A stretch of DNA of 64,000 nucleotides from assembly GCA_945957605.1 (NCBI GenBank), contig CAMFLR010000004.1, positions 1 to 64,000 on the forward strand, read 5' to 3'. The notes beneath the pieces are model-generated. The model was not told where the DNA came from. It saw only the letters and a list, made by a program, of their open reading frames with translations, and made no database searches. The stretch's first letter is position 1. Each line of letters starts with the position of its first letter. Position numbers and translations under genes: made by a program. This document shows, one piece after another, positions 1 through 64,000 of this stretch. Origin of the DNA: an uncultured Isosphaeraceae bacterium. GTDB lineage: Bacteria; Planctomycetota; Planctomycetia; Isosphaerales; Isosphaeraceae.

Positions 1-483
1 CATCAGAGAATAACGTCATTTCGCGGAAAGGGGGATATTTCAACGGGCTGCTAACGCTGTTCCGTTGGTGCAAGTAATCGAGAAGCACTTGTTTTTCCTC
101 AGTAATTCGGCAATGTCGCCAAAACGGGAATAGAGCAGGGGCTCGCCGCCGTGAAGGACGAAGTAGGGCCGCAGATGACCAGTCTCCTGGAAGATCCGCT
201 CGATTACAGCGAAATCAAGCTCGCGAGCAACGGTCTTGTTCGGGGCTTCGTGGCACCAACCAACATCACCCCACTCGTAACACATCACGCAGCGCAAGTT
301 GCATTTGTAGGTTAGCACCAACTTATAGCCAAGCGGTGGCGGTACATTGTTATCTTTATCGGCGTTTTGCTCGGCCCAGCGATACCGCGCCAACGAAGTG
401 AATTTTTTCACAACCAAATGATGTGTGTAAAGCGGATGGCGTAAAACCGTGCCGGATAATGCAAGTGCCGAAGGTAGCGCCAT
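1..483 (-). pseudogene. Radical SAM enzyme, N-terminal part, apparent frameshift, runs off left edge
   Basis: The ATG at 483 opens a 147-residue frame with the radical SAM signature: Cys61, Cys65 and Cys68 (CNLRCVMC) to bind the 4Fe-4S cluster, an HGGEP motif at 111-115 that contacts SAM, and a TNGT motif at 139-142. The frame stops at 40-42 right after TNGT, although the family needs about 200 more residues. In another frame the text after the stop reads LKYPPFREMTLFSD, which is what should follow TNGT at this spacing (compare the SLDG strand of the family). One missing base around 43-46 would join the two. The gene starts 3 bases after the CapK-like gene stops, so the two are co-transcribed; AGGA lies 8 bases before the ATG. 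The substrate is unknown. It may be a recent pseudogene, an assembly error, or a programmed shift. Confidence 0.75.
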
Positions 484-486
484 ATC

Positions 487-1881
487 TTAGTTCCTAACCT
501 TGGCCAGGAGTTGTTCGGGAAATGACGTGGCTTTGTTCGTCTCTTTGATCCGGGAAATGACGGTCCGAAATTTGGCTGCCCCGGTTGTATGCATTTCGTC
601 GTGCCTCAGGTATTCCAAGCGGATTTGCATTTGCGGACCGACGAACCGCCGAACGAGTCGCAACAACGTGGCTTCACTATTCGAATCGTACGAGGAATTG
701 CGGACGACTCTCAGGCGGAGCGTGTTACAGTCCTCTTGAATGATCTGGCCATGTGCAACTCCAGGCACTTTATCGAAGACGATGAATAGCGTAGTAATCA
801 CACTACCGTCGGGAGCCACGATAACGTCTTCCTGCCGCCCGTTTATGCGTGAAACGCGCGGCATGGAGCGACCGCATGCACATAGGGACGCGTTTTCCGC
901 CAGTTCGACGACGTCGCCGACTTCGTACCGCAGCAACGGCATGCTGAAATTGTGGAGCGAAGTACCGATAACGGTCGCGACCCGTGATCCAAAATCACTT
1001 GGGCCGTCGCGTGTTGGGAGTTCCTCGAGTTGAACAACACCGTACTCGGGGTTTATGTGCAACCCTCCACTCCGACACTCCGAGACCGCCACGGTGCGTT
1101 CCATGTGCCCGTAAGAATCAAGGACCTGGCAATTGAACACGCTTTCGATCACCCGCCTTTGATGCGGTAGTAACATTTCACCGGTCGAGAAGATGCCTTT
1201 GAGTGCAATTCCTTCCGCGCCAGCTTGTTGCAAGAAAAGTGAAAGGTGATAGAGTGCTGAGGCAATTCCTTTCAGAAACCGCGGCCTATACTTGAGGAAT
1301 GCCGCGGCATATTGGTTTATGTTATGCGGACCGATCGATAAGCTGTTGAGCAAAAGGCGACCTGTCAACGCCTGATGATGACAAATCTCGTTGACGCGCG
1401 ACGCATCCGTTACAAAAAAGTTACTGCTAAGTTCCGCAAAGCGATCGCCGAGGCGATAGCCCAACCAACTCCAGTGCCGCCAGTAGTAGACAAACTCAAG
1501 GACACGCGACGGTTTGTCCAAGAGAAAGCGCAATGGTTCGCCGCTCGACCCGCTGGTCGACGCAAGCCGTGGCTCAAATTGTCCTCGATTCGTGGCCTGC
1601 AAGCGGGAATATTCTCTTCGAAGCGTTGCCTTCGAGAGTGTCGGAAGCTTCCGGAGGTCATTTGCCGTTCGGATGTCCTCCGGGCGGAGACTGAGGTCTC
1701 GGAACAGGTCATGATAATAGGGAACATGGTGGTAAGCTTGCTGTACGATCTGCTCAAGCCGTTGTTGCTGATAGACGTCGAATTCCTCGGGCGAAAACCA
1801 CTGGCTGCGATCAAACTGCCGACGCAACCGGATCAAGTCGACCGGATAGCAGAAGTCTCGGAGTTTGAAATCGATAGACAT
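487..1881 (-). CDS. CapK/PaaK-family adenylate-forming enzyme
   Basis: This 464-residue protein looks like the phenylacetate-CoA ligase/CapK branch of adenylate-forming enzymes. The phosphate-loop motif STSGSSGEP lies at 108-116, and the C-terminal region (GDVVELA, then CACGRSMPRVSRINGRQED) matches the hinge of this family, where substrates are activated as acyl-AMP. In polysaccharide clusters such CapK-like proteins are often present, but their substrates are mostly unproven. The start chosen is the MSIDF methionine; an upstream in-frame start would add 14 residues without a better ribosome site. It lies between the FAD oxidoreductase (76-base gap) and the radical SAM gene (3-base gap) on the same strand, so the three probably form one operon acting on one product. 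The family assignment is firm; the substrate is not known. Confidence 0.85.
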   Translation of the reverse strand: MSIDFKLRDFCYPVDLIRLRRQFDRSQWFSPEEFDVYQQQRLEQIVQQAYHHVPYYHDLFRDLSLRPEDIRTANDLRKLPTLSKATLRREYSRLQATNRGQFEPRLASTSGSSGEPLRFLLDKPSRVLEFVYYWRHWSWLGYRLGDRFAELSSNFFVTDASRVNEICHHQALTGRLLLNSLSIGPHNINQYAAAFLKYRPRFLKGIASALYHLSLFLQQAGAEGIALKGIFSTGEMLLPHQRRVIESVFNCQVLDSYGHMERTVAVSECRSGGLHINPEYGVVQLEELPTRDGPSDFGSRVATVIGTSLHNFSMPLLRYEVGDVVELAENASLCACGRSMPRVSRINGRQEDVIVAPDGSVITTLFIVFDKVPGVAHGQIIQEDCNTLRLRVVRNSSYDSNSEATLLRLVRRFVGPQMQIRLEYLRHDEMHTTGAAKFRTVISRIKETNKATSFPEQLLAKVRN

Positions 1882-1957
1882 TACGGCGATTCTCAAGACG
1901 TGAGCAAGACATTCCAGTTGCACGCAGTGGCGTGGCGCATGATGCCGCTAATCGATG

Positions 1958-3400
1958 TCACTCCCGCACGCGATAATTGAAAAACTCCTTACGAATGCCT
2001 TCCCACTCGGTTTTGTCGGCATGTCCTTGTGAAAGGTATTCATTCAGCTTGATTGCCATTAACATGCAATGATCAATATTGCAGTGGAGAAAGAGAGCGC
2101 CACGGCCAATCATGTAAAGATTTTGTACTTGATTTAAGCGATCATAGACTCTGTCAAATCGTTCCTTCCAGCCGAGGTCATAGACTGGATAAATCTTATC
2201 GAGTTTTCGGGAGAAGGATGTGGTCGTACCTTGCATAGGATTCCGCAAGATACCAAGCTTCTGAAGTCCCGATGTGCAAACTTCAGCGAGTTGATCATCT
2301 CCCATGTCCCACGTCTGATCGCCCGGCGAGCAGGGTATCTCGATCGTGAGCAGAGTTCGGTCGGGATCCGAAATAAGTGCGGGGCTATACTTGCCTATCT
2401 CGGAAACTCTACCAAAGGGAATATGCGATTCTGGGAAGTAGTAGGTCTCGTGTTCGCTTTGGACTTTGTCTGACGTGACAAGGTGGAGTAGTCGCAATGC
2501 ACGCCAGCGGAGCGTGAACTCCGGGCGTTTTGCTTTTTCGGACTCGAATTTGATTAAATCATGTAGGATATCGAGTGATATTGTGGAGATGAATGTTCCG
2601 ACTGCGACATCCTGTCGCGAGCCATTTTGTGTGCGATATGTGATCGAATCGATCACATTGTCATTCTTGAGACAAATCGATTCCAGCTGCGATATGAAAA
2701 CGAGTTGTCCGCCGTTGTTGAGGAACTTTTCTTTTAGAGCAGTGGAGAGCTGACCAATTCCTTTCGCTGGGTAGAGATAAGTTCTGGTCTTCTTTCCCGA
2801 GATTTTGTCGCGCACGTCCTGAATCATAGCGGCCGGCTTGAATTTCCGCACGCGATTAATGGCCGGATCTTTGGCGATTGATCGAGGAGACATACCGTAC
2901 AGCTTCATCGCATAGGGTCTGTAGAAGCGAGTGTACAAACCTTTACCGACTTTCGATGTGATGTAATCCTCAAAGTTTCCGGGCTCGGTTTTCTGGAACA
3001 TCTGGCGGATTCGAGAAAAGAGAAACCCAAAGCCGAACCGCGCGAAGTCCTTTAATCCGAAAGCGGTCATGATGTCGAGGGCGGAGGGAGGATAGCGAAA
3101 TGGCTTGTCTTGAATGTAGATTTGCCCCTTCCGCTCGCGTTTCAGCAGGTCGGGGCCACATAAATCGCGTATGAGCTGATTGACTTTGGGATGATTATCT
3201 TCGTGTAACCGATGAGAGCCGGTGTCAAATGCGAACTGTTCTTTCGTGAATGCGGTGTCCGCGAGTCCACCGACCTTCGATTCCTTTTCCAGGAGGATGA
3301 CACGGCCGGGAAACGACCGAGACAATTCCCATGCTGCCGTTAGCCCGGTGATTCCTGCGCCCAAAATGACGATCGAGCCGTTCTCACCGAGATGATTCAT
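1958..3400 (-). CDS. FAD-dependent oxidoreductase of the protoporphyrinogen oxidase/UDP-galactopyranose mutase-like type
   Basis: The 480-residue product begins with a dinucleotide-binding fold, VILGAGITGLTAAWEL (GxGxxG at 14-19), followed by an acidic strand end (LLEKESKVGGLA) and FDTGSHRLHEDN, a segment typical of amine-oxidase-like flavoproteins related to UDP-galactopyranose mutase. A C-terminal GRGALFLHCNIDHCMLMA segment matches the second FAD contact of the family. The methionine at 3400 is preferred because the nucleotide-binding strand starts directly after it; the longer frame to 3487 adds an unrelated basic tail. It is first in the operon with the CapK-like and radical SAM genes. 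Proteins of this type in polysaccharide loci act on sugar nucleotides or lipid-linked intermediates, but that role here is inference. Confidence 0.8.
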   Translation of the reverse strand: MNHLGENGSIVILGAGITGLTAAWELSRSFPGRVILLEKESKVGGLADTAFTKEQFAFDTGSHRLHEDNHPKVNQLIRDLCGPDLLKRERKGQIYIQDKPFRYPPSALDIMTAFGLKDFARFGFGFLFSRIRQMFQKTEPGNFEDYITSKVGKGLYTRFYRPYAMKLYGMSPRSIAKDPAINRVRKFKPAAMIQDVRDKISGKKTRTYLYPAKGIGQLSTALKEKFLNNGGQLVFISQLESICLKNDNVIDSITYRTQNGSRQDVAVGTFISTISLDILHDLIKFESEKAKRPEFTLRWRALRLLHLVTSDKVQSEHETYYFPESHIPFGRVSEIGKYSPALISDPDRTLLTIEIPCSPGDQTWDMGDDQLAEVCTSGLQKLGILRNPMQGTTTSFSRKLDKIYPVYDLGWKERFDRVYDRLNQVQNLYMIGRGALFLHCNIDHCMLMAIKLNEYLSQGHADKTEWEGIRKEFFNYRVRE

Positions 3401-3735
3401 GATGGTGGTACTCGGTTCGTCCGTGAGTCGGTAAATATGCCGATTAGGAAGCCACCCGTCGCGAAAACGAACACGAAGGCCGTTCAAACGAATTCATTGG
3501 ATTCGCACTAATGTCGGGGACGCTAACGGCAAGTCCTTAAAACGTCAATGGCAAATTGAGTGTAATCAGGAAAACCATCTTGACTGGTTTAATGAAACGA
3601 CGGAAAAGGACGTCCATACCCCGCTTTTAAGTGCCGTTCCAATTTAGCCAGCTCACTGTCGCAAGCTCTTCTATAAGCATTCTTCGCGGGGGCAGAAGAT
3701 CGTCTTGATGTCGAACCAAGTTCAGGAGCGGATTC
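3401..3735. promoter_or_regulatory. Divergent intergenic region
   Basis: These 335 bases separate the FAD oxidoreductase (minus) from the hydroxylase (plus) and must hold both promoters. I see AGGAG 8 bases before the hydroxylase ATG. No convincing operator palindrome or RNA gene is visible. Confidence 0.4.
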
Positions 3736-4425
3736 ATGGCGGCCTTACTTGACCTCACCGACCGCTTCCCTATGCGGTTTGACGCGGAGCGGATGCGGCA
3801 AGAGCTTGACGATCTGGAGAACTCACCGTGGGTGGAACACTACGACCGCAAAATCTCCAATGGCTGGACAACGCTGCTTCTTAGCTCGCGCGACGGAACG
3901 ATGGATCGCCCGGACTCAATGCGTCCGAGTTGGAAAAACCAATTTGAACGCACGCCCCTGATTGAGCATTTGCCTTATTTCGGTGAGATTCTCGATGCCT
4001 TTCAGTGCCCAACGCTACGGGTCCGGGTCTCGAAACTATTGCCTCACTCGTTCATAGGCGAACATCGAGACATCGCCCGCGAGGCGTCTGCAATCGCCTA
4101 CAATCAGGTCCGACTTCACATACCAATTACAACCAATGAAAAGGTGCGATTCAACGTCGCCGGCAATGTTTATCATCTTGCGCCCGGCAGGCTCTACTAC
4201 CTTGATTTCACCAAGGCGCATTCTGTCTACAATGATGGTGACGAGTCACGAATCCATCTGATTTTGGAGTTGCGCGTTAACGATTTTCTGCGGCAAATCT
4301 TTCCTGAACCGACCCTGAAGGAACGAGTAGGTCGTTTCGTTCTCCGAAACACGATGCCGGCGATTTGGCCGTTCATGCAGGCCGAATTCACGATTCGACA
4401 GTTGCTCGCACCTGTTCCCAAATGA
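3736..4425 (+). CDS. Aspartyl/asparaginyl beta-hydroxylase-like Fe(II)/2-oxoglutarate dioxygenase
   Basis: This 229-residue protein carries the double-stranded beta-helix core of the aspartyl/asparaginyl beta-hydroxylase family: KLLPHSFIGEHRD around 100-112 contributes the first iron-ligand histidine, the LHIPITTNEKVRF strand follows, and KAHSVYNDGDESRIHLIL supplies the second histidine and the arginine that holds 2-oxoglutarate. Members hydroxylate peptidyl or free acidic residues and some act on natural-product or lipid substrates. The start is fixed by AGGAG before the ATG. It is transcribed away from the CapK-like/FAD/radical SAM cluster and may modify the same product, which is inference only. 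It ends 32 bases before a stem-loop shared with the convergent M56 gene. Confidence 0.85.
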   Translation: MAALLDLTDRFPMRFDAERMRQELDDLENSPWVEHYDRKISNGWTTLLLSSRDGTMDRPDSMRPSWKNQFERTPLIEHLPYFGEILDAFQCPTLRVRVSKLLPHSFIGEHRDIAREASAIAYNQVRLHIPITTNEKVRFNVAGNVYHLAPGRLYYLDFTKAHSVYNDGDESRIHLILELRVNDFLRQIFPEPTLKERVGRFVLRNTMPAIWPFMQAEFTIRQLLAPVPK

Positions 4426-4456
4426 TCTGGCAACGAGTCATCGATAGAACAGCGGA

Positions 4457-4485
4457 AAGGCGAGCCTATCACGAACAGGCTCGCC
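4457..4485. terminator. Bidirectional stem-loop between convergent genes
   Basis: A perfect 10-base stem, AGGCGAGCCT at 4457-4466 and AGGCTCGCCT at 4476-4485, encloses a 9-base loop. It lies between the plus-strand hydroxylase and the minus-strand M56 gene. No clear U-run follows on either side. The right arm and its flank (CTCGCCTCTCG) recur in the stem at 24030. Confidence 0.7.
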
Positions 4486-4625
4486 TCTCGTTGGTCAATG
4501 CTATGCGATGTAGACGAATGTTAGCGTTGCTCAGCAGCCTTGAGCCGACGCCAGCTCTTTTCGCTGAAGCCTCTCCGCCAGCAGCAAACAGGCGAGAACT
4601 CTAAACTTTGCCCTAGCTGTTGCGT

Positions 4626-7600
4626 TTAGTCCTTCGACGATGATTTACCAAAACTGATCTTTTGCACCTCGCCGGGCTTTAATGAGACGGGTTCCGTGGC
4701 CAGTGGGCGAATCGTGAATCCGCCCGAGATATCGACGTGCTCAGGAGGGCTCATAACTGACACGTGATAGTCAATCGGAGCCAGGTCGCCAATCTCAAAT
4801 GTGGTCTCTCCAGGCTTGAGCTGGACCGTGATATCGGGAAGGCTCATCCCAGGGTGAGTGACCTGTATACTGACGTTATCGGCATACACCTTGCGATCGA
4901 TCGTGCCCATGATCCGCGCGGGTTCGGATGTTCGCACGTGAATCGGCTGATCATCGCCACTTTTTTCTAATTGGTCGCGTCGTCCCGGCGCGATTCCCTT
5001 GGCCCACCAAACAAGTTCGACGTGATCCTTGCGCGGTACTCCTGCGAACTCGAATTGGCCTTCTTTATCGGTCACCCCTGAGAGGAATCGTGTAATCTTC
5101 GGCTGCTGGGCAATTTGGCCACTTTCGATCATGGACCAATTGAAAGGAAAGCCGATCGAGTTTTGCGGGGTCCGGTCGGTTGCCGCGATGAGACGAAGCT
5201 GTGCGCCGGCGATTGGCTTACCATTTGTGTTGAGTAGCTGCCCTCGATAACTCCGGAGTGAAGCTGGATCGAGCGGAACGAGCTTGTACTCGTCGGCTCG
5301 AGCCTCGTCCGGATGCGCGACGACAACGCGCTCCACAAGGGTGTTTTCGTAGCCACGAGCCGATACCGTTACCTGAAGTGGCATGCCGACGACAAGATCC
5401 GCAAGCTGAAATGTGCCATCAGCCGACTGGAAATACTGGCCAGGGTCTGAAACGGACGCGAGAAGCCCAACCGAGGGTTCGTCATTTTGCCGAGTTGACG
5501 AGTAGGTGACTCGCACGTTGCAAGCAGGGATCGGTCGCCCCGTTTTCGCGTCGACGGCTTTCCCCAGGATCACGCCCGCCGGCTTCATCGTGATGGTTAT
5601 GACCGAATTAGTATCGAGCTCGAGCGTGCGAGATTCGAATTCAGAGTAGCCTGTTTTGACGAAGGAGAATGGGCAATTGGGTGGAAGCGAGTCAAAGTTG
5701 AACCGCCCGTCCTTGTCGGTGTCGACATGGCCGCCGTCCGAAAAAGCGTGGTTCCCGTGCGCGAAATACACGCGGACACTTTGCAGCGGGTTGCCCTTTT
5801 CATCGACCACACGTCCCGTGATTCGGTGGCCGGCGTCGAGTGTGATGGTGGCCTCCGCTGGCTTGTCGCGCGGGCCGGTCTCGACCTTAAGACGCTTCGG
5901 CGCGGTACCTCGCGCCTTGACAAGTATCTCCTTGCCGAAGTTACGGTCCACATACAGGTTGTCGAGGCGGAAGCGTCCGTCCTGGCCGGTCTTCGTCTCG
6001 CGTGTGTCAGATGTAGAATTGCCCATGTTGATTAATTCGGCACCGGAGATTGGCTTTCCATTGTGATCGAGCACAACGCCCACGATGGATCCTCCATCTG
6101 GACGCGGCTCGAGCGTGAGATCGAGCACAACGCCGGATCCTCCAACCTGCGCCGGAACATTCCTTGCCACATATTCCGATTTCGACACGTAAAGCTGGAG
6201 GCCAACGTCTCGGGGCAGGTACGGCAGCCGATAGCGCCCGTGGGCATCGGATTCAACGTATGCAATTTGCTGGTATCGGCCCGCTACTGAGGCGCTCACG
6301 CCTGCAGCTGCGAGAGGCTTGCCCGCGGCGTCGCGCACGACGCCTTCAAGATCCGCTCCAGGACCCAGGTGAAATTCGATTTTGGCGTCCGCGCCGTTCT
6401 TGAGGTTGATCGGCTGAGACTCTCGGGCGAACCCAGGAGCCCACGCTTCAACTTGCCACTCCTCTGCTCGCATCGGTTGAAGCACGACGCCGCCATCGCG
6501 GTCAGTGTGTAGGTCGGCGTCGTAATCGCTCCACGTGAGATGAACCGTCGCATCCGGAATTGGTCGCTCCGTGGCCCGGTCCTTGACGACGACCGAAACC
6601 GCGACGCCGTTGACCAGCCGCAGTTCAAGTGGCCTCGCCGCTTCTCCAGGATTCGTGAGTACGACCGTCGCGCCGTCCGACCGTTTCGGCCGAGAGGTGA
6701 GTTTTCCGAGGTTTGCCCAGACACGATACTTTCCGGCCGGAAGCCCTTCGAATACGAATGCGCCGTTCGCATTTGTCGTGGCACGGCGAATCGGGAATTT
6801 ATGTGTATAATATTCCTGGCCATTCGGAGGCGGGAAGAGTAGCAAGACTTCAGCCGCAGCGGCGGCAGCACCGCCGTTGTCGAGAACGACGCGGCCTTCG
6901 ATTCGTCCCGTCGCATCGGCGGCGTTGGTTTTGGCGGGCGTGTCGTCTGCGGTCATCGTGGCTAATGGACTCGGAATCGGATTCGCAACCGCTCTGGGAC
7001 GCGGCTGGATGAGCGCGAGCCCGATAAATACGACAACGCTCAGAGCCATGAGCTTCCTGCCAGATGCGCGATTCAGCGGCAGGTGACTTCGATCATCATC
7101 AAAGAGTGCGATCATGCGTTCCTCCAGTATGTTCCGGCGCGACAAAGCCACCGCGACCGACCAGCGCGGCACACGCAACGTGCGGACCAGCTCAAGGAGC
7201 TGCTCGGCGTAGTCGGCGGGCCGCTCGCCAGTTGCAACTACGCGGTCGTCGCAGGCGTGCTCGCATTCGGTGCGCAACCGGTGCAGGGCGTACCAGGCGA
7301 GGGGATGGAACCAGTACAGGGCGGTTGCCAGCCGGCCAGCGATCTGGAAAAGAGTGTCTAGCCGCTCGACGTGCGCTAACTCATGAAGCAACACAGTCCG
7401 CTTCCTTGCATCAGGCCACGAATGCGACGCCTCAGGAAGCAGGATGACCGGCCGAAAAACGCCCCAAGTCAGAGGGATCAGCGACTCGCGACTCTGCCGC
7501 AATTCCACCGGCCGTCGTAGCGAGAGCTGGCTGCGGAGCTCCTCGGCGAGTGTCAACAAATCTCCCGTGGCGATGCGTTTTGCCTTCACGCGACGGAGTT

Positions 7601-8135
7601 CGTTGCCAACCAATCCAACAAGCGTCGGCGCCAAAAATGCGATGAACCCGACGCTCCAGAGAGTCAGCCCGATGACCGCCCAGGGCCACGATCGCGACGG
7701 CGGTATACGTGCGACGGGTGGGTTGTCGAGCCTGGGAACTACGGTGTGCACTGCCGCTTTTTGTGAGGCTGGCGCGGGATTGCGCGGAGAAGGATTGACT
7801 TGAACAACAGTATCGTTGCGGGGACGGTGTTCGCGTACCGAGCGCGCAGGCTTGACTTCTGCGAGTTCGAAACTGCGAGCGCCAGGCACCGACGAAACCA
7901 CCTGCGGTGGAGAGGCGGGTAGCACGGGAATCGACAGGCGAGGGGCTATCAGGGAGACGACGGGCAACGCGATGAGCCCCAAGAGGGAGCAGACCCACAC
8001 GCGGTGTCGAAGCGCCGCGGAAGATCGCCTCAAGAAATGAGTTGTCATCAATGCGGCAGCCAGAAGGATTGTTCCCCGGGCGGTCGCGTCGATCATGAGT
8101 AGGAAGAGGCCATCGGGATGGAAGCTGTCCATCAT
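4626..8135 (-). CDS. M56 (BlaR1/MecR1-like) membrane metalloprotease with carboxypeptidase-regulatory-like repeats
   Basis: The first ~390 residues are an M56 peptidase: hydrophobic segments near 10-30, 48-65 and 152-175, the zinc motif HELAH at 251-255, the downstream acidic motif ECEHACDD near 288, and a last transmembrane segment near 362-380. In place of the penicillin-binding sensor of BlaR1 there are about 780 residues made of repeated carboxypeptidase-regulatory-like (CNA-B-like) folds, recognisable by recurring GRVVD.GNPL, GRFRLDNL and GKPIAGAQL strands. M56 proteins sense an outside signal and cleave a cytoplasmic BlaI-type repressor; the repressor gene sits 1 base upstream. The ATG at 8135 has AAGGGGAA before it; a second ATG follows at 8132. 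The extracellular ligand is unknown; the long repeat arm may be the sensor or a surface anchor. Confidence 0.9.
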   Translation of the reverse strand: MMDSFHPDGLFLLMIDATARGTILLAAALMTTHFLRRSSAALRHRVWVCSLLGLIALPVVSLIAPRLSIPVLPASPPQVVSSVPGARSFELAEVKPARSVREHRPRNDTVVQVNPSPRNPAPASQKAAVHTVVPRLDNPPVARIPPSRSWPWAVIGLTLWSVGFIAFLAPTLVGLVGNELRRVKAKRIATGDLLTLAEELRSQLSLRRPVELRQSRESLIPLTWGVFRPVILLPEASHSWPDARKRTVLLHELAHVERLDTLFQIAGRLATALYWFHPLAWYALHRLRTECEHACDDRVVATGERPADYAEQLLELVRTLRVPRWSVAVALSRRNILEERMIALFDDDRSHLPLNRASGRKLMALSVVVFIGLALIQPRPRAVANPIPSPLATMTADDTPAKTNAADATGRIEGRVVLDNGGAAAAAAEVLLLFPPPNGQEYYTHKFPIRRATTNANGAFVFEGLPAGKYRVWANLGKLTSRPKRSDGATVVLTNPGEAARPLELRLVNGVAVSVVVKDRATERPIPDATVHLTWSDYDADLHTDRDGGVVLQPMRAEEWQVEAWAPGFARESQPINLKNGADAKIEFHLGPGADLEGVVRDAAGKPLAAAGVSASVAGRYQQIAYVESDAHGRYRLPYLPRDVGLQLYVSKSEYVARNVPAQVGGSGVVLDLTLEPRPDGGSIVGVVLDHNGKPISGAELINMGNSTSDTRETKTGQDGRFRLDNLYVDRNFGKEILVKARGTAPKRLKVETGPRDKPAEATITLDAGHRITGRVVDEKGNPLQSVRVYFAHGNHAFSDGGHVDTDKDGRFNFDSLPPNCPFSFVKTGYSEFESRTLELDTNSVITITMKPAGVILGKAVDAKTGRPIPACNVRVTYSSTRQNDEPSVGLLASVSDPGQYFQSADGTFQLADLVVGMPLQVTVSARGYENTLVERVVVAHPDEARADEYKLVPLDPASLRSYRGQLLNTNGKPIAGAQLRLIAATDRTPQNSIGFPFNWSMIESGQIAQQPKITRFLSGVTDKEGQFEFAGVPRKDHVELVWWAKGIAPGRRDQLEKSGDDQPIHVRTSEPARIMGTIDRKVYADNVSIQVTHPGMSLPDITVQLKPGETTFEIGDLAPIDYHVSVMSPPEHVDISGGFTIRPLATEPVSLKPGEVQKISFGKSSSKD

Positions 8136-8136
8136 C

Positions 8137-8529
8137 TCATTTCCCCTTTTTCCGAGCTTGCTGGATCAGCCCTTCCAGGCGTTGGATGTCATCGTCGGTG
8201 AGTTTCGCCACCGAGGGGTGTAGAATCGCCGCGACAGCGTCGGTAGCCGAGCCGGCGAAGAAAGTTTTCATGAGGTGGCTGACCGCCTGGCGCATTGCCG
8301 TATCGCGCGATTGGGACGCACGATAAACATAGCGCGTTCCCTCCTGACGGTGCGTCAGAAACCCTTTTGACTCCAACAGCCGCACCATCGTGCGCACGGC
8401 GGAGTAGCTCGGTGGATCGGGCAGCTTCTCGAGGATTTCAGCGACCGATGCCTCGCCGATTTGATAGACGACGTCCATGATCTGGCGCTCACGAGCGCCC
8501 AGGGCGTCTGGGCTGTTTCGCTTCGGCAT
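8137..8529 (-). CDS. BlaI/MecI/CopY-family transcriptional repressor
   Basis: This 130-residue protein is a penicillinase-repressor-type winged helix: LGARERQIMDVVYQ opens the fold, SYSAVRTMVRLLESKGFLTHRQEGTRYVYRAS is the recognition helix and wing, and the C-terminal helices (MRQAVSHLMKTFF onward) are the dimer and protease-cleavage region of the family. The ATG at 8529 is chosen because GGGGGAA lies 5 bases upstream; the longer frame lacks this. The stop is 1 base from the M56 gene start, so the pair is translated together. Two 16-base palindromes over its predicted promoter suggest autoregulation. By family knowledge it represses the operon until the M56 partner inactivates it. Confidence 0.92.
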   Translation of the reverse strand: MPKRNSPDALGARERQIMDVVYQIGEASVAEILEKLPDPPSYSAVRTMVRLLESKGFLTHRQEGTRYVYRASQSRDTAMRQAVSHLMKTFFAGSATDAVAAILHPSVAKLTDDDIQRLEGLIQQARKKGK

Positions 8530-8576
8530 GCTTCCCCCGTAACCCGGAAGGCGACGAACCAGTCTCATAGGATCAA

Positions 8577-8627
8577 TGGCACCCTATTGCCATGTGGCAT
8601 TGTATTGCCACTTGCGGACGCCGTCAA
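8577..8627 (-). promoter_or_regulatory. Promoter of the BlaI-M56 operon with two overlapping operators
   Basis: On the minus strand a -35 box TTGACG (8622-8627) and a -10 box TACAAT (8599-8604) are separated by exactly 17 bases. Two palindromes of form TGGCA-N6-TGCCA lie at 8595-8610, which contains the -10 box, and at 8577-8592, which covers the expected start of transcription. Their centres are 18 bases apart. Position and symmetry fit a pair of dimer sites for the BlaI-like repressor encoded 50 bases downstream. Confidence 0.85.
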
Positions 8628-8860
8628 GAACTGCCCAAAATTCGTGATTTCGTCGTACCAAATCCGGATGATTACCGTGCAATTCGAACTGGACGCGCAC
8701 TCGGGCTAGCCGATTTGCATCGACTCTAATGGTGGACGAGGTAGGAGAGGTTCGTGCAACTTAACTCATTCGCATTTCAACTAGTGATTATTTTGATTCT
8801 CCGCTCATTCATAATTTGGTTCTGCTGAATTTGTTCGCTGCAAAAATTGAGAGGAGTGAC

Positions 8861-8935
8861 ATGAACGCGTCAATTGCTTCCCAATCTCCGGGAGATAGCG
8901 ACCCTGGTGAAATGTCGAATGTCGTGCTACCATAA
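8861..8935 (+). other. 24-codon reading frame with a strong ribosome-binding site
   Basis: GAGAGGAG sits 4 bases before the ATG at 8861, the best translation start in this gap. It encodes 24 hydrophilic residues ending MSNVVLP and stops at 8933. It overlaps the start of the next membrane-protein frame in a different frame. It could be a leader peptide, or the original N-terminus of that gene cut off by a frameshift. Confidence 0.35.
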
Positions 8936-9335
8936 ATCAATAATTACGAGCGGGACCGCTGGACTGATTCCCTGGACGCATCAGAATATGCTCTCTGACG
9001 ACGCGGTCATTAACATGGCTGTGACTTCGGTGATACTGGGATTGTTGGCCGTCCTCGTTGTCGGCTCGCAATCAGCGGCTGATGCGCGCTTTGTCACGAT
9101 CTGGTCGCTCTTCGTCCTCGTGCCGATGTTGCTGCTGAGCTGCGCATGCATCGTGTTTTCAGATCCTTCGCGCCGCAACAGTTACTATTCAGGAAAGGTG
9201 GTTCTGTGCATCGTCATGATTCTTTCCGTGCGCCTTGGCTATCAGATCGCTAGGTCACGAAAGATCATTCCGAATCACAAAATCGAGAGCAAGCCACGGG
9301 AGGCACTGCCGTTGGAAGATGAACTCGGCACGTAG
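8874..9335 (+). CDS. Small hypothetical membrane protein
   Basis: The frame of up to 153 residues encodes three hydrophobic segments (AVTSVILGLLAVLVVGS, FVTIWSLFVLVPMLLLSCACIVF and VVLCIVMILSVRLGYQIA) and a short polar C-terminus. I do not recognise the family. The start is uncertain: no ATG in this frame has a good ribosome site, while an excellent one serves the short out-of-frame peptide at 8861. An internal ATG at 8988, just before the first hydrophobic segment, is the most sensible start if the gene is intact. It stands alone between the BlaI promoter and an exported protein on the other strand. Confidence 0.5.
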   Translation: MLPNLREIATLVKCRMSCYHKSIITSGTAGLIPWTHQNMLSDDAVINMAVTSVILGLLAVLVVGSQSAADARFVTIWSLFVLVPMLLLSCACIVFSDPSRRNSYYSGKVVLCIVMILSVRLGYQIARSRKIIPNHKIESKPREALPLEDELGT

Positions 9336-9780
9336 GCCGGCATGGTAATGGCGCACTTCGCAACCGCGAACTTCCGCTTTCTTGCTTTGGGGTTCGTCCA
9401 GAAAGAGTCTTGGGATAAATCGCAATGTAATGAAATGCCGAAGGTGGCAACAGGAAACCTGGCTCAGCGACTTTTCGCGCCGCAGGGATTGGCCAGCGTG
9501 GCTCGAATGTCAAACAGTCGAGTGTGGCCGAATTCTTCGCGTGGCCGATCGAGAGGCGACTGTGAGGATTTGCCTCGCAGAAGAATTCCACTTTGGTAAC
9601 AGCATTCACGCGGTTGCTGAATCAGAAGCTAGGAAATCGGAAAAGAGTCGGATTGAACCGCGGTTCGGACGGGACGCCGTACCCTTTACCGCACGAAGTT
9701 GCAAACGTTTCCAAAGATGGAAGCCATCAACCCTCGAGCGTCTACCTTCATCGACATCGACGCACTTCATCGGCCAAAAG
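9336..9780. other. Intergenic, no gene seen
   Basis: About 445 bases between a plus-strand and a minus-strand gene that end towards each other. Overlapping plus-strand frames here have Arg/Ser-rich, non-domain-like compositions and no ribosome sites. I see no tRNA, repeat or strong stem-loop. Confidence 0.4.
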
Positions 9781-10488
9781 TCACGACGTAGGGAACAAGT
9801 AGGGTTGGAAACTGGTATTGCTGAAGAGGGTGTATTGCCCCAAGGTGGTCAGGGGAGTCGGGCGGATTGAAGGATTGGCTGGGAGCCGGTACAGGATGCC
9901 TTGATTGCCATAGTGAATCGTCTCCTGCCTCGGGATCAGACCGCCCGTGTAGGGGACGATATCCTGGAGCGGAAACGTGCGGCCGCCGTCCACGCTGAAT
10001 TGGATTGTCACTGCGACTCCCCCGCTACCGTTCGACCTCGCTGTTTGGTTGAGAATCGAGAACCGTGCCACGTTATTTACTGCGCTAACCGTACCGCCTT
10101 GGCCGGAACCGGCGAAATCCAGACCGGCTGTAACCGAATGGTCTCGGTGAATCGAATACGCATCGACGCCATTGCGCGTGGGTGTTGTGGCCAGGGCGGC
10201 GATCGGGGCATGCGCGGTTTTGATCAAAATTGTAGAGGCAGCATGATCGGCGTGGTATACGCTTGAGCTATGCGCATGGAGATGAAATGTATGAAAGCTC
10301 GCCCCTGCGTTAGCACTGAGAGCGAATGTTACATCGTGGCCAGTGCGATTGACAATTTCTACCCAAGCCTGGGGTTTGGGAGTGGTAACCGCGCTCACCT
10401 CAACCGTATGCGGTGCCACGGTCGCTAGGATGCGGGCTTCGGCCAATTCCAGTCCGGGGCGGAACGCAGTCGTGCTTTTGAGACGCAT
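9781..10488 (-). CDS. Hypothetical exported protein with planctomycete-type N-terminal motif
   Basis: The 235-residue product starts MRLKSTTAFRPGLELAEARILATV. The RPGLELAEAR piece resembles the RP-x-LE-x-LEDR segment that begins many planctomycete surface proteins, and matches in position the RPRMVILEDR segment of the beta-helix protein at 39592. The rest is beta-strand-like and rich in Thr, Ala and Asn, with no cysteine-rich or catalytic motif that I can name. The ATG at 10488 is preferred over two upstream starts because GGGAG lies 10 bases before it and because this start puts the motif near the N-terminus. Function is unknown; a surface or periplasmic location is inferred. Confidence 0.65.
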   Translation of the reverse strand: MRLKSTTAFRPGLELAEARILATVAPHTVEVSAVTTPKPQAWVEIVNRTGHDVTFALSANAGASFHTFHLHAHSSSVYHADHAASTILIKTAHAPIAALATTPTRNGVDAYSIHRDHSVTAGLDFAGSGQGGTVSAVNNVARFSILNQTARSNGSGGVAVTIQFSVDGGRTFPLQDIVPYTGGLIPRQETIHYGNQGILYRLPANPSIRPTPLTTLGQYTLFSNTSFQPYLFPTS

Positions 10489-10759
10489 GGCGCATAACTC
10501 CCGGTAACGATTCAAAGCCTCCCCCATCGCTGTCAACTCATTAGACTAACATTTTGGACACCGTTCGCAAGCATGCAATGGATTCGCGTGCAAGAGGCGT
10601 TCAGTCTGGGTCCGCTGGGACGGCGAGCCATTCGGTCGCTGACGAAGGGAATTCGGGCTAAGGCTCGTTTAACGCTGGGATGTTTTCTGCGATGATCGAA
10701 ACTTGTATCTGAGGTAAGATCTCTTGACTCGTGATGTTGGTGATTTGGAGTTTGAAAAT

Positions 10760-11161
10760 ATGCGATTGCGACATCTTTGTCTCTTGGTGATTGCGTCCGC
10801 AATGGCTGCGGGGACATCGAGAGCCGATAGGCCTGTTGAGAAGCGAGACAACGCGGACCTCGTGATTGTCGGGACAGTCCGCGCCGTGTACGCCCGAGAC
10901 ACTGAAGGGTACAAGGAATACATCGTCGAACTGGCGGTCGAGGAGGTCGCAAAAGGTTTCGCCCCCAAGAAGGGCGAGGCGTTCCGAGCGTTTTGCTATC
11001 AGCGCAAAGCGGGCAAAGGTGGCCTGGAGTTCGACAGCGAGGGACACACCGCCGTACCCAGAGAGGGCGAACGGATCAAGGCATTCGTGAACCGAGCCGG
11101 GGGTCGACACGAAGGAGTCTACCCTAATTGGTTTGACGCGCAGCCGGCAGCGGGGAAGTAA
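10760..11161 (+). CDS. Small secreted protein of unknown function
   Basis: The ATG at 10760 has GGAG 9 bases upstream and opens a clear signal peptide (basic MRLRH, then LCLLVIASAMAAGTSRA). The mature part of about 110 residues begins with strands ADLVIVGTVRAVY and KEYIVELAVEEVAKGF, and continues with FRAFCYQRK and a strand-rich EGERIKAFV. This order resembles small NTR/TIMP-like beta-barrels exported by planctomycetes, but the match is by eye only. It is divergent from the hypothetical exported protein at 9781-10488 and shares a 271-base promoter region with it. There is a single cysteine in the mature part, so no disulfide within the chain. Confidence 0.7.
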   Translation: MRLRHLCLLVIASAMAAGTSRADRPVEKRDNADLVIVGTVRAVYARDTEGYKEYIVELAVEEVAKGFAPKKGEAFRAFCYQRKAGKGGLEFDSEGHTAVPREGERIKAFVNRAGGRHEGVYPNWFDAQPAAGK

Positions 11162-11338
11162 AGCTCGGTTGAGAGCGATCGACAAAAGCGGCTACGCGAG
11201 GGTATCGGGATATGCCCGAGCATTTAGCGATCGGATGACTTTGTTCTCTACCCAAACTTCTGAGGATCCGAACCCGTGAAATAAGGTGCTTGCAGTGCTA
11301 CATCCGAAAACTCTGTTCATAGCCTCGTTACTCTGCTT

Positions 11339-11575
11339 TTATATGCGCGGCTCGTTGGTTGGATCATCATTAGGATTGCTTGCGATGTGGTGAATTGTGG
11401 TAGGAAGATCGGCAACTGAATTTGGCTCGAGAGCCGTTGGATTGAGCCAAGTTTTACGTCGTGACCGGGGCAGCAAGTGTATGAAGCCTATACAAATGAA
11501 ATACACCGCGACGGCGAAGACAGTCCAGAGGAACAGCAGAGTGATGATCGCGGAGTAGACGACGGACCACAGCAA
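11339..11575 (-). CDS. Small membrane protein, TTG start
   Basis: The 78-residue product has one long hydrophobic stretch, SVVYSAIITLLFLWTVFAVAVYFICIGFIHLL, followed by a basic turn (PRSRRK) and a polar tail, which suggests an N-out or hairpin membrane protein with a cytoplasmic tail. The start codon is TTG, but GAGGTGA stands 6 bases before it, which supports real translation. No family is recognised. It lies alone between the small secreted protein and the frameshifted reductase. Confidence 0.5.
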   Translation of the reverse strand: MLWSVVYSAIITLLFLWTVFAVAVYFICIGFIHLLPRSRRKTWLNPTALEPNSVADLPTTIHHIASNPNDDPTNEPRI

Positions 11576-11691
11576 ACGCTGTCACCTCGGCAAGCCACAG
11601 TCAATGAGTGTGTCTCGCACATGAGATGGCAGCATATGCAATATTGTCGCCAAAAAAGCCAAGCGAAAGTGATTTCTTGGGGCTGATTTCC

Positions 11692-12338
11692 TTAGTCCTT
11701 CTTGACGATCCTGTAATGGACGGCGGCATCGGAAGCTTCGAAGCCAGCGACCTCATAGTCGTTCTCTACTCCGAGCCCGCCCAAGAGCCGCTCGCCTTCT
11801 CCCACGAAAACTGGCGACATGACCAGATGCAGTTCATCGATGAGCCGAGCTTTCCAGAATGCCCGAACCGTGGAAACGCCGCCGTTAATCCTGATATCCC
11901 TGCCACCGGTCAGGGCCTTGGCTTGCTTCACGACCTCTTCCGGCGAGCCGTCGACGAAGTGGAAACAAGTGCCGTTTTCGAACTCCAGTGTCGGCCGAGG
12001 ATGATGCGTCAACACGAAGACTGGGTGCTTGAAAGGTGGCTTGTCGCCCCACCATCCCTTCCAGTCCTCGTTGGCCCATGGGCCGCGAAGGGGGCTGAAC
12101 ATGTTCCGGCCCATTATGGACGCGCCCACGCCGTCGAAAGCCTTGGCCGCGTAGCTGTCGTCAAGCCCCGTGGTGCCACCCTCGACGCCACGCATAGTCT
12201 TGAAAGTGTGTGTGTGGGGAAGAACCAGTTCATGATCTGGAAAGCGTTTTTGCCAAAGGGTTCGGATTCCGTTTGGTGAAGCCCCGCTCCGAATCCATCC
12301 AGAGAACACGCAAACGCTCGAACTACGACTTTGGACAT
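11692..12338 (-). pseudogene. Dihydrofolate-reductase-like (RibD C-terminal family) protein, frameshifted at a dinucleotide repeat
   Basis: The ATG at 12338, with GGAGAA 8 bases upstream, starts MSKVVVRAFACSLDGFGAG, the usual N-terminus of this family. This frame runs to NWFFPTHT and then loses similarity. The rest of the protein (FKTMRGVEGGTTGLDDSYAAK, MGRNMF, GGRDIRINGGVSTVRAFW, IDELHLVMSPVFVGEGERL) continues in another frame down to 11692. The junction is at 12206-12216, a run of five GT units (CACACACACAC on the coding strand). Restored, the protein would be about 215 residues, the normal size for the family, which reduces pyrimidine- or pterin-like substrates with NADPH. The break may be slippage-based switching, a fresh mutation, or a sequencing error. 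Confidence 0.85.
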
Positions 12339-12417
12339 CCAAGATTCTCCGAAGAAATGCAAAGCGGCCGTACTCGATTAATCATGCTTTGTGCGACGAG
12401 AGGACGATAAGCCGCTC

Positions 12418-12708
12418 TTATGCCCGCGCACGGACTGCCGGTAGCCCGTCGGGAGAGGGAGTTTCAAGCTCCATCAAAGTTTTATAATAAACGATGTAAT
12501 CGCGAATAGGTGAAGGCTTTTGCTTCGCCATTGGCAAAACGTGGCGTCCCTTGCCAATGCCAGCCACGACGCCGCTTTTCATGCCAAGCCCGAAAAGTCT
12601 GAGTGACTCGCGTTCACGCTTTGTGCAACCGTCCGTGCATTCTGATTGCACAAGAGTACGACTGCGCGACGAGAGATCAGTAACGATCTGGATCGTAAAA
12701 ATGGTCAA
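12418..12708 (-). CDS. Doubtful small hypothetical protein
   Basis: A 96-residue frame with a TTG start and no visible ribosome site. The sequence is polar and basic, with two Met-initiated shorter versions (MKSGVVAGIGKG, MAKQKPSPIRDY) that also lack good sites. No domain is recognised. It is kept only because no better frame covers these bases; it may be non-coding. Confidence 0.2.
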   Translation of the reverse strand: MTIFTIQIVTDLSSRSRTLVQSECTDGCTKRERESLRLFGLGMKSGVVAGIGKGRHVLPMAKQKPSPIRDYIVYYKTLMELETPSPDGLPAVRARA

Positions 12709-12740
12709 AACTTATAGTAATCAGGACAATTGCATTTCCA

Positions 12741-13160
12741 TTACGGCTTCGCTTTTTGCCGTTTCCACGTCTCGTCGATCTTGAATCCAGTGTCAAGAGT
12801 ACCCGTCACAGTCCAGGTGTCTCCCTTCACGCTCGATTTCAAGCCGATTGTCTTGCCACGAAGATGTGCCCAACCCTCGCTGGCGTACTCGATTTGTTCT
12901 TCGTAAGTATCGTCGCGAAGTACCCAGGTGCCACCGGCGGTACCTACTGGGTTTCTCCTTTCGACGTCGTAGATCACCCAGATGAAATGAGTCGCTGTGA
13001 TATACTTCAACTGTCGAAAGCCGTCTGCTTCGCGCTGCGATTCCCACGTGCCGATTAGTCGCTGCTTGGTGTCCGGGATTGTTTGTGGACTAACGTCACC
13101 GTAAACCGACACGGAGATTATGGCTAAAATTGTAAATACCTGGGCAACGCGAGTTCGCAT
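12741..13160 (-). CDS. Secreted lipocalin-like small protein
   Basis: The 139-residue product has a signal peptide (MRTRVAQVFTILAIISVSVYG) and a mature beta-rich domain that starts RLIGTWESQ and continues with KYITATHFIWVIYD, GGTWVLRDDTYEEQIEYAS and GDTWTVTGTLD. The GTW opening and the run of strands resemble the lipocalin-like/DUF4488-type secreted domains found in Bacteroidetes and planctomycetes; those usually bind small hydrophobic ligands, but no ligand can be predicted here. A GAAGAAGGG site precedes the ATG. It stands alone, 250 bases downstream of the nitroreductase on the same strand. Confidence 0.75.
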   Translation of the reverse strand: MRTRVAQVFTILAIISVSVYGDVSPQTIPDTKQRLIGTWESQREADGFRQLKYITATHFIWVIYDVERRNPVGTAGGTWVLRDDTYEEQIEYASEGWAHLRGKTIGLKSSVKGDTWTVTGTLDTGFKIDETWKRQKAKP

Positions 13161-13351
13161 GGCGGCCCTTCTTCAAAATGGAGAGGAGTCTGAACAACCA
13201 TTTCAGAGAGACGTGGTATTGGAAATATCATCACGCGCGCATTTGGCGGAGTCAATTGGCTTTCACATGTCGACAGAGCCAAAAAGCCTTACATGAGAAA
13301 TGTTGGACGAATTCCGCGTCGATCGGCTGATTGCCCTCATTTATATGGCTG

Positions 13352-13374
13352 TGGCCGCCGTTTAGCGACGGCCA
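13352..13374 (-). terminator. Possible terminator of the nitroreductase gene
   Basis: A TGGCCG / CGGCCA pair (13352-13357 and 13369-13374) with a further CG/CG pair inside forms a GC-rich hairpin about 50 bases beyond the nitroreductase stop. There is no long U-run, so the call is moderate. Confidence 0.4.
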
Positions 13375-13426
13375 GCCTGAGTTCTAACGACGGTAAAGAT
13401 TAAATAGCTCAGAAAACATCATAGGC

Positions 13427-14026
13427 TTAAACAATGCGGCAAGCCTCTTGAAAATCAAGCCGGGGTGCTCGCGGATAGAGTTTCTCCTGGTCGCCATAGC
13501 CAAGGTTGCAAAGGAAGTTTGCCTTCCATTTGCCGTCGGGGAAAAACTCGGCGTTGACCTTTTCTGCGTCGAAGCCCGACATCGGCCCGCAATCGAGTCC
13601 GAGTGCCCGCGCAGCGAGGATGAAGTAGGCGCCTTGAAGGCTGCTGTTGCGAGCCGCAGTATCTGCGATGAGGCCACCGTTGCCCAGGAACCAACTACGG
13701 GCATCGACAGCGGGGAATAGCTTCGGCAGTTGTTCGTAAAACTCCATGTCTTGAGCGATGATAACAGTCACGGGTGCTGATCGCGTCTTGTCGACGTTGC
13801 CAGGCATGATTGCCGGCATAAGTCGCTCCTTGGCCTCGGGCGTCGTCACGAAAACGAAGCGGGCGGGTGACGAGTTGGCGCTGGTCGGCGCCATTCTGGC
13901 CAGCTCGTATGCCTGCCGAAGCACTTGCTCAGGCACCGACTTCGGGTGCCACGCGTGATGCGTTCTGGCTTCTAAGAACAGCGTATTTAATGCCTCATTG
14001 CTCAGTCGATTGTCAGTCCCCGTCAT
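13427..14026 (-). CDS. Nitroreductase-family oxidoreductase (RutE-like)
   Basis: This 199-residue flavoprotein matches the RutE/malonic-semialdehyde-reductase-like branch of the nitroreductase family: RTHHAWHPKSVPEQVLRQAYELARMAPTSANSSPARFVFV is the FMN-binding N-terminus, AARALGLDCGPMSGFD the central flavin contact, and FLCNLGYGD the C-terminal phosphate-contact strand. FMN-dependent reduction of aldehydes, quinones or nitro compounds with NAD(P)H is expected. The start at 14026 has GGAGA 8 bases before it; a 30-residue upstream extension would run through an operator-like palindrome and is rejected. A MarR regulator lies just upstream on the same strand and a 20-base palindrome separates them, so substrate-induced derepression is likely. 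Confidence 0.85.
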   Translation of the reverse strand: MTGTDNRLSNEALNTLFLEARTHHAWHPKSVPEQVLRQAYELARMAPTSANSSPARFVFVTTPEAKERLMPAIMPGNVDKTRSAPVTVIIAQDMEFYEQLPKLFPAVDARSWFLGNGGLIADTAARNSSLQGAYFILAARALGLDCGPMSGFDAEKVNAEFFPDGKWKANFLCNLGYGDQEKLYPRAPRLDFQEACRIV

Positions 14027-14057
14027 GCCGAAGTCTCCGTCGAAGGTTAGGATTTTG

Positions 14058-14077
14058 ATGGTCAACATATTGACCAT
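14058..14077. promoter_or_regulatory. Palindromic MarR operator before the nitroreductase
   Basis: Perfect 8-base arms ATGGTCAA and TTGACCAT flank the spacer CATA. The site lies 31 bases before the nitroreductase start and 17 bases after the end of the MarR gene. It has the same layout as the site over the marR start (TTGGTTAA-CATC-TTAACCAA), including the shared GGT, AACAT and ACCA, which points to one regulator binding both. Confidence 0.8.
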
Positions 14078-14093
14078 ATTGGCAAAAAAAAGA

Positions 14094-14573
14094 CTACTCC
14101 TCGCACGCTTCTTCAAGACGTTTCAGGAGTCCGTGGAATTGAGTGAGTTCCGTCTCGCTCAGGCTGCCGAAAATCCGTCGCACTAACTCGTGTTGACCCG
14201 GATGCGCCTGAGCGGCGATCTTGCGTCCAGAGTCCGTGAGATAGAGCCGGTTGATCCGCCGGTCGCAAGGGTCAGGTCGCCTCTCGACCCAACCCGCGGC
14301 GCCGACGCGGTCGATTAGTCCGACGACGTTCGCCTTCGTCACCAGGAGCCATTCCGCCAACTCTTGCTGAGTGATCCCATCCGAGTTGTGAAGCGTCATC
14401 AATACGTCGAATTGGGCAAGCGTCAATCCGTGCGGCGCGAGACCATCGGACATAAGGCGTTCAAGCCGTGTGTGAAGCTTGAACAAGGCGATGACCGCCT
14501 TGAATTCCCAGTCACGCGTATCCTGATTCAGGACTGGAAGGGAACGACGTTGTGTTTTGCGATCTGCGCTCAT
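14094..14573 (-). CDS. MarR-family transcriptional regulator
   Basis: The 159-residue protein has the MarR plan: an N-terminal dimer helix (VIALFKLHTRLERLMSDGLAPHG), the helix-turn-helix LTLAQFDVLMTLHNSDGITQQELAEWLLVTKANVVGLIDRVGAAGWVERRPDPCDRRINRLYLT broken here into its known parts (HTH near 60-90, wing with DPCDRR near 105-110), and a C-terminal dimer helix (LVRRIFGSLSETELTQFHGLLKRLE). MarR proteins repress neighbours and themselves and let go when they bind small phenolic or oxidising ligands. The ATG at 14573 has no ribosome site; a promoter with its -10 box 8 bases before the ATG suggests a leaderless mRNA. The nitroreductase follows on the same strand. Confidence 0.88.
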   Translation of the reverse strand: MSADRKTQRRSLPVLNQDTRDWEFKAVIALFKLHTRLERLMSDGLAPHGLTLAQFDVLMTLHNSDGITQQELAEWLLVTKANVVGLIDRVGAAGWVERRPDPCDRRINRLYLTDSGRKIAAQAHPGQHELVRRIFGSLSETELTQFHGLLKRLEEACEE

Positions 14574-14609
14574 TGGTTAACATCTTAACCAATATCAGAG
14601 CGGCGTCAA
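14572..14609 (-). promoter_or_regulatory. marR promoter with overlapping operator, probably leaderless
   Basis: On the minus strand TTGACG (14604-14609) and TAAGAT (14582-14587) are spaced by 16 bases. A perfect 22-base inverted repeat at 14572-14593 (arms ATTGGTTAA / TTAACCAAT around CATC) covers the -10 box and the ATG. Only 8 bases separate the -10 box from the start codon, so transcription should begin at or next to the ATG. Confidence 0.75.
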
Positions 14610-14763
14610 GTGGCGCGAGGCTAAGACGCAATGTTGAGATCGCCAATTATCGCCTCAGTGCGTGCCTAGGCTGCCGATATGCGCCGTGCTACCATCGGCG
14701 ATGTTCGCGCGGTCTTGGCGCTAGGGGCGGAGACAGAACAGTTGGGACGAGAGGGCATTTCCA

Positions 14764-15453
14764 ATGCAACTTAGCGGTGTCAGGGCGCTCACCTTCGACG
14801 TGTTCGGCACGACGCTCGATTGGCGGGGCACCATCATTCGTGAAGGGGAACGACTTGGCACGGCAAAAGGAATTCAGGTCGACTGGAAAGCCTTCGCTGA
14901 CCGTTGGGCTCAAAAATATGTCGAAGCGAGGACCGGAAACGGGCGCTGGGTTCCTCTCGACCAGATCCTGCACAAGGCAGGCAACGAGGTGCTCGATGAG
15001 TTTCGCGTCGCGGGACTGACGAAAGCCGAACGCGAGAATTGGTGCAGCTTATGGAGTCGATTGGAACCCTGGCCCGATGTCTTGCCGGGGCTGAAACGCC
15101 TTCGATCTCGCTATCTGCTGGCTGTGCTTTCGAACGCGAACGTGGCGTTGTCGATCGCGCTCGCAAGGCATGCAAACCTGCCGTGGGATCAGATACTGGG
15201 GATCGACGACGTCCAGGTCTACAAGCCCAGCCCACGGGTTTATTGCCTGGCACTGCGGAGACTCGGCCTTGAGGGGCACGAGGTCATCATGGTCGCCGCG
15301 CACCTGTTCGATCTCGAAGGAGCAAAAGCACTGGGATTCAAGACGGCGTTCGTTAAGCGGGAAGGCGAGGACACAGGTGATCCAACAAAGGCTGGTTACG
15401 TCGACTGGATCGCGAATGACTTTCACGACCTGGCCCAGCAACTCTCGCGATAA
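14764..15453 (+). CDS. Haloacid dehalogenase type II (HAD superfamily hydrolase)
   Basis: The 229-residue protein shows the four HAD motifs: nucleophile Asp12 in LTFDVFGT followed by LDWRGTI, motif II with SNAN near 118, the motif III lysine in YKPSPRVY near 152, and the acidic motif IV as VAAHLFDLEGAKALGF. The DWR after motif I and the AAH-x-x-DLEGA ending are typical of the (S)-2-haloacid dehalogenase branch, which hydrolyses carbon-halogen bonds through an aspartyl ester. Many members of this branch have no proven halogenated substrate, so the activity is by family only. GAGAGGG precedes the ATG. It is transcribed alone, divergent from marR. Confidence 0.85.
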   Translation: MQLSGVRALTFDVFGTTLDWRGTIIREGERLGTAKGIQVDWKAFADRWAQKYVEARTGNGRWVPLDQILHKAGNEVLDEFRVAGLTKAERENWCSLWSRLEPWPDVLPGLKRLRSRYLLAVLSNANVALSIALARHANLPWDQILGIDDVQVYKPSPRVYCLALRRLGLEGHEVIMVAAHLFDLEGAKALGFKTAFVKREGEDTGDPTKAGYVDWIANDFHDLAQQLSR

Positions 15454-15476
15454 GCTCTTGAGTCTCCGTGATAGCT

Positions 15477-15498
15477 GGCTTTGAGCGGCGCAAAAGCC
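15477..15498. terminator. Possible stem-loop between convergent genes
   Basis: GGCTTT (15477-15482) and AAAGCC (15493-15498) can pair around a 10-base loop, between the dehalogenase (plus) and the LRR protein (minus), which converge here. The stem is short and the call is weak. Confidence 0.35.
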
Positions 15499-15536
15499 CC
15501 CATCGAAGATCCAAACTTATCCCATGAGCTAATACC

Positions 15537-16412
15537 CTATGGCATGAATTCGAGATTCGGCATCGCCTTCAAGAATTTATCCCTGGCCTCGGTGCTGATC
15601 TTGGCTTTTTCAAGATGCAGACGCTTCAGATTTGTCAGTCCCTTGAGATGTTCGAGTCCAGCGTCAGTGATCTCCGATTCGTCGGTCCTGAGGATTAGCG
15701 TCGTCAGCCGCTTTGAGCGCGATAGGTAAACTAAGCTCTGATCTGTGAACTTCTTACCCTCCAGGTGCAATTCCTCTAATGCTGGCAAGGATGCCAGGTG
15801 CTCCACGCTTTCATCGCCGAGTTTTGAGAGGCTGATGTCGACACTCTTAAGGCGGGGTAGCCGACTGAAATTGGCGACTCCTTTATCAGAAATTGCTGTA
15901 GCCCACCAGATGACGAGTTCTCGCAAGTCGGTCAACTCGCCGACAGTCTCCAGGCCTTTGTCGGTCACCGTGGGGCCGCCGAGGTGGAGCGTCTTGATGC
16001 CCGATTCTTTTCGGAGGGTCAACAGCACGTCGTCGACCGGATAAGCCAGATTATTCGGTGCGCCGGCACTTCCCTTTTCGATGTCAACGAACAGGCTGAC
16101 ATGCGCCGCCTCGCGGAAGAATTCGTCACCAACTGCGCTTCTGAGCCACTCAGGTGCCCATGGCCCTTTTCCCGGCGTGAAAGTGCCCCAACTCGGCTTC
16201 CAAATTGCATTTCCCTTGGGAACATTGACTGGTCCCATTGCAAACTGGTCAGCGAAGAGGACGAAGCCGCCATCCGCTTTCACCGTGGTCACGGCAGCCC
16301 TTAGGGCTTTCGCGCGATTGACTCGATAGCCAAGCCACAGGCCGAAGACGAGGACCGCGACCATCATGCCGCCGATCCCGATTCGGAGCCAACGCCGTAA
16401 CGGAGCAAGCAT
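15537..16412 (-). CDS. Membrane-anchored leucine-rich-repeat protein
   Basis: The 291-residue product begins with a basic stretch and one transmembrane helix (IGIGGMMVAVLVFGLWLGYRVN). After a ~100-residue middle domain of unknown fold, five to six leucine-rich repeats follow, for example TDKGLETVGELTDLREL, SDKGVANFSRLPRLKSV, GDESVEHLASLPALEEL and TDAGLEHLKGLTNLKRL. The repeat form (TD.GL..L..L..L..L.L) is that of GALA-like/planctomycete LRR proteins, which mediate protein contacts. GAGGAG precedes the ATG. Orientation of the single helix suggests that the repeats face outward. No partner is evident nearby. Confidence 0.8.
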   Translation of the reverse strand: MLAPLRRWLRIGIGGMMVAVLVFGLWLGYRVNRAKALRAAVTTVKADGGFVLFADQFAMGPVNVPKGNAIWKPSWGTFTPGKGPWAPEWLRSAVGDEFFREAAHVSLFVDIEKGSAGAPNNLAYPVDDVLLTLRKESGIKTLHLGGPTVTDKGLETVGELTDLRELVIWWATAISDKGVANFSRLPRLKSVDISLSKLGDESVEHLASLPALEELHLEGKKFTDQSLVYLSRSKRLTTLILRTDESEITDAGLEHLKGLTNLKRLHLEKAKISTEARDKFLKAMPNLEFMP

Positions 16413-16805
16413 GGGAATCGCTCCTCAGTGCGCGAGGGGGTGCTGTTCAAAGACGAACGCACGGGCCATCGATGGGAAGGCTAGAGTGAGTTAATCCTAA
16501 CCAATTCGGAGATAGTTTCCAACGCTGTCGCCAGTTTCAATTTCAGTGTCACGCCTCGCGGGCGAATGCGCGGAAAAGCTGCACAGTCTGAACGCCTGGA
16601 TTTTACTCGTATCATTATCGGTTTAGCGCCGTGGTCAAAAGTCGTTGTCGCCTTTTGGTTTGGCTAGCTATGCTTTCATGGCGTTTCAGCGACCTCGCGT
16701 TCGTCTGAAAGTGGAGCTGAACGGCAAGTTGTTAGATGTCATCACAATTTGTGCCGACGATTTCGGCACTTGGCGATCCCGTTCCGGCTGAACCAAGAGA
16801 GGGGA
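16413..16805. other. Divergent intergenic region, nothing specific seen
   Basis: The 393 bases hold the promoters of the LRR protein (minus) and the small membrane protein (plus). No operator-like palindrome, RNA gene or credible short frame stands out. Confidence 0.4.
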
Positions 16806-17120
16806 ATGCGAGAAATGTCGGGCACGAAGCGACGGATCACCATCGGGCGGATCATGATCGCGATCGCACTCGTGGCGGTTGTTCTCGCCGCTTTGCCGGA
16901 GCCTGTTTTCGTGATCCGACTCCCCAACACAAGCACTACATCCACTCCTCTTCCTAACGGGTCGTTTGCGATCACACTAACGAAGCCTGCAATCAGTATA
17001 TCTCGGTTCGGCGTCGTCCTGATTGTGGCGATCGCAGGTGCGATTACGGGTGCCGTCCTCTGGATTGCCAGGCTATTGATTCGAATCGTGCAGCGCACTC
17101 GACCGCCCGGACCGAAGTGA
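16806..17120 (+). CDS. Small two-helix membrane protein
   Basis: The product of about 104 residues has a basic start (MREMSGTKRRITIGR), a first hydrophobic helix (IMIAIALVAVVLAAL), a Thr/Ser/Pro-rich loop of about 35 residues, and a second helix (FGVVLIVAIAGAITGAVLWIARLLI) ending in a basic tail. AGAGGGG precedes two close ATGs, at 16806 and 16815; either may be used. The family is not recognised. Both termini are predicted to be in the cytoplasm by the positive-inside rule. Confidence 0.6.
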   Translation: MREMSGTKRRITIGRIMIAIALVAVVLAALPEPVFVIRLPNTSTTSTPLPNGSFAITLTKPAISISRFGVVLIVAIAGAITGAVLWIARLLIRIVQRTRPPGPK

Positions 17121-17576
17121 AGCGCGATTCTCCCTCGATGAATGCTCCATTTACCGAGATGAAGTTGCACAGACGCGAGGCTATTCGACTACCAATCAAG
17201 CTGGGGCGTTTTACCCGGGACGTGCCTCTAACTCGATTCCGGCTTGCTCGGCGACGGGTGTTTGAGTCTCGTCGAACTCGTTTTTGCGATTGTGACCATA
17301 TTCGCTTTGCAATTTCGCTCAGCACGTTTTGGTAGTGGGACATGAGGATTTCGAAGTAAACGGTGATCCATCCAACACCGACAATAACTTCCAGGCAAAC
17401 CGTAAGCTTGAGAGGCCATCGTGTTAGAATCCAAACTTCACAATGCCCGCGCTACGCAGCTCACGAAAATGAGACGACGTCTTTCGAGATTCGCGTCAGG
17501 GTTGTTCGCAATTACGCGATTGTGGGTTAGTGTAACTAGCCCTGGTCTCGTCGCCCGAGATTTGGAGTTCTGAGCA
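17121..17576. other. Gap with a possible decayed membrane-protein frame on the minus strand
   Basis: On the minus strand from about 17430 to 17228 one frame reads ILTRWPLKLTVCLEVIVGV, then GWITVYFEILMSHYQNVLSEIAKR and a basic tail. It looks like one transmembrane helix followed by an amphipathic helix, but there is no start codon with a ribosome site and stops lie just upstream. This may be a remnant or a chance frame. Nothing else is seen in these 456 bases. Confidence 0.3.
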
Positions 17577-18338
17577 ATGACTTCGCTTGTCACGGTTTTG
17601 ATCGCCCTGGCGTGCATGGGCGCCGGAATGTTGCTGGGCTCGTGCTTGCGATGCCGACTACCTGACCAGCATCTCCGCGATGATTCGAAGGACGTCGTGA
17701 AAACCGCCACCGGAATGATCGCCACGCTTGTCGCCCTGGTTATTGGCCTTCTGGTGAGTTCGGCGAAGTCTTCGTTCGACCAGGCAAACGCAGGGATCAC
17801 ACAAGTGGGCGCAAAGATCATTTTGCTCGACCGCCTTCTCGGTCGTTACGGTGGGGCGACCGACGAACTCCGCAGCCGTTTGCGGGAATCGGTGGCGGTC
17901 GGCATTGAGCGTATCTGGCCGAGTGGTGACGGCGCGGGCGGTGGTTTGATCGCAGTTGAGCGAGCAAACAGTCTGGAAGAGATTCAGGAGATGGTTCGAC
18001 GACTTGCTCCCACAAATGAAACGGCACGCTCGATTCAGTCGCAAGCTTTCGATGTGTGCAAGGAACTCTCCGAATCGCGCTGGTTGATGATCGAACAGGC
18101 GCAGACGCCTACACCGACCGTCTTTTTGGTGATGCTGATTTTCTGGCTCACTGTGCTGTTCATTGGCCTTGGGATGCTCGCACCCGGAAACGCGACGACC
18201 TATTTGTGCCTGACGATCTGCGCGATTTCGATGGCAGGGGCGATTCTGCTGATCCTGGAAATGAGCCGGCCGATGGAAGGGATGATCCGCGTTTCGCCCG
18301 CACCACTCAAGAAGGCGCTCTCAGTCATCAACTCGTAG
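17577..18338 (+). CDS. DUF4239-like membrane protein
   Basis: This 253-residue protein has two hydrophobic segments near the N-terminus (LVTVLIALACMGAGMLLGSCL and TGMIATLVALVIGLLVSSAKSSFD), a soluble central region of about 110 residues, and two C-terminal ones (VFLVMLIFWLTVLFIGLGMLA and LCLTICAISMAGAILLILEMSRP). The TGM-x-A-T-L-x-ALV-x-GLLV-x-x-AK-x-x-FD stretch, the late RW-x-MIEQA and the EMSRP-MEG-x-I-R-V-S ending match DUF4239, a bestrophin-like family of unknown transport role. GGAG lies 10 bases before the ATG. It is a single gene, convergent with the arginine module. Confidence 0.8.
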   Translation: MTSLVTVLIALACMGAGMLLGSCLRCRLPDQHLRDDSKDVVKTATGMIATLVALVIGLLVSSAKSSFDQANAGITQVGAKIILLDRLLGRYGGATDELRSRLRESVAVGIERIWPSGDGAGGGLIAVERANSLEEIQEMVRRLAPTNETARSIQSQAFDVCKELSESRWLMIEQAQTPTPTVFLVMLIFWLTVLFIGLGMLAPGNATTYLCLTICAISMAGAILLILEMSRPMEGMIRVSPAPLKKALSVINS

Positions 18339-18416
18339 GCGATTTTGTGGAGCGGCGCCTTCTATTGCCCTGGGGCCGAAGCGATCGCAACGAATCATGT
18401 TCAAGCGATGAGTTCG

Positions 18417-19253
18417 CTAAGTCGATCCCGATCGCCAGGAGGCGGCCTCTTCGCCGTCGAGCCTGAGTGTCAGGCACTTCGCGCTTCCACCGGCCTTGAT
18501 GAATTCCGTAAAGCGATGAGGTTTTACGTCGAAGCCTAACCGCCTGAGCGATTCGCTTAGCCGAGGCGCGCCGTCGTTCATGATGATCGTTTTGCCGACG
18601 ACCACTGCGTTGCAACTGAAACTCGCCGCTTCCGCAGCGCTTGCTTCGATCAATTCATCGACCCGTGACTTCAGCACGTTGAGAGCGTAATCGTCGAACG
18701 CGCCTGGAAAGTAAATCGCCTGATACGGAGAGATCGGGCAGAAGCAAGTGTCGAGATGGTAGTAATGACCGTCGACCAACTCGAGCGGTAAAACTTCGAC
18801 ACCAAGGCGATCGCCGATCCATTGATGACCGCGGGCGTCCGACCGGAATCGATATCCCGCGAAGAGCGTTTCGCCGAGGAATAACGCATCGCCTGCGCCT
18901 TCGAAATAATGCTTCTCGGGAATGTTGACCACATCCCATCCTCGGTTTTGAAACCAGGCTGTATAAAAGGGCTCTTCAACTTGGCGTACGCCGTGGCGAA
19001 ACTTCGACGGAATGAAGATCGAACGATATACAAGCCCCGCATTTGCCGTGAAAACCAGGTCGGGAAGCCCCTTCATGGGTTCGACGAGCGAGATCTCAAC
19101 TCCAAGATCGACGAGTGTGTCATGAAGCGCCTGCCACTGCCGCGAGGATGTCGCTGCATCGGTGCCAACGAGTCGGTTCATCCACGGGTTGATCTCGTAT
19201 TCAATGCCGTAGAAGTCCGGCTTGCACATCAGAATGCGAGGAGGTGAACTCAT
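18417..19253 (-). CDS. Arginine dihydrolase-like guanidine hydrolase (ArgZ/DDAH family)
   Basis: The 278-residue protein belongs to the guanidino-group-modifying superfamily. Visible motifs are MCKPDFYGIEYEINPWM at the N-terminus, GLPDLVFTANAGLV at 62-75, FEGAGDAL, the histidine in YYHLDTCFCP, and the catalytic Cys260 in GGSAKCLTL. All of these match the N-terminal domain of the cyanobacterial ArgZ/AgrE enzyme, which turns arginine into ornithine, CO2 and two ammonia; Asn71, recalled as the residue that sets dihydrolase rather than deiminase chemistry, is present. A dimethylarginine hydrolase is the main alternative. The gene begins 4 bases after the LOR/SDH-type gene, whose relatives form the other half of the ArgZ fusion. 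Confidence 0.88.
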   Translation of the reverse strand: MSSPPRILMCKPDFYGIEYEINPWMNRLVGTDAATSSRQWQALHDTLVDLGVEISLVEPMKGLPDLVFTANAGLVYRSIFIPSKFRHGVRQVEEPFYTAWFQNRGWDVVNIPEKHYFEGAGDALFLGETLFAGYRFRSDARGHQWIGDRLGVEVLPLELVDGHYYHLDTCFCPISPYQAIYFPGAFDDYALNVLKSRVDELIEASAAEAASFSCNAVVVGKTIIMNDGAPRLSESLRRLGFDVKPHRFTEFIKAGGSAKCLTLRLDGEEAASWRSGST

Positions 19254-19257
19254 GAGG

Positions 19258-20526
19258 CTATCCCGCTGATTCGGTCAGTTCGACGGCCAAACTGCGCAAG
19301 AACGGCTCGACGTCGGTTACGAGCGAGATCGTCTGAAATGACCCGCGATCGCTGAGTTTGATCACAGTCGAAGGATTGATATCGACGCAAACGACCTTAA
19401 CCCACGCGGGCAACAAGTTCCCGGTTGCGACCGAGTGGAGCATCGTCGCGATCATGAGTGCGAAGCCGACTCCCGCAATCGACCGGCGCATTTGTCGCTG
19501 TGCTTCGACGACGTCGGTAATGACTTCGGGCAACGGGCCGTCGTCGCGTATCGAACCGGCAAGCACGACGTCGATGTTCTTGCGATACGCCTCGAACATG
19601 ATGCCCGACTTCACCACGCCTGACTCAATTGCGTTTCCGATTCCCCCAAGACGTCTGATTGTGTTGATGGTTCGCAAATGATGTTCGTGGCCGTGATCGA
19701 CAGACTGGCCTTGTTGAATATCGACTCCCAAGCTCGTGCCGTAGATTGACTGTTCGAGGTCGTGAACGGCGAGCGCATTCCCCGCGAAGAGAGTTTGCAC
19801 CCAGCCTTGTTCGATCAACTTCGCGACGTGCTGACCCGAACCTGTGTGAATGATCGCCGGGCCACCCACGAGTAGAACTTTCTGCCCCGCCGCCCTGGCC
19901 GTACGAATCGAGTCAGCGACCGATCTGAGACTTACGGCCTTGGGTTTCTCGCTCGAAACTGCGGAGTTCATGAATCCAAAGAGCGTCTCCCCGCGCGGCC
20001 GCTCCAGGGGAATGACGCGAACGCCCGCGTAACCGGTGACAACGTGCATCCCAGGCAAGATGTCGAGCATCGCCACGCATCGTGCAGATTTTTTGATTTC
20101 GTCGATCACGATACCGCAATCCATCTCCTGATCGACGACATCAACCCAGCGACCGCCGATCCGCACCTGCGTCTTCTGATTCGTCGTGCTATAGAACTTT
20201 TCTGGAAACGCTCCGGGCATGTCGGCGACGGCAAATTGCGCATCGGATAAGTGGACTGGCGTCGCGCCGTGTTCAACGAGATCGGCGATGATTTCGTCGA
20301 TCGCCTCTTGCGAAGTGGCCTTGATCGCAACGCGTGCGTAGCTTGGGTCGACGCGTCGCGCGCCAATCGTGCATTCGCGGATCTCGAACGATGCGCCCAT
20401 TTGCAGGATTCGATCGAGGATCTTGGGCAAGATGAGCGAGTCGACGATATGGCCGCGAACTTCGATCTCTTCGGTAACTGCCCACGGCGCGGCTTGAGCA
20501 GTCGGAAGCGGTAAGTCGCCAGACAT
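19258..20526 (-). CDS. LOR/SDH-type protein (TIGR00300 family), probable ornithine cyclodeaminase
   Basis: The 422-residue protein matches the TIGR00300 family along its length: an N-terminal domain (EIEVRGHIVDSLILPKILDRI and DPSYARVAIKA) followed by a Rossmann-type domain with VLLVGGPAIIHTGSG, FAGNALAVHDLEQSIYGTSLG and ETLFGFMNSAVSSEKPK. Relatives include the C-terminal half of cyanobacterial ArgZ/AgrE and an archaeal ornithine cyclodeaminase, both converting ornithine to proline plus ammonia with NAD. The motif MRRSIAGVGFALMIATMLHSVATGNLLP is conserved in the family. GGGAGG is 8 bases before the ATG. It is first in a tight two-gene unit with the arginine hydrolase, so arginine to proline catabolism is the expected pathway. 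Confidence 0.88.
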   Translation of the reverse strand: MSGDLPLPTAQAAPWAVTEEIEVRGHIVDSLILPKILDRILQMGASFEIRECTIGARRVDPSYARVAIKATSQEAIDEIIADLVEHGATPVHLSDAQFAVADMPGAFPEKFYSTTNQKTQVRIGGRWVDVVDQEMDCGIVIDEIKKSARCVAMLDILPGMHVVTGYAGVRVIPLERPRGETLFGFMNSAVSSEKPKAVSLRSVADSIRTARAAGQKVLLVGGPAIIHTGSGQHVAKLIEQGWVQTLFAGNALAVHDLEQSIYGTSLGVDIQQGQSVDHGHEHHLRTINTIRRLGGIGNAIESGVVKSGIMFEAYRKNIDVVLAGSIRDDGPLPEVITDVVEAQRQMRRSIAGVGFALMIATMLHSVATGNLLPAWVKVVCVDINPSTVIKLSDRGSFQTISLVTDVEPFLRSLAVELTESAG

Positions 20527-20955
20527 AAATCGGCCTCCCTGCGAACTTGGCTGTTCGTGTGGCTGTTACTCCATTCTATCCCTGATTGGCAACCATGAAG
20601 AGTGGAAGACTGGAATCAGAAAGCGGCAAGAGCCTTGAGTTCGACACGAGAAGAAACCTCATTGGATTGGTTTCTCTCGCGCAAAAAACTGGCCGGCACC
20701 GGCGAGTTTTCGGCAGTCGAACGCGATAAACTAAGACCAACTGAGCGTTGCAGTTGTCCGAGGCGCGAGGATCGCTCAGAGTGAGTCGAGCAGGACGTCG
20801 ATTGTTAACCGACGCCTTGCATCATAGTCTTTTCATCTCCGCGGCTTTCTCCCCGATTGTTTTCCGCGCGAACGGGCACCTTCAGGCCGAGATTGCGACA
20901 GATGATTGGGAAAAAGGCGAACGATGTTACCGTTATTTTATGGCCAGGAGCGCCA
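20527..20955. other. Divergent intergenic region
   Basis: The 429 bases carry the promoters of the arginine module (minus) and the dehydrogenase (plus). A frame extends upstream of the dehydrogenase start but lacks a ribosome site and is basic and unlike a signal peptide. No clear operator is seen. Confidence 0.4.
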
Positions 20956-23886
20956 ATGAATACTTCAAAACCGCTGCTGATTCTTGCGGCACTTGTACTA
21001 ACGGTTGCGTTCGGTCTCGATGCCTCAGCTGGCGAACCGGCGAATCCACGGCGGACGGACGATGAGGCGAAGTCGTTTCGCCTGGCCGACGACCAGTTGA
21101 CCATGGAGTTGGTCGCCGCTGAACCTGACGTGGTTAGTCCTGTGGCCGTTGCCTGGGATGAAAATGGGAGGCTGTTCGTCGCCCAGATGTCCGACTATCC
21201 CATGGCGACGACAGGCGGCCAAATCAAGCTAATGGAAGATCGCGATGGTGACGGCAAATATGAAAAAGTGACCGTCTTCGCCGATAAGCTGCCGTTTCCC
21301 AACGGAGTTTTACCGTGGAAGGGCGGTGTGCTCGTCACGGCGGCACCCAACATTTGGTACTTGAAAGACACCGATGGCGATGGCCGGGCCGACGAGCGGC
21401 GGGTTGTGCTCACGGGATTCCGTGAGGGCAATCAACAACTTCGAGTCAACGGCTTGTTCTGGGGCCTTGATAACTGGATTTATGGAGCGAATGGCCGTAG
21501 CGATGGCGAAGTTCGACGTCCAGATGCGCCAGCGGAAAAAGCGGTCTCCATCCGGCTTCACGACTTTCGTTTCCGCCCGGCGACGGGCGAAGTCGAAGCG
21601 GTTGCGGGCTTCAGCCAATTCGGCATTGCACATGATGACTGGGGGCGGCGTTTTCCATCGTGGAATACCGTCCCCATGCGTCACGTTGTTCTGGAAGAAC
21701 GCTATTTGAGTCGCAATGCCGGTCTATCGCAGACTGCATCCGTCGCTTCCATCCTCGACCCTACCGACGCTGGTCGGATCTTTTCGATCAGCCCGCCGCC
21801 GACAACTTTCAATCGCGAACCGATCGACTACTTCAATGCGAGCTGCGGGCTCAGCATTTATCGAGGTGAGCAATTAGGTACCGACTACGCAGGCAATGCC
21901 TTTGTTTGCGAATCGCTGACGAACCTGGTCCACCGCCGCGTTTTGACACCAGCCGGGCCGACGTTTGTTGCAAAGCGAGCAGAGCAGAACAAGGAGTTCC
22001 TCGCTTCGACTGATCCTTGGTTTCACCCGGTTAACCTCGCCACCGGACCCGACGGTTGCTTGTATGTTGTCGATTTTTATCGGCAGTCGGTCGAGCACCC
22101 TCAGTTCGTTCCTCCTGCTCAGCAAAATGCGGTCGATTTCCGGAAAGGGAGCGAGCATGGACGCCTGTGGCGCATCCGCAAACGGGGAGTTCCGGTCGCT
22201 TCGATACCGAAACTCGGCGAAGCTTCGACTGCGAAACTGGTTGAGTATCTAGGTAATGCCAATGGATGGGTTCGCGATACAGCACAGCGGTTGATCGTTG
22301 AGCGGCAGGATCTCGCCGCGCTCCCGCTACTAAAGCACGCAGCACAGAGTGCCGAATCACCCTTGGCACGTTCTCATTCGCTATGGACGTTAAAAGGTTT
22401 GCAGCATCTTGATGAGGCGACTTTGCTGTCAGCTTTGCGCGACTCCAATCCGAATGTCCGGGAGCAAGGTTTGAAGCTTGCCGAAGGGCAAATCACCCAT
22501 TCGGCAGCGTTACGCTCGGCGGTGTTGTCGCTCGCGAGTGACTCTAATACAAGCGTACGGTTTCGATCTGCCTTGATCCTCGGCGAATTCCCAGGTTCGG
22601 AAGTCACAAAGGCGCTGGCACAAATCGCACATCGTGACTTCGCCGACGAGTGGGTTCGACTTGCGATTTTGAGCAGCCTTGGTGAGACGTCATGGCCGTT
22701 CCTGCAAGCCTTGTTGCAACAGCATCTCGAGTGGCTTTCCAGTCCGACCGATGAGCAAGCGAAGTTCCTGTCCAACGTGACCGCATTGATCGGTACGCAG
22801 TATCGCGAGCCCGAATTGGCTGCGTTACTGGAGTTGCTAACCTTGCCGGCGGCAGGCAACGAGGCAGGCAAGCTCGCGTTGCTTGCAGGCCTGGCGGATG
22901 GGCTATCACGGAACGGCCATCCCTTGCGAACGCTTCTGAAGAATCCGCCCGAAGCACTTGCCAAATCGCTACGAGCTTTCGATAGCCTGCTGGCACAGGC
23001 ACGATCAGTGGTAACCTCTCTGGAACAGCCCGTCGCTCGTCGCGTGCTGGCCTTGCAAATTCTGACAGACATCCAGCCGGATGCTGTCGGCCCGATTCTG
23101 CTCGACTTGCTCAAGCCGGCTCAACCTATGTCGCTACAAGCCGCCGCTGCTCGGAGTCTGGCGAGTCTCGGAAATAAGGCGCTGGCGGATCAGGTGCTCG
23201 ATCAATGGAGCGTTTACACCATTCCGACGAGACGCGAAGTTCTTACTGCTCTGCTCCATGGTCCGGATCAGGCATCCGCAGTCGTGGGCGCGATCGAACA
23301 GAAGAAGCTCGCCACGGCAGAACTGGACGCGGTTGCGTTTGAGTCGTTACGCCGCGTAGCTAGCGCGGATCTGCAAAAGAGAGTCAAGGCACTCTTTCCG
23401 CGGGATCAGTCGGGCGACAGGCAGGAAGTGATTCGTGCATATCAAACAGCTTTGGCAATGAAGGGGGAATCGCAGCGAGGCGCTGAGGTTTTTGCAAAAA
23501 ACTGCCTCACATGCCACCAGATGCGTGGGCGTGGTCAGCGCGTCGGCCCCGATCTTTCTGGCGTTCGAAGCCGGCCCAAAGCCGCACTGCTAGTGGACAT
23601 TCTCGATCCCAACAAAGATGTGGCGCCCGATTACCGCAGCTACTTGTTGCTGACAACGCGCGGGCTAACGCTGAGTGGCATGTTGGCAGCGGAGACCGCG
23701 ACAAACGTTACATTGCGACGCGCGGAAGGAGCTGAAGACACCGTATTACGCCGCGAAATTGAGGAGTTGCGAGCCACAGGTAAAACTCTGATGCCCGAAG
23801 GCCTAGAGCGAACGCTCACACCGCAGGCATTCGCAGACTTGCTTGAGTTTCTTCACGAGCCCGTTGCACTGCCGGAGACGAAGTGA
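20956..23886 (+). CDS. Membrane-bound dehydrogenase-type beta-propeller with HEAT repeats and C-terminal haem-binding domain
   Basis: The ATG at 20956 has CAGGAG before it and opens a signal peptide (MNTSKPLLILAALVLTVAFGLDASAG). Residues ~30-400 form a propeller of the PVC-type membrane-bound dehydrogenase family (SPVAVAWDENGRLFVAQM, PNGVLPWKGGVLV, LFWGLDNWIYGANGRSDGE, HVVLEERYLSRN). The middle ~400 residues are HEAT-like repeats (ALRDSNPNVREQGLKL and similar). The C-terminus carries NCLTCHQMRGRGQRVGPDLSGV, a CxxCH haem motif at 850-854 within the Pirellula/Verrucomicrobium haem domain. These proteins are thought to oxidise sugars or alcohols at the cell surface and pass electrons to the haem. 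The 976-residue length is usual. It is a single gene ending at a shared terminator. Confidence 0.92.
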   Translation: MNTSKPLLILAALVLTVAFGLDASAGEPANPRRTDDEAKSFRLADDQLTMELVAAEPDVVSPVAVAWDENGRLFVAQMSDYPMATTGGQIKLMEDRDGDGKYEKVTVFADKLPFPNGVLPWKGGVLVTAAPNIWYLKDTDGDGRADERRVVLTGFREGNQQLRVNGLFWGLDNWIYGANGRSDGEVRRPDAPAEKAVSIRLHDFRFRPATGEVEAVAGFSQFGIAHDDWGRRFPSWNTVPMRHVVLEERYLSRNAGLSQTASVASILDPTDAGRIFSISPPPTTFNREPIDYFNASCGLSIYRGEQLGTDYAGNAFVCESLTNLVHRRVLTPAGPTFVAKRAEQNKEFLASTDPWFHPVNLATGPDGCLYVVDFYRQSVEHPQFVPPAQQNAVDFRKGSEHGRLWRIRKRGVPVASIPKLGEASTAKLVEYLGNANGWVRDTAQRLIVERQDLAALPLLKHAAQSAESPLARSHSLWTLKGLQHLDEATLLSALRDSNPNVREQGLKLAEGQITHSAALRSAVLSLASDSNTSVRFRSALILGEFPGSEVTKALAQIAHRDFADEWVRLAILSSLGETSWPFLQALLQQHLEWLSSPTDEQAKFLSNVTALIGTQYREPELAALLELLTLPAAGNEAGKLALLAGLADGLSRNGHPLRTLLKNPPEALAKSLRAFDSLLAQARSVVTSLEQPVARRVLALQILTDIQPDAVGPILLDLLKPAQPMSLQAAAARSLASLGNKALADQVLDQWSVYTIPTRREVLTALLHGPDQASAVVGAIEQKKLATAELDAVAFESLRRVASADLQKRVKALFPRDQSGDRQEVIRAYQTALAMKGESQRGAEVFAKNCLTCHQMRGRGQRVGPDLSGVRSRPKAALLVDILDPNKDVAPDYRSYLLLTTRGLTLSGMLAAETATNVTLRRAEGAEDTVLRREIEELRATGKTLMPEGLERTLTPQAFADLLEFLHEPVALPETK

Positions 23887-24029
23887 TGGCCGCCAGGAAT
23901 CAGTGTGGGACCAAGCCTTCCGGTTGCTCCATGATGTCGTGGCCGAATTGTGCCTACCAGCGTTGAGCGAAGGGCCGTTGATTTCTGGCCGACGGCCCCG
24001 ACTTTTGAACGCAAAATGTACGACAAAGC

Positions 24030-24060
24030 CGAGAGGCGAGAATTGTGAACTCGCCTCTCG
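24030..24060. terminator. Bidirectional stem-loop between convergent genes
   Basis: An 11-base perfect stem, CGAGAGGCGAG (24030-24040) with CTCGCCTCTCG (24050-24060), and a 9-base loop lie between the dehydrogenase (plus) and the HD protein (minus). The right arm is identical to the flank of the stem at 4457-4485. Confidence 0.75.
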
Positions 24061-24128
24061 ACATCGCACGCGTTCCAGCTCCGCGAGCATCCGCGTAGCC
24101 TCAGACACGGCTTCCAGAAGGCTTAACG

Positions 24129-24788
24129 TCAACTTGCCCAGGCTGAGTTGAGAATGACATCGCAGAAGTTGCCGCGGCGGAACGCAGGCTCCTTCAAGGC
24201 CAGAACATCCGCTTTCACGTTGCCGAACGTCGTCGCGGGTTTGCTCCGGATGCCCTGATAGAACGCTTCGATGATCTCGTTCTTGAATTGGTCGCCACGA
24301 GGATGCGCGCGGATCACCGCTTCGCGCTCGGCGTCGGTAAAATTTTCGTAGCCGATCCCTAGCACATCCATCTCGACGCCGGCAGTCACCAGCGCGATGA
24401 CGGGATGCATAAATTGCGGGATGCCAGGCGTTGTATGCAGAGCGATCGCGGTCCATACCGTGTCAGCATCGTGTGGCAAGATTCCTTCTCCGAGCAAGAA
24501 ATTTCGCGCGGCGTTGGCGCCGTCGACTTCGAAACGATTGTCTGGGCTGCTGTACGCCGGGACGAGTCCGACGTCGTGAAACATTGCTCCTGCGAAAAGC
24601 AGTTCAGGGTCGAAAGACAACCCGCGACGTTTGCCAGCCAGAGCCCCGAAGTGGTACACACGGCTTGAGTGGTGAAACAGCAAATCCGGTTCGGTATCGC
24701 GAATAAACTCGGTGATGCGGCGGGCGAGACGGCTGTCAGGAATGCGAATGTCTGCGATTGATGTTGGGTTGGTTGTGTCGTTGACCAT
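24129..24788 (-). CDS. HD-domain phosphohydrolase-like protein (cyanamide-hydratase-like)
   Basis: The 219-residue protein has the HD-fold metal motifs: a first histidine in HHSSRVYHFG, the doublet in FAGAMFHDVGLV (His71-Asp72 region), the histidine in TAIALHTTPGIP, and a later Asp in AGVEMDVLG. This layout is that of HD proteins annotated as cyanamide hydratase-like or metal-dependent phosphohydrolases; the true substrate is unknown for most. GAGGTG lies before the ATG. It is divergent from a GlxA-type regulator with only 59 bases between starts, so the regulator probably controls it. Confidence 0.85.
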   Translation of the reverse strand: MVNDTTNPTSIADIRIPDSRLARRITEFIRDTEPDLLFHHSSRVYHFGALAGKRRGLSFDPELLFAGAMFHDVGLVPAYSSPDNRFEVDGANAARNFLLGEGILPHDADTVWTAIALHTTPGIPQFMHPVIALVTAGVEMDVLGIGYENFTDAEREAVIRAHPRGDQFKNEIIEAFYQGIRSKPATTFGNVKADVLALKEPAFRRGNFCDVILNSAWAS

Positions 24789-24847
24789 TTGGGCACCTCA
24801 ATCGGAAAGGGTGATGAAACACCAGCTATTGGAATGGTAAGATTCCC

Positions 24848-25888
24848 ATGAGCGTGGCAGCAACAGGCACAAAGCGCCGAATTCGGCCAAAACGTGTCAG
24901 AACAGGACGCCGGTCCATGGCAGCCTCAAAAATCATCGCGATCTTCGCGCCTCCAGGCGTGCAATTGACCGACGTCGCAGGCCCATTCGACGTATTCGCG
25001 GAAGCCAACGTTCAGGCAGGGCGCGAGGCTTACCGCCTTGAGGTCTTGGGGGCGACGCCAGGTACGGTCCGCAGCTCGTCGGGTGTTCGGCTTGCGGTCG
25101 ATCGTGTGCTTGACGCGTCGCAAGCCGAACGTCCTCACACCTTTCTCGTGGCGGGCGCGCCGGGCATCCCAGATTCTCGGATGCCATCACGACTATTGGC
25201 GCGAGTGCGGGCGGAGGCAGAGCGTGCGCGGCGGTATGGGTCGGTTTGCAGTGGTGCGTTTTTGCTCGCATCAGCCGGAATGCTCGACGGGCGTCGCGTG
25301 ACGACACACTGGGCAGGCGCCGATCGCCTGGCGATCGACTTTCCTTCCCTGACTGTAGATCGAGACGCTCTTTACGTTCGAGACGGTCGCGTACGAACAT
25401 CTGCAGGCGTAACGGCCGGGATGGACATGGCGCTTGCTCTGGTGGAGGAGGACCTTGGGCGAGATGTCGCGCTCCGAGTCTCTCAACAACTCGTCATGTT
25501 CTTCAAACGGCCTGGCGGTCAACTTCAGTTCAGCCGCGCGGGAACCGCCGCACCAGTTGGCCGTTCGGCGTTGCAGGACTTGCAACGGTGGGTCGTCGCG
25601 AACCCAGGCGAAGATCATTCCGTGCCACGTTTGGCCGCTCGCCTTGGCCTCAGCACACGGCACTTCGCCAGGCTTTTCGCATCCGAAACCGGCGTCACGC
25701 CTGCTGCGTGGGTTGAGGCTGCACGCGTGGAGGCTGCTCGCGCGATGCTTGAATCGGCCGATTACGTTGCCAAGCAGATCGCCCCACGATGCGGATTCGC
25801 CGATGTGAACGTGCTGCGTCGAGCCTTCCGACGCCACGTCGGCATCACGCCGGCCGAATATCGTAAGCGATTTCGACGAAATCCATGA
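24848..25888 (+). CDS. GlxA-family transcriptional regulator (DJ-1/PfpI domain plus AraC-type HTH)
   Basis: Residues ~25-200 form a DJ-1/PfpI-like sensing domain (IIAIFAPPGVQLTDVAGPFDVF, then RYGSVCSGAFLLASAGMLDGR with the nucleophile-elbow cysteine, and VTTHWAGADRL). Residues ~235-340 carry two AraC-type helix-turn-helix motifs (VPRLAARLGLSTRHFARLFASETGVTPAAWVEAAR and APRCGFADVNVLRRAFRRHVGITPAEYRKRF, quoted as motif positions near 250-285 and 305-335). Such proteins activate neighbours after binding small metabolites; the cysteine is usually not catalytic in regulators. The ATG at 24848 lacks a good ribosome site; the in-frame ATG at 24917, directly before the DJ-1 strand, is an equally good start. 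The likely target is the divergent HD gene. Confidence 0.9.
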   Translation: MSVAATGTKRRIRPKRVRTGRRSMAASKIIAIFAPPGVQLTDVAGPFDVFAEANVQAGREAYRLEVLGATPGTVRSSSGVRLAVDRVLDASQAERPHTFLVAGAPGIPDSRMPSRLLARVRAEAERARRYGSVCSGAFLLASAGMLDGRRVTTHWAGADRLAIDFPSLTVDRDALYVRDGRVRTSAGVTAGMDMALALVEEDLGRDVALRVSQQLVMFFKRPGGQLQFSRAGTAAPVGRSALQDLQRWVVANPGEDHSVPRLAARLGLSTRHFARLFASETGVTPAAWVEAARVEAARAMLESADYVAKQIAPRCGFADVNVLRRAFRRHVGITPAEYRKRFRRNP

Positions 25889-26482
25889 ACGCTTGCGGGT
25901 TTAATTCAGCGTGTTAATGTGTTGCAGATTACGTTTCGCTCGAATCGATGAATTCACTGCGTTTTAATGCTCGAATCAAGCATTAACAAGGCGATGCATG
26001 CAACAGAAACTGGATTGTCAAGCGTGCAAAATTTGGATATGAAATGCTCCATGAATCACTCATTCCACTGTTGACCGGGTTGGCATCCCACGGAAGCACA
26101 TGAGGGTTCTACCGGGCCTACAAAGGAATGAGCAGCGGCGAGATAAGAAAATGTTTAGCTCTCGCCTTTTAGCGAGTGTGGCACAAGTCAACTTGACGAA
26201 TAAAGGAACTGACCAAGTGCGGATGGCGGTCACCGAACATCCAGCGAATCGCGCAATACAAGCTTCGTTTACGTGATTAGGCGCCCGCTCAGATGGCGCA
26301 GAACTGACTCGAGTTCCATTCACAGTTCAATGATTTGACAGATTAGCAGTTGCTTGTCATGATCGGAAATCTCCGTTCGTGTAACGAAGGTTGTTACATC
26401 AACCCAGCACGCCTGAACAGCATCGCGACCGGCTAATCACAGCCTTGCTTCCCCTTCGCTGATGCGTATCTGGATCGAAATC
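25889..26482. other. Long intergenic region with two inverted repeats
   Basis: At 25964-25986, TTAATGCT and AGCATTAA pair around a 7-base loop and could end the GlxA-type transcript. At 26380-26398, TGTAAC and GTTACA flank a 7-base spacer about 85 bases before the kinase start and could be an operator. No coding frame is convincing. Confidence 0.4.
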
Positions 26483-27826
26483 ATGCGAATTGCACTAACG
26501 GTTTCCCAAGGTGCCAGCAAGGGGACATCGAAGACCTTCATTGAGCACCGCGCGCACGTAGTCGGTCGCAGTCCAGACGCTGATTTCTCGTTACCGCAAG
26601 AGGATTCGCACCTTTCACGCCGGCACTTCTCGATCGATCTTAGTCGAGACGTGCCCTACATCATTGATTTGCAGAGTCAAAACGGCACCCACGTTAATGA
26701 CCATAGGGTCGTCGAGACGCTACTTCGTCACGGTGATGTGATTAAAGCAGGTCTCACGCATTTTCACGTCGGAATTGGTAGCGCTGTTGCTGATGATACG
26801 TCAGAGTTGGACAGCCGCATTACCGTCTTGCCGATCCACGGCGCCGGACTCGGTGGGCCGCGAAAGTTGTCGTTACTCGCGACGACCGAATCAAAGCTAT
26901 GTCACGGTTGCCTGGAGTTGATTGACCCAAAGCAACGACCAGACTCAAGAATCGATCTCTGCGCGAGTTGTCGATTTGATTTGAGTAGCACGAACCAATG
27001 GAATCCGAATTACTATATCCTGCGCAAAGTGGGCCATGGCGCGATGGGCGTTGTAGAGCTTGCGGTCCGCAAAAAAGACCATAAGCGAGTCGCCATCAAG
27101 ACCGGGCATTTCTTGGCGATGGATGGAACCTCGCGAGACGAACGGCGATTCTCGAAAGAAATCAAGGTTCTCAGCGATCTTAATCATCCGAATATCATCA
27201 GCTTTTATGAAGGTGGCCAGCACGAAGGAAATGCTTTTATTGTCATGGAGTATGTTGATGGGATCGACGGTGCACATCTTCTGGCTCGCGAGGAAACTCT
27301 AACGATCCCACGAGTGATGTCGCTTGCGCTTCAACTGCTATCGGCCCTTGACTACGCACACGCGAAACAGATTATTCATCGCGATATCAAGCCAAACAAT
27401 CTGCTCATTACTCGCTTCGCCGGAGAGGAAGTCGTCAAGCTCGCTGATTTTGGACTCGCGCGCGACGTAGCTGAGATTTCAGATCCGCGGTTGACCTTGG
27501 CTCAGGAGCAGGCCGGCCACTTTCCCTATGTCGCTCCTGAATCGTTGCATGATTTTCGTTCTGCAACCGCTGCTAGCGATCAATACGCAGCAGCAGCGAC
27601 GATTTACAATCTCTTTACCCATCAAACACCTCAGCGAACCACAACCTCGCTGCCCGATCTTCTGAAGTGCATTGAACATGAAGATGCGGTGCCGATTCGA
27701 GAACGTCGTAGAGATGTTTCCGAAGGGGTAGCGCGAGTGATTCACCGGGCGCTCAACCGCGATCCCCAAAAACGCTTCGCGAGTGTTTTGGAGATGAGTC
27801 GAGCGCTTCGGCAATGCGACTTATAA
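26483..27826 (+). CDS. FHA domain / zinc ribbon / serine-threonine protein kinase
   Basis: Residues 1-100 are an FHA domain: GRS at 29-31, HLSRRHF near 43-49 and QNGTHVND at 66-73, the residues that bind phosphothreonine. Cys140, Cys143, Cys160 and Cys163 form a CxxC-x16-CxxC zinc ribbon. Residues ~178-440 are a complete Hanks-type kinase: glycine loop VGHGAMGVVE at 183-192, Lys206, HRDIKPNN from 299, DFGLA from 322 and APES. All catalytic residues are present, so it should be active. There is no transmembrane helix, unlike most bacterial PknB relatives, so it is cytoplasmic. An in-frame ATG 21 bases upstream is an alternative start. It is convergent with the TPR/STAND genes and its target is unknown. 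Confidence 0.92.
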   Translation: MRIALTVSQGASKGTSKTFIEHRAHVVGRSPDADFSLPQEDSHLSRRHFSIDLSRDVPYIIDLQSQNGTHVNDHRVVETLLRHGDVIKAGLTHFHVGIGSAVADDTSELDSRITVLPIHGAGLGGPRKLSLLATTESKLCHGCLELIDPKQRPDSRIDLCASCRFDLSSTNQWNPNYYILRKVGHGAMGVVELAVRKKDHKRVAIKTGHFLAMDGTSRDERRFSKEIKVLSDLNHPNIISFYEGGQHEGNAFIVMEYVDGIDGAHLLAREETLTIPRVMSLALQLLSALDYAHAKQIIHRDIKPNNLLITRFAGEEVVKLADFGLARDVAEISDPRLTLAQEQAGHFPYVAPESLHDFRSATAASDQYAAAATIYNLFTHQTPQRTTTSLPDLLKCIEHEDAVPIRERRRDVSEGVARVIHRALNRDPQKRFASVLEMSRALRQCDL

Positions 27827-28201
27827 TTTCATAAATCCTAGCACACAGATATTAATTACTATTTGATCGGTCCGGCCCCAACTCTATCTTTGGTGCAGAT
27901 TTACAATCGTTGAGACTCGAATTGGGGAGCTTGATCTCGCTATCGTCGCGAATTTGGCCGTACGGGAAAGCGATTGTTCTGACTGCGTGGTTGTGCTACA
28001 GCCAATTATTCGACGTATTTTGTCCGACTCACCAAGCTTGTATTTGCCCCATCTCAGGGCCTGTGTCTCAACGTATCGTGGCCAATCGCTTGATCACAAT
28101 TCGTCACCGGGCACCGAAGACACTGGTTAGTGCTCATAAAAACAGGTCTCATCCGATTTACGATGATAGAGCACCAATTTGCGATGCCACTTGAGTGATC
28201 G
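27827..28201. other. Intergenic between convergent genes, nothing specific seen
   Basis: The 375 bases between the kinase and the small hypothetical gene are AT-richer than their surroundings. A short plus-strand frame lacks a ribosome site. No strong terminator stem was found. Confidence 0.35.
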
Positions 28202-28549
28202 TCAATGACCGCTAGATAATACATCCAATTCTTTCACACGCTCATGTAGCGAATTGATTGCCTCGGCGATATATTCGGGCGCCCCGCCGGGTAGCCAAGC
28301 GAGTTGCGTTGTCAATTCGTCGATCGCGGCGTTGATGGCTTTGAGCTGTTCCGAGTAACGATCACTCATCGCCTCGGCTAGGTCGCGTCCGTCGCCGATG
28401 CGTCCTCTCGACTCAGTAAGAATACGTTCGACAAGAGGGAGTGTGTCGTGCACGGAATCCACCCATGGGCGATACCCTTTGGTGTAGCCCCACATCGTTT
28501 GCAGGCTTGCCCATTGCGCGTCGAGCAACTTCCATTCGTCGTTGAGCAT
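28202..28549 (-). CDS. Small hypothetical alpha-helical protein
   Basis: The 115-residue product is helical and soluble: LLDAQWASLQTMWGYTKGYRP, a middle WVDSVHDTLPLVERILTESRG, and a C-terminal heptad-like stretch (YSEQLKAINAAIDELTTQLAWL and YIAEAINSLHERVKELDVL) that may form a short coiled coil. AAGGAGT lies 6 bases before the ATG, so translation is well supported. No family is recognised. It lies 153 bases downstream of the TPR protein gene on the same strand and may be the last gene of the STAND-TPR group. Confidence 0.65.
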   Translation of the reverse strand: MLNDEWKLLDAQWASLQTMWGYTKGYRPWVDSVHDTLPLVERILTESRGRIGDGRDLAEAMSDRYSEQLKAINAAIDELTTQLAWLPGGAPEYIAEAINSLHERVKELDVLSSGH

Positions 28550-28702
28550 CGAACGTACTCCTTAAATTTCAAAAAGGAAATCTCTGAACGCGATGACCAA
28601 TCGAAGGCCAAACATTTCACTTTTTGATGTGGCTGCCGTTACACCGAGTGAACTGATAGTCGATCGCCTCCGGCGACGCTGTTCGTTGAATCCAACCGTT
28701 AG

Positions 28703-31387
28703 TCATGGCTTTGGCTTGTCTCGAGCGATCTGTGCCTGTTTTAGTAGGTCGCGGTACTTATCAGAATTGGGCGGATTGAGTTGCAGTGCTCGATCGAAAT
28801 CCTCAGCGGCTTTGTCCGGCTTTTTCAGCTCCATGAAAGTCTTGCCGCGGTTAATGAGCGGAATGGGGTTCTTGGGGTTAAGGGCGACGGCTTTGTCGAA
28901 GTCTGCCAGCGCGTTTACGTAATCCTTCGCGCGAAAGTGAAACAGGCCTCGGTTGTTGATCTTGTCTGCCGACTTCGGGGCGAGACGGACGGTTTCATCA
29001 AGGTCTCTCAACGCGCCGGCACTGTCTCCTGCACGCTCGCGAATGCGGGCGAGTGCTTCCCATACGTCAAGTCGGGTCGGAGCAAGCTTGGCGACCTTCT
29101 CGTAATCGAGCAGGGCCTCGCCAGGCTTCCCGGAATCTTCGAGAGCAAGCGCGCGGTTGAGAATCGCGATGGTGAAGTCGGGCTTGAGCTCGATGGCTCG
29201 TGTGTAGTCGGCCAACGCTTTGTCATACGCCTTGACGCGAAAATGGCTCACACCGCGGCTGTTCAGGGCGCTGAAATCCTTCGGGACGAGTTTGATCGCT
29301 TCGTCGAAATCGCGAACGGCTCCTTTGTGGTCTCCCAAGCGGGCGCGTGTGCGCCCGAGAGATAGCCGGGTTCCTGGTTCCTTGGGTTCAAGTTGTACGG
29401 CCTTTTCGAGGTCGCGCAAGGCATCATCAAGTTTACCCGCGTCGAAGTATGCGAAGCCGCGATATCGCACCGACAGTGCATATTTCGGGTCGAGCGCCAG
29501 CGCACGCGTGAAGTCCTCAATTGCAGCATCGTATTGCTTCATCTGGTATCGCGCGTAAGCTCGATTGTGCCACGCGATCTTCAGTTTGGGATTCAGCGAA
29601 ATCGCCTTGCTCAGGTCGGCGATCGCTCGTTGCATCTCGCCCTTTTCGCGAAGGGCGGAGCCTCTCCAAAGATACGTCTCAGCGCTCGATGCGTCGATTT
29701 TCAGAGCTAATTCAGCCTCTACAATGGCACGGTCGAAGTCCTTGGTTCGCAAATAGATCTGGGCCAGGCTTTCGCGAGCCGTTGCCAGGTTGCTGTCGAG
29801 ACGAACGGCCTCTGTAAGGTCGTCTCGAGCCGAGCGGAGATCGCCAGATTCCAGAAACGATTCGCCGCGATAATTCCGTGCGAGAGCCAGTGTGGGAGCA
29901 AGCCGAATGGCTTCGCTGTAACTTGCCCGAGCCTTCATTGGCTCGCCAGTTTTTGCAAAAACTACGCCGCGCCAGAGATGAGCTTCGGCAATCCGCGGAG
30001 CGACGCTTATCGCCTGGTCGCTATCGCTTGCAGCACGAGTGAAATCACCTTTCTGAATATAAACAAGTGCCCGGTTGGCTAGCGCCTGCGCATTCTTGGG
30101 CGCGAGGGCGATTGCGTGATCGAAGTCGGCGAGCGCTCCGTCGAGATCCTTCTTCTGAAGCTTGCATACTCCCCGATTTCCCCACGCGTCTGACGATTTG
30201 GGATCGAGCTCGATCAGGTGATCAAGATCGAGTATCGCGTTATCGAAATCACGCTTACGAAGCCGGCACATGACGCGATTACCCCAGGCTGCGTTGAGCT
30301 TGGGGTTGAGTTCGATCGCGTGATCCAAGTCGGCCATGGCGCTATCTAAATGACCGGTCTCAAGTGCAACGAGACCACGGTTGCTATAAGAAACACCTCG
30401 ATTGGGATCGATTCGGATGGCATTATCAAAATCACGCCGCGCATCGGAATAGGCTCCCGAACGCCGATGCAAGTTACCTCGTATATCGTAGAAGTCTGCC
30501 TGATTTGGTTCGCGCTGAATTGCGTTGCTCAAATCGTCAATCGCGCTTCGCGAGTCACCCTTTGACAATGCGATCAAGCCGCGAACGAAATAGGCTCGCG
30601 AAGATTTATCGGTTGAGATCGCAAGATCCGCGGCCGAGCGAGCCTCGTCGATCCGCTGCAACTCCCAAAGAGCCTCGGCTTTTGCGGCGAGGATTGAAGT
30701 ATAGGGCGGGTTCGCCGATAGGAGTCCGTCCGCTTCTTTCAACGCCTCTTCATATCGCCCAAGCCGATTCAGAATGCCGACAGAAATGACCCGTATCGGA
30801 TTCACCTCAGCAGGCTTCAGACCTCGCAGCAGAGCAGAGTCGCAATCGGCTAGAGCCGCGCTGGGCTTTTGAACGGCGTTCAGCGCCTTTGCACGCTGAA
30901 GATAGGCGGGGCCAAGTTTGGGGACCGCGTTCAGTGCTTCGGTGTAGGCGTCGACCGCTTCTGAAGCTTGCCCCGATGTCATCAATTTGTCACCGCGAGC
31001 CCTGGCATTGCCAGCGCGCGCGTACTTCGCAGCGCTTAAGCTCATTGGGACTGCCAGGCACGCGAGCATGCCGATGAGCAGTGAAAAGCCACCGAGAAGC
31101 TTGTTGACTCGACCTTTGCGCCGTCCAAATCCCAGGAGGGAGAGTACTCCCAGAACGGCTGACAGGCCGTAGCACGCGGAGTCGACGAGAAGCAAACCCT
31201 TGAGTTGGCCTACGCTCATGGGATTCGATTTCGTAGCCGTATCCGCGGCCCATGTCAGGACGAGCGGGAAAAACAACATCGCGAAAGCGAGGCCGCCCAT
31301 GTCTGGAAGAAAGTCGAAGCGATGGCGTTTGCCGACACCCGCCCGTGTTGTTGCAGACAGCTCTACTTGACGAGTGGCATCGCTCAT
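28703..31387 (-). CDS. Large TPR-repeat membrane protein
   Basis: The N-terminal ~120 residues hold three hydrophobic segments (GLAFAMLFFPLVLTWAA, VDSACYGLSAVLGVLSLLGF and LLGGFSLLIGMLACLAVPMSL). The remaining ~760 residues are tetratricopeptide repeats, about twenty in 34-residue register; typical units are AWGNRGVCKLQKKDLDGALADFDHAIAL and ALNSRGVSHFRVKAYDKALADYTRAIEL (quoted as examples of the A-x-x-NRG...A-x-x-D-x-x-x-A pattern). TPR arrays bind partner proteins. The ATG is preceded by GAGGAG. It starts 62 bases after the DUF4062-STAND gene stops, so a functional tie to that ATPase is likely. No enzymatic domain is present. Confidence 0.88.
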   Translation of the reverse strand: MSDATRQVELSATTRAGVGKRHRFDFLPDMGGLAFAMLFFPLVLTWAADTATKSNPMSVGQLKGLLLVDSACYGLSAVLGVLSLLGFGRRKGRVNKLLGGFSLLIGMLACLAVPMSLSAAKYARAGNARARGDKLMTSGQASEAVDAYTEALNAVPKLGPAYLQRAKALNAVQKPSAALADCDSALLRGLKPAEVNPIRVISVGILNRLGRYEEALKEADGLLSANPPYTSILAAKAEALWELQRIDEARSAADLAISTDKSSRAYFVRGLIALSKGDSRSAIDDLSNAIQREPNQADFYDIRGNLHRRSGAYSDARRDFDNAIRIDPNRGVSYSNRGLVALETGHLDSAMADLDHAIELNPKLNAAWGNRVMCRLRKRDFDNAILDLDHLIELDPKSSDAWGNRGVCKLQKKDLDGALADFDHAIALAPKNAQALANRALVYIQKGDFTRAASDSDQAISVAPRIAEAHLWRGVVFAKTGEPMKARASYSEAIRLAPTLALARNYRGESFLESGDLRSARDDLTEAVRLDSNLATARESLAQIYLRTKDFDRAIVEAELALKIDASSAETYLWRGSALREKGEMQRAIADLSKAISLNPKLKIAWHNRAYARYQMKQYDAAIEDFTRALALDPKYALSVRYRGFAYFDAGKLDDALRDLEKAVQLEPKEPGTRLSLGRTRARLGDHKGAVRDFDEAIKLVPKDFSALNSRGVSHFRVKAYDKALADYTRAIELKPDFTIAILNRALALEDSGKPGEALLDYEKVAKLAPTRLDVWEALARIRERAGDSAGALRDLDETVRLAPKSADKINNRGLFHFRAKDYVNALADFDKAVALNPKNPIPLINRGKTFMELKKPDKAAEDFDRALQLNPPNSDKYRDLLKQAQIARDKPKP

Positions 31388-31449
31388 GGCCAGAACTCCT
31401 CAACGCGGGGATCTTCACGTGGTTCGCGAACCCGCCCTGCGCTTCACAC

Positions 31450-34400
31450 CTATGACTTCAAGTTTGAGCTGAGAACCGCGAGGAGCAAAACGCAGAATAA
31501 CAACAAGTTAGCATATCCAAAGATTAAGCCGTATCTGGCGAGTTTTCGGCCGGCCAGCTTTTCATCTGAACGGCGGATCGCTCTCAGGGCCAGATGCCCG
31601 AACAGTATGGCTGGGAGGGCGCCAAGCACGGGAAGCCCGATGCCGAAGAGCAAGCTGGCGACGGCCATCAAACTGGTCCGCCTTGCAGACAGGTCGCGAA
31701 ATTGATCGGGATTCGCGGCCGAACTCGCGAGGCCACGGGCAATCGCGTTCTGGAACGCCGCATCGACGCGGGCAGCAAACTGCTTGGGCCGCTCGCGGAA
31801 GATACTACCGAGGGAAATTTCACCGGCGGCAGTGTCAATGAAAACTGCTTTCGAGAGTCCGCCACTCACTGATGTGACCCTAACTTGCTGGAATTCAGAC
31901 CAGGGGATGGCCACGTGGCGGATTCGACGAATTGGCGAGAACAACTGTTCCAGGATGCGATAGATTGACGAGTCCAACTCCGTCCATTGCCGGATGGCGA
32001 GCCCAGCGGGTGTCGCCAAGACATAGGGCCGTGCGATGAGCGAGTGGATACTCCGGCCAGTCAGGGCGGCCATGACGATGCCGGAAAAAAGACAAAACAA
32101 GGTTATGAAATCTGGCGCTTGCAAATTGGCGATCGCTTGCCAGCCCAGCTTTGCCGCGGTGAAGAGCAGGAACGCGGCCAACGCCCCTGATGCCAGCGCC
32201 TTTAGCAAGGGCGCGACGATGGCGGGCCGCGCGATCACGGTCGTATCGCTTTGAAGTTCATCGACGGGTTCAGCCGTCATGTCGAGAACCGGCTGAAACT
32301 CGACCATGAGATCGTCGAGCCCGCGCTGCGATGCGAGGTGGCTTGCCTCCGCGGCGAGTGGCTTCGCGGCAACCGGAAATTGCCGGAGCACGGCCCAGTG
32401 ATACGATTGCTCGACCAGAGCCTGGGCAAGCAACACCTTTCGGCCCGATCGCCGATACTCATGCTCATCAAGCCGGAGCGCGTTGAGGCGTTCATCAAGC
32501 AACTCAAGCGGAGTTGGTGCGGGATTGGGCGGATCGGCAATTCCCAGCTCGGCTCGTAAGCTCGACGCCTGTCGAGCCGCCTGTTGGGCTGCGCCGAGGT
32601 CACCTGCATCGATGAAGATCGTCCGACGCTCATCAATCAGCCGCGCAAGCTCCGCCCGATTACCGAGAGCGCGGTAGAGAATCTCGGCTTCTTCCAGATC
32701 GCGCAGGGCCTCTTCGCGAGCGCCCAGAACATGACGTGCCTTCGCCCTCGAAACCAGCGCATGAGCCAGCACTGAGGGGTCGCCTCCGAGTCGCGCAAGT
32801 CGCTCTGAATCGAGCGCGAGGCTCAGCGCCGTTTCAGGATCGTTTCGCTCGAGAGCGATGTGGGCACGGCCTTCAAGACATCGCGAACGGAGGGACGGAT
32901 CATCTGTCTCGCTGCAAAATCGTTCTGCACGCTTGTAGCCGGCGATTGTTGCGACGGAATAACCTTTCGCCCGGAAACCGTCGGCCTGAAGGATAAGTGC
33001 TGATGCGAGTCGCGCGGAACGATCGCTGCGTTCGTCGTGTCGCACCAGGCGGTCGACGAGCGTGCCAGCTTCGTGATGGCGGCCAGATTCAATCAAAAAC
33101 TGCGCCACGGGCGCCGCTAGGGTGCGATGGCCGACGGGGTTGAACATGATACGCTGATAAGCGTCGACCGAGCGACCGCCGAAGAGGTCACGGAACGCTG
33201 AATCGAGCTCGCGAGTCTGCGATACCAGACGACCAATCGGGCCGTAGGTCCCCGTTTCAACCTCACGCCAGGCCGCCAATATCGACGTCGAGTCAATCGC
33301 CCAAGCCTTTCGGAAAAACGAAGGCGTTCTCAGCAAATCGTAAAGCCGCCACCATGCCCTGGCGCGGGCAAGATGCCAGGGAAGTTCGTCGACGCATCGC
33401 ACACTCGCATCGTCCTCGGATCGCGCTTCTTCGTGACCAGATTTCTCTGGACGCCTTCGCTTTGGACCATGTAAACGCAGGTGGCGACCGCCTCCATTGA
33501 GAATCTTTGCGAATCCCCAGACCAGCCAAAGGCTCAACGCTGCTGCCACGACCGACGTTACAACCGCGGGAGCGATAAGGAGACCACGCTCAAACGCTGT
33601 TTTGCGGCTTTCCTCATCAATCGACATCAGTAGCCATCCGCCACCGGCCATAATTGCGACCATGAGCGCAAGAAGCATAGCGATCGGCAGCCATCGTCGG
33701 ATTGTGATCCGGCGGCGTCCTATTTCGCGCTGCTCGAAGTGGTCGGCGAGTCGACGGTGAAGTCGACGACGATCGCGCGGCTTGGGCAGATATTTTCGCA
33801 AGACTGCCTCGCGAGCGTAGTCGTGCGAGAAACGTAGTAACCCGGAACGATTGACAAGCATCATCTCTGCAGCGAGGGCAAGAGGCGCCCAGAACGCGCG
33901 GGGAAGGGGCTTGCCGTTTTTCCCGAGCAGATCGAGTAGTTCGACTTCGCTAAGACCGCGACGGGCCGTGCCAAGCAGCGACATTGCATCGCCAACAAGA
34001 CCGGGGCGATCACTCTCGTAATCGGTTTCGTAACGTGCCAGGACCTTTTCGAGCAGCGAAGCCGGGTCGGTAGCACTGAGGTAAAACTCGAGCCGCTCAT
34101 CGAGTTGTTCATGCACGCCGAAGAGCCTGAGTTCTTCGAGGACGGCGCGAAGGTAAAGAGGATTCGCAGCCGCCGGACACTCGACAATTCGCCGAACCCG
34201 CGCTGGGCTGAGCGCCTTGGAATACTGCCCGAGATACTTGATCACAAGAGCTTCACGCTCCGTAATTTGGAGCGGTTCCACATTCAGGGCGGGCCAACCT
34301 CGCCGAACGACCTCGTCGTTCTGAGGCCCGGCAAGTGTCGACACGATCAGGCGGACACCTTGAGGTAACTTTTCGGGAAGCCATGACAGATCGGCAATAC

Positions 34401-35493
34401 CTGCGGTGTCTTCAATCTGGTTCAAAGCATCAATCACAAGAACGACCCGCTTCTTCTCGGCTACCGCTGATAACCAGTCGCGGAATTCAGCTCTCAGAAG
34501 GTCGGTGCGGTCGGGAATTTCTCGCGGCAATTCGCAGCGCCGCTTCAGCTCTCCGGCGAGCCGCCGTAACAGCAAACCAATCTCCCCACTTTCGGGTGTC
34601 GCTCCCACGAAATGCGTGAGCAAAACCTCATCACGTTCTCGCTCGCGTCTTTGCAGTGCCCAGTTCGCCAGCAGAGCCGATTTTCCTGATCCCGATTCAC
34701 CAAGCACAACGAGCGGTGACCCGTTGCCTTGAATGTGTTCTTCAATCGCGCGAAAATCGGCCTCTCGCGCGATGTAAACTCGCGCTCGGGAACTCGCGAA
34801 CGCCTCGTGCTCCGCGAACTCGCGGTCAAGCGGATCTGGCTGTGAGCCTTCGGGATAGAGGCGATCAACTGTGCTTTGCAGGTCTGAAAGAACGAAATCG
34901 GCAAGTTCGTGCGGATCTCGATAGTCTTCTCGAACGGGAAATCCGCTCGATCGAATTCGATCCTTGAGATTGGTAAGCTTCTGCGCACTCGCTGGCCCCT
35001 CTGACATGAAATCGGCCCGATCGACTCCGCGGGGAAGTCGGTCGAGATATCGCGGGTCTCGCAAGTAGAAAAATGCGTGGCCGGCCATGTCGGGATCGTT
35101 GAGCACGCCGTGGAGAATTTCCAGGTCAGTCACCGAGTAACCTCGGTGCGTCTCAAGCCAGGGCTCGGCCTCGATCAGGTTCGAAGGAATTTCATCAGGA
35201 ACCCAGCCATACCGCTCACCAATAAGGCCAATGAAAAATGGTCGACAATTCTTGATCTCAGAAAGACAGACGCCAAGGACGTTTCCTTCGGCCTTTTGTT
35301 CCTCTGTGACGCCCCAACGAAGGTCGACCTCGGTCCACGAAACGCCGCGCGACTCGCAAAGCTTGCGGATCTGCGGGAAGACTCGCTTTACCAGCTCGTC
35401 GCGCTCGCCGTGCATGTCGCGAAAGGTCGATGAGATAAAAACACGGATCGCACGCCCGGGGACTTCAACCGTCGGTAGATCACGGGCTGACAT
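31450..35493 (-). CDS. DUF4062-STAND ATPase with TPR-like region and C-terminal membrane segments
   Basis: The 1347-residue protein starts with a DUF4062 domain (IRVFISSTFRDMHGERDEL, WTEVDLRWGVTEEQ, KNCRPFFIGLIGERYGWVP; residues ~15-150). A NACHT/AAA-type STAND ATPase follows: Walker A GESGSGKSALL at 265-275, Walker B VVLVIDALNQIED near 350. Next come a winged-helix-like region, two transmembrane segments near 595-660, a long helical TPR-like region (ALSLALDSERLARLGGD, ALRDLEEAEILYRALGN), and four more membrane segments near the C-terminus. STAND ATPases are off-switch signalling machines that assemble when a sensor repeat binds a trigger. GAGGTG supports the ATG at 35493. It is divergent from a cyclase and upstream of the TPR gene. 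Immunity, stress signalling or development are all possible; none is shown. Confidence 0.88.
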   Translation of the reverse strand: MSARDLPTVEVPGRAIRVFISSTFRDMHGERDELVKRVFPQIRKLCESRGVSWTEVDLRWGVTEEQKAEGNVLGVCLSEIKNCRPFFIGLIGERYGWVPDEIPSNLIEAEPWLETHRGYSVTDLEILHGVLNDPDMAGHAFFYLRDPRYLDRLPRGVDRADFMSEGPASAQKLTNLKDRIRSSGFPVREDYRDPHELADFVLSDLQSTVDRLYPEGSQPDPLDREFAEHEAFASSRARVYIAREADFRAIEEHIQGNGSPLVVLGESGSGKSALLANWALQRRERERDEVLLTHFVGATPESGEIGLLLRRLAGELKRRCELPREIPDRTDLLRAEFRDWLSAVAEKKRVVLVIDALNQIEDTAGIADLSWLPEKLPQGVRLIVSTLAGPQNDEVVRRGWPALNVEPLQITEREALVIKYLGQYSKALSPARVRRIVECPAAANPLYLRAVLEELRLFGVHEQLDERLEFYLSATDPASLLEKVLARYETDYESDRPGLVGDAMSLLGTARRGLSEVELLDLLGKNGKPLPRAFWAPLALAAEMMLVNRSGLLRFSHDYAREAVLRKYLPKPRDRRRLHRRLADHFEQREIGRRRITIRRWLPIAMLLALMVAIMAGGGWLLMSIDEESRKTAFERGLLIAPAVVTSVVAAALSLWLVWGFAKILNGGGRHLRLHGPKRRRPEKSGHEEARSEDDASVRCVDELPWHLARARAWWRLYDLLRTPSFFRKAWAIDSTSILAAWREVETGTYGPIGRLVSQTRELDSAFRDLFGGRSVDAYQRIMFNPVGHRTLAAPVAQFLIESGRHHEAGTLVDRLVRHDERSDRSARLASALILQADGFRAKGYSVATIAGYKRAERFCSETDDPSLRSRCLEGRAHIALERNDPETALSLALDSERLARLGGDPSVLAHALVSRAKARHVLGAREEALRDLEEAEILYRALGNRAELARLIDERRTIFIDAGDLGAAQQAARQASSLRAELGIADPPNPAPTPLELLDERLNALRLDEHEYRRSGRKVLLAQALVEQSYHWAVLRQFPVAAKPLAAEASHLASQRGLDDLMVEFQPVLDMTAEPVDELQSDTTVIARPAIVAPLLKALASGALAAFLLFTAAKLGWQAIANLQAPDFITLFCLFSGIVMAALTGRSIHSLIARPYVLATPAGLAIRQWTELDSSIYRILEQLFSPIRRIRHVAIPWSEFQQVRVTSVSGGLSKAVFIDTAAGEISLGSIFRERPKQFAARVDAAFQNAIARGLASSAANPDQFRDLSARRTSLMAVASLLFGIGLPVLGALPAILFGHLALRAIRRSDEKLAGRKLARYGLIFGYANLLLFCVLLLAVLSSNLKS

Positions 35494-35787
35494 GGCCCAC
35501 ACCTCTTATCAGAAGGCACATTTATTTCGCATATCAAGGAAGACGCACAATCTTGACTTCACTCATGGTTTGCGCGACTAGCGCGACGTCGCTTGCCGAT
35601 TTTTCTCAGATCACACCAGGCGATCAGTATTGGGCGAACTTCAAGCGAACGCAAGAACCCATTCATGAATGAACGCCAGTCTCGCCAAGTTCATGTGCTC
35701 TCGGGTAAGCTTTCGTAACCGAGTCACTTCTCTGCGAGAAGCTGTGACGATCTTCCTGGTCATCCTGGATACGCCGGAGCGGTTTCC
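35494..35787. promoter_or_regulatory. Divergent promoter region of the STAND and cyclase genes
   Basis: These 294 bases must drive both the STAND ATPase (minus) and the cyclase (plus). Sequences such as TTGACT at about 35553 resemble a -35 box, but no well-spaced -10 box could be paired with it. The shared region is the main evidence that the two genes may be co-regulated. Confidence 0.4.
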
Positions 35788-37785
35788 TTGAGCATCGAAG
35801 CTATTCTCGAGCGGATTGACCGACACAACGCCGACATACTCGATCTCCTGCGTATCTATCGGAGTGACGACGAGTCGCAGAAATATTGGCGTGAGAGCCC
35901 GCGTTTGCACAGGGCGTTTGCCAGAAAGTTGATCCAGGCCGGACACCCGACCAGAGCATTCGAACTCGTTCGAGAAGGGCTCGAAGCCTATCCCAAGGAT
36001 CCGGAACTGTCGTACTTTGGAGCCCTCGCGCTGCGTCGAGGCGGCAACACAGAGAGAGCTGGCCAGTACCTGAACAAACTTTTGTCGCAAGGTGATTTGA
36101 GCCCGAAACTTCGGATTGAAGCCCTTTGCCTTGCGGGGAGTATTGAAAAAGAGCGATATATTCGGTCGCAACGAACTATTGACGATTCCCAAATCGCCCG
36201 ACGATCGGCGGAAATGTATCTGAAGGCTTACGACATCGCCCGAGACGATGCGCTAATTCAGGATCGTCGCGAGGAGTTGTTCCCCGGCATTAATGCCGCC
36301 ACGATGGCTCATCTGGCCGACGATTCCGCTCTTGCGACGGCAATGGCAGATGCCGTTCTCGAGCGTGCCAGCGTCGAGCAGGAAAAACCTGAGAATGCGG
36401 CTGACTACTGGCTGCACGCGACGATTGGCGAGGGAATGCTTCTGCGCAAGAACCTGCAGAGTGCGGCTGAAGCATATTGTCGTGCCGTCTCGCTCGCGCG
36501 TGACGAGGGGAAAGATGGCGATGTTATGGCGATGCATCGCAACTTCCAATTGCTTCGCGCCAAGATACCGGTTGATGAACAACAATGGGGATTTTTTAAT
36601 GTCGGCAATGTGGTCGCGTTTGCCGGCCATCTGCTCGACCATCCCGATCGCCCGGCCGGCCCAGCGCGCTTTCCCGGTGACCCGGTTCTGATTCGTCGCG
36701 TTGAAGAGGCAATTGAATTGCAATTGAAGCAACTCAACGCGAGGGTCGGGTTTTGCTCGCTCGGCTGCGGTTCCGACATTTTGTTTGCCGAACGGTTGCT
36801 GGACCGGAAGGGCGAACTGCACGTCGTTCTCCCGTTCGACCTCGAGGATTTTTACAAAACGAGCGTCGATTATGGGCTTTCGAGTGACGAGATGATTGGC
36901 TGGCGTACGCGCTGTGAGCGCGTTCTTGAGATGGCGAGTCAGGTTCATTATGCGACGACAGAGAAGTATCTTGGCGACGACGTTTTGTTCGCATTCGGGA
37001 ATACTCTTATTCAGGGGCTTGCGATCCTTCGGGCATCGGAGCGCGGAGTAAATCCCTATGCGCTCGTTGTGCTGGATGATCGCGACGCTCCGGTCGCGCG
37101 CTCCGGTGGAACTGCAGATTTTCTCGCCCGATGGAAGTCGCAAGGTTTAGAGAGCCGCATTGTTGACCTGGCGCGGATCCGTGAAGAGCTGAGCTTGGCG
37201 TACAGCCAAAGAGCACCCGAGAGAACGCCGGATGTCTCGGTCACACGAGTTCGTCGCAAGACCATGGTAATGATCTTTGCCGACGTCAAGAATTTCAGCA
37301 AACTCGACGATGTCCGGTACCCAGACTTTTTCGCAACGTTTCTCGACGAAGTGAAGCGTCTTATCGATTCAATGGTGCCGGCGCCGGTGTTCGTCAATAC
37401 CTGGGGCGATGGGCTGTACCTTGTGTTCGAGCATATCGTCGCGGGTGCAGACTTTGCGCTGCGGCTCGTCGAGCGAGTGAATCTGGTCGATTGGCCGACT
37501 CTCGGATTGCCCGCCGATACGACTGTTCGGATCGGAATTCACGCGGGGCCAGTGTATCAGCGGATGGACCCAATCCTCGGCCGTGAGAATGTGTTCGGCA
37601 GCCAGGTGAATCGTGCGGCGCGAATTGAACCCGTCACGACTCCCGGGTGTGCGTTCGCCAGCGAACAGTTTTCTGCAGCGCTTGCCGCCGAGGGCGGGCA
37701 CGCTTTCACCAGCGAGTATGTCGGTATCGAAGAGCTTGCCAAGGGGTACGATCGTTGTCCGCTGTACGTGATCGGCCGACGGTAG
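35788..37785 (+). CDS. TPR / SLOG-like / class III nucleotide cyclase
   Basis: Residues ~35-250 are TPR-like helices related to the TRAFs-binding (DUF4071) region found in front of some cyclases. Residues ~318-430 look like a Rossmann-type domain (VGFCSLGCGSDILFAERLL, ELHVVLPFDLEDFYKTSV) that resembles SLOG proteins, which bind nucleotides. Residues ~490-665 form a class III cyclase with both metal Asp residues (D499 in MIFADVKNFS, D541 in NTWGDGLYLVF) and the transition-state Asn608/Arg612 in NRAARIEP, so it should be active. The product, cAMP or cGMP, cannot be told. The start is TTG with CGGAG upstream. It is divergent from the STAND ATPase, so the second messenger may act in the same response. 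Confidence 0.85.
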   Translation: MSIEAILERIDRHNADILDLLRIYRSDDESQKYWRESPRLHRAFARKLIQAGHPTRAFELVREGLEAYPKDPELSYFGALALRRGGNTERAGQYLNKLLSQGDLSPKLRIEALCLAGSIEKERYIRSQRTIDDSQIARRSAEMYLKAYDIARDDALIQDRREELFPGINAATMAHLADDSALATAMADAVLERASVEQEKPENAADYWLHATIGEGMLLRKNLQSAAEAYCRAVSLARDEGKDGDVMAMHRNFQLLRAKIPVDEQQWGFFNVGNVVAFAGHLLDHPDRPAGPARFPGDPVLIRRVEEAIELQLKQLNARVGFCSLGCGSDILFAERLLDRKGELHVVLPFDLEDFYKTSVDYGLSSDEMIGWRTRCERVLEMASQVHYATTEKYLGDDVLFAFGNTLIQGLAILRASERGVNPYALVVLDDRDAPVARSGGTADFLARWKSQGLESRIVDLARIREELSLAYSQRAPERTPDVSVTRVRRKTMVMIFADVKNFSKLDDVRYPDFFATFLDEVKRLIDSMVPAPVFVNTWGDGLYLVFEHIVAGADFALRLVERVNLVDWPTLGLPADTTVRIGIHAGPVYQRMDPILGRENVFGSQVNRAARIEPVTTPGCAFASEQFSAALAAEGGHAFTSEYVGIEELAKGYDRCPLYVIGRR

Positions 37786-37968
37786 GTCCGGAAGCACCGC
37801 CGGCGGCGAAATCTTGTCATTCCGCGTTGAGCCGATCACACCAATGTTTAACATCAGACAAAGGGGTGGTACACTTCCTGGCTCGGACCGACTTCCCTCT
37901 CGGCCGGCCGTTGAAATTGGTGATCGACGGCTGCTTCGGTTTTGAACTTCGAAAGAACGTGCAAATCA

Positions 37969-39054
37969 ATGGTCGCAACTTGCCGAACTGCGTTGGCCCT
38001 GCTGTCTGTGTTCGTCTTACATTTCGGCCACGTATCGGCAGAGGAGATTCGCTGGCGAGACGCAGCATCACTCGAGATTGAGGGCAGGGGGTGGGGCAAG
38101 ACCGCGGGTCCCTTCGACCGCCTTCCGGATTCGGCCAAAAGCAAAGTTTCGAAAACCGCCTGGGATCTGAGCAAGGAAACATCGGGCGTCTGCGTCCGGT
38201 TCGTCACCGATGCGCCCGCCGTCAGCGTTCGGTGGTCACTCACCAGCGACTCGCTTGCCATGCCCCACATGGCCGCGACTGGAGTGAGCGGCGTCGATCT
38301 TTATGCTCGCTCCATCGACGGTTCGTGGAGATTCATCGGGAACGGACGGCCACATAAAAGGGACGGGAATCTTGCCAAGTTCGAATTCCCGAACGGCGGC
38401 AAGCCAGAACGTGAGTGTCTGTTGTACTTGCCCTTGTACAACGGCACCAAATCGCTGGAGATCGGCGTGGCCGCCGACGCACATCTGGAGATGCCGAAAC
38501 CACGGCCCGAATCGTTGCGAAAGCCGGTCGTCGTCTACGGCACGTCGATCGTTCAGGGAGGCTGCGCATCGAGGCCGGGAATGTCCTGGACGGCTATCCT
38601 GGGCCGGATGCTCGACCGGCCGGTAATTAATCTGGGATTCTCTTCGGCAGGGACGATGTCACCGCCCGTCGCTGAACCGCTCGCCGAACTCGACGCGGCA
38701 GCTTACGTGATCGACTGCATCTGGAACATGGGCGACGACCCGAATGAGTACCTGGATCATGTCTCCAAGCTTGTACGTACGATCCGCAAGGCGCGTCCGG
38801 ACACGCCCATTATCTTCGTCGGTCAGTCGATGATTCGGCCAGACGCACATCCCACGAAATCCACGCTCGGTCAGGAAGCTGCGGTATTAAGCCTTCAAAA
38901 GGAGGGGATCAAGGGCCTCATCGTCGTTCCCGGCGCGAACCTCATCGGCGACGACGGCGAAGGGACCGTGGACGGTGTCCATCCCAACGACCTCGGCATG
39001 GACCGCCAGGCTCGAGCCCTTTTCCCCATCGTCAAGAAAGCCGTGAGCCGGTAG
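37969..39054 (+). CDS. Secreted SGNH/GDSL-family hydrolase
   Basis: This 361-residue protein starts with a signal peptide (VATCRTALALLSVFVLHFGHVSA), a jelly-roll-like N-terminal domain of ~170 residues (typical of the SGNH-hydrolase type with an N-terminal accessory domain), and a C-terminal SGNH domain: block I VVYGTSIVQGGCASR with the catalytic Ser, the Gly block NLGFSSAGTM, the Asn block CIWNMGDDP, and block V DGVHPNDLG with the Asp-His pair. It should hydrolyse ester bonds, probably acetyl groups on extracellular polysaccharides. A TTG 27 bases upstream is an alternative start with no better site. It lies 184 bases after the cyclase gene. Confidence 0.88.
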   Translation: MVATCRTALALLSVFVLHFGHVSAEEIRWRDAASLEIEGRGWGKTAGPFDRLPDSAKSKVSKTAWDLSKETSGVCVRFVTDAPAVSVRWSLTSDSLAMPHMAATGVSGVDLYARSIDGSWRFIGNGRPHKRDGNLAKFEFPNGGKPERECLLYLPLYNGTKSLEIGVAADAHLEMPKPRPESLRKPVVVYGTSIVQGGCASRPGMSWTAILGRMLDRPVINLGFSSAGTMSPPVAEPLAELDAAAYVIDCIWNMGDDPNEYLDHVSKLVRTIRKARPDTPIIFVGQSMIRPDAHPTKSTLGQEAAVLSLQKEGIKGLIVVPGANLIGDDGEGTVDGVHPNDLGMDRQARALFPIVKKAVSR

Positions 39055-39591
39055 GCGATATCGAAGTCGAAGCGGTCGACAAATTTCGTGGCGTGCGCCG
39101 TTCTCCGAGCCGGCGTTGCATCTGAACTGCCGGTGAATGGGTACATTCGCCAAAAACTCATGAATACGTAATGAATATTTGCTTGAAATTTGACGGCTTA
39201 TTCGAGTTCTCGAATGACGTGACAGGCGAGCTCTCGATCTGAGTCCTGGTTCGGATGATCATCGAAGACAGGCAGAACGTTATTCCTGGAGATGGTTCGA
39301 ATTCTTGGCGACACCTGTGACTTTTTCCCTTCGCTTGTCGGATTGACTAAAGAAGGTATCGATCACGATATGCCGGTTCGGTCATCTCCTTGACACGATT
39401 GGAGAGACCGCGCTTTTGGCGGACGACGATTCGTCCTGTCCACGTTCTTCCACCTCCATCGATTCCAAGGCGAATTTGGTGTTTGGCTGACGCGCGATGA
39501 GAGTCGTGCGAAACGTGCTCTGCTTCGACCTACGGTCGAGTTGCGCGCGTCGGTCTCACCTTTCGCGCCCCTCTACCTTGGAGATTGCACC
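39055..39591. other. Intergenic region before the surface-protein gene
   Basis: The 537 bases hold a perfect palindrome at 39200-39215 and no credible coding frame. The ribosome site TTGGAG lies just before the surface-protein ATG. No further repeat or RNA gene is seen. Confidence 0.4.
39200..39215. promoter_or_regulatory. Perfect 16-base palindrome, possible operator
   Basis: ATTCGAG and CTCGAAT flank a 2-base spacer, 146 bases after the SGNH hydrolase and 376 bases before the surface-protein start. The very short spacer rules out a normal hairpin and favours a protein-binding site. Confidence 0.4.
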
Positions 39592-42285
39592 ATGTCGATC
39601 CAACGTATCGTTCGCGCTGCCCTGAATCGTCGCTCGACTCCGCGCCGGCGACGTGGCTACAGGCCGAGAATGGTCATCCTCGAAGATCGTTGCGTGCTTT
39701 CGACGCTGACGGTTACGAGTAGCGCAGACGATATCACGCAGAATCACACGTTACGTTATGCTGTGGCTCACGCGCAGAACGGTGACACGATTCAAATCAC
39801 CGCCGCGGTCAAGAATCCGATCGTGCTCTCGCACGGCGAACTACTCGTGACGAAGAATGTCACGATTCAGAGTGTGCCTGCTATCACGGCGACCGTTAGC
39901 GGCGGCGGTGTTTCTCGCGTGTTTGAGATCGCCGCCGGGACAAAGGTCAGCTTTCAGAATCTGAACATCGTCGACGGTAATGGCGTGGCCGGAATCAGCG
40001 GCGGGTCGCCCGGCAACGATGGTAACGGCGGAGCTGTACTTAACCTGGGCACGCTTGCGGTCAACGGCGTGACGGTTTCCGGCAGTACGGCATCGTTTCA
40101 GGGCGGCGGCGTCTGCAATTTCGGTACTGCGACCGTGACTGGCGGCACGTTCTTCGGCGACTCGGCCGTTAATGGTGCAGGGTTCGAAAACATCGGCACG
40201 GCGACAGTCACCGGCGGTGTGTTCCACGAAAATGCGGCCAGCGCGGATAGTGGCGGTCTCGACAACATTGGAACAGTGTCGATCTACGGGACGCTTTTCA
40301 AGTCGAACAGCGCCGGGCTTTTCGGCGGCGCGGTGAATTCCTTCGGCGGCATCTCTGGCTATCCCGGAACGACGCTGCTGTCCGGCTGCACATTCCTCGA
40401 TAACCACTCGGATCTCCAGGCGGGCGCCGTCCAGATTAGCCAGACAACTGGCACCATCAACAATTGCACGTTTGATGGAAATTCGGCGGAATACGCCGGA
40501 GGAGTGGGATCCGGTGGCAACACCATGATCAATGGCGGCGTGTTCCGCAACAATACCGCCAGCGACAACAGCGGCGCACTCGACAATATTGGCACCGTGT
40601 CGATTTACGGGACACTCTTCCAGGGCAATAGCGCGGGCTCGTATGGCGGGGCGATCAACGCCTTTGGTGGATTCGTTGGCGACCCGGGCACAATGCTGCT
40701 TTCTGGTTGCACCTTCCTCGACAACACCGCAGGATTCGAGGCTGGCGCCGTGCAGATCAGCCAGACAACGGGCACTATCAACAATTGCACGTTTGACGGC
40801 AATTCGGCCGTCTTCGGCGGGGGCGTAGGATCGAACGGCAATACGATCATCAGCGGTGGTGTCTTCCGCAATAACACGGCCAGCGGAAATGGCGGAGGAA
40901 TTGAAGACATCGGCACGCTTTCGATCAACGGCACGTCCTTCCAGGGGAACACGGCCTTGAACGGTTGGGGAGGCGCGGTCCACGTGTTCGGCGGCTTCGC
41001 AGGCGAGCCGGGCGCGATGACCGTGTCGAACAGCACGATCACGAACAACTCAGCCTACTACGGCGGCGGCATCTCCTTCGAGCAGAACCAAGTGCCGGCG
41101 ACCATTTCTGGGACGACGTTCGCTGGCAATAACGCCACTCTTGGCGGTGGCCTCTATGACCGCACTGGCACAGGAACAGTTAGCAACTGCACGATGGTGA
41201 ATAACACTGCCACCGCTGGCGGCGGCGGGTTCGACAACGATGGTGCAGGCTCGGTCACGGTCAACAACGGGGCCTTCCTGCACAATACAGCTTCTTTCGG
41301 TGGCGGTATCGACAACGCGTACCAAAGCTCGCTGACGATCAACGGAGCAATCGTGTCGGGGAATACCGCCACATCGTCCGTCGGCGGAGGGATCGACAAC
41401 GACTATCAAGCGACGCTCAACGTCACTCACGCCGTCGTCTCCAATAACAGTTCCGCTTCCTTCGGCGGCGGCATTTACAATAACTTTGGAGCTTCGGCCG
41501 GCCTGACCGGACTGGCGCTCACAAACAACACAGCGACCTACAACGGTGGCGGCATTTACAGCCAGGGCACACTGGGAATTACCAACAGTGGCGTCGTGAC
41601 TAACTCCGCTAGCTTCGGCGGTGGCGGCGTCTTCATCGGTTCGTACGGCTCGACGACGATTACTGGCGGCCTGGTGTCGAATAACAATTCGGCCTCGGGC
41701 GCTGGTATCTACATCGACTCCTTGGGCTCGGCCGCAATCCAAGGTGTTCTGGTGTCCCATAATGTCGCCAGTGGGTTTGGCGGTGGCATTTACAGTGACG
41801 GCACGCTGACAGTCGACAACAGCACACTTGTCGATAACTCGGGCTCTGAGGGTGGCGGGATTTTTGGCTACCTTGACGGTACGCTGGCGGTGACCAACAG
41901 CAACTTTACTGGGAACATTGCCACCGACGCGTTCGGAAGCGGCGGCGCGATTTTTAGCGATGGTCTCTGGGCGACAGTCACCAATTCCAACCTGATCGCC
42001 AACTCGGCACACGCCGGCGGCGGCATATTCAGTCAGGGCACTCTGACCGTCACCAATTCCAATTTGACATCTAACTCCGCCGAATATGGCGGGGCGATTT
42101 ATAACAACGTCGGAAGCACCGCCACGGTTACCGGCAGCACGATTGCCTACAATTCCGCGAGCGAAGGCGGGGCCATCTACAACGATGGGACGCTGAACGC
42201 CGGCACGAGCCTGTTTGTCGGCAACAGCCCCGATGATATCGGTGGCTCGGGTCTGCTGAACGACCTGGGCGGCAATACGTTCTGA
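39592..42285 (+). CDS. Beta-helix repeat surface protein (polymorphic-outer-membrane-protein-like)
   Basis: The 897-residue product begins with a basic stretch and RPRMVILEDRCVLSTLTVTSS, the N-terminal segment of many planctomycete exported proteins. The rest is a right-handed parallel beta-helix, with repeated GG-x-[IV] and NNS/NNT units such as SGGVFRNNTAS, GGGIYN and TVTNSNLTSNSA. This form resembles chlamydial Pmp and other choice-of-anchor-type adhesins. Residues ~207-500 contain three copies of a 107-residue unit. There is no C-terminal autotransporter barrel or PEP-CTERM tail. TTGGAG precedes the ATG. A surface adhesion or polysaccharide-binding role is inferred. A strong hairpin terminates the gene. 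Confidence 0.88.
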   Translation: MSIQRIVRAALNRRSTPRRRRGYRPRMVILEDRCVLSTLTVTSSADDITQNHTLRYAVAHAQNGDTIQITAAVKNPIVLSHGELLVTKNVTIQSVPAITATVSGGGVSRVFEIAAGTKVSFQNLNIVDGNGVAGISGGSPGNDGNGGAVLNLGTLAVNGVTVSGSTASFQGGGVCNFGTATVTGGTFFGDSAVNGAGFENIGTATVTGGVFHENAASADSGGLDNIGTVSIYGTLFKSNSAGLFGGAVNSFGGISGYPGTTLLSGCTFLDNHSDLQAGAVQISQTTGTINNCTFDGNSAEYAGGVGSGGNTMINGGVFRNNTASDNSGALDNIGTVSIYGTLFQGNSAGSYGGAINAFGGFVGDPGTMLLSGCTFLDNTAGFEAGAVQISQTTGTINNCTFDGNSAVFGGGVGSNGNTIISGGVFRNNTASGNGGGIEDIGTLSINGTSFQGNTALNGWGGAVHVFGGFAGEPGAMTVSNSTITNNSAYYGGGISFEQNQVPATISGTTFAGNNATLGGGLYDRTGTGTVSNCTMVNNTATAGGGGFDNDGAGSVTVNNGAFLHNTASFGGGIDNAYQSSLTINGAIVSGNTATSSVGGGIDNDYQATLNVTHAVVSNNSSASFGGGIYNNFGASAGLTGLALTNNTATYNGGGIYSQGTLGITNSGVVTNSASFGGGGVFIGSYGSTTITGGLVSNNNSASGAGIYIDSLGSAAIQGVLVSHNVASGFGGGIYSDGTLTVDNSTLVDNSGSEGGGIFGYLDGTLAVTNSNFTGNIATDAFGSGGAIFSDGLWATVTNSNLIANSAHAGGGIFSQGTLTVTNSNLTSNSAEYGGAIYNNVGSTATVTGSTIAYNSASEGGAIYNDGTLNAGTSLFVGNSPDDIGGSGLLNDLGGNTF
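40213..41080 (+). repeat. Tandem 321-base repeat inside the surface-protein gene
   Basis: Units starting at about 40213, 40534 and 40855 are exactly 321 bases (107 codons) apart. Each opens with GGVF-x-(E/N)N-x-AS and carries DNIGT(V/L)SI-x-GT; the first two also share LLSGCTFLDN and AGAVQISQTTGTINNCTFDGNSA word for word, while the third diverges after about 60 codons. The two best copies must be a fairly recent duplication. Confidence 0.85.
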
Positions 42286-42318
42286 CGAGTGGTCGCGAGA
42301 TCAACTTAAAACGCAATG

Positions 42319-42350
42319 CGCGTCCGGGCCTAGGATGAGGTCCGGACGCG
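42319..42350. terminator. Stem-loop between the surface protein and the PEP-CTERM gene
   Basis: CGCGTCCGG (42319-42327) pairs with CCGGACGCG (42342-42350), and a further three pairs including one G-U extend the stem to 12 with an 8-base loop. The flanking genes converge here, so it can serve both. Confidence 0.75.
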
Positions 42351-42468
42351 TAGTCGATTTCCTGGTTTGTGAGTAGTCGTTGCGCGACCGAGGATTCTGC
42401 ACTCAGTCTCGCGACCGGTTCGAGACGAGGCAGAATCTCCTTGTGTGAAACGTGCGAATTTTGAGAAT

Positions 42469-43083
42469 TCAGACGGTTCGCTTGCGGCGCCGCAGGACGA
42501 CGATCACGCCGGCAAGAGCCGCCATTCCCGCTCCGACGATCGTCGAGGGTTCGGGTACGCCCCTGGGGCTGTCGCTGATCAAGTCGTAAGTTACGCTGAA
42601 ACCAGGGACAAACCCTGGTTGATTCGCTGTTGGCGTGTAAATGGTGCCGCCGGGGGTTTCCAACAGACTGAGGGTATTGGTGTAAAGCGCGTTCGGGAAT
42701 CCCGTGTCGCCCAAGCTGCCGAGACTGTCGCCGGAATAGAACACGACCGAGGCGGGATATCCGTTGCCACCCGTGCCCGCCGGGTTGAAACGAATGATGT
42801 CTGAGAGGATTGAGCCCGGGTCAAAAAGCAAGACATCGCCCGCTACAAGGCCGGGAGGTCCGAGCAGGTTGTACGTCAGCGCTGCGGGGAGACCACCGGG
42901 GCCAGGATCATTGGCCAAAACGCCCGTTGTTGTGATTGGGAGGCCACCAGGAAACAGGAGGGTCCCGTTGCCATTTTCGTCGAGGGTAATGAGCGGATTG
43001 TTCTGCGCCAACGCTTCTCCGCACGTGAACATGAGCGACACGGCGAGAGAGAACGCGGCAAGAGTGGGACTGAGCCGTTTCAT
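42469..43083 (-). CDS. PEP-CTERM sorted exported protein
   Basis: The 204-residue protein has a signal peptide (MKRLSPTLAAFSLAVSLMFTCGEALA), a low-complexity Gly/Pro/Asn-rich body without cysteine, and a C-terminal sorting tag: VPEPST, a hydrophobic helix (IVGAGMAALAGVIVVL) and a basic tail RRRKR. By known biology such tags are cut by exosortase and the protein is released to the surface or a polysaccharide sheath. AAAGGAGATG just before the ATG fixes the start. No exosortase gene is in this window. The body function is unknown. Confidence 0.9.
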   Translation of the reverse strand: MKRLSPTLAAFSLAVSLMFTCGEALAQNNPLITLDENGNGTLLFPGGLPITTTGVLANDPGPGGLPAALTYNLLGPPGLVAGDVLLFDPGSILSDIIRFNPAGTGGNGYPASVVFYSGDSLGSLGDTGFPNALYTNTLSLLETPGGTIYTPTANQPGFVPGFSVTYDLISDSPRGVPEPSTIVGAGMAALAGVIVVLRRRKRTV

Positions 43084-43543
43084 TTCATCTCCTTTGGCGT
43101 TGTGCCGATCCTCGAGAAATCAGGTGGGTAAAACGCTCCTATATAAGTCCAGGGCAGATATCTTGAAGCGAACAACGGTATCGTGGCCGTTAAATGACTG
43201 GAAAACAAGAATCTTCTTGAGCCGTTGTAAAAAAACCACACTTGCAGTTGCTAGGGTATAGATCAGGTCGAGTTGGGTGCCGTGCCTGCTCGGGCGCGGG
43301 AGGCGTAAGCTGTGAATACCCTGCGCGCCAGCGTGCGCCGAAGGCGTCAGAGCACTCATGATTCGCTTTACCGCGTCACTGACGAGGCCGATAGTCGCGG
43401 TTCACACGTAACGTCGGCAAACATCGTGACACGACAAGTCGACTCTTGCGAGAATGCAAAGTCGAGGATCAAGCTCAGGAGTTTAGATGGTTGCGTAACA
43501 GATCAAATCTCAATAGTTCAACAACCTAAGACGCAAACATTTG
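43084..43543. other. Intergenic region, promoter of the PEP-CTERM gene
   Basis: These 460 bases lie upstream of the PEP-CTERM gene and downstream of the response-regulator gene, both on the minus strand. I see no sigma-54-type box, large palindrome or RNA gene. Confidence 0.4.
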
Positions 43544-43987
43544 TTATCGGCGATCGGTAAAGTCGGGCAATACCACGGTATCGAACCAATAGGCGCAGAA
43601 ATCTCGAATCGTTTGAGAGAATTGACCGAGGTCCAGCGGCTTTGTCATGTAACCGCTGGCACCTTTGCGGTAACAGTACGCAACATCGGAGCGGTCGCCG
43701 GAGGTTGTCAGGATCACAACCGGAATGTGCCGAAACGCTTCGTCGGTTTTGATCTGCTCGAGAACCTCCCGGCCATCCATTCCTGGCAGGTTGAGGTCGA
43801 GAAGGATCACAGTGGGAATCGGGGCTTCGGCTTCGCCGGTGCGTCCTCGGAGGAAGGCCAGTGCCTCGTCGCCATCCCGGCAGCGATGAATTGTGGGCGG
43901 TGCCGAGCATTTGTTCAGAGCGCGGACGGTGGCTTCGCTATCGGCGTCACTATCCTCGATCAAGAGGAGCGAACGAGTTTTTAACAC
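43544..43987 (-). CDS. Single-domain response regulator of the phytochrome operon (Rcp1-like)
   Basis: The 147-residue protein is one receiver domain: acidic pocket LLLIEDSDAD (10-16), phosphoacceptor Asp64 in VILLDLNLPGMDG, and the Thr/Lys pair in VVILTTSGD and YMTKPLD. There is no output domain. A longer loop (RGRTGEAEAPIPTVIL) and C-terminal helix are typical of the response regulators paired with phytochrome kinases (Rcp1/BphR type). The start codon is GTG with GGAG 9 bases before it. It is the last gene of the operon, 11 bases after the bacteriophytochrome gene, and should be its phosphate acceptor. Confidence 0.9.
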   Translation of the reverse strand: MLKTRSLLLIEDSDADSEATVRALNKCSAPPTIHRCRDGDEALAFLRGRTGEAEAPIPTVILLDLNLPGMDGREVLEQIKTDEAFRHIPVVILTTSGDRSDVAYCYRKGASGYMTKPLDLGQFSQTIRDFCAYWFDTVVLPDFTDRR

Positions 43988-43998
43988 GGCCCGCGCTC

Positions 43999-46287
43999 CT
44001 ATCCACCGAGAGTGAAGAAAAACGTTGTGCCTTCTCCCTCCGTGGACTCGACCCAGATGCGCCCACCGTGACGCTCCACCACCTTCTTTACAATCGTCAA
44101 TCCTGCGCCTGTTCCACCACCATACATTTCGCGGTTATGCAACCGTTTGAAGATGCGGAAAATTGACTCGTGGTGTTTGGGCGGAATTCCGATGCCGTTG
44201 TCGCGTACGTAAAACACCAAACCGCGGCTCGATTCCGTACCATCATCCACGTGTTCAGGTTCATTGTAGCCGACTTCGACCCATTTTGTCGCCTTTTCGT
44301 TGTACTTGAGCGCATTGCTGATCAAATTGGCGAAAACTTCTCCGACCATGATCGAGTCACAGCGAATGACTGGCAACGGACGCGGCACGCGAAGTTCGGC
44401 GTCTGTTTCCTGAAAACGAGCCTGAAGCGAGTCGCGCACATCGGCGAGCAGGGCGTTCAAATCCCGGTCGCGAGTCACCATCTCCCCACGTCCTGTGCGA
44501 GAGTAATGAAGCAGCGACTCAATGAGCGATTCCATCCGCTCCGAAAGCCGCATCATCGCGCGGAGTTTGGCCTCGCCTGCCGGGTCAAGCTTACCCTCAT
44601 AATCCTCGATCATGAACGCTGCGTAGTTGTGGATGCCTCGAAGCGGTTCTTTGAGGTCGTGGCTCGCGACGTATGCAAATGCATCTAATTCTTCGACCGT
44701 TGCAGCAAGCTCTCGGTTTACGCGGGCGAGTTCCTCTGCATGACCGATGACGACGTCAAGTACGGCGACTCGGAATCGGCGCGCGGCGTCGATTTCAACC
44801 TCTTTCCACGGTGGCGCAGTACCCTCGACCGACTCTTGCCACAGCTCGAACGACTTTCGAGGAGTCAGTCGAGGCCCGTGCGGGCCGATTTCCACCGGCT
44901 TTTCGTAGGGGTAGCCAGCCCAGTTGACCATTTCGATCTGTTCCGGCCGAAACCACATCAAGAGATCGCGCTGACTTCGCGAAATTGGGATCGCGAGCAG
45001 GCCGCAGGCAGAATCCTTGAACTCGCGCGATGGTTCGTACTCGCTCGGTAGCGTGTGCGTGTGGTAACCCAGATCGGGACTGAGCGCCCGGCTGCGGATC
45101 CATGTCGCCAAATCTTCAATCTGGCTGGGATTTGGTGTTTTGCCGGCAGACCAGACGTTTCCGTTTTGAAGCAAAGCGACGCCACCGGCATCGATCAAGT
45201 CGATCAGCGCTGGCTTACCGGCGACGAGATCGTGAAGTGGAGTTCCCACAGCGGCCGCTCGCGTTACCAATGCTTCGTGAACGGAGCGCATGTGGAGGCG
45301 GTACGTCTGATCCTCGCGATCCTCAGCCGCCGCAAGTTGCAATGAAACCACCTGCGCAACGAACTCGCAGGCGACTCTGACGTGGTGCGGAATGTATTTG
45401 GGGGTGTAGTGGTGGGTTGCAATCAGTCCCCAAAGGCGTCCCTCGCGAATCAACGGCATCACAAACGCGGCTGCGACTCCCATGTTCTGAAGGTACTCGG
45501 TGTACATCACCGACGCCCCTCGAAGGCAGCAATAAGTCATGTCGAGCGGCCCGCTGGTGACCGGATTGACGAGCGGCATCAAGTCGGCAGGCTCTGCGCG
45601 AACATCTGGGACCAGCCGATGCCAAAGCTTGAGAAACAACTGGCGGGCGGGAAGCGGAATATCGGCGGCTGGGTAGTGAAGATCGAGGTAGGGGTTCAAG
45701 TCTTCACGTTTGCTTTCGGCAAAGATCCATCCGCTACCGTCAGGCTGGAAGCGGTAGACCATCACGCGATCGAGCCCCGCGAGGTTGCGAACCTCTTCAG
45801 TAACGGCCTGGCAGTATTCACGAAGCGAGGCGCTGTTCTGCAGCCGGGCGACCGTGTGTTTGACGAGAGCGTAGTAGTCGGGGGACGAGGGTGCGATGCC
45901 GCGCGTCGACGGTTCCCATTCGAGTACGGCGATCTCGCCCTGCGTGTGGGCCGTGACATCAAAAGCGGAGCCAACGTTCCTCGCCATTGCCGTCATCGCG
46001 AACAACGGATTTTGTTCGAGTCGCTCAGTTCGAACAAAGTGAGCGAGGTCGCGCGATTGTTCGCGATCGAGCAAGGCGTCGAAACTTTTGCCGAGCAGAT
46101 CATCAGCTCCAACGCCAAGCACGTTTCCGGCGTTGACGCTCGCTTGCACGACGGTGAGATCGGATCGTCGAAGTGCGAGCAAGACACCGTGGGGCAAAAC
46201 GCAGCCGGGGACGTGGATCGGCTCGCGATCACAATTGGTTAGCGTGACTTCACCACTCTTGACGCTGTAAGCCGACGAGCCGTTCAT
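43999..46287 (-). CDS. bphP: Bacteriophytochrome histidine kinase
   Basis: The 762-residue protein has the canonical PAS-GAF-PHY photosensory core and a kinase. Cys19 in TNCDREPIHVPGCVLPHG sits where bacteriophytochromes attach biliverdin. In the GAF domain HYPAADIPLPARQLFL carries the DIP chromophore contact, and the PHY tongue has PRKSF in TPRKSFELWQES. The kinase has the phospho-accepting His in YVASHDLKEPLRG (about 530), an N box (NLISNALKYNE), and G boxes DNGIGIP and GGGTGAGLTIVKK. It should switch between red- and far-red-absorbing states and change autophosphorylation. Its ATG overlaps the haem oxygenase stop by four bases, and AGGAGG precedes it, so both are made together. Confidence 0.95.
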   Translation of the reverse strand: MNGSSAYSVKSGEVTLTNCDREPIHVPGCVLPHGVLLALRRSDLTVVQASVNAGNVLGVGADDLLGKSFDALLDREQSRDLAHFVRTERLEQNPLFAMTAMARNVGSAFDVTAHTQGEIAVLEWEPSTRGIAPSSPDYYALVKHTVARLQNSASLREYCQAVTEEVRNLAGLDRVMVYRFQPDGSGWIFAESKREDLNPYLDLHYPAADIPLPARQLFLKLWHRLVPDVRAEPADLMPLVNPVTSGPLDMTYCCLRGASVMYTEYLQNMGVAAAFVMPLIREGRLWGLIATHHYTPKYIPHHVRVACEFVAQVVSLQLAAAEDREDQTYRLHMRSVHEALVTRAAAVGTPLHDLVAGKPALIDLIDAGGVALLQNGNVWSAGKTPNPSQIEDLATWIRSRALSPDLGYHTHTLPSEYEPSREFKDSACGLLAIPISRSQRDLLMWFRPEQIEMVNWAGYPYEKPVEIGPHGPRLTPRKSFELWQESVEGTAPPWKEVEIDAARRFRVAVLDVVIGHAEELARVNRELAATVEELDAFAYVASHDLKEPLRGIHNYAAFMIEDYEGKLDPAGEAKLRAMMRLSERMESLIESLLHYSRTGRGEMVTRDRDLNALLADVRDSLQARFQETDAELRVPRPLPVIRCDSIMVGEVFANLISNALKYNEKATKWVEVGYNEPEHVDDGTESSRGLVFYVRDNGIGIPPKHHESIFRIFKRLHNREMYGGGTGAGLTIVKKVVERHGGRIWVESTEGEGTTFFFTLGG

Positions 46288-46850
46288 CGATCCTCCTGCT
46301 CACCGGCCAGCCATGTCCCAATCGTCTCGAACGTCTTGCACGCCGATTGCACGACCTCGTCGTCCTCGCCTCGACCTGTGGTGTACTCCGTCAGGAATGC
46401 GCCAAATTCCTTCCACATCGTGCGCACATTCTCGCCGTAACTACCAAAAAACGCCGTCGGCAATGCCAGCCCCTGCAAGCGACGGACGATGACTTGACCG
46501 CCCAGCGTCGCTCCTTCCAACACGTAAATGCATCCCAATGCTTTTGGAACTGAATCGAGTGGCGGTAGGTCGCGACAGAGCGGCAAGGAGTCAATTGCCG
46601 GCTGGCTTTCGCCGAGCGCTTGCAAATCCTGCTCAAGCAACGATGCTTTGCGGCGCAACGGCCAATCAAATCCAATCGTGTTCCATGGAACGGTGAACAG
46701 TGCCAATTCAACTGGCTTGTAGTAGCCGTAAAACCTTTCCAGCAGGCCGAGATACTCCTTTGTAGTCGGGACGCCATTGAGAATTCCGAGAGTTTGCTCG
46801 GCGTTGTCGTGCAAGTACCGTGTGTCGTCTCTCAACCGCGTCAACAGCAT
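46284..46850 (-). CDS. bphO: Biliverdin-producing haem oxygenase
   Basis: The 188-residue protein matches bacterial BphO haem oxygenases: LRDDTRYLHDNAEQT carries the proximal haem-ligand histidine, FYGYYKPVE the next helix, and ALGCIYVLEGATLGGQVIVRRL the distal helix with the GATLGG kink over the haem. It oxidises haem to biliverdin, iron and CO. The ATG at 46850 (GGGAGAA 9 bases before) is chosen over an in-frame TTG two codons upstream. The stop overlaps the phytochrome start as ATGA, so enzyme and apoprotein are translationally coupled: the cell makes its own chromophore together with the receptor. Confidence 0.93.
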   Translation of the reverse strand: MLLTRLRDDTRYLHDNAEQTLGILNGVPTTKEYLGLLERFYGYYKPVELALFTVPWNTIGFDWPLRRKASLLEQDLQALGESQPAIDSLPLCRDLPPLDSVPKALGCIYVLEGATLGGQVIVRRLQGLALPTAFFGSYGENVRTMWKEFGAFLTEYTTGRGEDDEVVQSACKTFETIGTWLAGEQEDR

Positions 46851-46870
46851 CGCCAAATTCTCCCGAACGC

Positions 46871-48403
46871 TTACGAGCGGCGATCTTCGCGGGGGCGAGT
46901 CGCCTTGTCTGCCAAGATCGCTTGAAGAGTTTCGATGTTCGCGGGCTTCGTTAAATGCGCATCGAATCCAGCCTCACTTGCGTTGTCCTGATCTTCCTGC
47001 CTCGCGTAACCAGTGAGCGCCACAAGGTACACATCTTTCAGATTAGGTTCCTGTCGCAGAGCTCGTGCCACGGCGTAGCCATCCATCCCAGGCAGGCCGA
47101 TGTCGCAGAGGACGAGATCCGGGAGTGACCGCCGCGCAACCTCGACGGCATCGAGTCCCGAGCGCACGACATCGACTTCATGTCCCAGCAGGCCGAGAAG
47201 CAGCGTCATGCTTTCGGCAGCGTCTGGATTGTCCTCGACGACAAGAACTCGGCGTTGCGTGTTGCGAGCGACCGATGAGGACGCCGCCTGAGACTTTTCG
47301 GGCGGGCGGCCGTCGAGCGGGAACCGCAGCGTGATTGTGGAACCGAGGCCTGGACCGTCGCTGGCTGCCCGTACTTCACCGCCGTGCAACTCAGTTAGTC
47401 CCTTCACCAACGCCAGGCCAAGCCCAAGGCCGCCTTTGCGCCGTTCCAGGCTGTGGTCGGCCTGGGAAAACGGCTCAAAGACTTCCTTCAAAGTGGTCGC
47501 GTCCATGCCGATGCCATTGTCTTCAATGTTCACCAAGGCATGCGACGTACCGTTGTGTGTGACCTCGACACGCACTTCTCCGCCACGATCTGTGAACTTC
47601 AAGGCATTGTGCAGCAAGTTGCCCACAATTTGCGACAGCCGCGTGCGATCGCCCAGTACCCAGAGTGGCTCGGTAAGTACACGGACGTTGAGAGTCAGAC
47701 CATCCTCGACAAACGTCCCGCGATAATCTTCTGCAGTCTCTCGCACGATTGTGCCGAGGTCGCAACGATTTTTCTCAAGGGGGACTTTCCCCTGCGCAAT
47801 TCGGGTGACATCGAGCAGGTCGTCCACCAATCGAGCAAGATGAGTGGCCTGCCGGTCAATAATATCCCGGGCGGATAACGAGATGGGGTCGGTACCACCG
47901 CGATGCCGCAAAATCTCGACTGCATTTCGGATTGGCGCCAGGGGATTGCGAAGTTCGTGGGCGAGCATCGCCAGGAATTCATCCTTGCGACGATTCGCTT
48001 CCTGAAGCGCCTGCTCGGTCCGTTTCAGACGGAGCAGGGCATTGATCGTGGCGATCAGTTCCAATGGCTCAACCGGATGGCAGAGATAAGCATCTGCGCC
48101 GCTATCAAGCCCCTGAATGCGGTGGCGGGTTTTGGTGAACGTGGCAGACAAGTGTAAAACAGGAATCGACGAGGTTTCGGGGCACTTTTTGATTGAGTGA
48201 CAAACCTCAAACCCGTTCATGTCAGGAAGGTCGACATCGAGAATGACAAGATCTGGGAGGTTTTTAACGTGTCGTAATGTTTCGGCACCATTTTGAGCTT
48301 CGACGACCGCAAATCCCGCTTTTTGCAAGTGACGGCAAACGGCAAAGCGGTTGTCCTCGCTGTCGTCCACGACCAGAATGGTCGCCGGGTTTGGCTCGCT
48401 CAT
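46871..48403 (-). CDS. Hybrid histidine kinase (REC-HisKA-HATPase-REC)
   Basis: The 510-residue cytoplasmic protein starts with a receiver (Asp56 in LVILDVDLPDMNG), then a phosphotransfer helix with His149 in MLAHELRNPLAPI, a HATPase domain (N box NLLHNALKF, DNGIGMD, GGLGLGLALVKGL) and a second receiver (Asp in LVLCDIGLPGMDG near 435). With no sensor of its own, it may be fed through its N-terminal receiver, probably by the phytochrome, and relay to its own C-terminal receiver or to the single-domain regulator. The ATG at 48403 has GGAG 11 bases upstream; a TTG one codon earlier is less likely. It is the first gene of the operon, 20 bases before the haem oxygenase. Confidence 0.92.
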   Translation of the reverse strand: MSEPNPATILVVDDSEDNRFAVCRHLQKAGFAVVEAQNGAETLRHVKNLPDLVILDVDLPDMNGFEVCHSIKKCPETSSIPVLHLSATFTKTRHRIQGLDSGADAYLCHPVEPLELIATINALLRLKRTEQALQEANRRKDEFLAMLAHELRNPLAPIRNAVEILRHRGGTDPISLSARDIIDRQATHLARLVDDLLDVTRIAQGKVPLEKNRCDLGTIVRETAEDYRGTFVEDGLTLNVRVLTEPLWVLGDRTRLSQIVGNLLHNALKFTDRGGEVRVEVTHNGTSHALVNIEDNGIGMDATTLKEVFEPFSQADHSLERRKGGLGLGLALVKGLTELHGGEVRAASDGPGLGSTITLRFPLDGRPPEKSQAASSSVARNTQRRVLVVEDNPDAAESMTLLLGLLGHEVDVVRSGLDAVEVARRSLPDLVLCDIGLPGMDGYAVARALRQEPNLKDVYLVALTGYARQEDQDNASEAGFDAHLTKPANIETLQAILADKATRPREDRRS

Positions 48404-48912
48404 CAACGACTTAGCTCCATGTCAATTGCGTCCGGCCTCCTCGCGTCATGAGACGTCAGGGAGAACAAATTGACACCCCAAATTTGCAAACGGCCTTCAG
48501 GCGCCGGCCCCATCCTGTAGCAAGTATTGTACCGAGAGTCAGGATGGGTTGAAAACCAGCAGCCCGATGGACGCTTCAGGAAGAGCCGGACCGCATGGCG
48601 GCCACCAAGTCCATCAACACGACGATCCGCGGTTCGCAGAAGTGTCCAAGCGAAACGAAACTCGAAGACCGCACGTCTAAACACAAGAATTCAATGTCAG
48701 GATTGCCGCCATTGCGTGATTTTGCGATGTCGATGCATCGAGTTTGTTTCGAAGCAGCCCTTCATAGATCTGTGCGTTGAAATCCCTGTCCTCGCAACTC
48801 GAGAGATGACATTCCCAAAATGCTGCCATTTCAACCAGTAAATTTGTGAGCTTGCGTCAATAGTTGGTCGCCTCAGCCGCTTAGCCTGCGTGCGACGACC
48901 TCGCCACTCGTA
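48404..48912. other. Intergenic region upstream of the light-sensing operon
   Basis: The 509 bases carry the promoter of the operon. An inverted repeat CAAATT-N9-AATTTG at 48466-48486, about 65 bases before the kinase start, could be regulatory. Other frames here are not credible genes. Confidence 0.4.
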
Positions 48913-51900
48913 TTACTTCTGGTCGAGAAGACTCGCAGCTTTCGCAAGTCCTTCGCGGAAGGTGCCGAGAAAGGCGAGCTTCCCCTGGCGATTAATAACT
49001 GCAGCGCTTGGGATCGAGCGGACGCCATAGGCTTCGAAAGTTGCTCCGAAACCGTCGCCGGATTTGTCGATAGCTAGTGGCCAACTGAGGTTCCGCTTCG
49101 AGGCGAAATCAGCAACTTCCTTTAGCGTGCCTGAGCTATCATGCAAGCCGATGATGATGAGCCCCTTGCTGGTGAAATGAGCGGCTGCCTCTCGAACTTC
49201 CGGCAATTGAGAAATGCAGGGGCCACAACCAATCCCCCAGAAGTCGATCAGCACGACCTGTCCGGCAAGTCCTGGCGCAGATGTTTCACCCTTGCTGTCG
49301 AGCCAGATGCGCGGAGAAATCGCCGGTGCGGCCTGGGTCGGCTTGATCGGCGGGACGAACGGCTTGAATCTCTTGGGATGAGCGTCGGCATAGGCGACGA
49401 CATCGGTGATCGGACGCATCGCGAGGCCGCGCTGCGTGTCGATGCGCCCCTCGCGGTAGTCGATGATCAGCGTGCCGGGTGGGGCCCCGATGAGGAAGGA
49501 TTCGGGCGGCACCGGCGCGTTCAGGTCGATCGATTCGATCGTCTTGATCCATATAACGTTGAGACGATCTTTCTGGTAAGTGAAATCTACGCTCAGACCA
49601 GGGGTAATCGCGCCATTCGCCGCGACGCGCGGAGCGAACTGCCAGTATTCCTGCCCCGAGCCGGAACTTGCATGCGACCTCGACTCGTGGAAAACGAATC
49701 CAGTTTCCTCATCGGCGACGATCGTCGTCACATACTCGCCCGACTTAGACTCCAACGTGACCTTGCCTTTGTCTCGGCCAATCACCTTGCCGCCACGAGT
49801 CGGCCAGTGGCAGAAGTCTTCGAGTCCGGCGACCGCGAGTCGAATCCCTGACTTTGGACCGTCATCGCCAATGTCGACCTGCGCATTGACCGGGACGTAG
49901 CTAATCGTCTCGCGGCCATTGTAGACGGTCACTTCGGCAGCCTTTTCCGCTGTGTTTGCCCAGACCACCTCCTGGCGACGCCGAGGACGGTCGACTGCGA
50001 TTTGGAAATTGCCGAGTGAGCCTGGCTCCGCTTCGGGGAAAGTCGCTGCAATAAGTTCGGACAGCGGCGGAACTTTGTCGGTGTCGAGCGATTCAAGGAG
50101 TTTCCGTAGGCGATCGGTCGAAATCGAGTCTCCGCCTTGATAAGTCCGGGTTCCTTGCATGCGACCTTTCTGAATCAAGCGTGCCTGCACCTCCCAGATC
50201 GACCGCAAGTTAAGGCCGACCTCGTCCTCGTCGGCAGGTTTCGCCGTTTCGGCGGTCTTGGTCTTCTTGAGTTCAAATCGGGCGGTGGCCATCTTTCCCG
50301 GTTCAAGCGTGAGAATCGGGCTTACCTTGGTAACGGCTTCGTATCCCCAGGGCAAACGGACTGGGAAGAACTTCCGGCGGCCCGGCTCCATGATCACCTT
50401 GAGTGCGCCGGCGTTATCGGTTGTTGGATGATCGACGAAGGTCGGTTGGCTGTTGAGTGCGACATGGTCGGCGGAAGTGTCGGCGGCCGACTCGAATCCG
50501 ACGCCTGCCAGTGCCTGCTTGCTATCGATATCCACGGCTTCAAGGACTACGCTCGCAGCCGGAGAGAGTTGGAAGTGCAACGGCTCTTCGGCATCGCGAT
50601 CACGAACTCGGATGACTCCGCCAGTCGACGGCAGATAGGCCATGCCAATCGGCGGTTCGATCCGTATCGGATACTGTCCAGGCTGCAGCAACAACGTGCC
50701 AAGGCCCGCTGCATCAGTCGAGGCGTCGGCGCCGGCCCGCTGCAGCTTCTGGGTCTCTGCCAGCAACGAAACCCCCACCGCCGGCCGCCCTGAATCGGCG
50801 AGTGTCACCCTGATCGGCACCTTTCTGGGCAGGACGAAAGTGTGGTTGAGAATGCCGTCGTGCCCCAGGCTCCGGATGCCTTGGAAAGCCAGGTTGGAGG
50901 TGCCAATCATCACTTCAAACGGCTCGAGGGTCGGGTCGCGGTCGATCAAGGTGATGAGCTTCACCTCGCGAGGTAAGCCATCGACCGAGTAGCGCCCGTC
51001 GGCATCGGTGCGTGTCGATCTCATCGATTCCGGCAATGAGACGATGCCGCCGAACTGAAGTTCGTCGCCTCCTGCCGGGTTAATCGCCGAACAATTCCAC
51101 ATTCCCGATCCATCGGGGTTGCGGAGACTGTCGATGTAGCCAAACTGGACTTTCGCGCCCGACATGGGACGCCCCTGATCGTCGATGATTCGGCCATGAA
51201 CTCGCGCGGGCGGGCCGAAAGTCAGGTTGGAGATGATTGGTTCGCCGGCGAATGTCACCAGTTCCGGCGCCGTCTGTTTAAAGTCTGCGGGTTTTGTAGA
51301 GGGGCGATACGACTGGTCTGCGTGCCAGGTGAAGCCGAAGCCCGCGGCGGTGCCGGCAACCTCAAACTTACCCTCGGCGGCTTTGGGAATCGGCCCCGGG
51401 TCGGGCTGGAGCACCGGCAAGGGGAGGTCGCGGAGGATGAATTTGCCATCGGGACCAGAAACGCCCCGGCCGAGGACCGCGGGGTCGCCAGATGGTCGGC
51501 TTCGGTTGGCGTTAGTCACGAAGATCGCAGCCCCCGCGATGGCCCTTCCCTCGCGATCGACGGCCCGTCCCGCGATGGTGATTGGGTGAATCTCGGACTC
51601 AACCGATCCCTGCCGACGCTTCCTCGGCTTCGTCTGGACCTTCACGGCTCCAACCTGCTGCTTCTCGTCCGGACCTTTCGCTTTGGCCTGAACGAGAGCG
51701 GGTTTGACTTCGACATGCTGCCCGGCGAGTCGCTTGAATCCGGTTGAGCCGATACCCAGAACAACTCCCACGGCGATCAAGATCAACGCCGCCTTGCCGA
51801 TTCGAGTCATGAGCCAGCTCCCCATTGTCCGATTCGCCAGGGTTAAAGCAGAACAGGTCCCAACCTGTCGAGTAATCACCTCCGTAGTGATTCTTGACGC

Positions 51901-52572
51901 TGTGTCGATCAGTCTTTGCGGGACGATCAGGCGTTCGAGTTTGCACATGGCGAGAGCGACCGAAGGAGCAACACCTCGACGGGTCAAGCGATCTCGCAAC
52001 CTGACACGAGCTTCAGACAGACGCCCTCGAACCATTCCCGCCGTCCATCGGAGCTGCAAGGCGGCCTCGTCGTAGGTTTTTCCTTCGATGAGGCATAAGA
52101 CGACCGGCAGCCGAAGCTTGTCGGGAAGCCGGAGAATTTCTTCGTCGAGTAGCCACCGAAGGTCTGAACCTCCGGACTCGGGGGCATGCGTCAGCGCGAT
52201 AGCCTGAAGGTTGGGCGACTCGCGGACGTTTCGACGGTCTGACTCAACTCGCGCTCGCGAGGCGACCTTGAAGGCCACACCATGGAGCCACGGGCCCAGA
52301 GCGTTGGGATCGCGGAGCCCACTAGCCTTGCGTGCCAGGATGACGAACGTAGCCTGGAAGGCATCGTCGACATCGTTAGGGTCGCGGAGAAATCGGCGGC
52401 AAACTCCCAGGACGGTGGGGCCGTGACGGTTGACCAATGCCTCGAACGCAGCTCCGTCACCGTGGATGGCGAATCGTTCGAGGATCTGACCATCTTCCTG
52501 CCCGGCGACGGTGCCCCAGTTGAGAAACCGGGTGATCTGACCGACAAATCCGTCGTTTCGACTCTGGGTCAT
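48913..52572 (-). CDS. ECF sigma factor fused to transmembrane, carboxypeptidase-regulatory-like and thioredoxin domains
   Basis: The 1219-residue protein begins as an ECF sigma factor: region 2 at ~33-105 (GAAFEALVNRHGPTVLGVCRRFL, DVDDAFQATFVILARK) and region 4 at ~140-195 (LPDKLRLPVVLCLIEGKTYDEAALQL as helix entry, then GMVRGRLSEARVRLRDRL). A single transmembrane helix at 258-277 follows. After a linker come carboxypeptidase-regulatory-like beta folds (ITIAGRAVDREGRAIAGAAIFV and similar) and a beta-rich middle domain; the last ~150 residues are a TlpA-like thioredoxin with WGIGCGPCISQLPE (CGPC ~1116-1119) and the cis-Pro in RSIPSA. So the sigma part is cytoplasmic and the redox part outside. 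GGGGGAAG precedes the ATG at 52572. The target promoters are not known. Confidence 0.92.
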   Translation of the reverse strand: MTQSRNDGFVGQITRFLNWGTVAGQEDGQILERFAIHGDGAAFEALVNRHGPTVLGVCRRFLRDPNDVDDAFQATFVILARKASGLRDPNALGPWLHGVAFKVASRARVESDRRNVRESPNLQAIALTHAPESGGSDLRWLLDEEILRLPDKLRLPVVLCLIEGKTYDEAALQLRWTAGMVRGRLSEARVRLRDRLTRRGVAPSVALAMCKLERLIVPQRLIDTASRITTEVITRQVGTCSALTLANRTMGSWLMTRIGKAALILIAVGVVLGIGSTGFKRLAGQHVEVKPALVQAKAKGPDEKQQVGAVKVQTKPRKRRQGSVESEIHPITIAGRAVDREGRAIAGAAIFVTNANRSRPSGDPAVLGRGVSGPDGKFILRDLPLPVLQPDPGPIPKAAEGKFEVAGTAAGFGFTWHADQSYRPSTKPADFKQTAPELVTFAGEPIISNLTFGPPARVHGRIIDDQGRPMSGAKVQFGYIDSLRNPDGSGMWNCSAINPAGGDELQFGGIVSLPESMRSTRTDADGRYSVDGLPREVKLITLIDRDPTLEPFEVMIGTSNLAFQGIRSLGHDGILNHTFVLPRKVPIRVTLADSGRPAVGVSLLAETQKLQRAGADASTDAAGLGTLLLQPGQYPIRIEPPIGMAYLPSTGGVIRVRDRDAEEPLHFQLSPAASVVLEAVDIDSKQALAGVGFESAADTSADHVALNSQPTFVDHPTTDNAGALKVIMEPGRRKFFPVRLPWGYEAVTKVSPILTLEPGKMATARFELKKTKTAETAKPADEDEVGLNLRSIWEVQARLIQKGRMQGTRTYQGGDSISTDRLRKLLESLDTDKVPPLSELIAATFPEAEPGSLGNFQIAVDRPRRRQEVVWANTAEKAAEVTVYNGRETISYVPVNAQVDIGDDGPKSGIRLAVAGLEDFCHWPTRGGKVIGRDKGKVTLESKSGEYVTTIVADEETGFVFHESRSHASSGSGQEYWQFAPRVAANGAITPGLSVDFTYQKDRLNVIWIKTIESIDLNAPVPPESFLIGAPPGTLIIDYREGRIDTQRGLAMRPITDVVAYADAHPKRFKPFVPPIKPTQAAPAISPRIWLDSKGETSAPGLAGQVVLIDFWGIGCGPCISQLPEVREAAAHFTSKGLIIIGLHDSSGTLKEVADFASKRNLSWPLAIDKSGDGFGATFEAYGVRSIPSAAVINRQGKLAFLGTFREGLAKAASLLDQK

Positions 52573-52933
52573 CGCAGTCTTCCCCCGATCTCGTGACGTT
52601 CCTCTCATTACTGCACGGTCGAGGGTGGTGCGTCATGACTTTCTCGGCGAATTTTGAGAAAAGGCGCCAACTTGATTAGGGACGGCTGTCTGGTGCTTGC
52701 AACAAGAAAGAGTATAGGAAGACCCCGTGGCACGAGGGGCCTTCGTGGAAGGTCTGCGCTTGGTCGGGTGGTCCCGACTTGAGGGCTCGCGGAATGCCTC
52801 GGTGCCTGGTTGCCGCACTTTTGAGGCTGGACAGATCGCGCAAGTACTTTGGAACTCACACTATTATCTCTTTGAGCGTTTGCGTTGCATCGCGAATAGA
52901 CTTGCCGACTCTTCAAATCCTCATCCAAACCGC
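52573..52933. other. Intergenic region
   Basis: The 361 bases are the upstream region of the sigma-fusion gene, after the end of the YkgJ-like gene on the same strand. Frames here are short and compositionally unlike proteins. No operator or RNA gene is evident. Confidence 0.35.
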
Positions 52934-53803
52934 TCAAGTCTTTTGCTTTCCCGTTTCGAGATCACCAATAGTCATCCGGTACACTTCTTCGAACTCCTGA
53001 TTGAGCTCGTCCGACCACGGGCCGGGAAAAACACGTTCTCCGGTCACGCTTTCGAAAACTTCTGGGCGGCTTCGCCAGGTTTCTGCGAGCGTCGAATCTT
53101 TCGACGCAATTTTATAGCCCCTCACCAGTTCAAGGGGGCGGTGCTCCACCGAGGCTGATTTGCAAGCGACGGCGAGTCCCTCTCGGATCGCGCCGTATAC
53201 GAACTCCCGGAGGTTGTTGGTCTGGATTTCAACACCCGTTCCTGGTTCTTCGTAGTCGTCTTTGCAATCCTCGACGCTGTACGAAGAGCATCCCCGGCAC
53301 GCAACCGGCCGCACTTCGTAGACCGTGCATTTGCCCGCATCAAGGAAAGGGCATCCCAACCTGACGCGGTCCCTCCGGCTCATGGTCATGCCGTTCGTTG
53401 CCTTGATATTCGCATCGATTCTTGCGTCGAGCGCAGCTTGTTGTCCGTCGTTAAACCGCTCGCGGACGAAGTTGGCAATCGCCAGCACCTCAGGAGCTGA
53501 AGCCGCGACCGGGAACATGCAGCAATATGTGCAACCGCTCTGGCACGCAACGAGATCGCCGTCTTCGCAGGCTTGATGAACCTCCGCAATCGATCGGTCG
53601 GTGAGCTTGTTGATGCTTCTAGCGAGTTCGAGAGTGCCGCGCGTCGCTGGTGGCTTCGAGAGGATTTTCAGCGCTTCCGTGGCCGCCGCAATCCGAGCTT
53701 TGGTGACGAGCGGGTCTTCGGCGAGTGTCTCGGGTGGTGCAACGCGCTGAACGCGCTTGCCTTTCTTTCCCGAAGATTTCCGCCGGCCGGGTTTGCCTGG
53801 CAT
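52934..53803 (-). CDS. YkgJ-family cysteine-cluster protein
   Basis: The 289-residue protein has a basic N-terminal tail (MPGKPGRRKSSGKKGKRVQR), a helical part, and the cysteine cluster of the YkgJ/UPF0153 family: CQSGCTYCCMFP (four cysteines), then GCPFLDAGKCTVYEVRPVACRGC and SVEDC. These residues probably bind zinc or an iron-sulfur cluster; the function is unproven in most members. The methionine at 53803 is preferred over a TTG at 53881, since the family starts near the basic tail, although the ribosome site is weak. It is divergent from the ArsR/AHSA1 pair and shares a 249-base promoter region with it. Confidence 0.88.
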   Translation of the reverse strand: MPGKPGRRKSSGKKGKRVQRVAPPETLAEDPLVTKARIAAATEALKILSKPPATRGTLELARSINKLTDRSIAEVHQACEDGDLVACQSGCTYCCMFPVAASAPEVLAIANFVRERFNDGQQAALDARIDANIKATNGMTMSRRDRVRLGCPFLDAGKCTVYEVRPVACRGCSSYSVEDCKDDYEEPGTGVEIQTNNLREFVYGAIREGLAVACKSASVEHRPLELVRGYKIASKDSTLAETWRSRPEVFESVTGERVFPGPWSDELNQEFEEVYRMTIGDLETGKQKT

Positions 53804-54052
53804 AGGGATCGTTTCTCGAGCAAGTAGCGATGGTTTGTCGGAGTATCCTAGATCTTGCGAGAATTGCGAGAATTTACGCAAGCTGTCTTTGATTCACGAG
53901 GAGAAATCGATCGAGCCGCCCTGCATAACTTGGAGGCGAACGCCTCGCTTTCCGCCAAGTCCTCCTCTCCAAGAATTCGCCTAATTCAACCGCCGCCCAA
54001 TTACTTTAGTTTTGACTTGACTATTCGCAACCAAGGGACGATAGTTTAGTCC

Positions 54053-54412
54053 ATGCTTAACCATCACGCGATCGACAGCATTTTACGGGCTCTTGCTGAG
54101 CCGACTCGTCGGGCAATCATGGAACGATTGAGCCGAGGGCCGGCAAGTGTGAGCGATTTGGCCAAACCGTTTGAAATGACTTTCGCCGCAGTGGTTCAGC
54201 ATCTTCAAGTGCTCGAGGCAACCGGGCTCATCAAGAGCGAAAAGGTTGGGCGCGTACGCACCTGCCGGATCGAGCCGGGGGGACTTGAACCTCTTGTTTC
54301 GTGGCTGGCGGAGCGCCGCACTCCCGCCGAACGGAGCCTTGATCGACTTGGAGAGATCCTCAATGAAACCGACGAGTTGCCTCGGCAACCCGAACAAGGA
54401 GAGAAACAATGA
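54053..54412 (+). CDS. ArsR-family transcriptional regulator (SdpR-like)
   Basis: The 119-residue winged-helix protein shows ILRALAEPTRRAIMERLSRG, the helix-turn-helix VSDLAKPFEMTFAAVVQHLQVLEATGLIKSE (positions ~37-65), and a wing with KVGRVRTCRIEPGGL. The metal-binding cysteine motif of true ArsR sensors (ELCVCDL) is absent, and the C-terminal helix has the WL-x-x-RR form seen in the SdpR/AHSA1-associated group. Its stop overlaps the next ATG (ATGA), so it is co-translated with the AHSA1 protein, a well-known pairing in which the regulator represses the pair. The ribosome site is weak. Confidence 0.9.
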   Translation: MLNHHAIDSILRALAEPTRRAIMERLSRGPASVSDLAKPFEMTFAAVVQHLQVLEATGLIKSEKVGRVRTCRIEPGGLEPLVSWLAERRTPAERSLDRLGEILNETDELPRQPEQGEKQ

Positions 54413-54894
54413 CCGCAACGACAGCGAACAGCCAACCATCTGTGATTCACAGCACGTTTAGTATCGAGCGAGCGTTCCCCCAACCGCCATCGCGCGTCTT
54501 CGCGGCGTTCGCTGACAAGGCAACGGTTCGGCGGTGGCGCGTCGAAAGCGAGGGCTTCAAAATCCACGAGTTCACGTTCGACTTCCGGATCGGAGGAACC
54601 GAGGTCTCGCGGTTCAGTCACATGGGCGGTCCGGAGATCAGACTTGATGCTCAATTCCAGGACATCGTCCCCGATCAACGAATCGTCTTTGCATACCGGA
54701 TGGCAATGGGTGACAAACCATTCTCGGCGTCGCTGACGACCGTCGAAATGGCTCCCTTAGGCGCGGGTACGATGCTCACCTACACCGAGCAAGGTGCGTT
54801 TCTCGACGGTGCCGATTCCGCGCAGGGCCGCGAAGAAGGCTGCCGAGCCTTGCTCAAATCGTTGGCCAATGAGCTCGTGGCTTCGGGATCTTGA
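54409..54894 (+). CDS. AHSA1/SRPBCC-family protein
   Basis: The 161-residue protein has the START/Bet-v1-like helix-grip fold of the AHSA1 family: STFSIERAFPQPPSRVFAAFADKATVRRW, a middle strand block (FTFDFRIGGTEVSRF, IVPDQRIVFAYRM) and the C-terminal helix (GREEGCRALLKSLANEL) that lines the ligand pocket. Members bind hydrophobic ligands or stress signals and are usually paired with ArsR-type regulators, as here. GGAGAGAAACA precedes the ATG. It is the last gene before a strong hairpin. Confidence 0.92.
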   Translation: MTATTANSQPSVIHSTFSIERAFPQPPSRVFAAFADKATVRRWRVESEGFKIHEFTFDFRIGGTEVSRFSHMGGPEIRLDAQFQDIVPDQRIVFAYRMAMGDKPFSASLTTVEMAPLGAGTMLTYTEQGAFLDGADSAQGREEGCRALLKSLANELVASGS

Positions 54895-55003
54895 GGGACG
54901 CGGAATGGCGAGCCTCTGCTTCCAATCACCCGGCGTCTCGATGCTGGAACGATGCCGCGTGACCGGTAGCGACGCGGCATAAGTTCGATCGCGTCTTGTC
55001 GAT

Positions 55004-55045
55004 GATGCGGGGTCCTTCGATAGCCAGTTCGAAGGGCTCCGCATC
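55004..55045. terminator. Long stem-loop between convergent genes
   Basis: Arms of 17 bases at 55004-55020 and 55029-55045 pair at 15 positions with two G-U or mismatch sites, around an 8-base loop. It lies between the AHSA1 gene (plus) and the giant membrane protein (minus), which converge. No U-run is visible. Confidence 0.75.
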
Positions 55046-55123
55046 GATTCCGAGTCGTCAAGTGTAATGACGCAGATTGTCGGGACCATTTCGCGCTGTT
55101 GGCTCACTCGATATCCAGCCAAA

Positions 55124-58100
55124 TCATGCGTCCCAATCTTGAAGGCTCGTCAGGAGATCGAGTACCTCCAGACGCTTCTTCTCGAAGAGTGCGAAGACGC
55201 CGAGAATCATCATTCCGCAGAGGATCCCGAATACCCACCAGAGCCAGGTTTGCTTCAGATCCATTGCGGCGTGCCAGATCATCGAGAAAAGCGCAAGGCA
55301 CAAGAAGCCAGTTCCAAGAAAGAGAAAGCCTCGAATCTTCAGGAGGATTCCTGAAAAGATTCCCACGATCGACAATCCTGCGAGTATCACTGGCAGCCAG
55401 GGAGCCTGAGCGATGCCAGTCAGAATCATCTCGGTGGAAGACGATAGGTAGATCGCAACCGACGCGACATATCGGACCGTTGCAAGTTGCTCACGTGTGA
55501 GCTTATCGCGATGCAAGTATGCCGCGGCGAGTACCGACAATGCTCCCGGGATGACCCAGAGCTGCGGATGCTGCGAAAAGCCCAGACCTGGCCACCGGTC
55601 GAGAAGCATCCAAAGCGACGCGTTGTAGGCAAGCGTGGCGAATGCCGCGACGAGCAGAGAAGACCGAAGCGCGGAGACAACGCTGTATAGCAGGCCGATC
55701 AGAAACAGGAATACCACGTCTTCACCAGGTTTGGGCGTGAGCCAGAACGCTGAGATCAGTGGCAAAATGGGTAGAAATACACCCGTATTTTCGAGTGGTT
55801 CGGCAAGGATGAGGCGTTTCTGCCGCCGGAAAAGCTCTCCGAGGCCCACGCCGAGGAACGATATGAGCATCACGATCGGAACCCAGTACTTGACGAAGAA
55901 GTCGCCGAAAAGCCATGGCATCGTCATTTTGAAATGCGCCACGAGCATCGTGATCATGATTTCCGACGCATAGATATAGCCTGTTCGACCTCTTTCTGAG
56001 AGTCCGAGTAGATCTCTTCCGGGAACAAGCGCGGCGATCAATGAGAAGACGATCGAGCCAGCGATCGAAGCGGCCATCAGACCGATCGCGAGCGACGAAA
56101 CCGGCAACGATGCAGATGTTTTGCTCACATACAATTCGAATGTGAAAAAGCCGACCAGACCAACTGCGGCGATAAACATGAGTTGCGGCACAAGCTTCTG
56201 GGCACGTGCGGTCCAGTCGTTTTCTTCTCGTAGGAATTTCGAGAACCAAAATCCGTACAGCCAGGCCATGGCAACAACCACAGTCGCTGCGATCGCAGCC
56301 CGGTCGAGGTAGAAAATGTCCGGGCGTGACGGATCCAGCGGCGACAAGGCCACGACCAGCACTCCCAGAACTCCAAAGATCAACGCCAGCGACTGCACAC
56401 CCGCTCGCCGCTTGCCAACGGCCAGAAGCCCAATCGCTAGCGCCTGCGTAAACGCGGCACCTGCCGCGGTCATCCTCATCAAAGAATTGGGCTCGCTAAA
56501 GACATCGAGAAGTGCGAACAGCAAAACTACCGCGGCGAGGAGAACGTTCGCTGGAACGAGCCAGGTCAGGTTGTTTTGCGCCACGGCCTCTTCGCGGCGA
56601 GGAATTCTCAACCGGTCGAGGCCGGGTCGCAGGCGATCACGAATACACCACAGGAAGCTTGCGGTAAGACCGAGCGCGGCGAGTTCGATGCTCCCCAGCC
56701 AGAGCTGGTACCTTCCGCTAAGCGGCAATGTGCGGATTTCCCAGCCACAAACGGCGATCCCCAGCAAGTAGAGGTCGAACGTGCTGTCTGGAGCCAGGCG
56801 ATCCCAGTAGGTCGGCAGGATGGCCGCGAGGAGCGCGAATATTGTCAGCCATCCAAGCCAGATAGCCGGCGGTTCCGAAGCATTGGCGTTCGCATAGACC
56901 AGGCCAAGTGCGACGTTCGCCGCGAAAAAACCAAGAGCGAGCTGCGAAGCCCACCACTGAAGCGATCGGCCTTTTCCCGGAAGGAGAGTTGGTAACAGCC
57001 GAGAAACAGCCGAGGGAACGGCCGCATCGCGCCGGGCGAGTTTGCGCTCGATCCACAGCCAGACCGGGCAGGGCAGGGCAATGGCGATGATGATCGCGTT
57101 CAGAAGGTCTCCATAGGCAATAATCTCATCCCCCGTGTTGCTCCACGCATTCGACCACTTCCACAAGACAGCCGCACCAGTGGCTGCAAACACTGCGGAA
57201 ACGGGCAAATGCACCAGGTTTCCAGAGACATATGCGAGCAGCCAAAAGGTGATCGCGACAAACAAAACACCGCCCGCGCTCCAGTAGGGGGTGTAAGGAT
57301 CACTGAAGACGCCGCCGATCGCATAAAACGCCACGATGCCCGCTGCCGCCCAACTCCACCCCACAAGCGTGCGTCTCGCTTCTTCACTCACGTCGTGTCT
57401 CGAATTTCGTGCCAGCCAGAGCAAGCCAAGCGGCAGCAACATCGCCGCAATTCCTTGCGTGACGATCATCGTGTGATATGTGAGCCAGTTGCCTGTGTCG
57501 CGCGGAACAATCACCAGCGACGCGAACGCAGCCAGAATCAACGAGAACAGACCAAGGAGATGCGGCGAGTAATTTTGCCGCGTGACGATTCGCAGCAAAG
57601 CAAGGGCGCCAGCGACGATCGCGACGGCCGCCAATCCGCCAAGATCTCCCGCCGAGATGAGCCAGGTGGGAACGACTGGGCTGAACCACAACACGACCGT
57701 TGCTGTCGCGTAAACGATCGTGACGATCGCCACGCCGAGCATGACGAGGAGGTCGACATAGGGATCATCGAAAGTCGTCGGCACGCCTCGGCGTTTTTGT
57801 CGCAAGTGAACGACTGCCATCCAACTTATTGCGCAAATGCCGGCGACAATGGCATTCCACTCGCTCAGCCGGATCGCCATGCCACCGCCAAAGGCAATGC
57901 CTGCCTTCATTGCGAAGATCTGATACGCGGTTGTTATCGCGAGATTGAGCGCAAGTGCCGTGACGAAGCCAAACCGCGACGATCTCTCGCGAATCGCAAA
58001 TCCCAAAACTGCCGCGGCGACGATCAATATTGGCGGCACATATGACGCTTGCGGGCCAATGGTCGCGAACAACCCGGTTGGGTCGGGCCCGACGATTGGA

Positions 58101-61100
58101 TTGCCCTTCAAACTGGCCAGCATACCGTAGACCGATATGGCCAGAATTGGCAGCACTCCGAGGATGGCCACCAGCATTCCCGTCGGCTGCAGCCAGCCGT
58201 TCGCCCCTGGAATTTTCCGCTCTACGAACTCGGTGACTTTGATTTCCCGTGAGATTCCAAAAACCAGCAAAAACGCGAAGCAAATCGCCAGAGCACTCCA
58301 CCAGGATACGAGGAAATCGTTTCCGAATGGATGATTCCAAGCGGCGCTCACAGCGACGTAGCCAACCATCGCCAGCGTACAGCAGGCGTAAAAGCCGACG
58401 TGGAGTGTGAGCACCGATGACATCCATGCCGAATCGCATGATTCGATATTGATTCCGAATCTCACGGCGATACGCCGCAATGGTTCGCGTAACCAGATCA
58501 ACGCGCTGCCGATAAAGAATCCTATGGCGAGACTCCAACGAAGCGCCGAACTCGACGAAACCTGCGATTCCCACGGCGCCGCTGCCAGCAATACTGTTAA
58601 GTTGAAAAGCAGGAGTGCCGCGAGCAATCCCCATCGCCGAACTCGGTTCCACAAGTCGGCCAGGACTGCAAACAACGCCGCGATAATCAATCCCCATGCC
58701 CCAGCGCCATATGCATGAACATGAGAGACGCCGGCGATTTCAAACAACGAGAGTGGCGGAACAATTCGATTCCCTGCCGTTTCGCCAGTCAAAGCTCGTG
58801 AGATGTTTCGTGGAGTGAGTTCCCGCATCACTCCGGGCGCGGCCGCGTAGAGCGAGAGCGCAGTAGCAAGCACAATCAGGGCTGGTCGCATGATGCGGTC
58901 GAACGAATACCACGTTCCCGACAACAGGAGCGTGGGAAGCTGACCGTTGTCGTCGCTCGCTTTTTGCCGTGCGGCGATCGGTCGTAAGCCGCTCCAGAAC
59001 ACGCACAGGACCGCCATGCCAATCCCATCGGCCTGAAGAAACCAGGGATCGAGCAGGAGTTGCGGTGAGTTGGCAAACCAGGCCTGGCCTTCCAAGGCTC
59101 TCGCGATCAGAAGGCCCACTGCATACGCGAGAGCCGCCTGGCCCGCCGAGAAGATGCGAACCGAGATTGCCCGCCATGCGAGGATGAACCAGACTGTTGC
59201 CAGGATGAGGCTATAGACTGCGGCGGAACTGAGTGTATCAAGCCCGGTCGAGGCAACGATGAGTATCGCGGCCAGAATCGAAGAAATGCGAGTACCATCA
59301 TCGATAATTCGCATCACCTGAAAAAGGACGGCATCCCGCGTTTTTCGCCATGCGATCCACAGGGCGATCGAAATCAAACTCGCAAGCACGAGATCGGCCA
59401 GGATGTAGGCGATACCGCTAATATGTGCAATATTGATGATTTCGATATTTCCAATGCACAGGACAAGTCCCAAAAACAGCAAAACTCGGCCGATCCAGCC
59501 CATGATCTGGCAAAGAATTCTTGACGGATCGTTCACCAGAGGATGCCAGCCGAAGAGCACTGCGAAGGTCAAAAGACTCACCGCATCGCACAAGAACACG
59601 TAGGCCGCATCGGTCGCGTTGCGGGGAATGTTGAGCACGTGCCATGAGAGGACAGCTAACGAAATGAAAACGGCCGCCGATCCCACTGCGAAGAAAGATC
59701 GAGCCTCGTCGCGGCGAGCTTTTCGGATGGAGAAATAGGCGAAAGTGAAATACATAATCCCGAATGGCGTCAGAATTTTCCCCGCTGTATTCGACAAAAG
59801 CGCCGACGCCAGTTGTGACTCTGTGACGGACCAGGATATGTGCCCAAGGACGAGTAATGAGATGAGCAAATACGAAACGCCGAGCGCCACGCCGGCGACA
59901 GCATGAGCCCACGCGATATCGAGTCCGATTGCGATGAAAAGCATGCAGATCGCAGTGCCAACGGCGACAGCGAGCATCAGGCTGGGAGACGGCCACGCCG
60001 GAATTGCTCCCGAGAGCATGACCGCGACGCCGATCAGCGCGAGTGCTGTTCCTGCGATCCGCAGTCCAACCGACTCGCGGAGCGTCAGGCGTCGCCAGAT
60101 TGAGAGTCCGGGAATCATGAATGCCGAGCCGGCGACAGGCGTAAGCGCCGTCATGTATTGAACCTGAAGGCCGGCGCGGTGGCCTGCGAAAGCGACGAGT
60201 CCCACTGCCAGAGCCGTCGCAAATCCGCCGAGCCCGAACAGAAGCAGGAGCTGAATGGCGGCTTCGCGGCCCAGGGCGGGTTCCTTTTTGAGAATCAGGA
60301 CTGCCCGGGCCTGTACGATGCAAAGAGAAGCGAGAGGAATTGCCCCGAGTAGTATGAGTGTGATTTCCCTGGGATCCGCTGCCAGCCAGCGGTGAACTAG
60401 CAGCATCGAAATCGAGGGAACAACCACGCCAAACGTCAGCGAAATCGGGCGAACCGCTGTGAGAATCCTTCCTGCGCGATACACAAGAAATCCGAACAGG
60501 AGGCTCGCGAACGATTCGCCTGCCAATTCGAGAATCGATCCAGAAACACCATCAACTCCGAGGGCAGCGATCGCCAGAGAGTTCAGCGGCGTTAGCAACG
60601 TCGCGATGATTAGAAGTCCGGTTGCGCTGTTTGGTAACTTCCAGCGCGAATACGCGACGAGACCCGTGATGTAGATCAGTGCTGTAACGCCGTCGAACAG
60701 TGCAAACTTCAGCAAGGGGCGTTCGGCAATTCTCGACCAGAAACTGAGGACGAGCGCGAGCGAACATCCCACAATCAAAAGGCCGCCGACTAACTCTCCC
60801 CAGCGAAGGTTGCGCTCTTCGAGAAACGCGGAGAAGACCTCAAATACTTCACGTTTAGGTGCGGGCTTCTCGACAGGGCAAAGGCTCGCTTCTGCCGCGT
60901 TGTTGTACGAAAACTCTGAAGACTGGACAACAAATTTGCTCACCTTTTCGGCGGACTTGCGAATAGATTCCGCCGCTGTCGTTTGAGGCGACATCGCGAC
61001 TTCAGAGTCAATGAAAATGATGGGTTCATCGACGTCTGGGACAAATTTCTCGTCGTGGTCCGGGGGATCGTCAAAAACGATCTCGGACGCTGACGAATTG

Positions 61101-61519
61101 GGACCACTTAGCGGTACCAATTGGTCCGCGTGCACCGGCCGCGGTGTCCGCTCTTTTAACGCGGTCGAGATCTCCTTCGAAAACGTTTTCGAGATCAGGC
61201 CAATCCGTTCGAAATGTGCGACGCGGTCGAGTAGATACTGGATGACCTTCCGATGTTCAAAATTGGTTTGTTTGTCGGCCGATGGGGGCAGTCTCGGCTC
61301 CCAGGAGCAGAGCGTACAGCCAAACGAATCGAGTGTTTGGTGCCGATTCGACCAGCTCGCATGGCATCGCGGGCACATCTCGACCTTGAGTGCCCTCGAG
61401 ACCCGTGGTTGAAATGCATTTACCAGAGCCCAATAGGTCGCCTTGATGAGCAACCAAAGCAGGTGCCCAATCAGAGCGAAGAAAAACAGACCGATGAAGA
61501 GGACGATGAAAAATTCCAC
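55124..61519 (-). CDS. Giant polytopic membrane protein (2131 aa)
   Basis: The GTG at 61519 has AAGGAGT 4 bases upstream, the best start in the region; an upstream extension of 41 residues has no site. One hydrophobic helix (FFIVLFIGLFFFALIGHLLWLLI) leads to a zinc-ribbon-like CPRC/CTLC pair (Cys49, Cys52, Cys68, Cys71), then a soluble linker of ~200 residues, and from about residue 260 to the end dozens of hydrophobic segments, such as WGELVGGLLIVGCSLALVL and ATGLLIIATLLTPLNSL. I do not recognise the family; the arrangement resembles large planctomycete membrane proteins of unknown function. No transporter, glycosyltransferase or kinase motif is visible. It is a single gene with its own hairpin terminator. 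Confidence 0.85.
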   Translation of the reverse strand: MEFFIVLFIGLFFFALIGHLLWLLIKATYWALVNAFQPRVSRALKVEMCPRCHASWSNRHQTLDSFGCTLCSWEPRLPPSADKQTNFEHRKVIQYLLDRVAHFERIGLISKTFSKEISTALKERTPRPVHADQLVPLSGPNSSASEIVFDDPPDHDEKFVPDVDEPIIFIDSEVAMSPQTTAAESIRKSAEKVSKFVVQSSEFSYNNAAEASLCPVEKPAPKREVFEVFSAFLEERNLRWGELVGGLLIVGCSLALVLSFWSRIAERPLLKFALFDGVTALIYITGLVAYSRWKLPNSATGLLIIATLLTPLNSLAIAALGVDGVSGSILELAGESFASLLFGFLVYRAGRILTAVRPISLTFGVVVPSISMLLVHRWLAADPREITLILLGAIPLASLCIVQARAVLILKKEPALGREAAIQLLLLFGLGGFATALAVGLVAFAGHRAGLQVQYMTALTPVAGSAFMIPGLSIWRRLTLRESVGLRIAGTALALIGVAVMLSGAIPAWPSPSLMLAVAVGTAICMLFIAIGLDIAWAHAVAGVALGVSYLLISLLVLGHISWSVTESQLASALLSNTAGKILTPFGIMYFTFAYFSIRKARRDEARSFFAVGSAAVFISLAVLSWHVLNIPRNATDAAYVFLCDAVSLLTFAVLFGWHPLVNDPSRILCQIMGWIGRVLLFLGLVLCIGNIEIINIAHISGIAYILADLVLASLISIALWIAWRKTRDAVLFQVMRIIDDGTRISSILAAILIVASTGLDTLSSAAVYSLILATVWFILAWRAISVRIFSAGQAALAYAVGLLIARALEGQAWFANSPQLLLDPWFLQADGIGMAVLCVFWSGLRPIAARQKASDDNGQLPTLLLSGTWYSFDRIMRPALIVLATALSLYAAAPGVMRELTPRNISRALTGETAGNRIVPPLSLFEIAGVSHVHAYGAGAWGLIIAALFAVLADLWNRVRRWGLLAALLLFNLTVLLAAAPWESQVSSSSALRWSLAIGFFIGSALIWLREPLRRIAVRFGINIESCDSAWMSSVLTLHVGFYACCTLAMVGYVAVSAAWNHPFGNDFLVSWWSALAICFAFLLVFGISREIKVTEFVERKIPGANGWLQPTGMLVAILGVLPILAISVYGMLASLKGNPIVGPDPTGLFATIGPQASYVPPILIVAAAVLGFAIRERSSRFGFVTALALNLAITTAYQIFAMKAGIAFGGGMAIRLSEWNAIVAGICAISWMAVVHLRQKRRGVPTTFDDPYVDLLVMLGVAIVTIVYATATVVLWFSPVVPTWLISAGDLGGLAAVAIVAGALALLRIVTRQNYSPHLLGLFSLILAAFASLVIVPRDTGNWLTYHTMIVTQGIAAMLLPLGLLWLARNSRHDVSEEARRTLVGWSWAAAGIVAFYAIGGVFSDPYTPYWSAGGVLFVAITFWLLAYVSGNLVHLPVSAVFAATGAAVLWKWSNAWSNTGDEIIAYGDLLNAIIIAIALPCPVWLWIERKLARRDAAVPSAVSRLLPTLLPGKGRSLQWWASQLALGFFAANVALGLVYANANASEPPAIWLGWLTIFALLAAILPTYWDRLAPDSTFDLYLLGIAVCGWEIRTLPLSGRYQLWLGSIELAALGLTASFLWCIRDRLRPGLDRLRIPRREEAVAQNNLTWLVPANVLLAAVVLLFALLDVFSEPNSLMRMTAAGAAFTQALAIGLLAVGKRRAGVQSLALIFGVLGVLVVALSPLDPSRPDIFYLDRAAIAATVVVAMAWLYGFWFSKFLREENDWTARAQKLVPQLMFIAAVGLVGFFTFELYVSKTSASLPVSSLAIGLMAASIAGSIVFSLIAALVPGRDLLGLSERGRTGYIYASEIMITMLVAHFKMTMPWLFGDFFVKYWVPIVMLISFLGVGLGELFRRQKRLILAEPLENTGVFLPILPLISAFWLTPKPGEDVVFLFLIGLLYSVVSALRSSLLVAAFATLAYNASLWMLLDRWPGLGFSQHPQLWVIPGALSVLAAAYLHRDKLTREQLATVRYVASVAIYLSSSTEMILTGIAQAPWLPVILAGLSIVGIFSGILLKIRGFLFLGTGFLCLALFSMIWHAAMDLKQTWLWWVFGILCGMMILGVFALFEKKRLEVLDLLTSLQDWDA

Positions 61520-62300
61520 GTGCGACTCCTTCGTGCAAGCTAAATTAAAGCCTACACCCAAACCGAACGAGTCACCACAAGCGTTTGATCGAGGTGTGAA
61601 CGAATTTATTATCAATAAGCAATAACACCAGCATTTCGGCACGTGATCTTTTATTCATGTTCTGGGCATGTAGTTTGGGCTCGAGCATTTGGGTCGTAGC
61701 AATTTGAGTTGATTTGGAAGCGCAAAGAGCCACTGGAAATCCAAGTTTAAGCGGTTGTTATAGATCTAATCAAATCTAACAATGGATGGTTGAAATAAAC
61801 ATCGATCGACTCAGCACGTCAGATTCCGTACTCTGCGAATTCAGCCCAAATAGGGCCCCGCGATCGAGGTGTAATTTGAGTTGGGCCCAAGTTGAGCAGT
61901 TTCGCGAGCATGCACTTGGGGATTAGCGAAGCGATTTGGATGGTTCACTTTTTTCGACGTAGCAGGGTGGCTACTGACTGATGGGAATACCCTGTCCAGA
62001 TGTCAGCGCGTGTTTAGGCGTCAACTCAAATCCTGTGTTATCGAGGCCTTAACCGTTTCTCAAAAGATAACTGAAGCCGTGCTGCATGGTCCGAAGTTCC
62101 CAAATGAAATCGCACATCAACGAAATACGCTGATGTGTTTTACGTTCGGTTTGGTCAGGCAGTGAAGCCGTCGTACAGACGCCGAGGCTATTGATTCTGC
62201 CGTGTAGACAGATTGACACTCGATTCATCGCAGACGCAAAGCGACATGGGGACTTGCGCAGATGAATCGTGCTGATTCAAGAGACCTAATTGCAAGCGTT
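61520..62300. other. Long intergenic region with one hairpin
   Basis: These 781 bases separate the giant membrane protein from the HupE/UreJ-like gene on the same strand. CACATCA (62113-62119) and TGATGTG (62131-62137) form a 7-base stem, 160 bases past the HupE stop; it may end that transcript. No credible gene or RNA is seen. Confidence 0.45.
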
Positions 62301-63668
62301 TTATGAACTTGATGTAGGTGTACAGATAACCGGACTGGCCGACTCAAGCGGCGCGCTCGGGCGAGCAAGTGTGCTCGCGGACGACGGCGCTGATAACCTG
62401 CTGCCGGATCGCTCAGTGCTTCTTGCTCCATCACGATTGAATCGCATCGAGGCATAGGCAATGCAGCTCAAAACAGCCAGGCTTGTGAGCAGCCAAGGAG
62501 CCTGCGCTGCGGCACCGTCGACCAGCGTTGAAATTGGGTTGGCCAGGCCAAACGCTCGCGTTGCGAACCACGCGGCGGCGGCGACTCCAGTGAGCAAGGC
62601 TCCGACAATACGGAACGGTCTGTAGGCCCGAGTCTGGGCGAGCAGAACAATCCAAGGCATCGCCATCAAAAGAACGAAGAGTTGGAAGGCCTCGATTCCA
62701 AGATTGAAACCGAGGACGCTCAGAGAAAGCGTCCAAGAGTCGAGTCCGAAGTCGGCGAGCGTCGCCGCGAATGCCAGGCCATGCACCAGCCCGAACACGC
62801 CCGCGATGAATGTTTCTCGCCCGCGGAAGATTGGGAATAACGCGTGGATGGCCGAGACCAGGATCGAAATCGCAATCACCGATTCGATGAACGCCTCCGG
62901 CGCTCGGGTCCATCCCAACGCACCAAGTACCAAGGTGATCGAATGTCCGATCGTGAACGCGGTGACGACTTTGACGATCCGACGCACGGCGACCTTCCCG
63001 CCGACGTAGCCGCCCCACCTCCCGCCCGCAGCCACCAGTGGCGCAGGGAGGAGAAGGGCTAACAGGAACAGCAGGTGGTCGGTCCCCTCGGCGATGTGAC
63101 GCATGCCGAGGCGAAACATGGCGGCAAATCCCTGCAGCGAACTGCCCCCCGAGCGGTCGATTACCAACTCGGAATTGGTATCGCGCATGGTCCCGAGAAT
63201 TACGGGATTTTCGTTCGTCACGCCTTTGCGCCAATCGCCTGCTAGCGTAACTAGCGCCGTGTGCGTGATCAGATGGTGGAATATCGCGTCGTAGCGAAGG
63301 GTCAGGCGATCCGCGGGCGCACCGGAGGGTGGTGTCATCGTCAACATCACCCGCACGTCGGGCTCTTTCTCTTGCACCGCGATCAACTCGCGCACCGTCA
63401 CGGCCCAGGGCCGCCCGTCGGGGGCAATCGCGCGGACGTGTTGGAGCACGTAATCCTTCAGATCCTCTCCATAGAGCCGCACGGTCTCCGCCGCGTCCAT
63501 CGACAGCGGCTTCTCCCAGCCTGTCGCCAGTTCGGTGATGGGCAACGTCAATTCAGCATCAATCGACGCATGCTGAAGGCGCAAGACGACTGCCGAGTTG
63601 GGCATCGGATGCGCACACGCGGAGCGCGCCACCAACAGGAAAATCAGGGTAGGGAGAAACCGTCGCAT
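62301..63668 (-). CDS. HupE/UreJ-family membrane protein
   Basis: The 455-residue product has a signal peptide (RRFLPTLIFLLVARSACA), an N-terminal beta-rich periplasmic domain of ~180 residues, and a C-terminal membrane domain of about six or seven helices with family signatures GMRHIAEGTDHLLFLLALL, FTIGHSITLVLGAL and FGLVHGLAFAATLADFGL. The histidine-rich membrane motifs fit HupE/UreJ proteins, which move nickel or cobalt across the membrane. The variant with a long N-terminal domain is the HupE_UreJ_2 type, where the role is less certain. TGAGG precedes the ATG. The stop of the DUF3500 gene lies just 7 bases upstream, so the two are an operon. Confidence 0.88.
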   Translation of the reverse strand: MRRFLPTLIFLLVARSACAHPMPNSAVVLRLQHASIDAELTLPITELATGWEKPLSMDAAETVRLYGEDLKDYVLQHVRAIAPDGRPWAVTVRELIAVQEKEPDVRVMLTMTPPSGAPADRLTLRYDAIFHHLITHTALVTLAGDWRKGVTNENPVILGTMRDTNSELVIDRSGGSSLQGFAAMFRLGMRHIAEGTDHLLFLLALLLPAPLVAAGGRWGGYVGGKVAVRRIVKVVTAFTIGHSITLVLGALGWTRAPEAFIESVIAISILVSAIHALFPIFRGRETFIAGVFGLVHGLAFAATLADFGLDSWTLSLSVLGFNLGIEAFQLFVLLMAMPWIVLLAQTRAYRPFRIVGALLTGVAAAAWFATRAFGLANPISTLVDGAAAQAPWLLTSLAVLSCIAYASMRFNRDGARSTERSGSRLSAPSSASTLARPSAPLESASPVICTPTSSS

Positions 63669-63675
63669 ACGTGCC

Positions 63676-64000
63676 TCAGAAAGAGAATTCTGCGCCGTAG
63701 TCGGTCAAACGATCACGCCAGATTGTGTGGACGTGGTCGCTCCCCTGGGTCGCGAATTCGATCCAGACGCGAGGCCCGTCGATACGCACGTAGTCGCCCC
63801 GATCGGCGAGGGCCGGCGAGCCTGAGTACGAGACCTTCACCTTGTCGAGCTCGGCTTCGTACAGCTTGAGATATTCAGCTCCCTGCGGGCTGTCACCCGT
63901 CCATGCTGCGATCGCCTTCTTGACGAAGTCCTTGGATGCATCGGAGAGCTCCGAGACGGAAACTCCTTCGCTCTTCGAGGGGAACTTGCCATCACGACCG
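63676..64000 (-). CDS. DUF3500-family protein, 3' end, runs off the right edge
   Basis: Translating the minus strand from the window edge gives an open frame of 107 codons ending with TGA at 63676-63678. It includes SELSDASKDFVKKAIAAWTGD, a middle helix LKLYEAELDKVKVSYSGS, and RVWIEFATQGSDHVHTIWRDR near the C-terminus. This order of a helix followed by VWIE, an H-x-H-T-x-W-R-D-x-x-x-DYG ending, matches the C-terminus of DUF3500 proteins of unknown function, which are usually exported and about 350-400 residues long. Only the last third is present. The stop falls 7 bases before the HupE/UreJ start, so the two genes are co-transcribed. Confidence 0.8.
   Translation of the reverse strand, partial: GRDGKFPSKSEGVSVSELSDASKDFVKKAIAAWTGDSPQGAEYLKLYEAELDKVKVSYSGSPALADRGDYVRIDGPRVWIEFATQGSDHVHTIWRDRLTDYGAEFSF

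Follow-up and report, generated by a model that had tools for sequence, protein, structure and literature searches.

A sigma factor and a thioredoxin share one intact reading frame

The window analyzed here is a stretch of 64,000 nucleotides, and its minus strand carries one intact frame of 1219 codons (48913 to 52572) that begins with an ATG at 52572 and closes with a stop codon ending at 48913, while the plus strand across the same interval is closed by many stops. The sequence GGGGGAAG lies 5' of the ATG, and the closest orthologue, in genome G160, starts at the same point. The 1219-residue product consists of a sigma factor, a transmembrane helix, carboxypeptidase-regulatory-like domains, a LolA-like domain and a TlpA-type thioredoxin, an order established from the frame, Pfam matches and full-length fused orthologues. 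The first-pass annotation had read this interval as a single frame leading from a sigma factor through a membrane helix and carboxypeptidase-regulatory-like folds into a CGPC thioredoxin. Pfam and hydrophobicity confirmed all of these parts on the minus strand, and the list lacked the predicted LolA-like fold at residues 791 to about 1060.

Full-length fused copies were found five times in four genomes, namely the window copy, one each in G024 and G005, and two in G126, all from the same planctomycete family. The domain order proposed from the window alone thus recurs in other planctomycetes. Because five copies are intact in four genomes, a frameshift or an assembly join is excluded as the source of the fusion, and no stop separates the sigma and thioredoxin parts. 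Across the family, 9 of 45 genomes gave a match at 1e-80, partial matches counted, and at the thresholds used there were no matches beyond families f1, f2, f11 and f23. A scan of named genomes, queried with one short thioredoxin motif, returned distant thioredoxins only, and no ORF there joined a sigma factor to a thioredoxin. The G160 gene (60% identity) is broken by a DDE_3 transposase inserted inside the LolA-like domain. The apparent splits in G160 and G040, which might be taken for separate genes, are transposase insertions (DDE_3 and IS66, respectively) that lie in the LolA-like part or immediately ahead of it. The conserved fusion falls among ECF sigma factors whose extension carries a membrane helix, a type already known.

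Beside the orthologues we found neither a conserved operon partner nor a neighboring anti-sigma gene. Downstream of the fusion gene and in the same orientation, positions 43999 to 48406 (minus strand) encode a bacteriophytochrome histidine kinase, a heme oxygenase and a hybrid response regulator/kinase, likely a complete light-sensing cluster; these genes are not kept next to the orthologues. On the other side, a minus-strand frame of 2172 residues with many hydrophobic segments occupies 55124 to 61642.

The sigma head is ECF57-like and is followed by a single membrane helix

Sigma region 2 (residues 46 to 101; 52270 to 52437, minus strand; Pfam Sigma70_r2, 1.1e-8) and sigma region 4 (residues 141 to 192; 51997 to 52152, minus strand; Sigma70_r4_2, 3e-7) lie next to each other, and Pfam and the predicted structure reveal no other sigma regions, which is the composition of an ECF sigma factor. 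The AlphaFold model of the head (residues 24 to 208) resembles known ECF structures, among them E. coli sigmaE (4lup; Z 11.5, rmsd 1.8, 91 residues aligned). Sigma residues are invariant across the 28 family members, and C58 in region 2 and C160 in region 4 are each kept in 27 of the 28. A cysteine in both sigma2 and sigma4 is the hallmark of ECF57, a group of planctomycete sigma factors whose model is WP_015250107.1 of Singulisphaera acidiphila (PMC8999054). Judged by this cysteine pair, the head may be filed as ECF57-like, and the planctomycete source and the long C-terminal extension are shared as well. The extensions differ, since WD40-like repeats are prevalent in ECF57, although in some members only, whereas the window protein has a helix, a LolA-like domain and a thioredoxin. 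Pfam found no WD40 repeats in the fusion protein, which is not decisive, as they are not a required ECF57 feature.

The genome holds 78 Sigma70_r2 matches, and about 20 proteins share the sigma head of the fusion protein. Most of these paralogues have one hydrophobic helix after region 4 and most lack a thioredoxin; their outer parts vary from an HlyD/CusB-type barrel-sandwich (L012) and Poly_export with SLBB (L006) to CarboxypepD_reg (L160), and others have no Pfam match. This variety suggests that the outer modules are interchangeable and that the thioredoxin is but one of them.

The transmembrane helix of the fusion protein spans residues 261 to 279 (51736 to 51792, minus strand; mean Kyte-Doolittle hydrophobicity 2.24) and forms part of a long model helix from 241 to 283. 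The first-pass annotation had treated loss of this helix in orthologues as evidence against its reading; G160 and the intact fused orthologues have kept a hydrophobic segment at this place, although its sequence is only 22 to 27% identical between genera. Linker and stalk are only 13 to 31% identical between genera, versus 42 to 43% for the sigma part. Across the sigma family, lysine and arginine are more frequent before the helix than after it (78 versus 61), a weak trend. Pfam detected no known anti-sigma family in the linker or behind the sigma domains. The fused orthologues do not retain the linker cysteines C210 and C240, and a conserved cleavage motif was not seen in the fusion protein.

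The outer half is an exchangeable module with a predicted LolA-like fold

Behind the helix, residues 326 to 790 (50203 to 51597, minus strand) contain three Pfam stretches of carboxypeptidase-regulatory-like domain (CarboxypepD_reg, 1.5e-14), a beta-sandwich type whose homologues are exported free or sit on M56 receptors. The next part, from residue 791 to about 1060, has no Pfam, PDB-sequence or sequence-profile match. An AlphaFold model of residues 791 to 1219, built from 15 homologues, reached a mean pLDDT of 89.5, and Foldseek aligned its first half with LolA (4ki3, 2zpc and 7z6w) at 10 to 12% identity, with an E value of 4e-7 for 4ki3; RseB was absent among the 50 fold matches listed. We therefore predict a LolA-like beta-clam here, which together with a joining stretch occupies 49348 to 50202 (minus strand) and is 25 to 35% identical between genera in the fused copies.

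Homologues of residues 320 to 1219 also occur without a sigma factor, in families f2, f11 and f23, and most of them begin with a signal peptide or have one hydrophobic segment at the N-terminus. Because the free homologues are mostly built in this way, the C-terminal half of the fusion protein is predicted to lie outside the membrane, which supports the earlier view of an ectodomain and a sigma factor in a one-protein path. In G040, the same outer module (42 to 50% identity) sits on a BlaR1-type M56 peptidase head with a BlaI-type repressor gene adjoining, and IS66 interrupts the gene. The window genome likewise encodes an M56 protein (L005) with a related CarboxypepD_reg part and an adjoining BlaI-type gene. 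Pfam shows no M56 peptidase head on the fusion protein itself, whereas the sister ectodomain L058 carries one.

A maximum-likelihood tree built on the CarboxypepD_reg part joins the proteins of the window and of G160 with the M56 protein of G040 (support 100/98), and it pairs the sigma-fused L034 with the M56 protein L005 (97/89). On this outer module, sigma and M56 heads have thus apparently been swapped at least twice, which speaks for the outer part as an input module. Since the same ectodomain class is found free and on an M56 receptor as well as fused to a sigma factor, its sequence relationships mark the outer half as an exchangeable module.

A second BlaI/BlaR1-type pair lies in the window at 4629 to 8568 (minus strand), where an M56 peptidase of 1169 residues with six CarboxypepD_reg stretches has a Penicillinase_R gene just upstream.

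The thioredoxin is probably kept as an enzyme, with redox sensing less favored

The C-terminal domain (residues 1076 to 1219; 48916 to 49347, minus strand) matches Pfam Redoxin/AhpC-TSA at residues 1095 to 1202 (3e-10), and its CGPC motif occupies residues 1116 to 1119 (49216 to 49227, minus strand). Foldseek placed the second half of the model with thiol-disulfide oxidoreductases of the ResA type, the alignments being to 4nmu (Z 18.8, rmsd 2.0, 134 residues aligned) and to ResA 2h1b (Z 18.1, rmsd 2.0, 131 residues aligned). Together with the predicted thioredoxin fold, the CxxC and the cis-proline (RSIP) place the domain with ResA/TlpA; a viral fold library returned generic thioredoxins only. 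Between genera, this is the best conserved part of the fused copies (53 to 58% identity), and CxxC is kept in four of the five intact copies, three times as CGPC and once as CGFC. These patterns indicate that the domain is under selection, probably as an enzyme.

Such conservation would be in line with a relay in which the activity of the sigma factor is set by the disulfide state of CGPC on the outer side as its signal, although it would fit equally an enzyme whose redox state goes unread. Several observations speak against the relay. In the second fused copy of G126 (L078), both cysteines and the cis-proline are gone, and the thioredoxin domain there, alone among the copies, has fallen to 33% identity; the free homologues L060, L061 and L067 have also lost CxxC. 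CGPC also lies some 800 residues away from the helix. Moreover, the ectodomain cysteine C494 is common but not invariant (tryptophan in the fused L032) and C921 varies, so CGPC has no obligatory internal disulfide partner. Given L078 and the sigma-TM paralogues, most of which have no thioredoxin to read, redox as the signal is possible but not favored, and we regard it as unlikely. For the sigma family as a whole, redox state cannot serve as the general input. Of the earlier proposal that disulfide state or cargo outside the membrane sets the sigma factor, the disulfide part is not supported as it stood, and binding of cargo or a lipid to the LolA-like domain would be no less plausible an input than redox.

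A unique element precedes the fusion gene

Comparison of the 400 bases 5' of the start codon between the window and G160 gave one clear common block, whose best local alignment score was 42 against a maximum of 26 in 200 shuffles. The block contains the promoter-like element AAGTCATGAC-N16-TGCAGTA (52609 to 52641, minus strand), which occurs once in the 8.8-Mb genome and once in G160, both times 5' of the fusion gene, while the backward control gave no occurrence. Its uniqueness and its position directly before the fusion gene suggest self-activation, and with the two sequences at hand we infer that it may be a gene-specific promoter that the sigma factor uses for itself.

An EM motif search upstream of 37 sigma-TM genes recovered an A-rich block, TTTC-NN-GAAAAAGT, about 65 to 100 bp before the start, which scored above shuffles and was enriched across genomes (p 2.5e-6, with controls that include coding DNA). 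It is often followed by GTGCAGTA or TACACTA, but the search recovered no accompanying −10 block. Because of this, and because the controls contain coding DNA, we do not rely on it as a family-wide promoter.

A membrane-held sigma factor may be released by proteolysis

Taken together, the fusion protein can be read as a single-chain transmembrane sigma factor of ECF57-like type, which would be freed proteolytically once the ectodomain changes and would then activate its own gene. We consider this reading, with its inferred proteolysis, signal and self-activation, to have about an even chance of being correct; a linker with no recognizable anti-sigma domain, the lack of a conserved neighboring gene and a promoter-like element seen in two sequences weigh against it. 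At rest, the sigma head would be held at the membrane. Binding of a lipid, a lipoprotein or unfolded cargo in the LolA-like cavity would alter the ectodomain; alternatively or additionally, the redox state or the substrate of the thioredoxin could act as the trigger. In this altered state, the stalk would be open to a site-1 protease; a site-2 protease of the M50 type would then free the head, and the freed head would activate mainly its own gene from the element at 52609 to 52641. The outer module would thus be worker and receptor in one, with its own state setting its own supply. The genome does encode M50 proteases (one with a frame of 686 residues) and one DsbD-type protein, but M50 proteases occur in 14 of 14 control genomes, and being nearly universal, their presence proves little for release.

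Known systems provide the closest analogies. ECF52, represented by SCO4117 of Streptomyces coelicolor, likewise places a sigma factor, a membrane helix and an extracytoplasmic binding domain on one chain, and its proteolytic release has been proposed (PMC5826349). However, ECF52 is actinobacterial; an anti-sigma domain of the zinc-finger type lies ahead of its helix, and its outer domain is carbohydrate-binding. Neither domain was found here, and Pfam gave no zinc-finger match between sigma4 and the helix. IutY of Pseudomonas putida (ECF243) is also fused to a membrane-spanning C-terminal part and is released by Prc and RseP; according to the review, it is the only fused ECF sigma factor whose proteolytic release has been characterized experimentally (PMC8999054). 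Unlike the window protein, in which no anti-sigma part was found, IutY has one and receives its signal from siderophore cell-surface signaling. RseB and MucB, LolA-fold proteins that sense lipids upstream of sigmaE/AlgU (PMC7400510, PMC6363788), similarly take part, from beyond the membrane, in an ECF sigma pathway, but each is a protein of its own that acts on an anti-sigma factor, whereas here the LolA-like domain belongs to the sigma chain; no sequence match was found. The BlaR1/BlaI-type receptors share the ectodomain class, and the BlaI-type genes adjoining the M56 genes of L005 and G040 place it on a head type that acts by proteolysis, although the head in the window is a sigma factor and not a repressor-removing protease. 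By analogy, the outer module on sigma and M56 heads and the likeness to IutY and ECF52 lead us to propose release by proteolysis.

The first-pass annotation had argued that a tethered sigma factor needs release, which holds up unless the protein is active while tethered. ToxR and CadC work in the membrane-tethered state, and an ectodomain that alters clustering or conformation could act in the same way without proteolysis. Neither an anti-sigma domain nor a conserved cleavage motif was seen, and the continuous helix of the model could pass on a change. Against this, a sigma factor must work with core polymerase at many promoters, and IutY, a known fused membrane sigma factor, is activated by cleavage and in truncated form is active without a signal (PMC8999054), so we hold tethered activity to be rather improbable.

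Still less probable is that domain shuffling left the sigma head behind as an idle remnant, a mere N-terminal anchor of an exported enzyme. The outer modules (HlyD, SLBB/Poly_export, thioredoxin) do resemble working proteins more than sensors, and no cognate operons were seen beside the HlyD- and SLBB-bearing paralogues, but the invariant sigma residues, the better conservation of the sigma part than of the LolA-like domain, and the unique conserved element upstream are not what an idle anchor would lead one to expect. That the whole protein is cytoplasmic, with the thioredoxin acting on the C58/C160 pair, is hardly credible: the pair is nearly universal in the family and a link between the two cysteines has been proposed for ECF57 (PMC8999054), yet it is equally conserved in paralogues without a thioredoxin, the free outer-half homologues are exported, and a hydrophobic helix separates the sigma head from the thioredoxin.

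Large planctomycete genomes hold dozens of extended ECF sigma factors. The outer module occurs by itself, fused to a membrane sigma factor and attached to a BlaR1-type receptor, which makes the family readable as a set of interchangeable receptors, each of one protein. The unique element before the gene offers a concrete target promoter for testing that reading. The module exchange and the proposed one-gene loop are of more interest than the thioredoxin itself. More speculatively, and in our estimate probably not the case, this could be a general planctomycete device, in which an exported working module, here the LolA-like domain with the thioredoxin, is linked by one helix to a dedicated sigma factor with a regulon that is essentially its own gene, the module can be swapped to a BlaR1-type head, and the outer enzyme's redox state or cargo directly sets the synthesis of that enzyme.

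Related sigma-TM loci

Further sigma-TM genes were noted outside the window. On contig C23 of G000, L163 (6854 to 8554) encodes a sigma-TM protein with an outer HlyD/CusB membrane-fusion domain, next to which a transporter operon is not obvious. On contig C1 of the same genome, L164 (5577 to 10709) holds two convergent sigma-TM genes within about 5 kb, one with CarboxypepD_reg and one with Poly_export/SLBB. In uncultured Poribacteria, large sigma-containing frames near thioredoxin genes (L147, 5359 to 8361; L158, 2258 to 3838) match the planctomycete sigma-TM profile.
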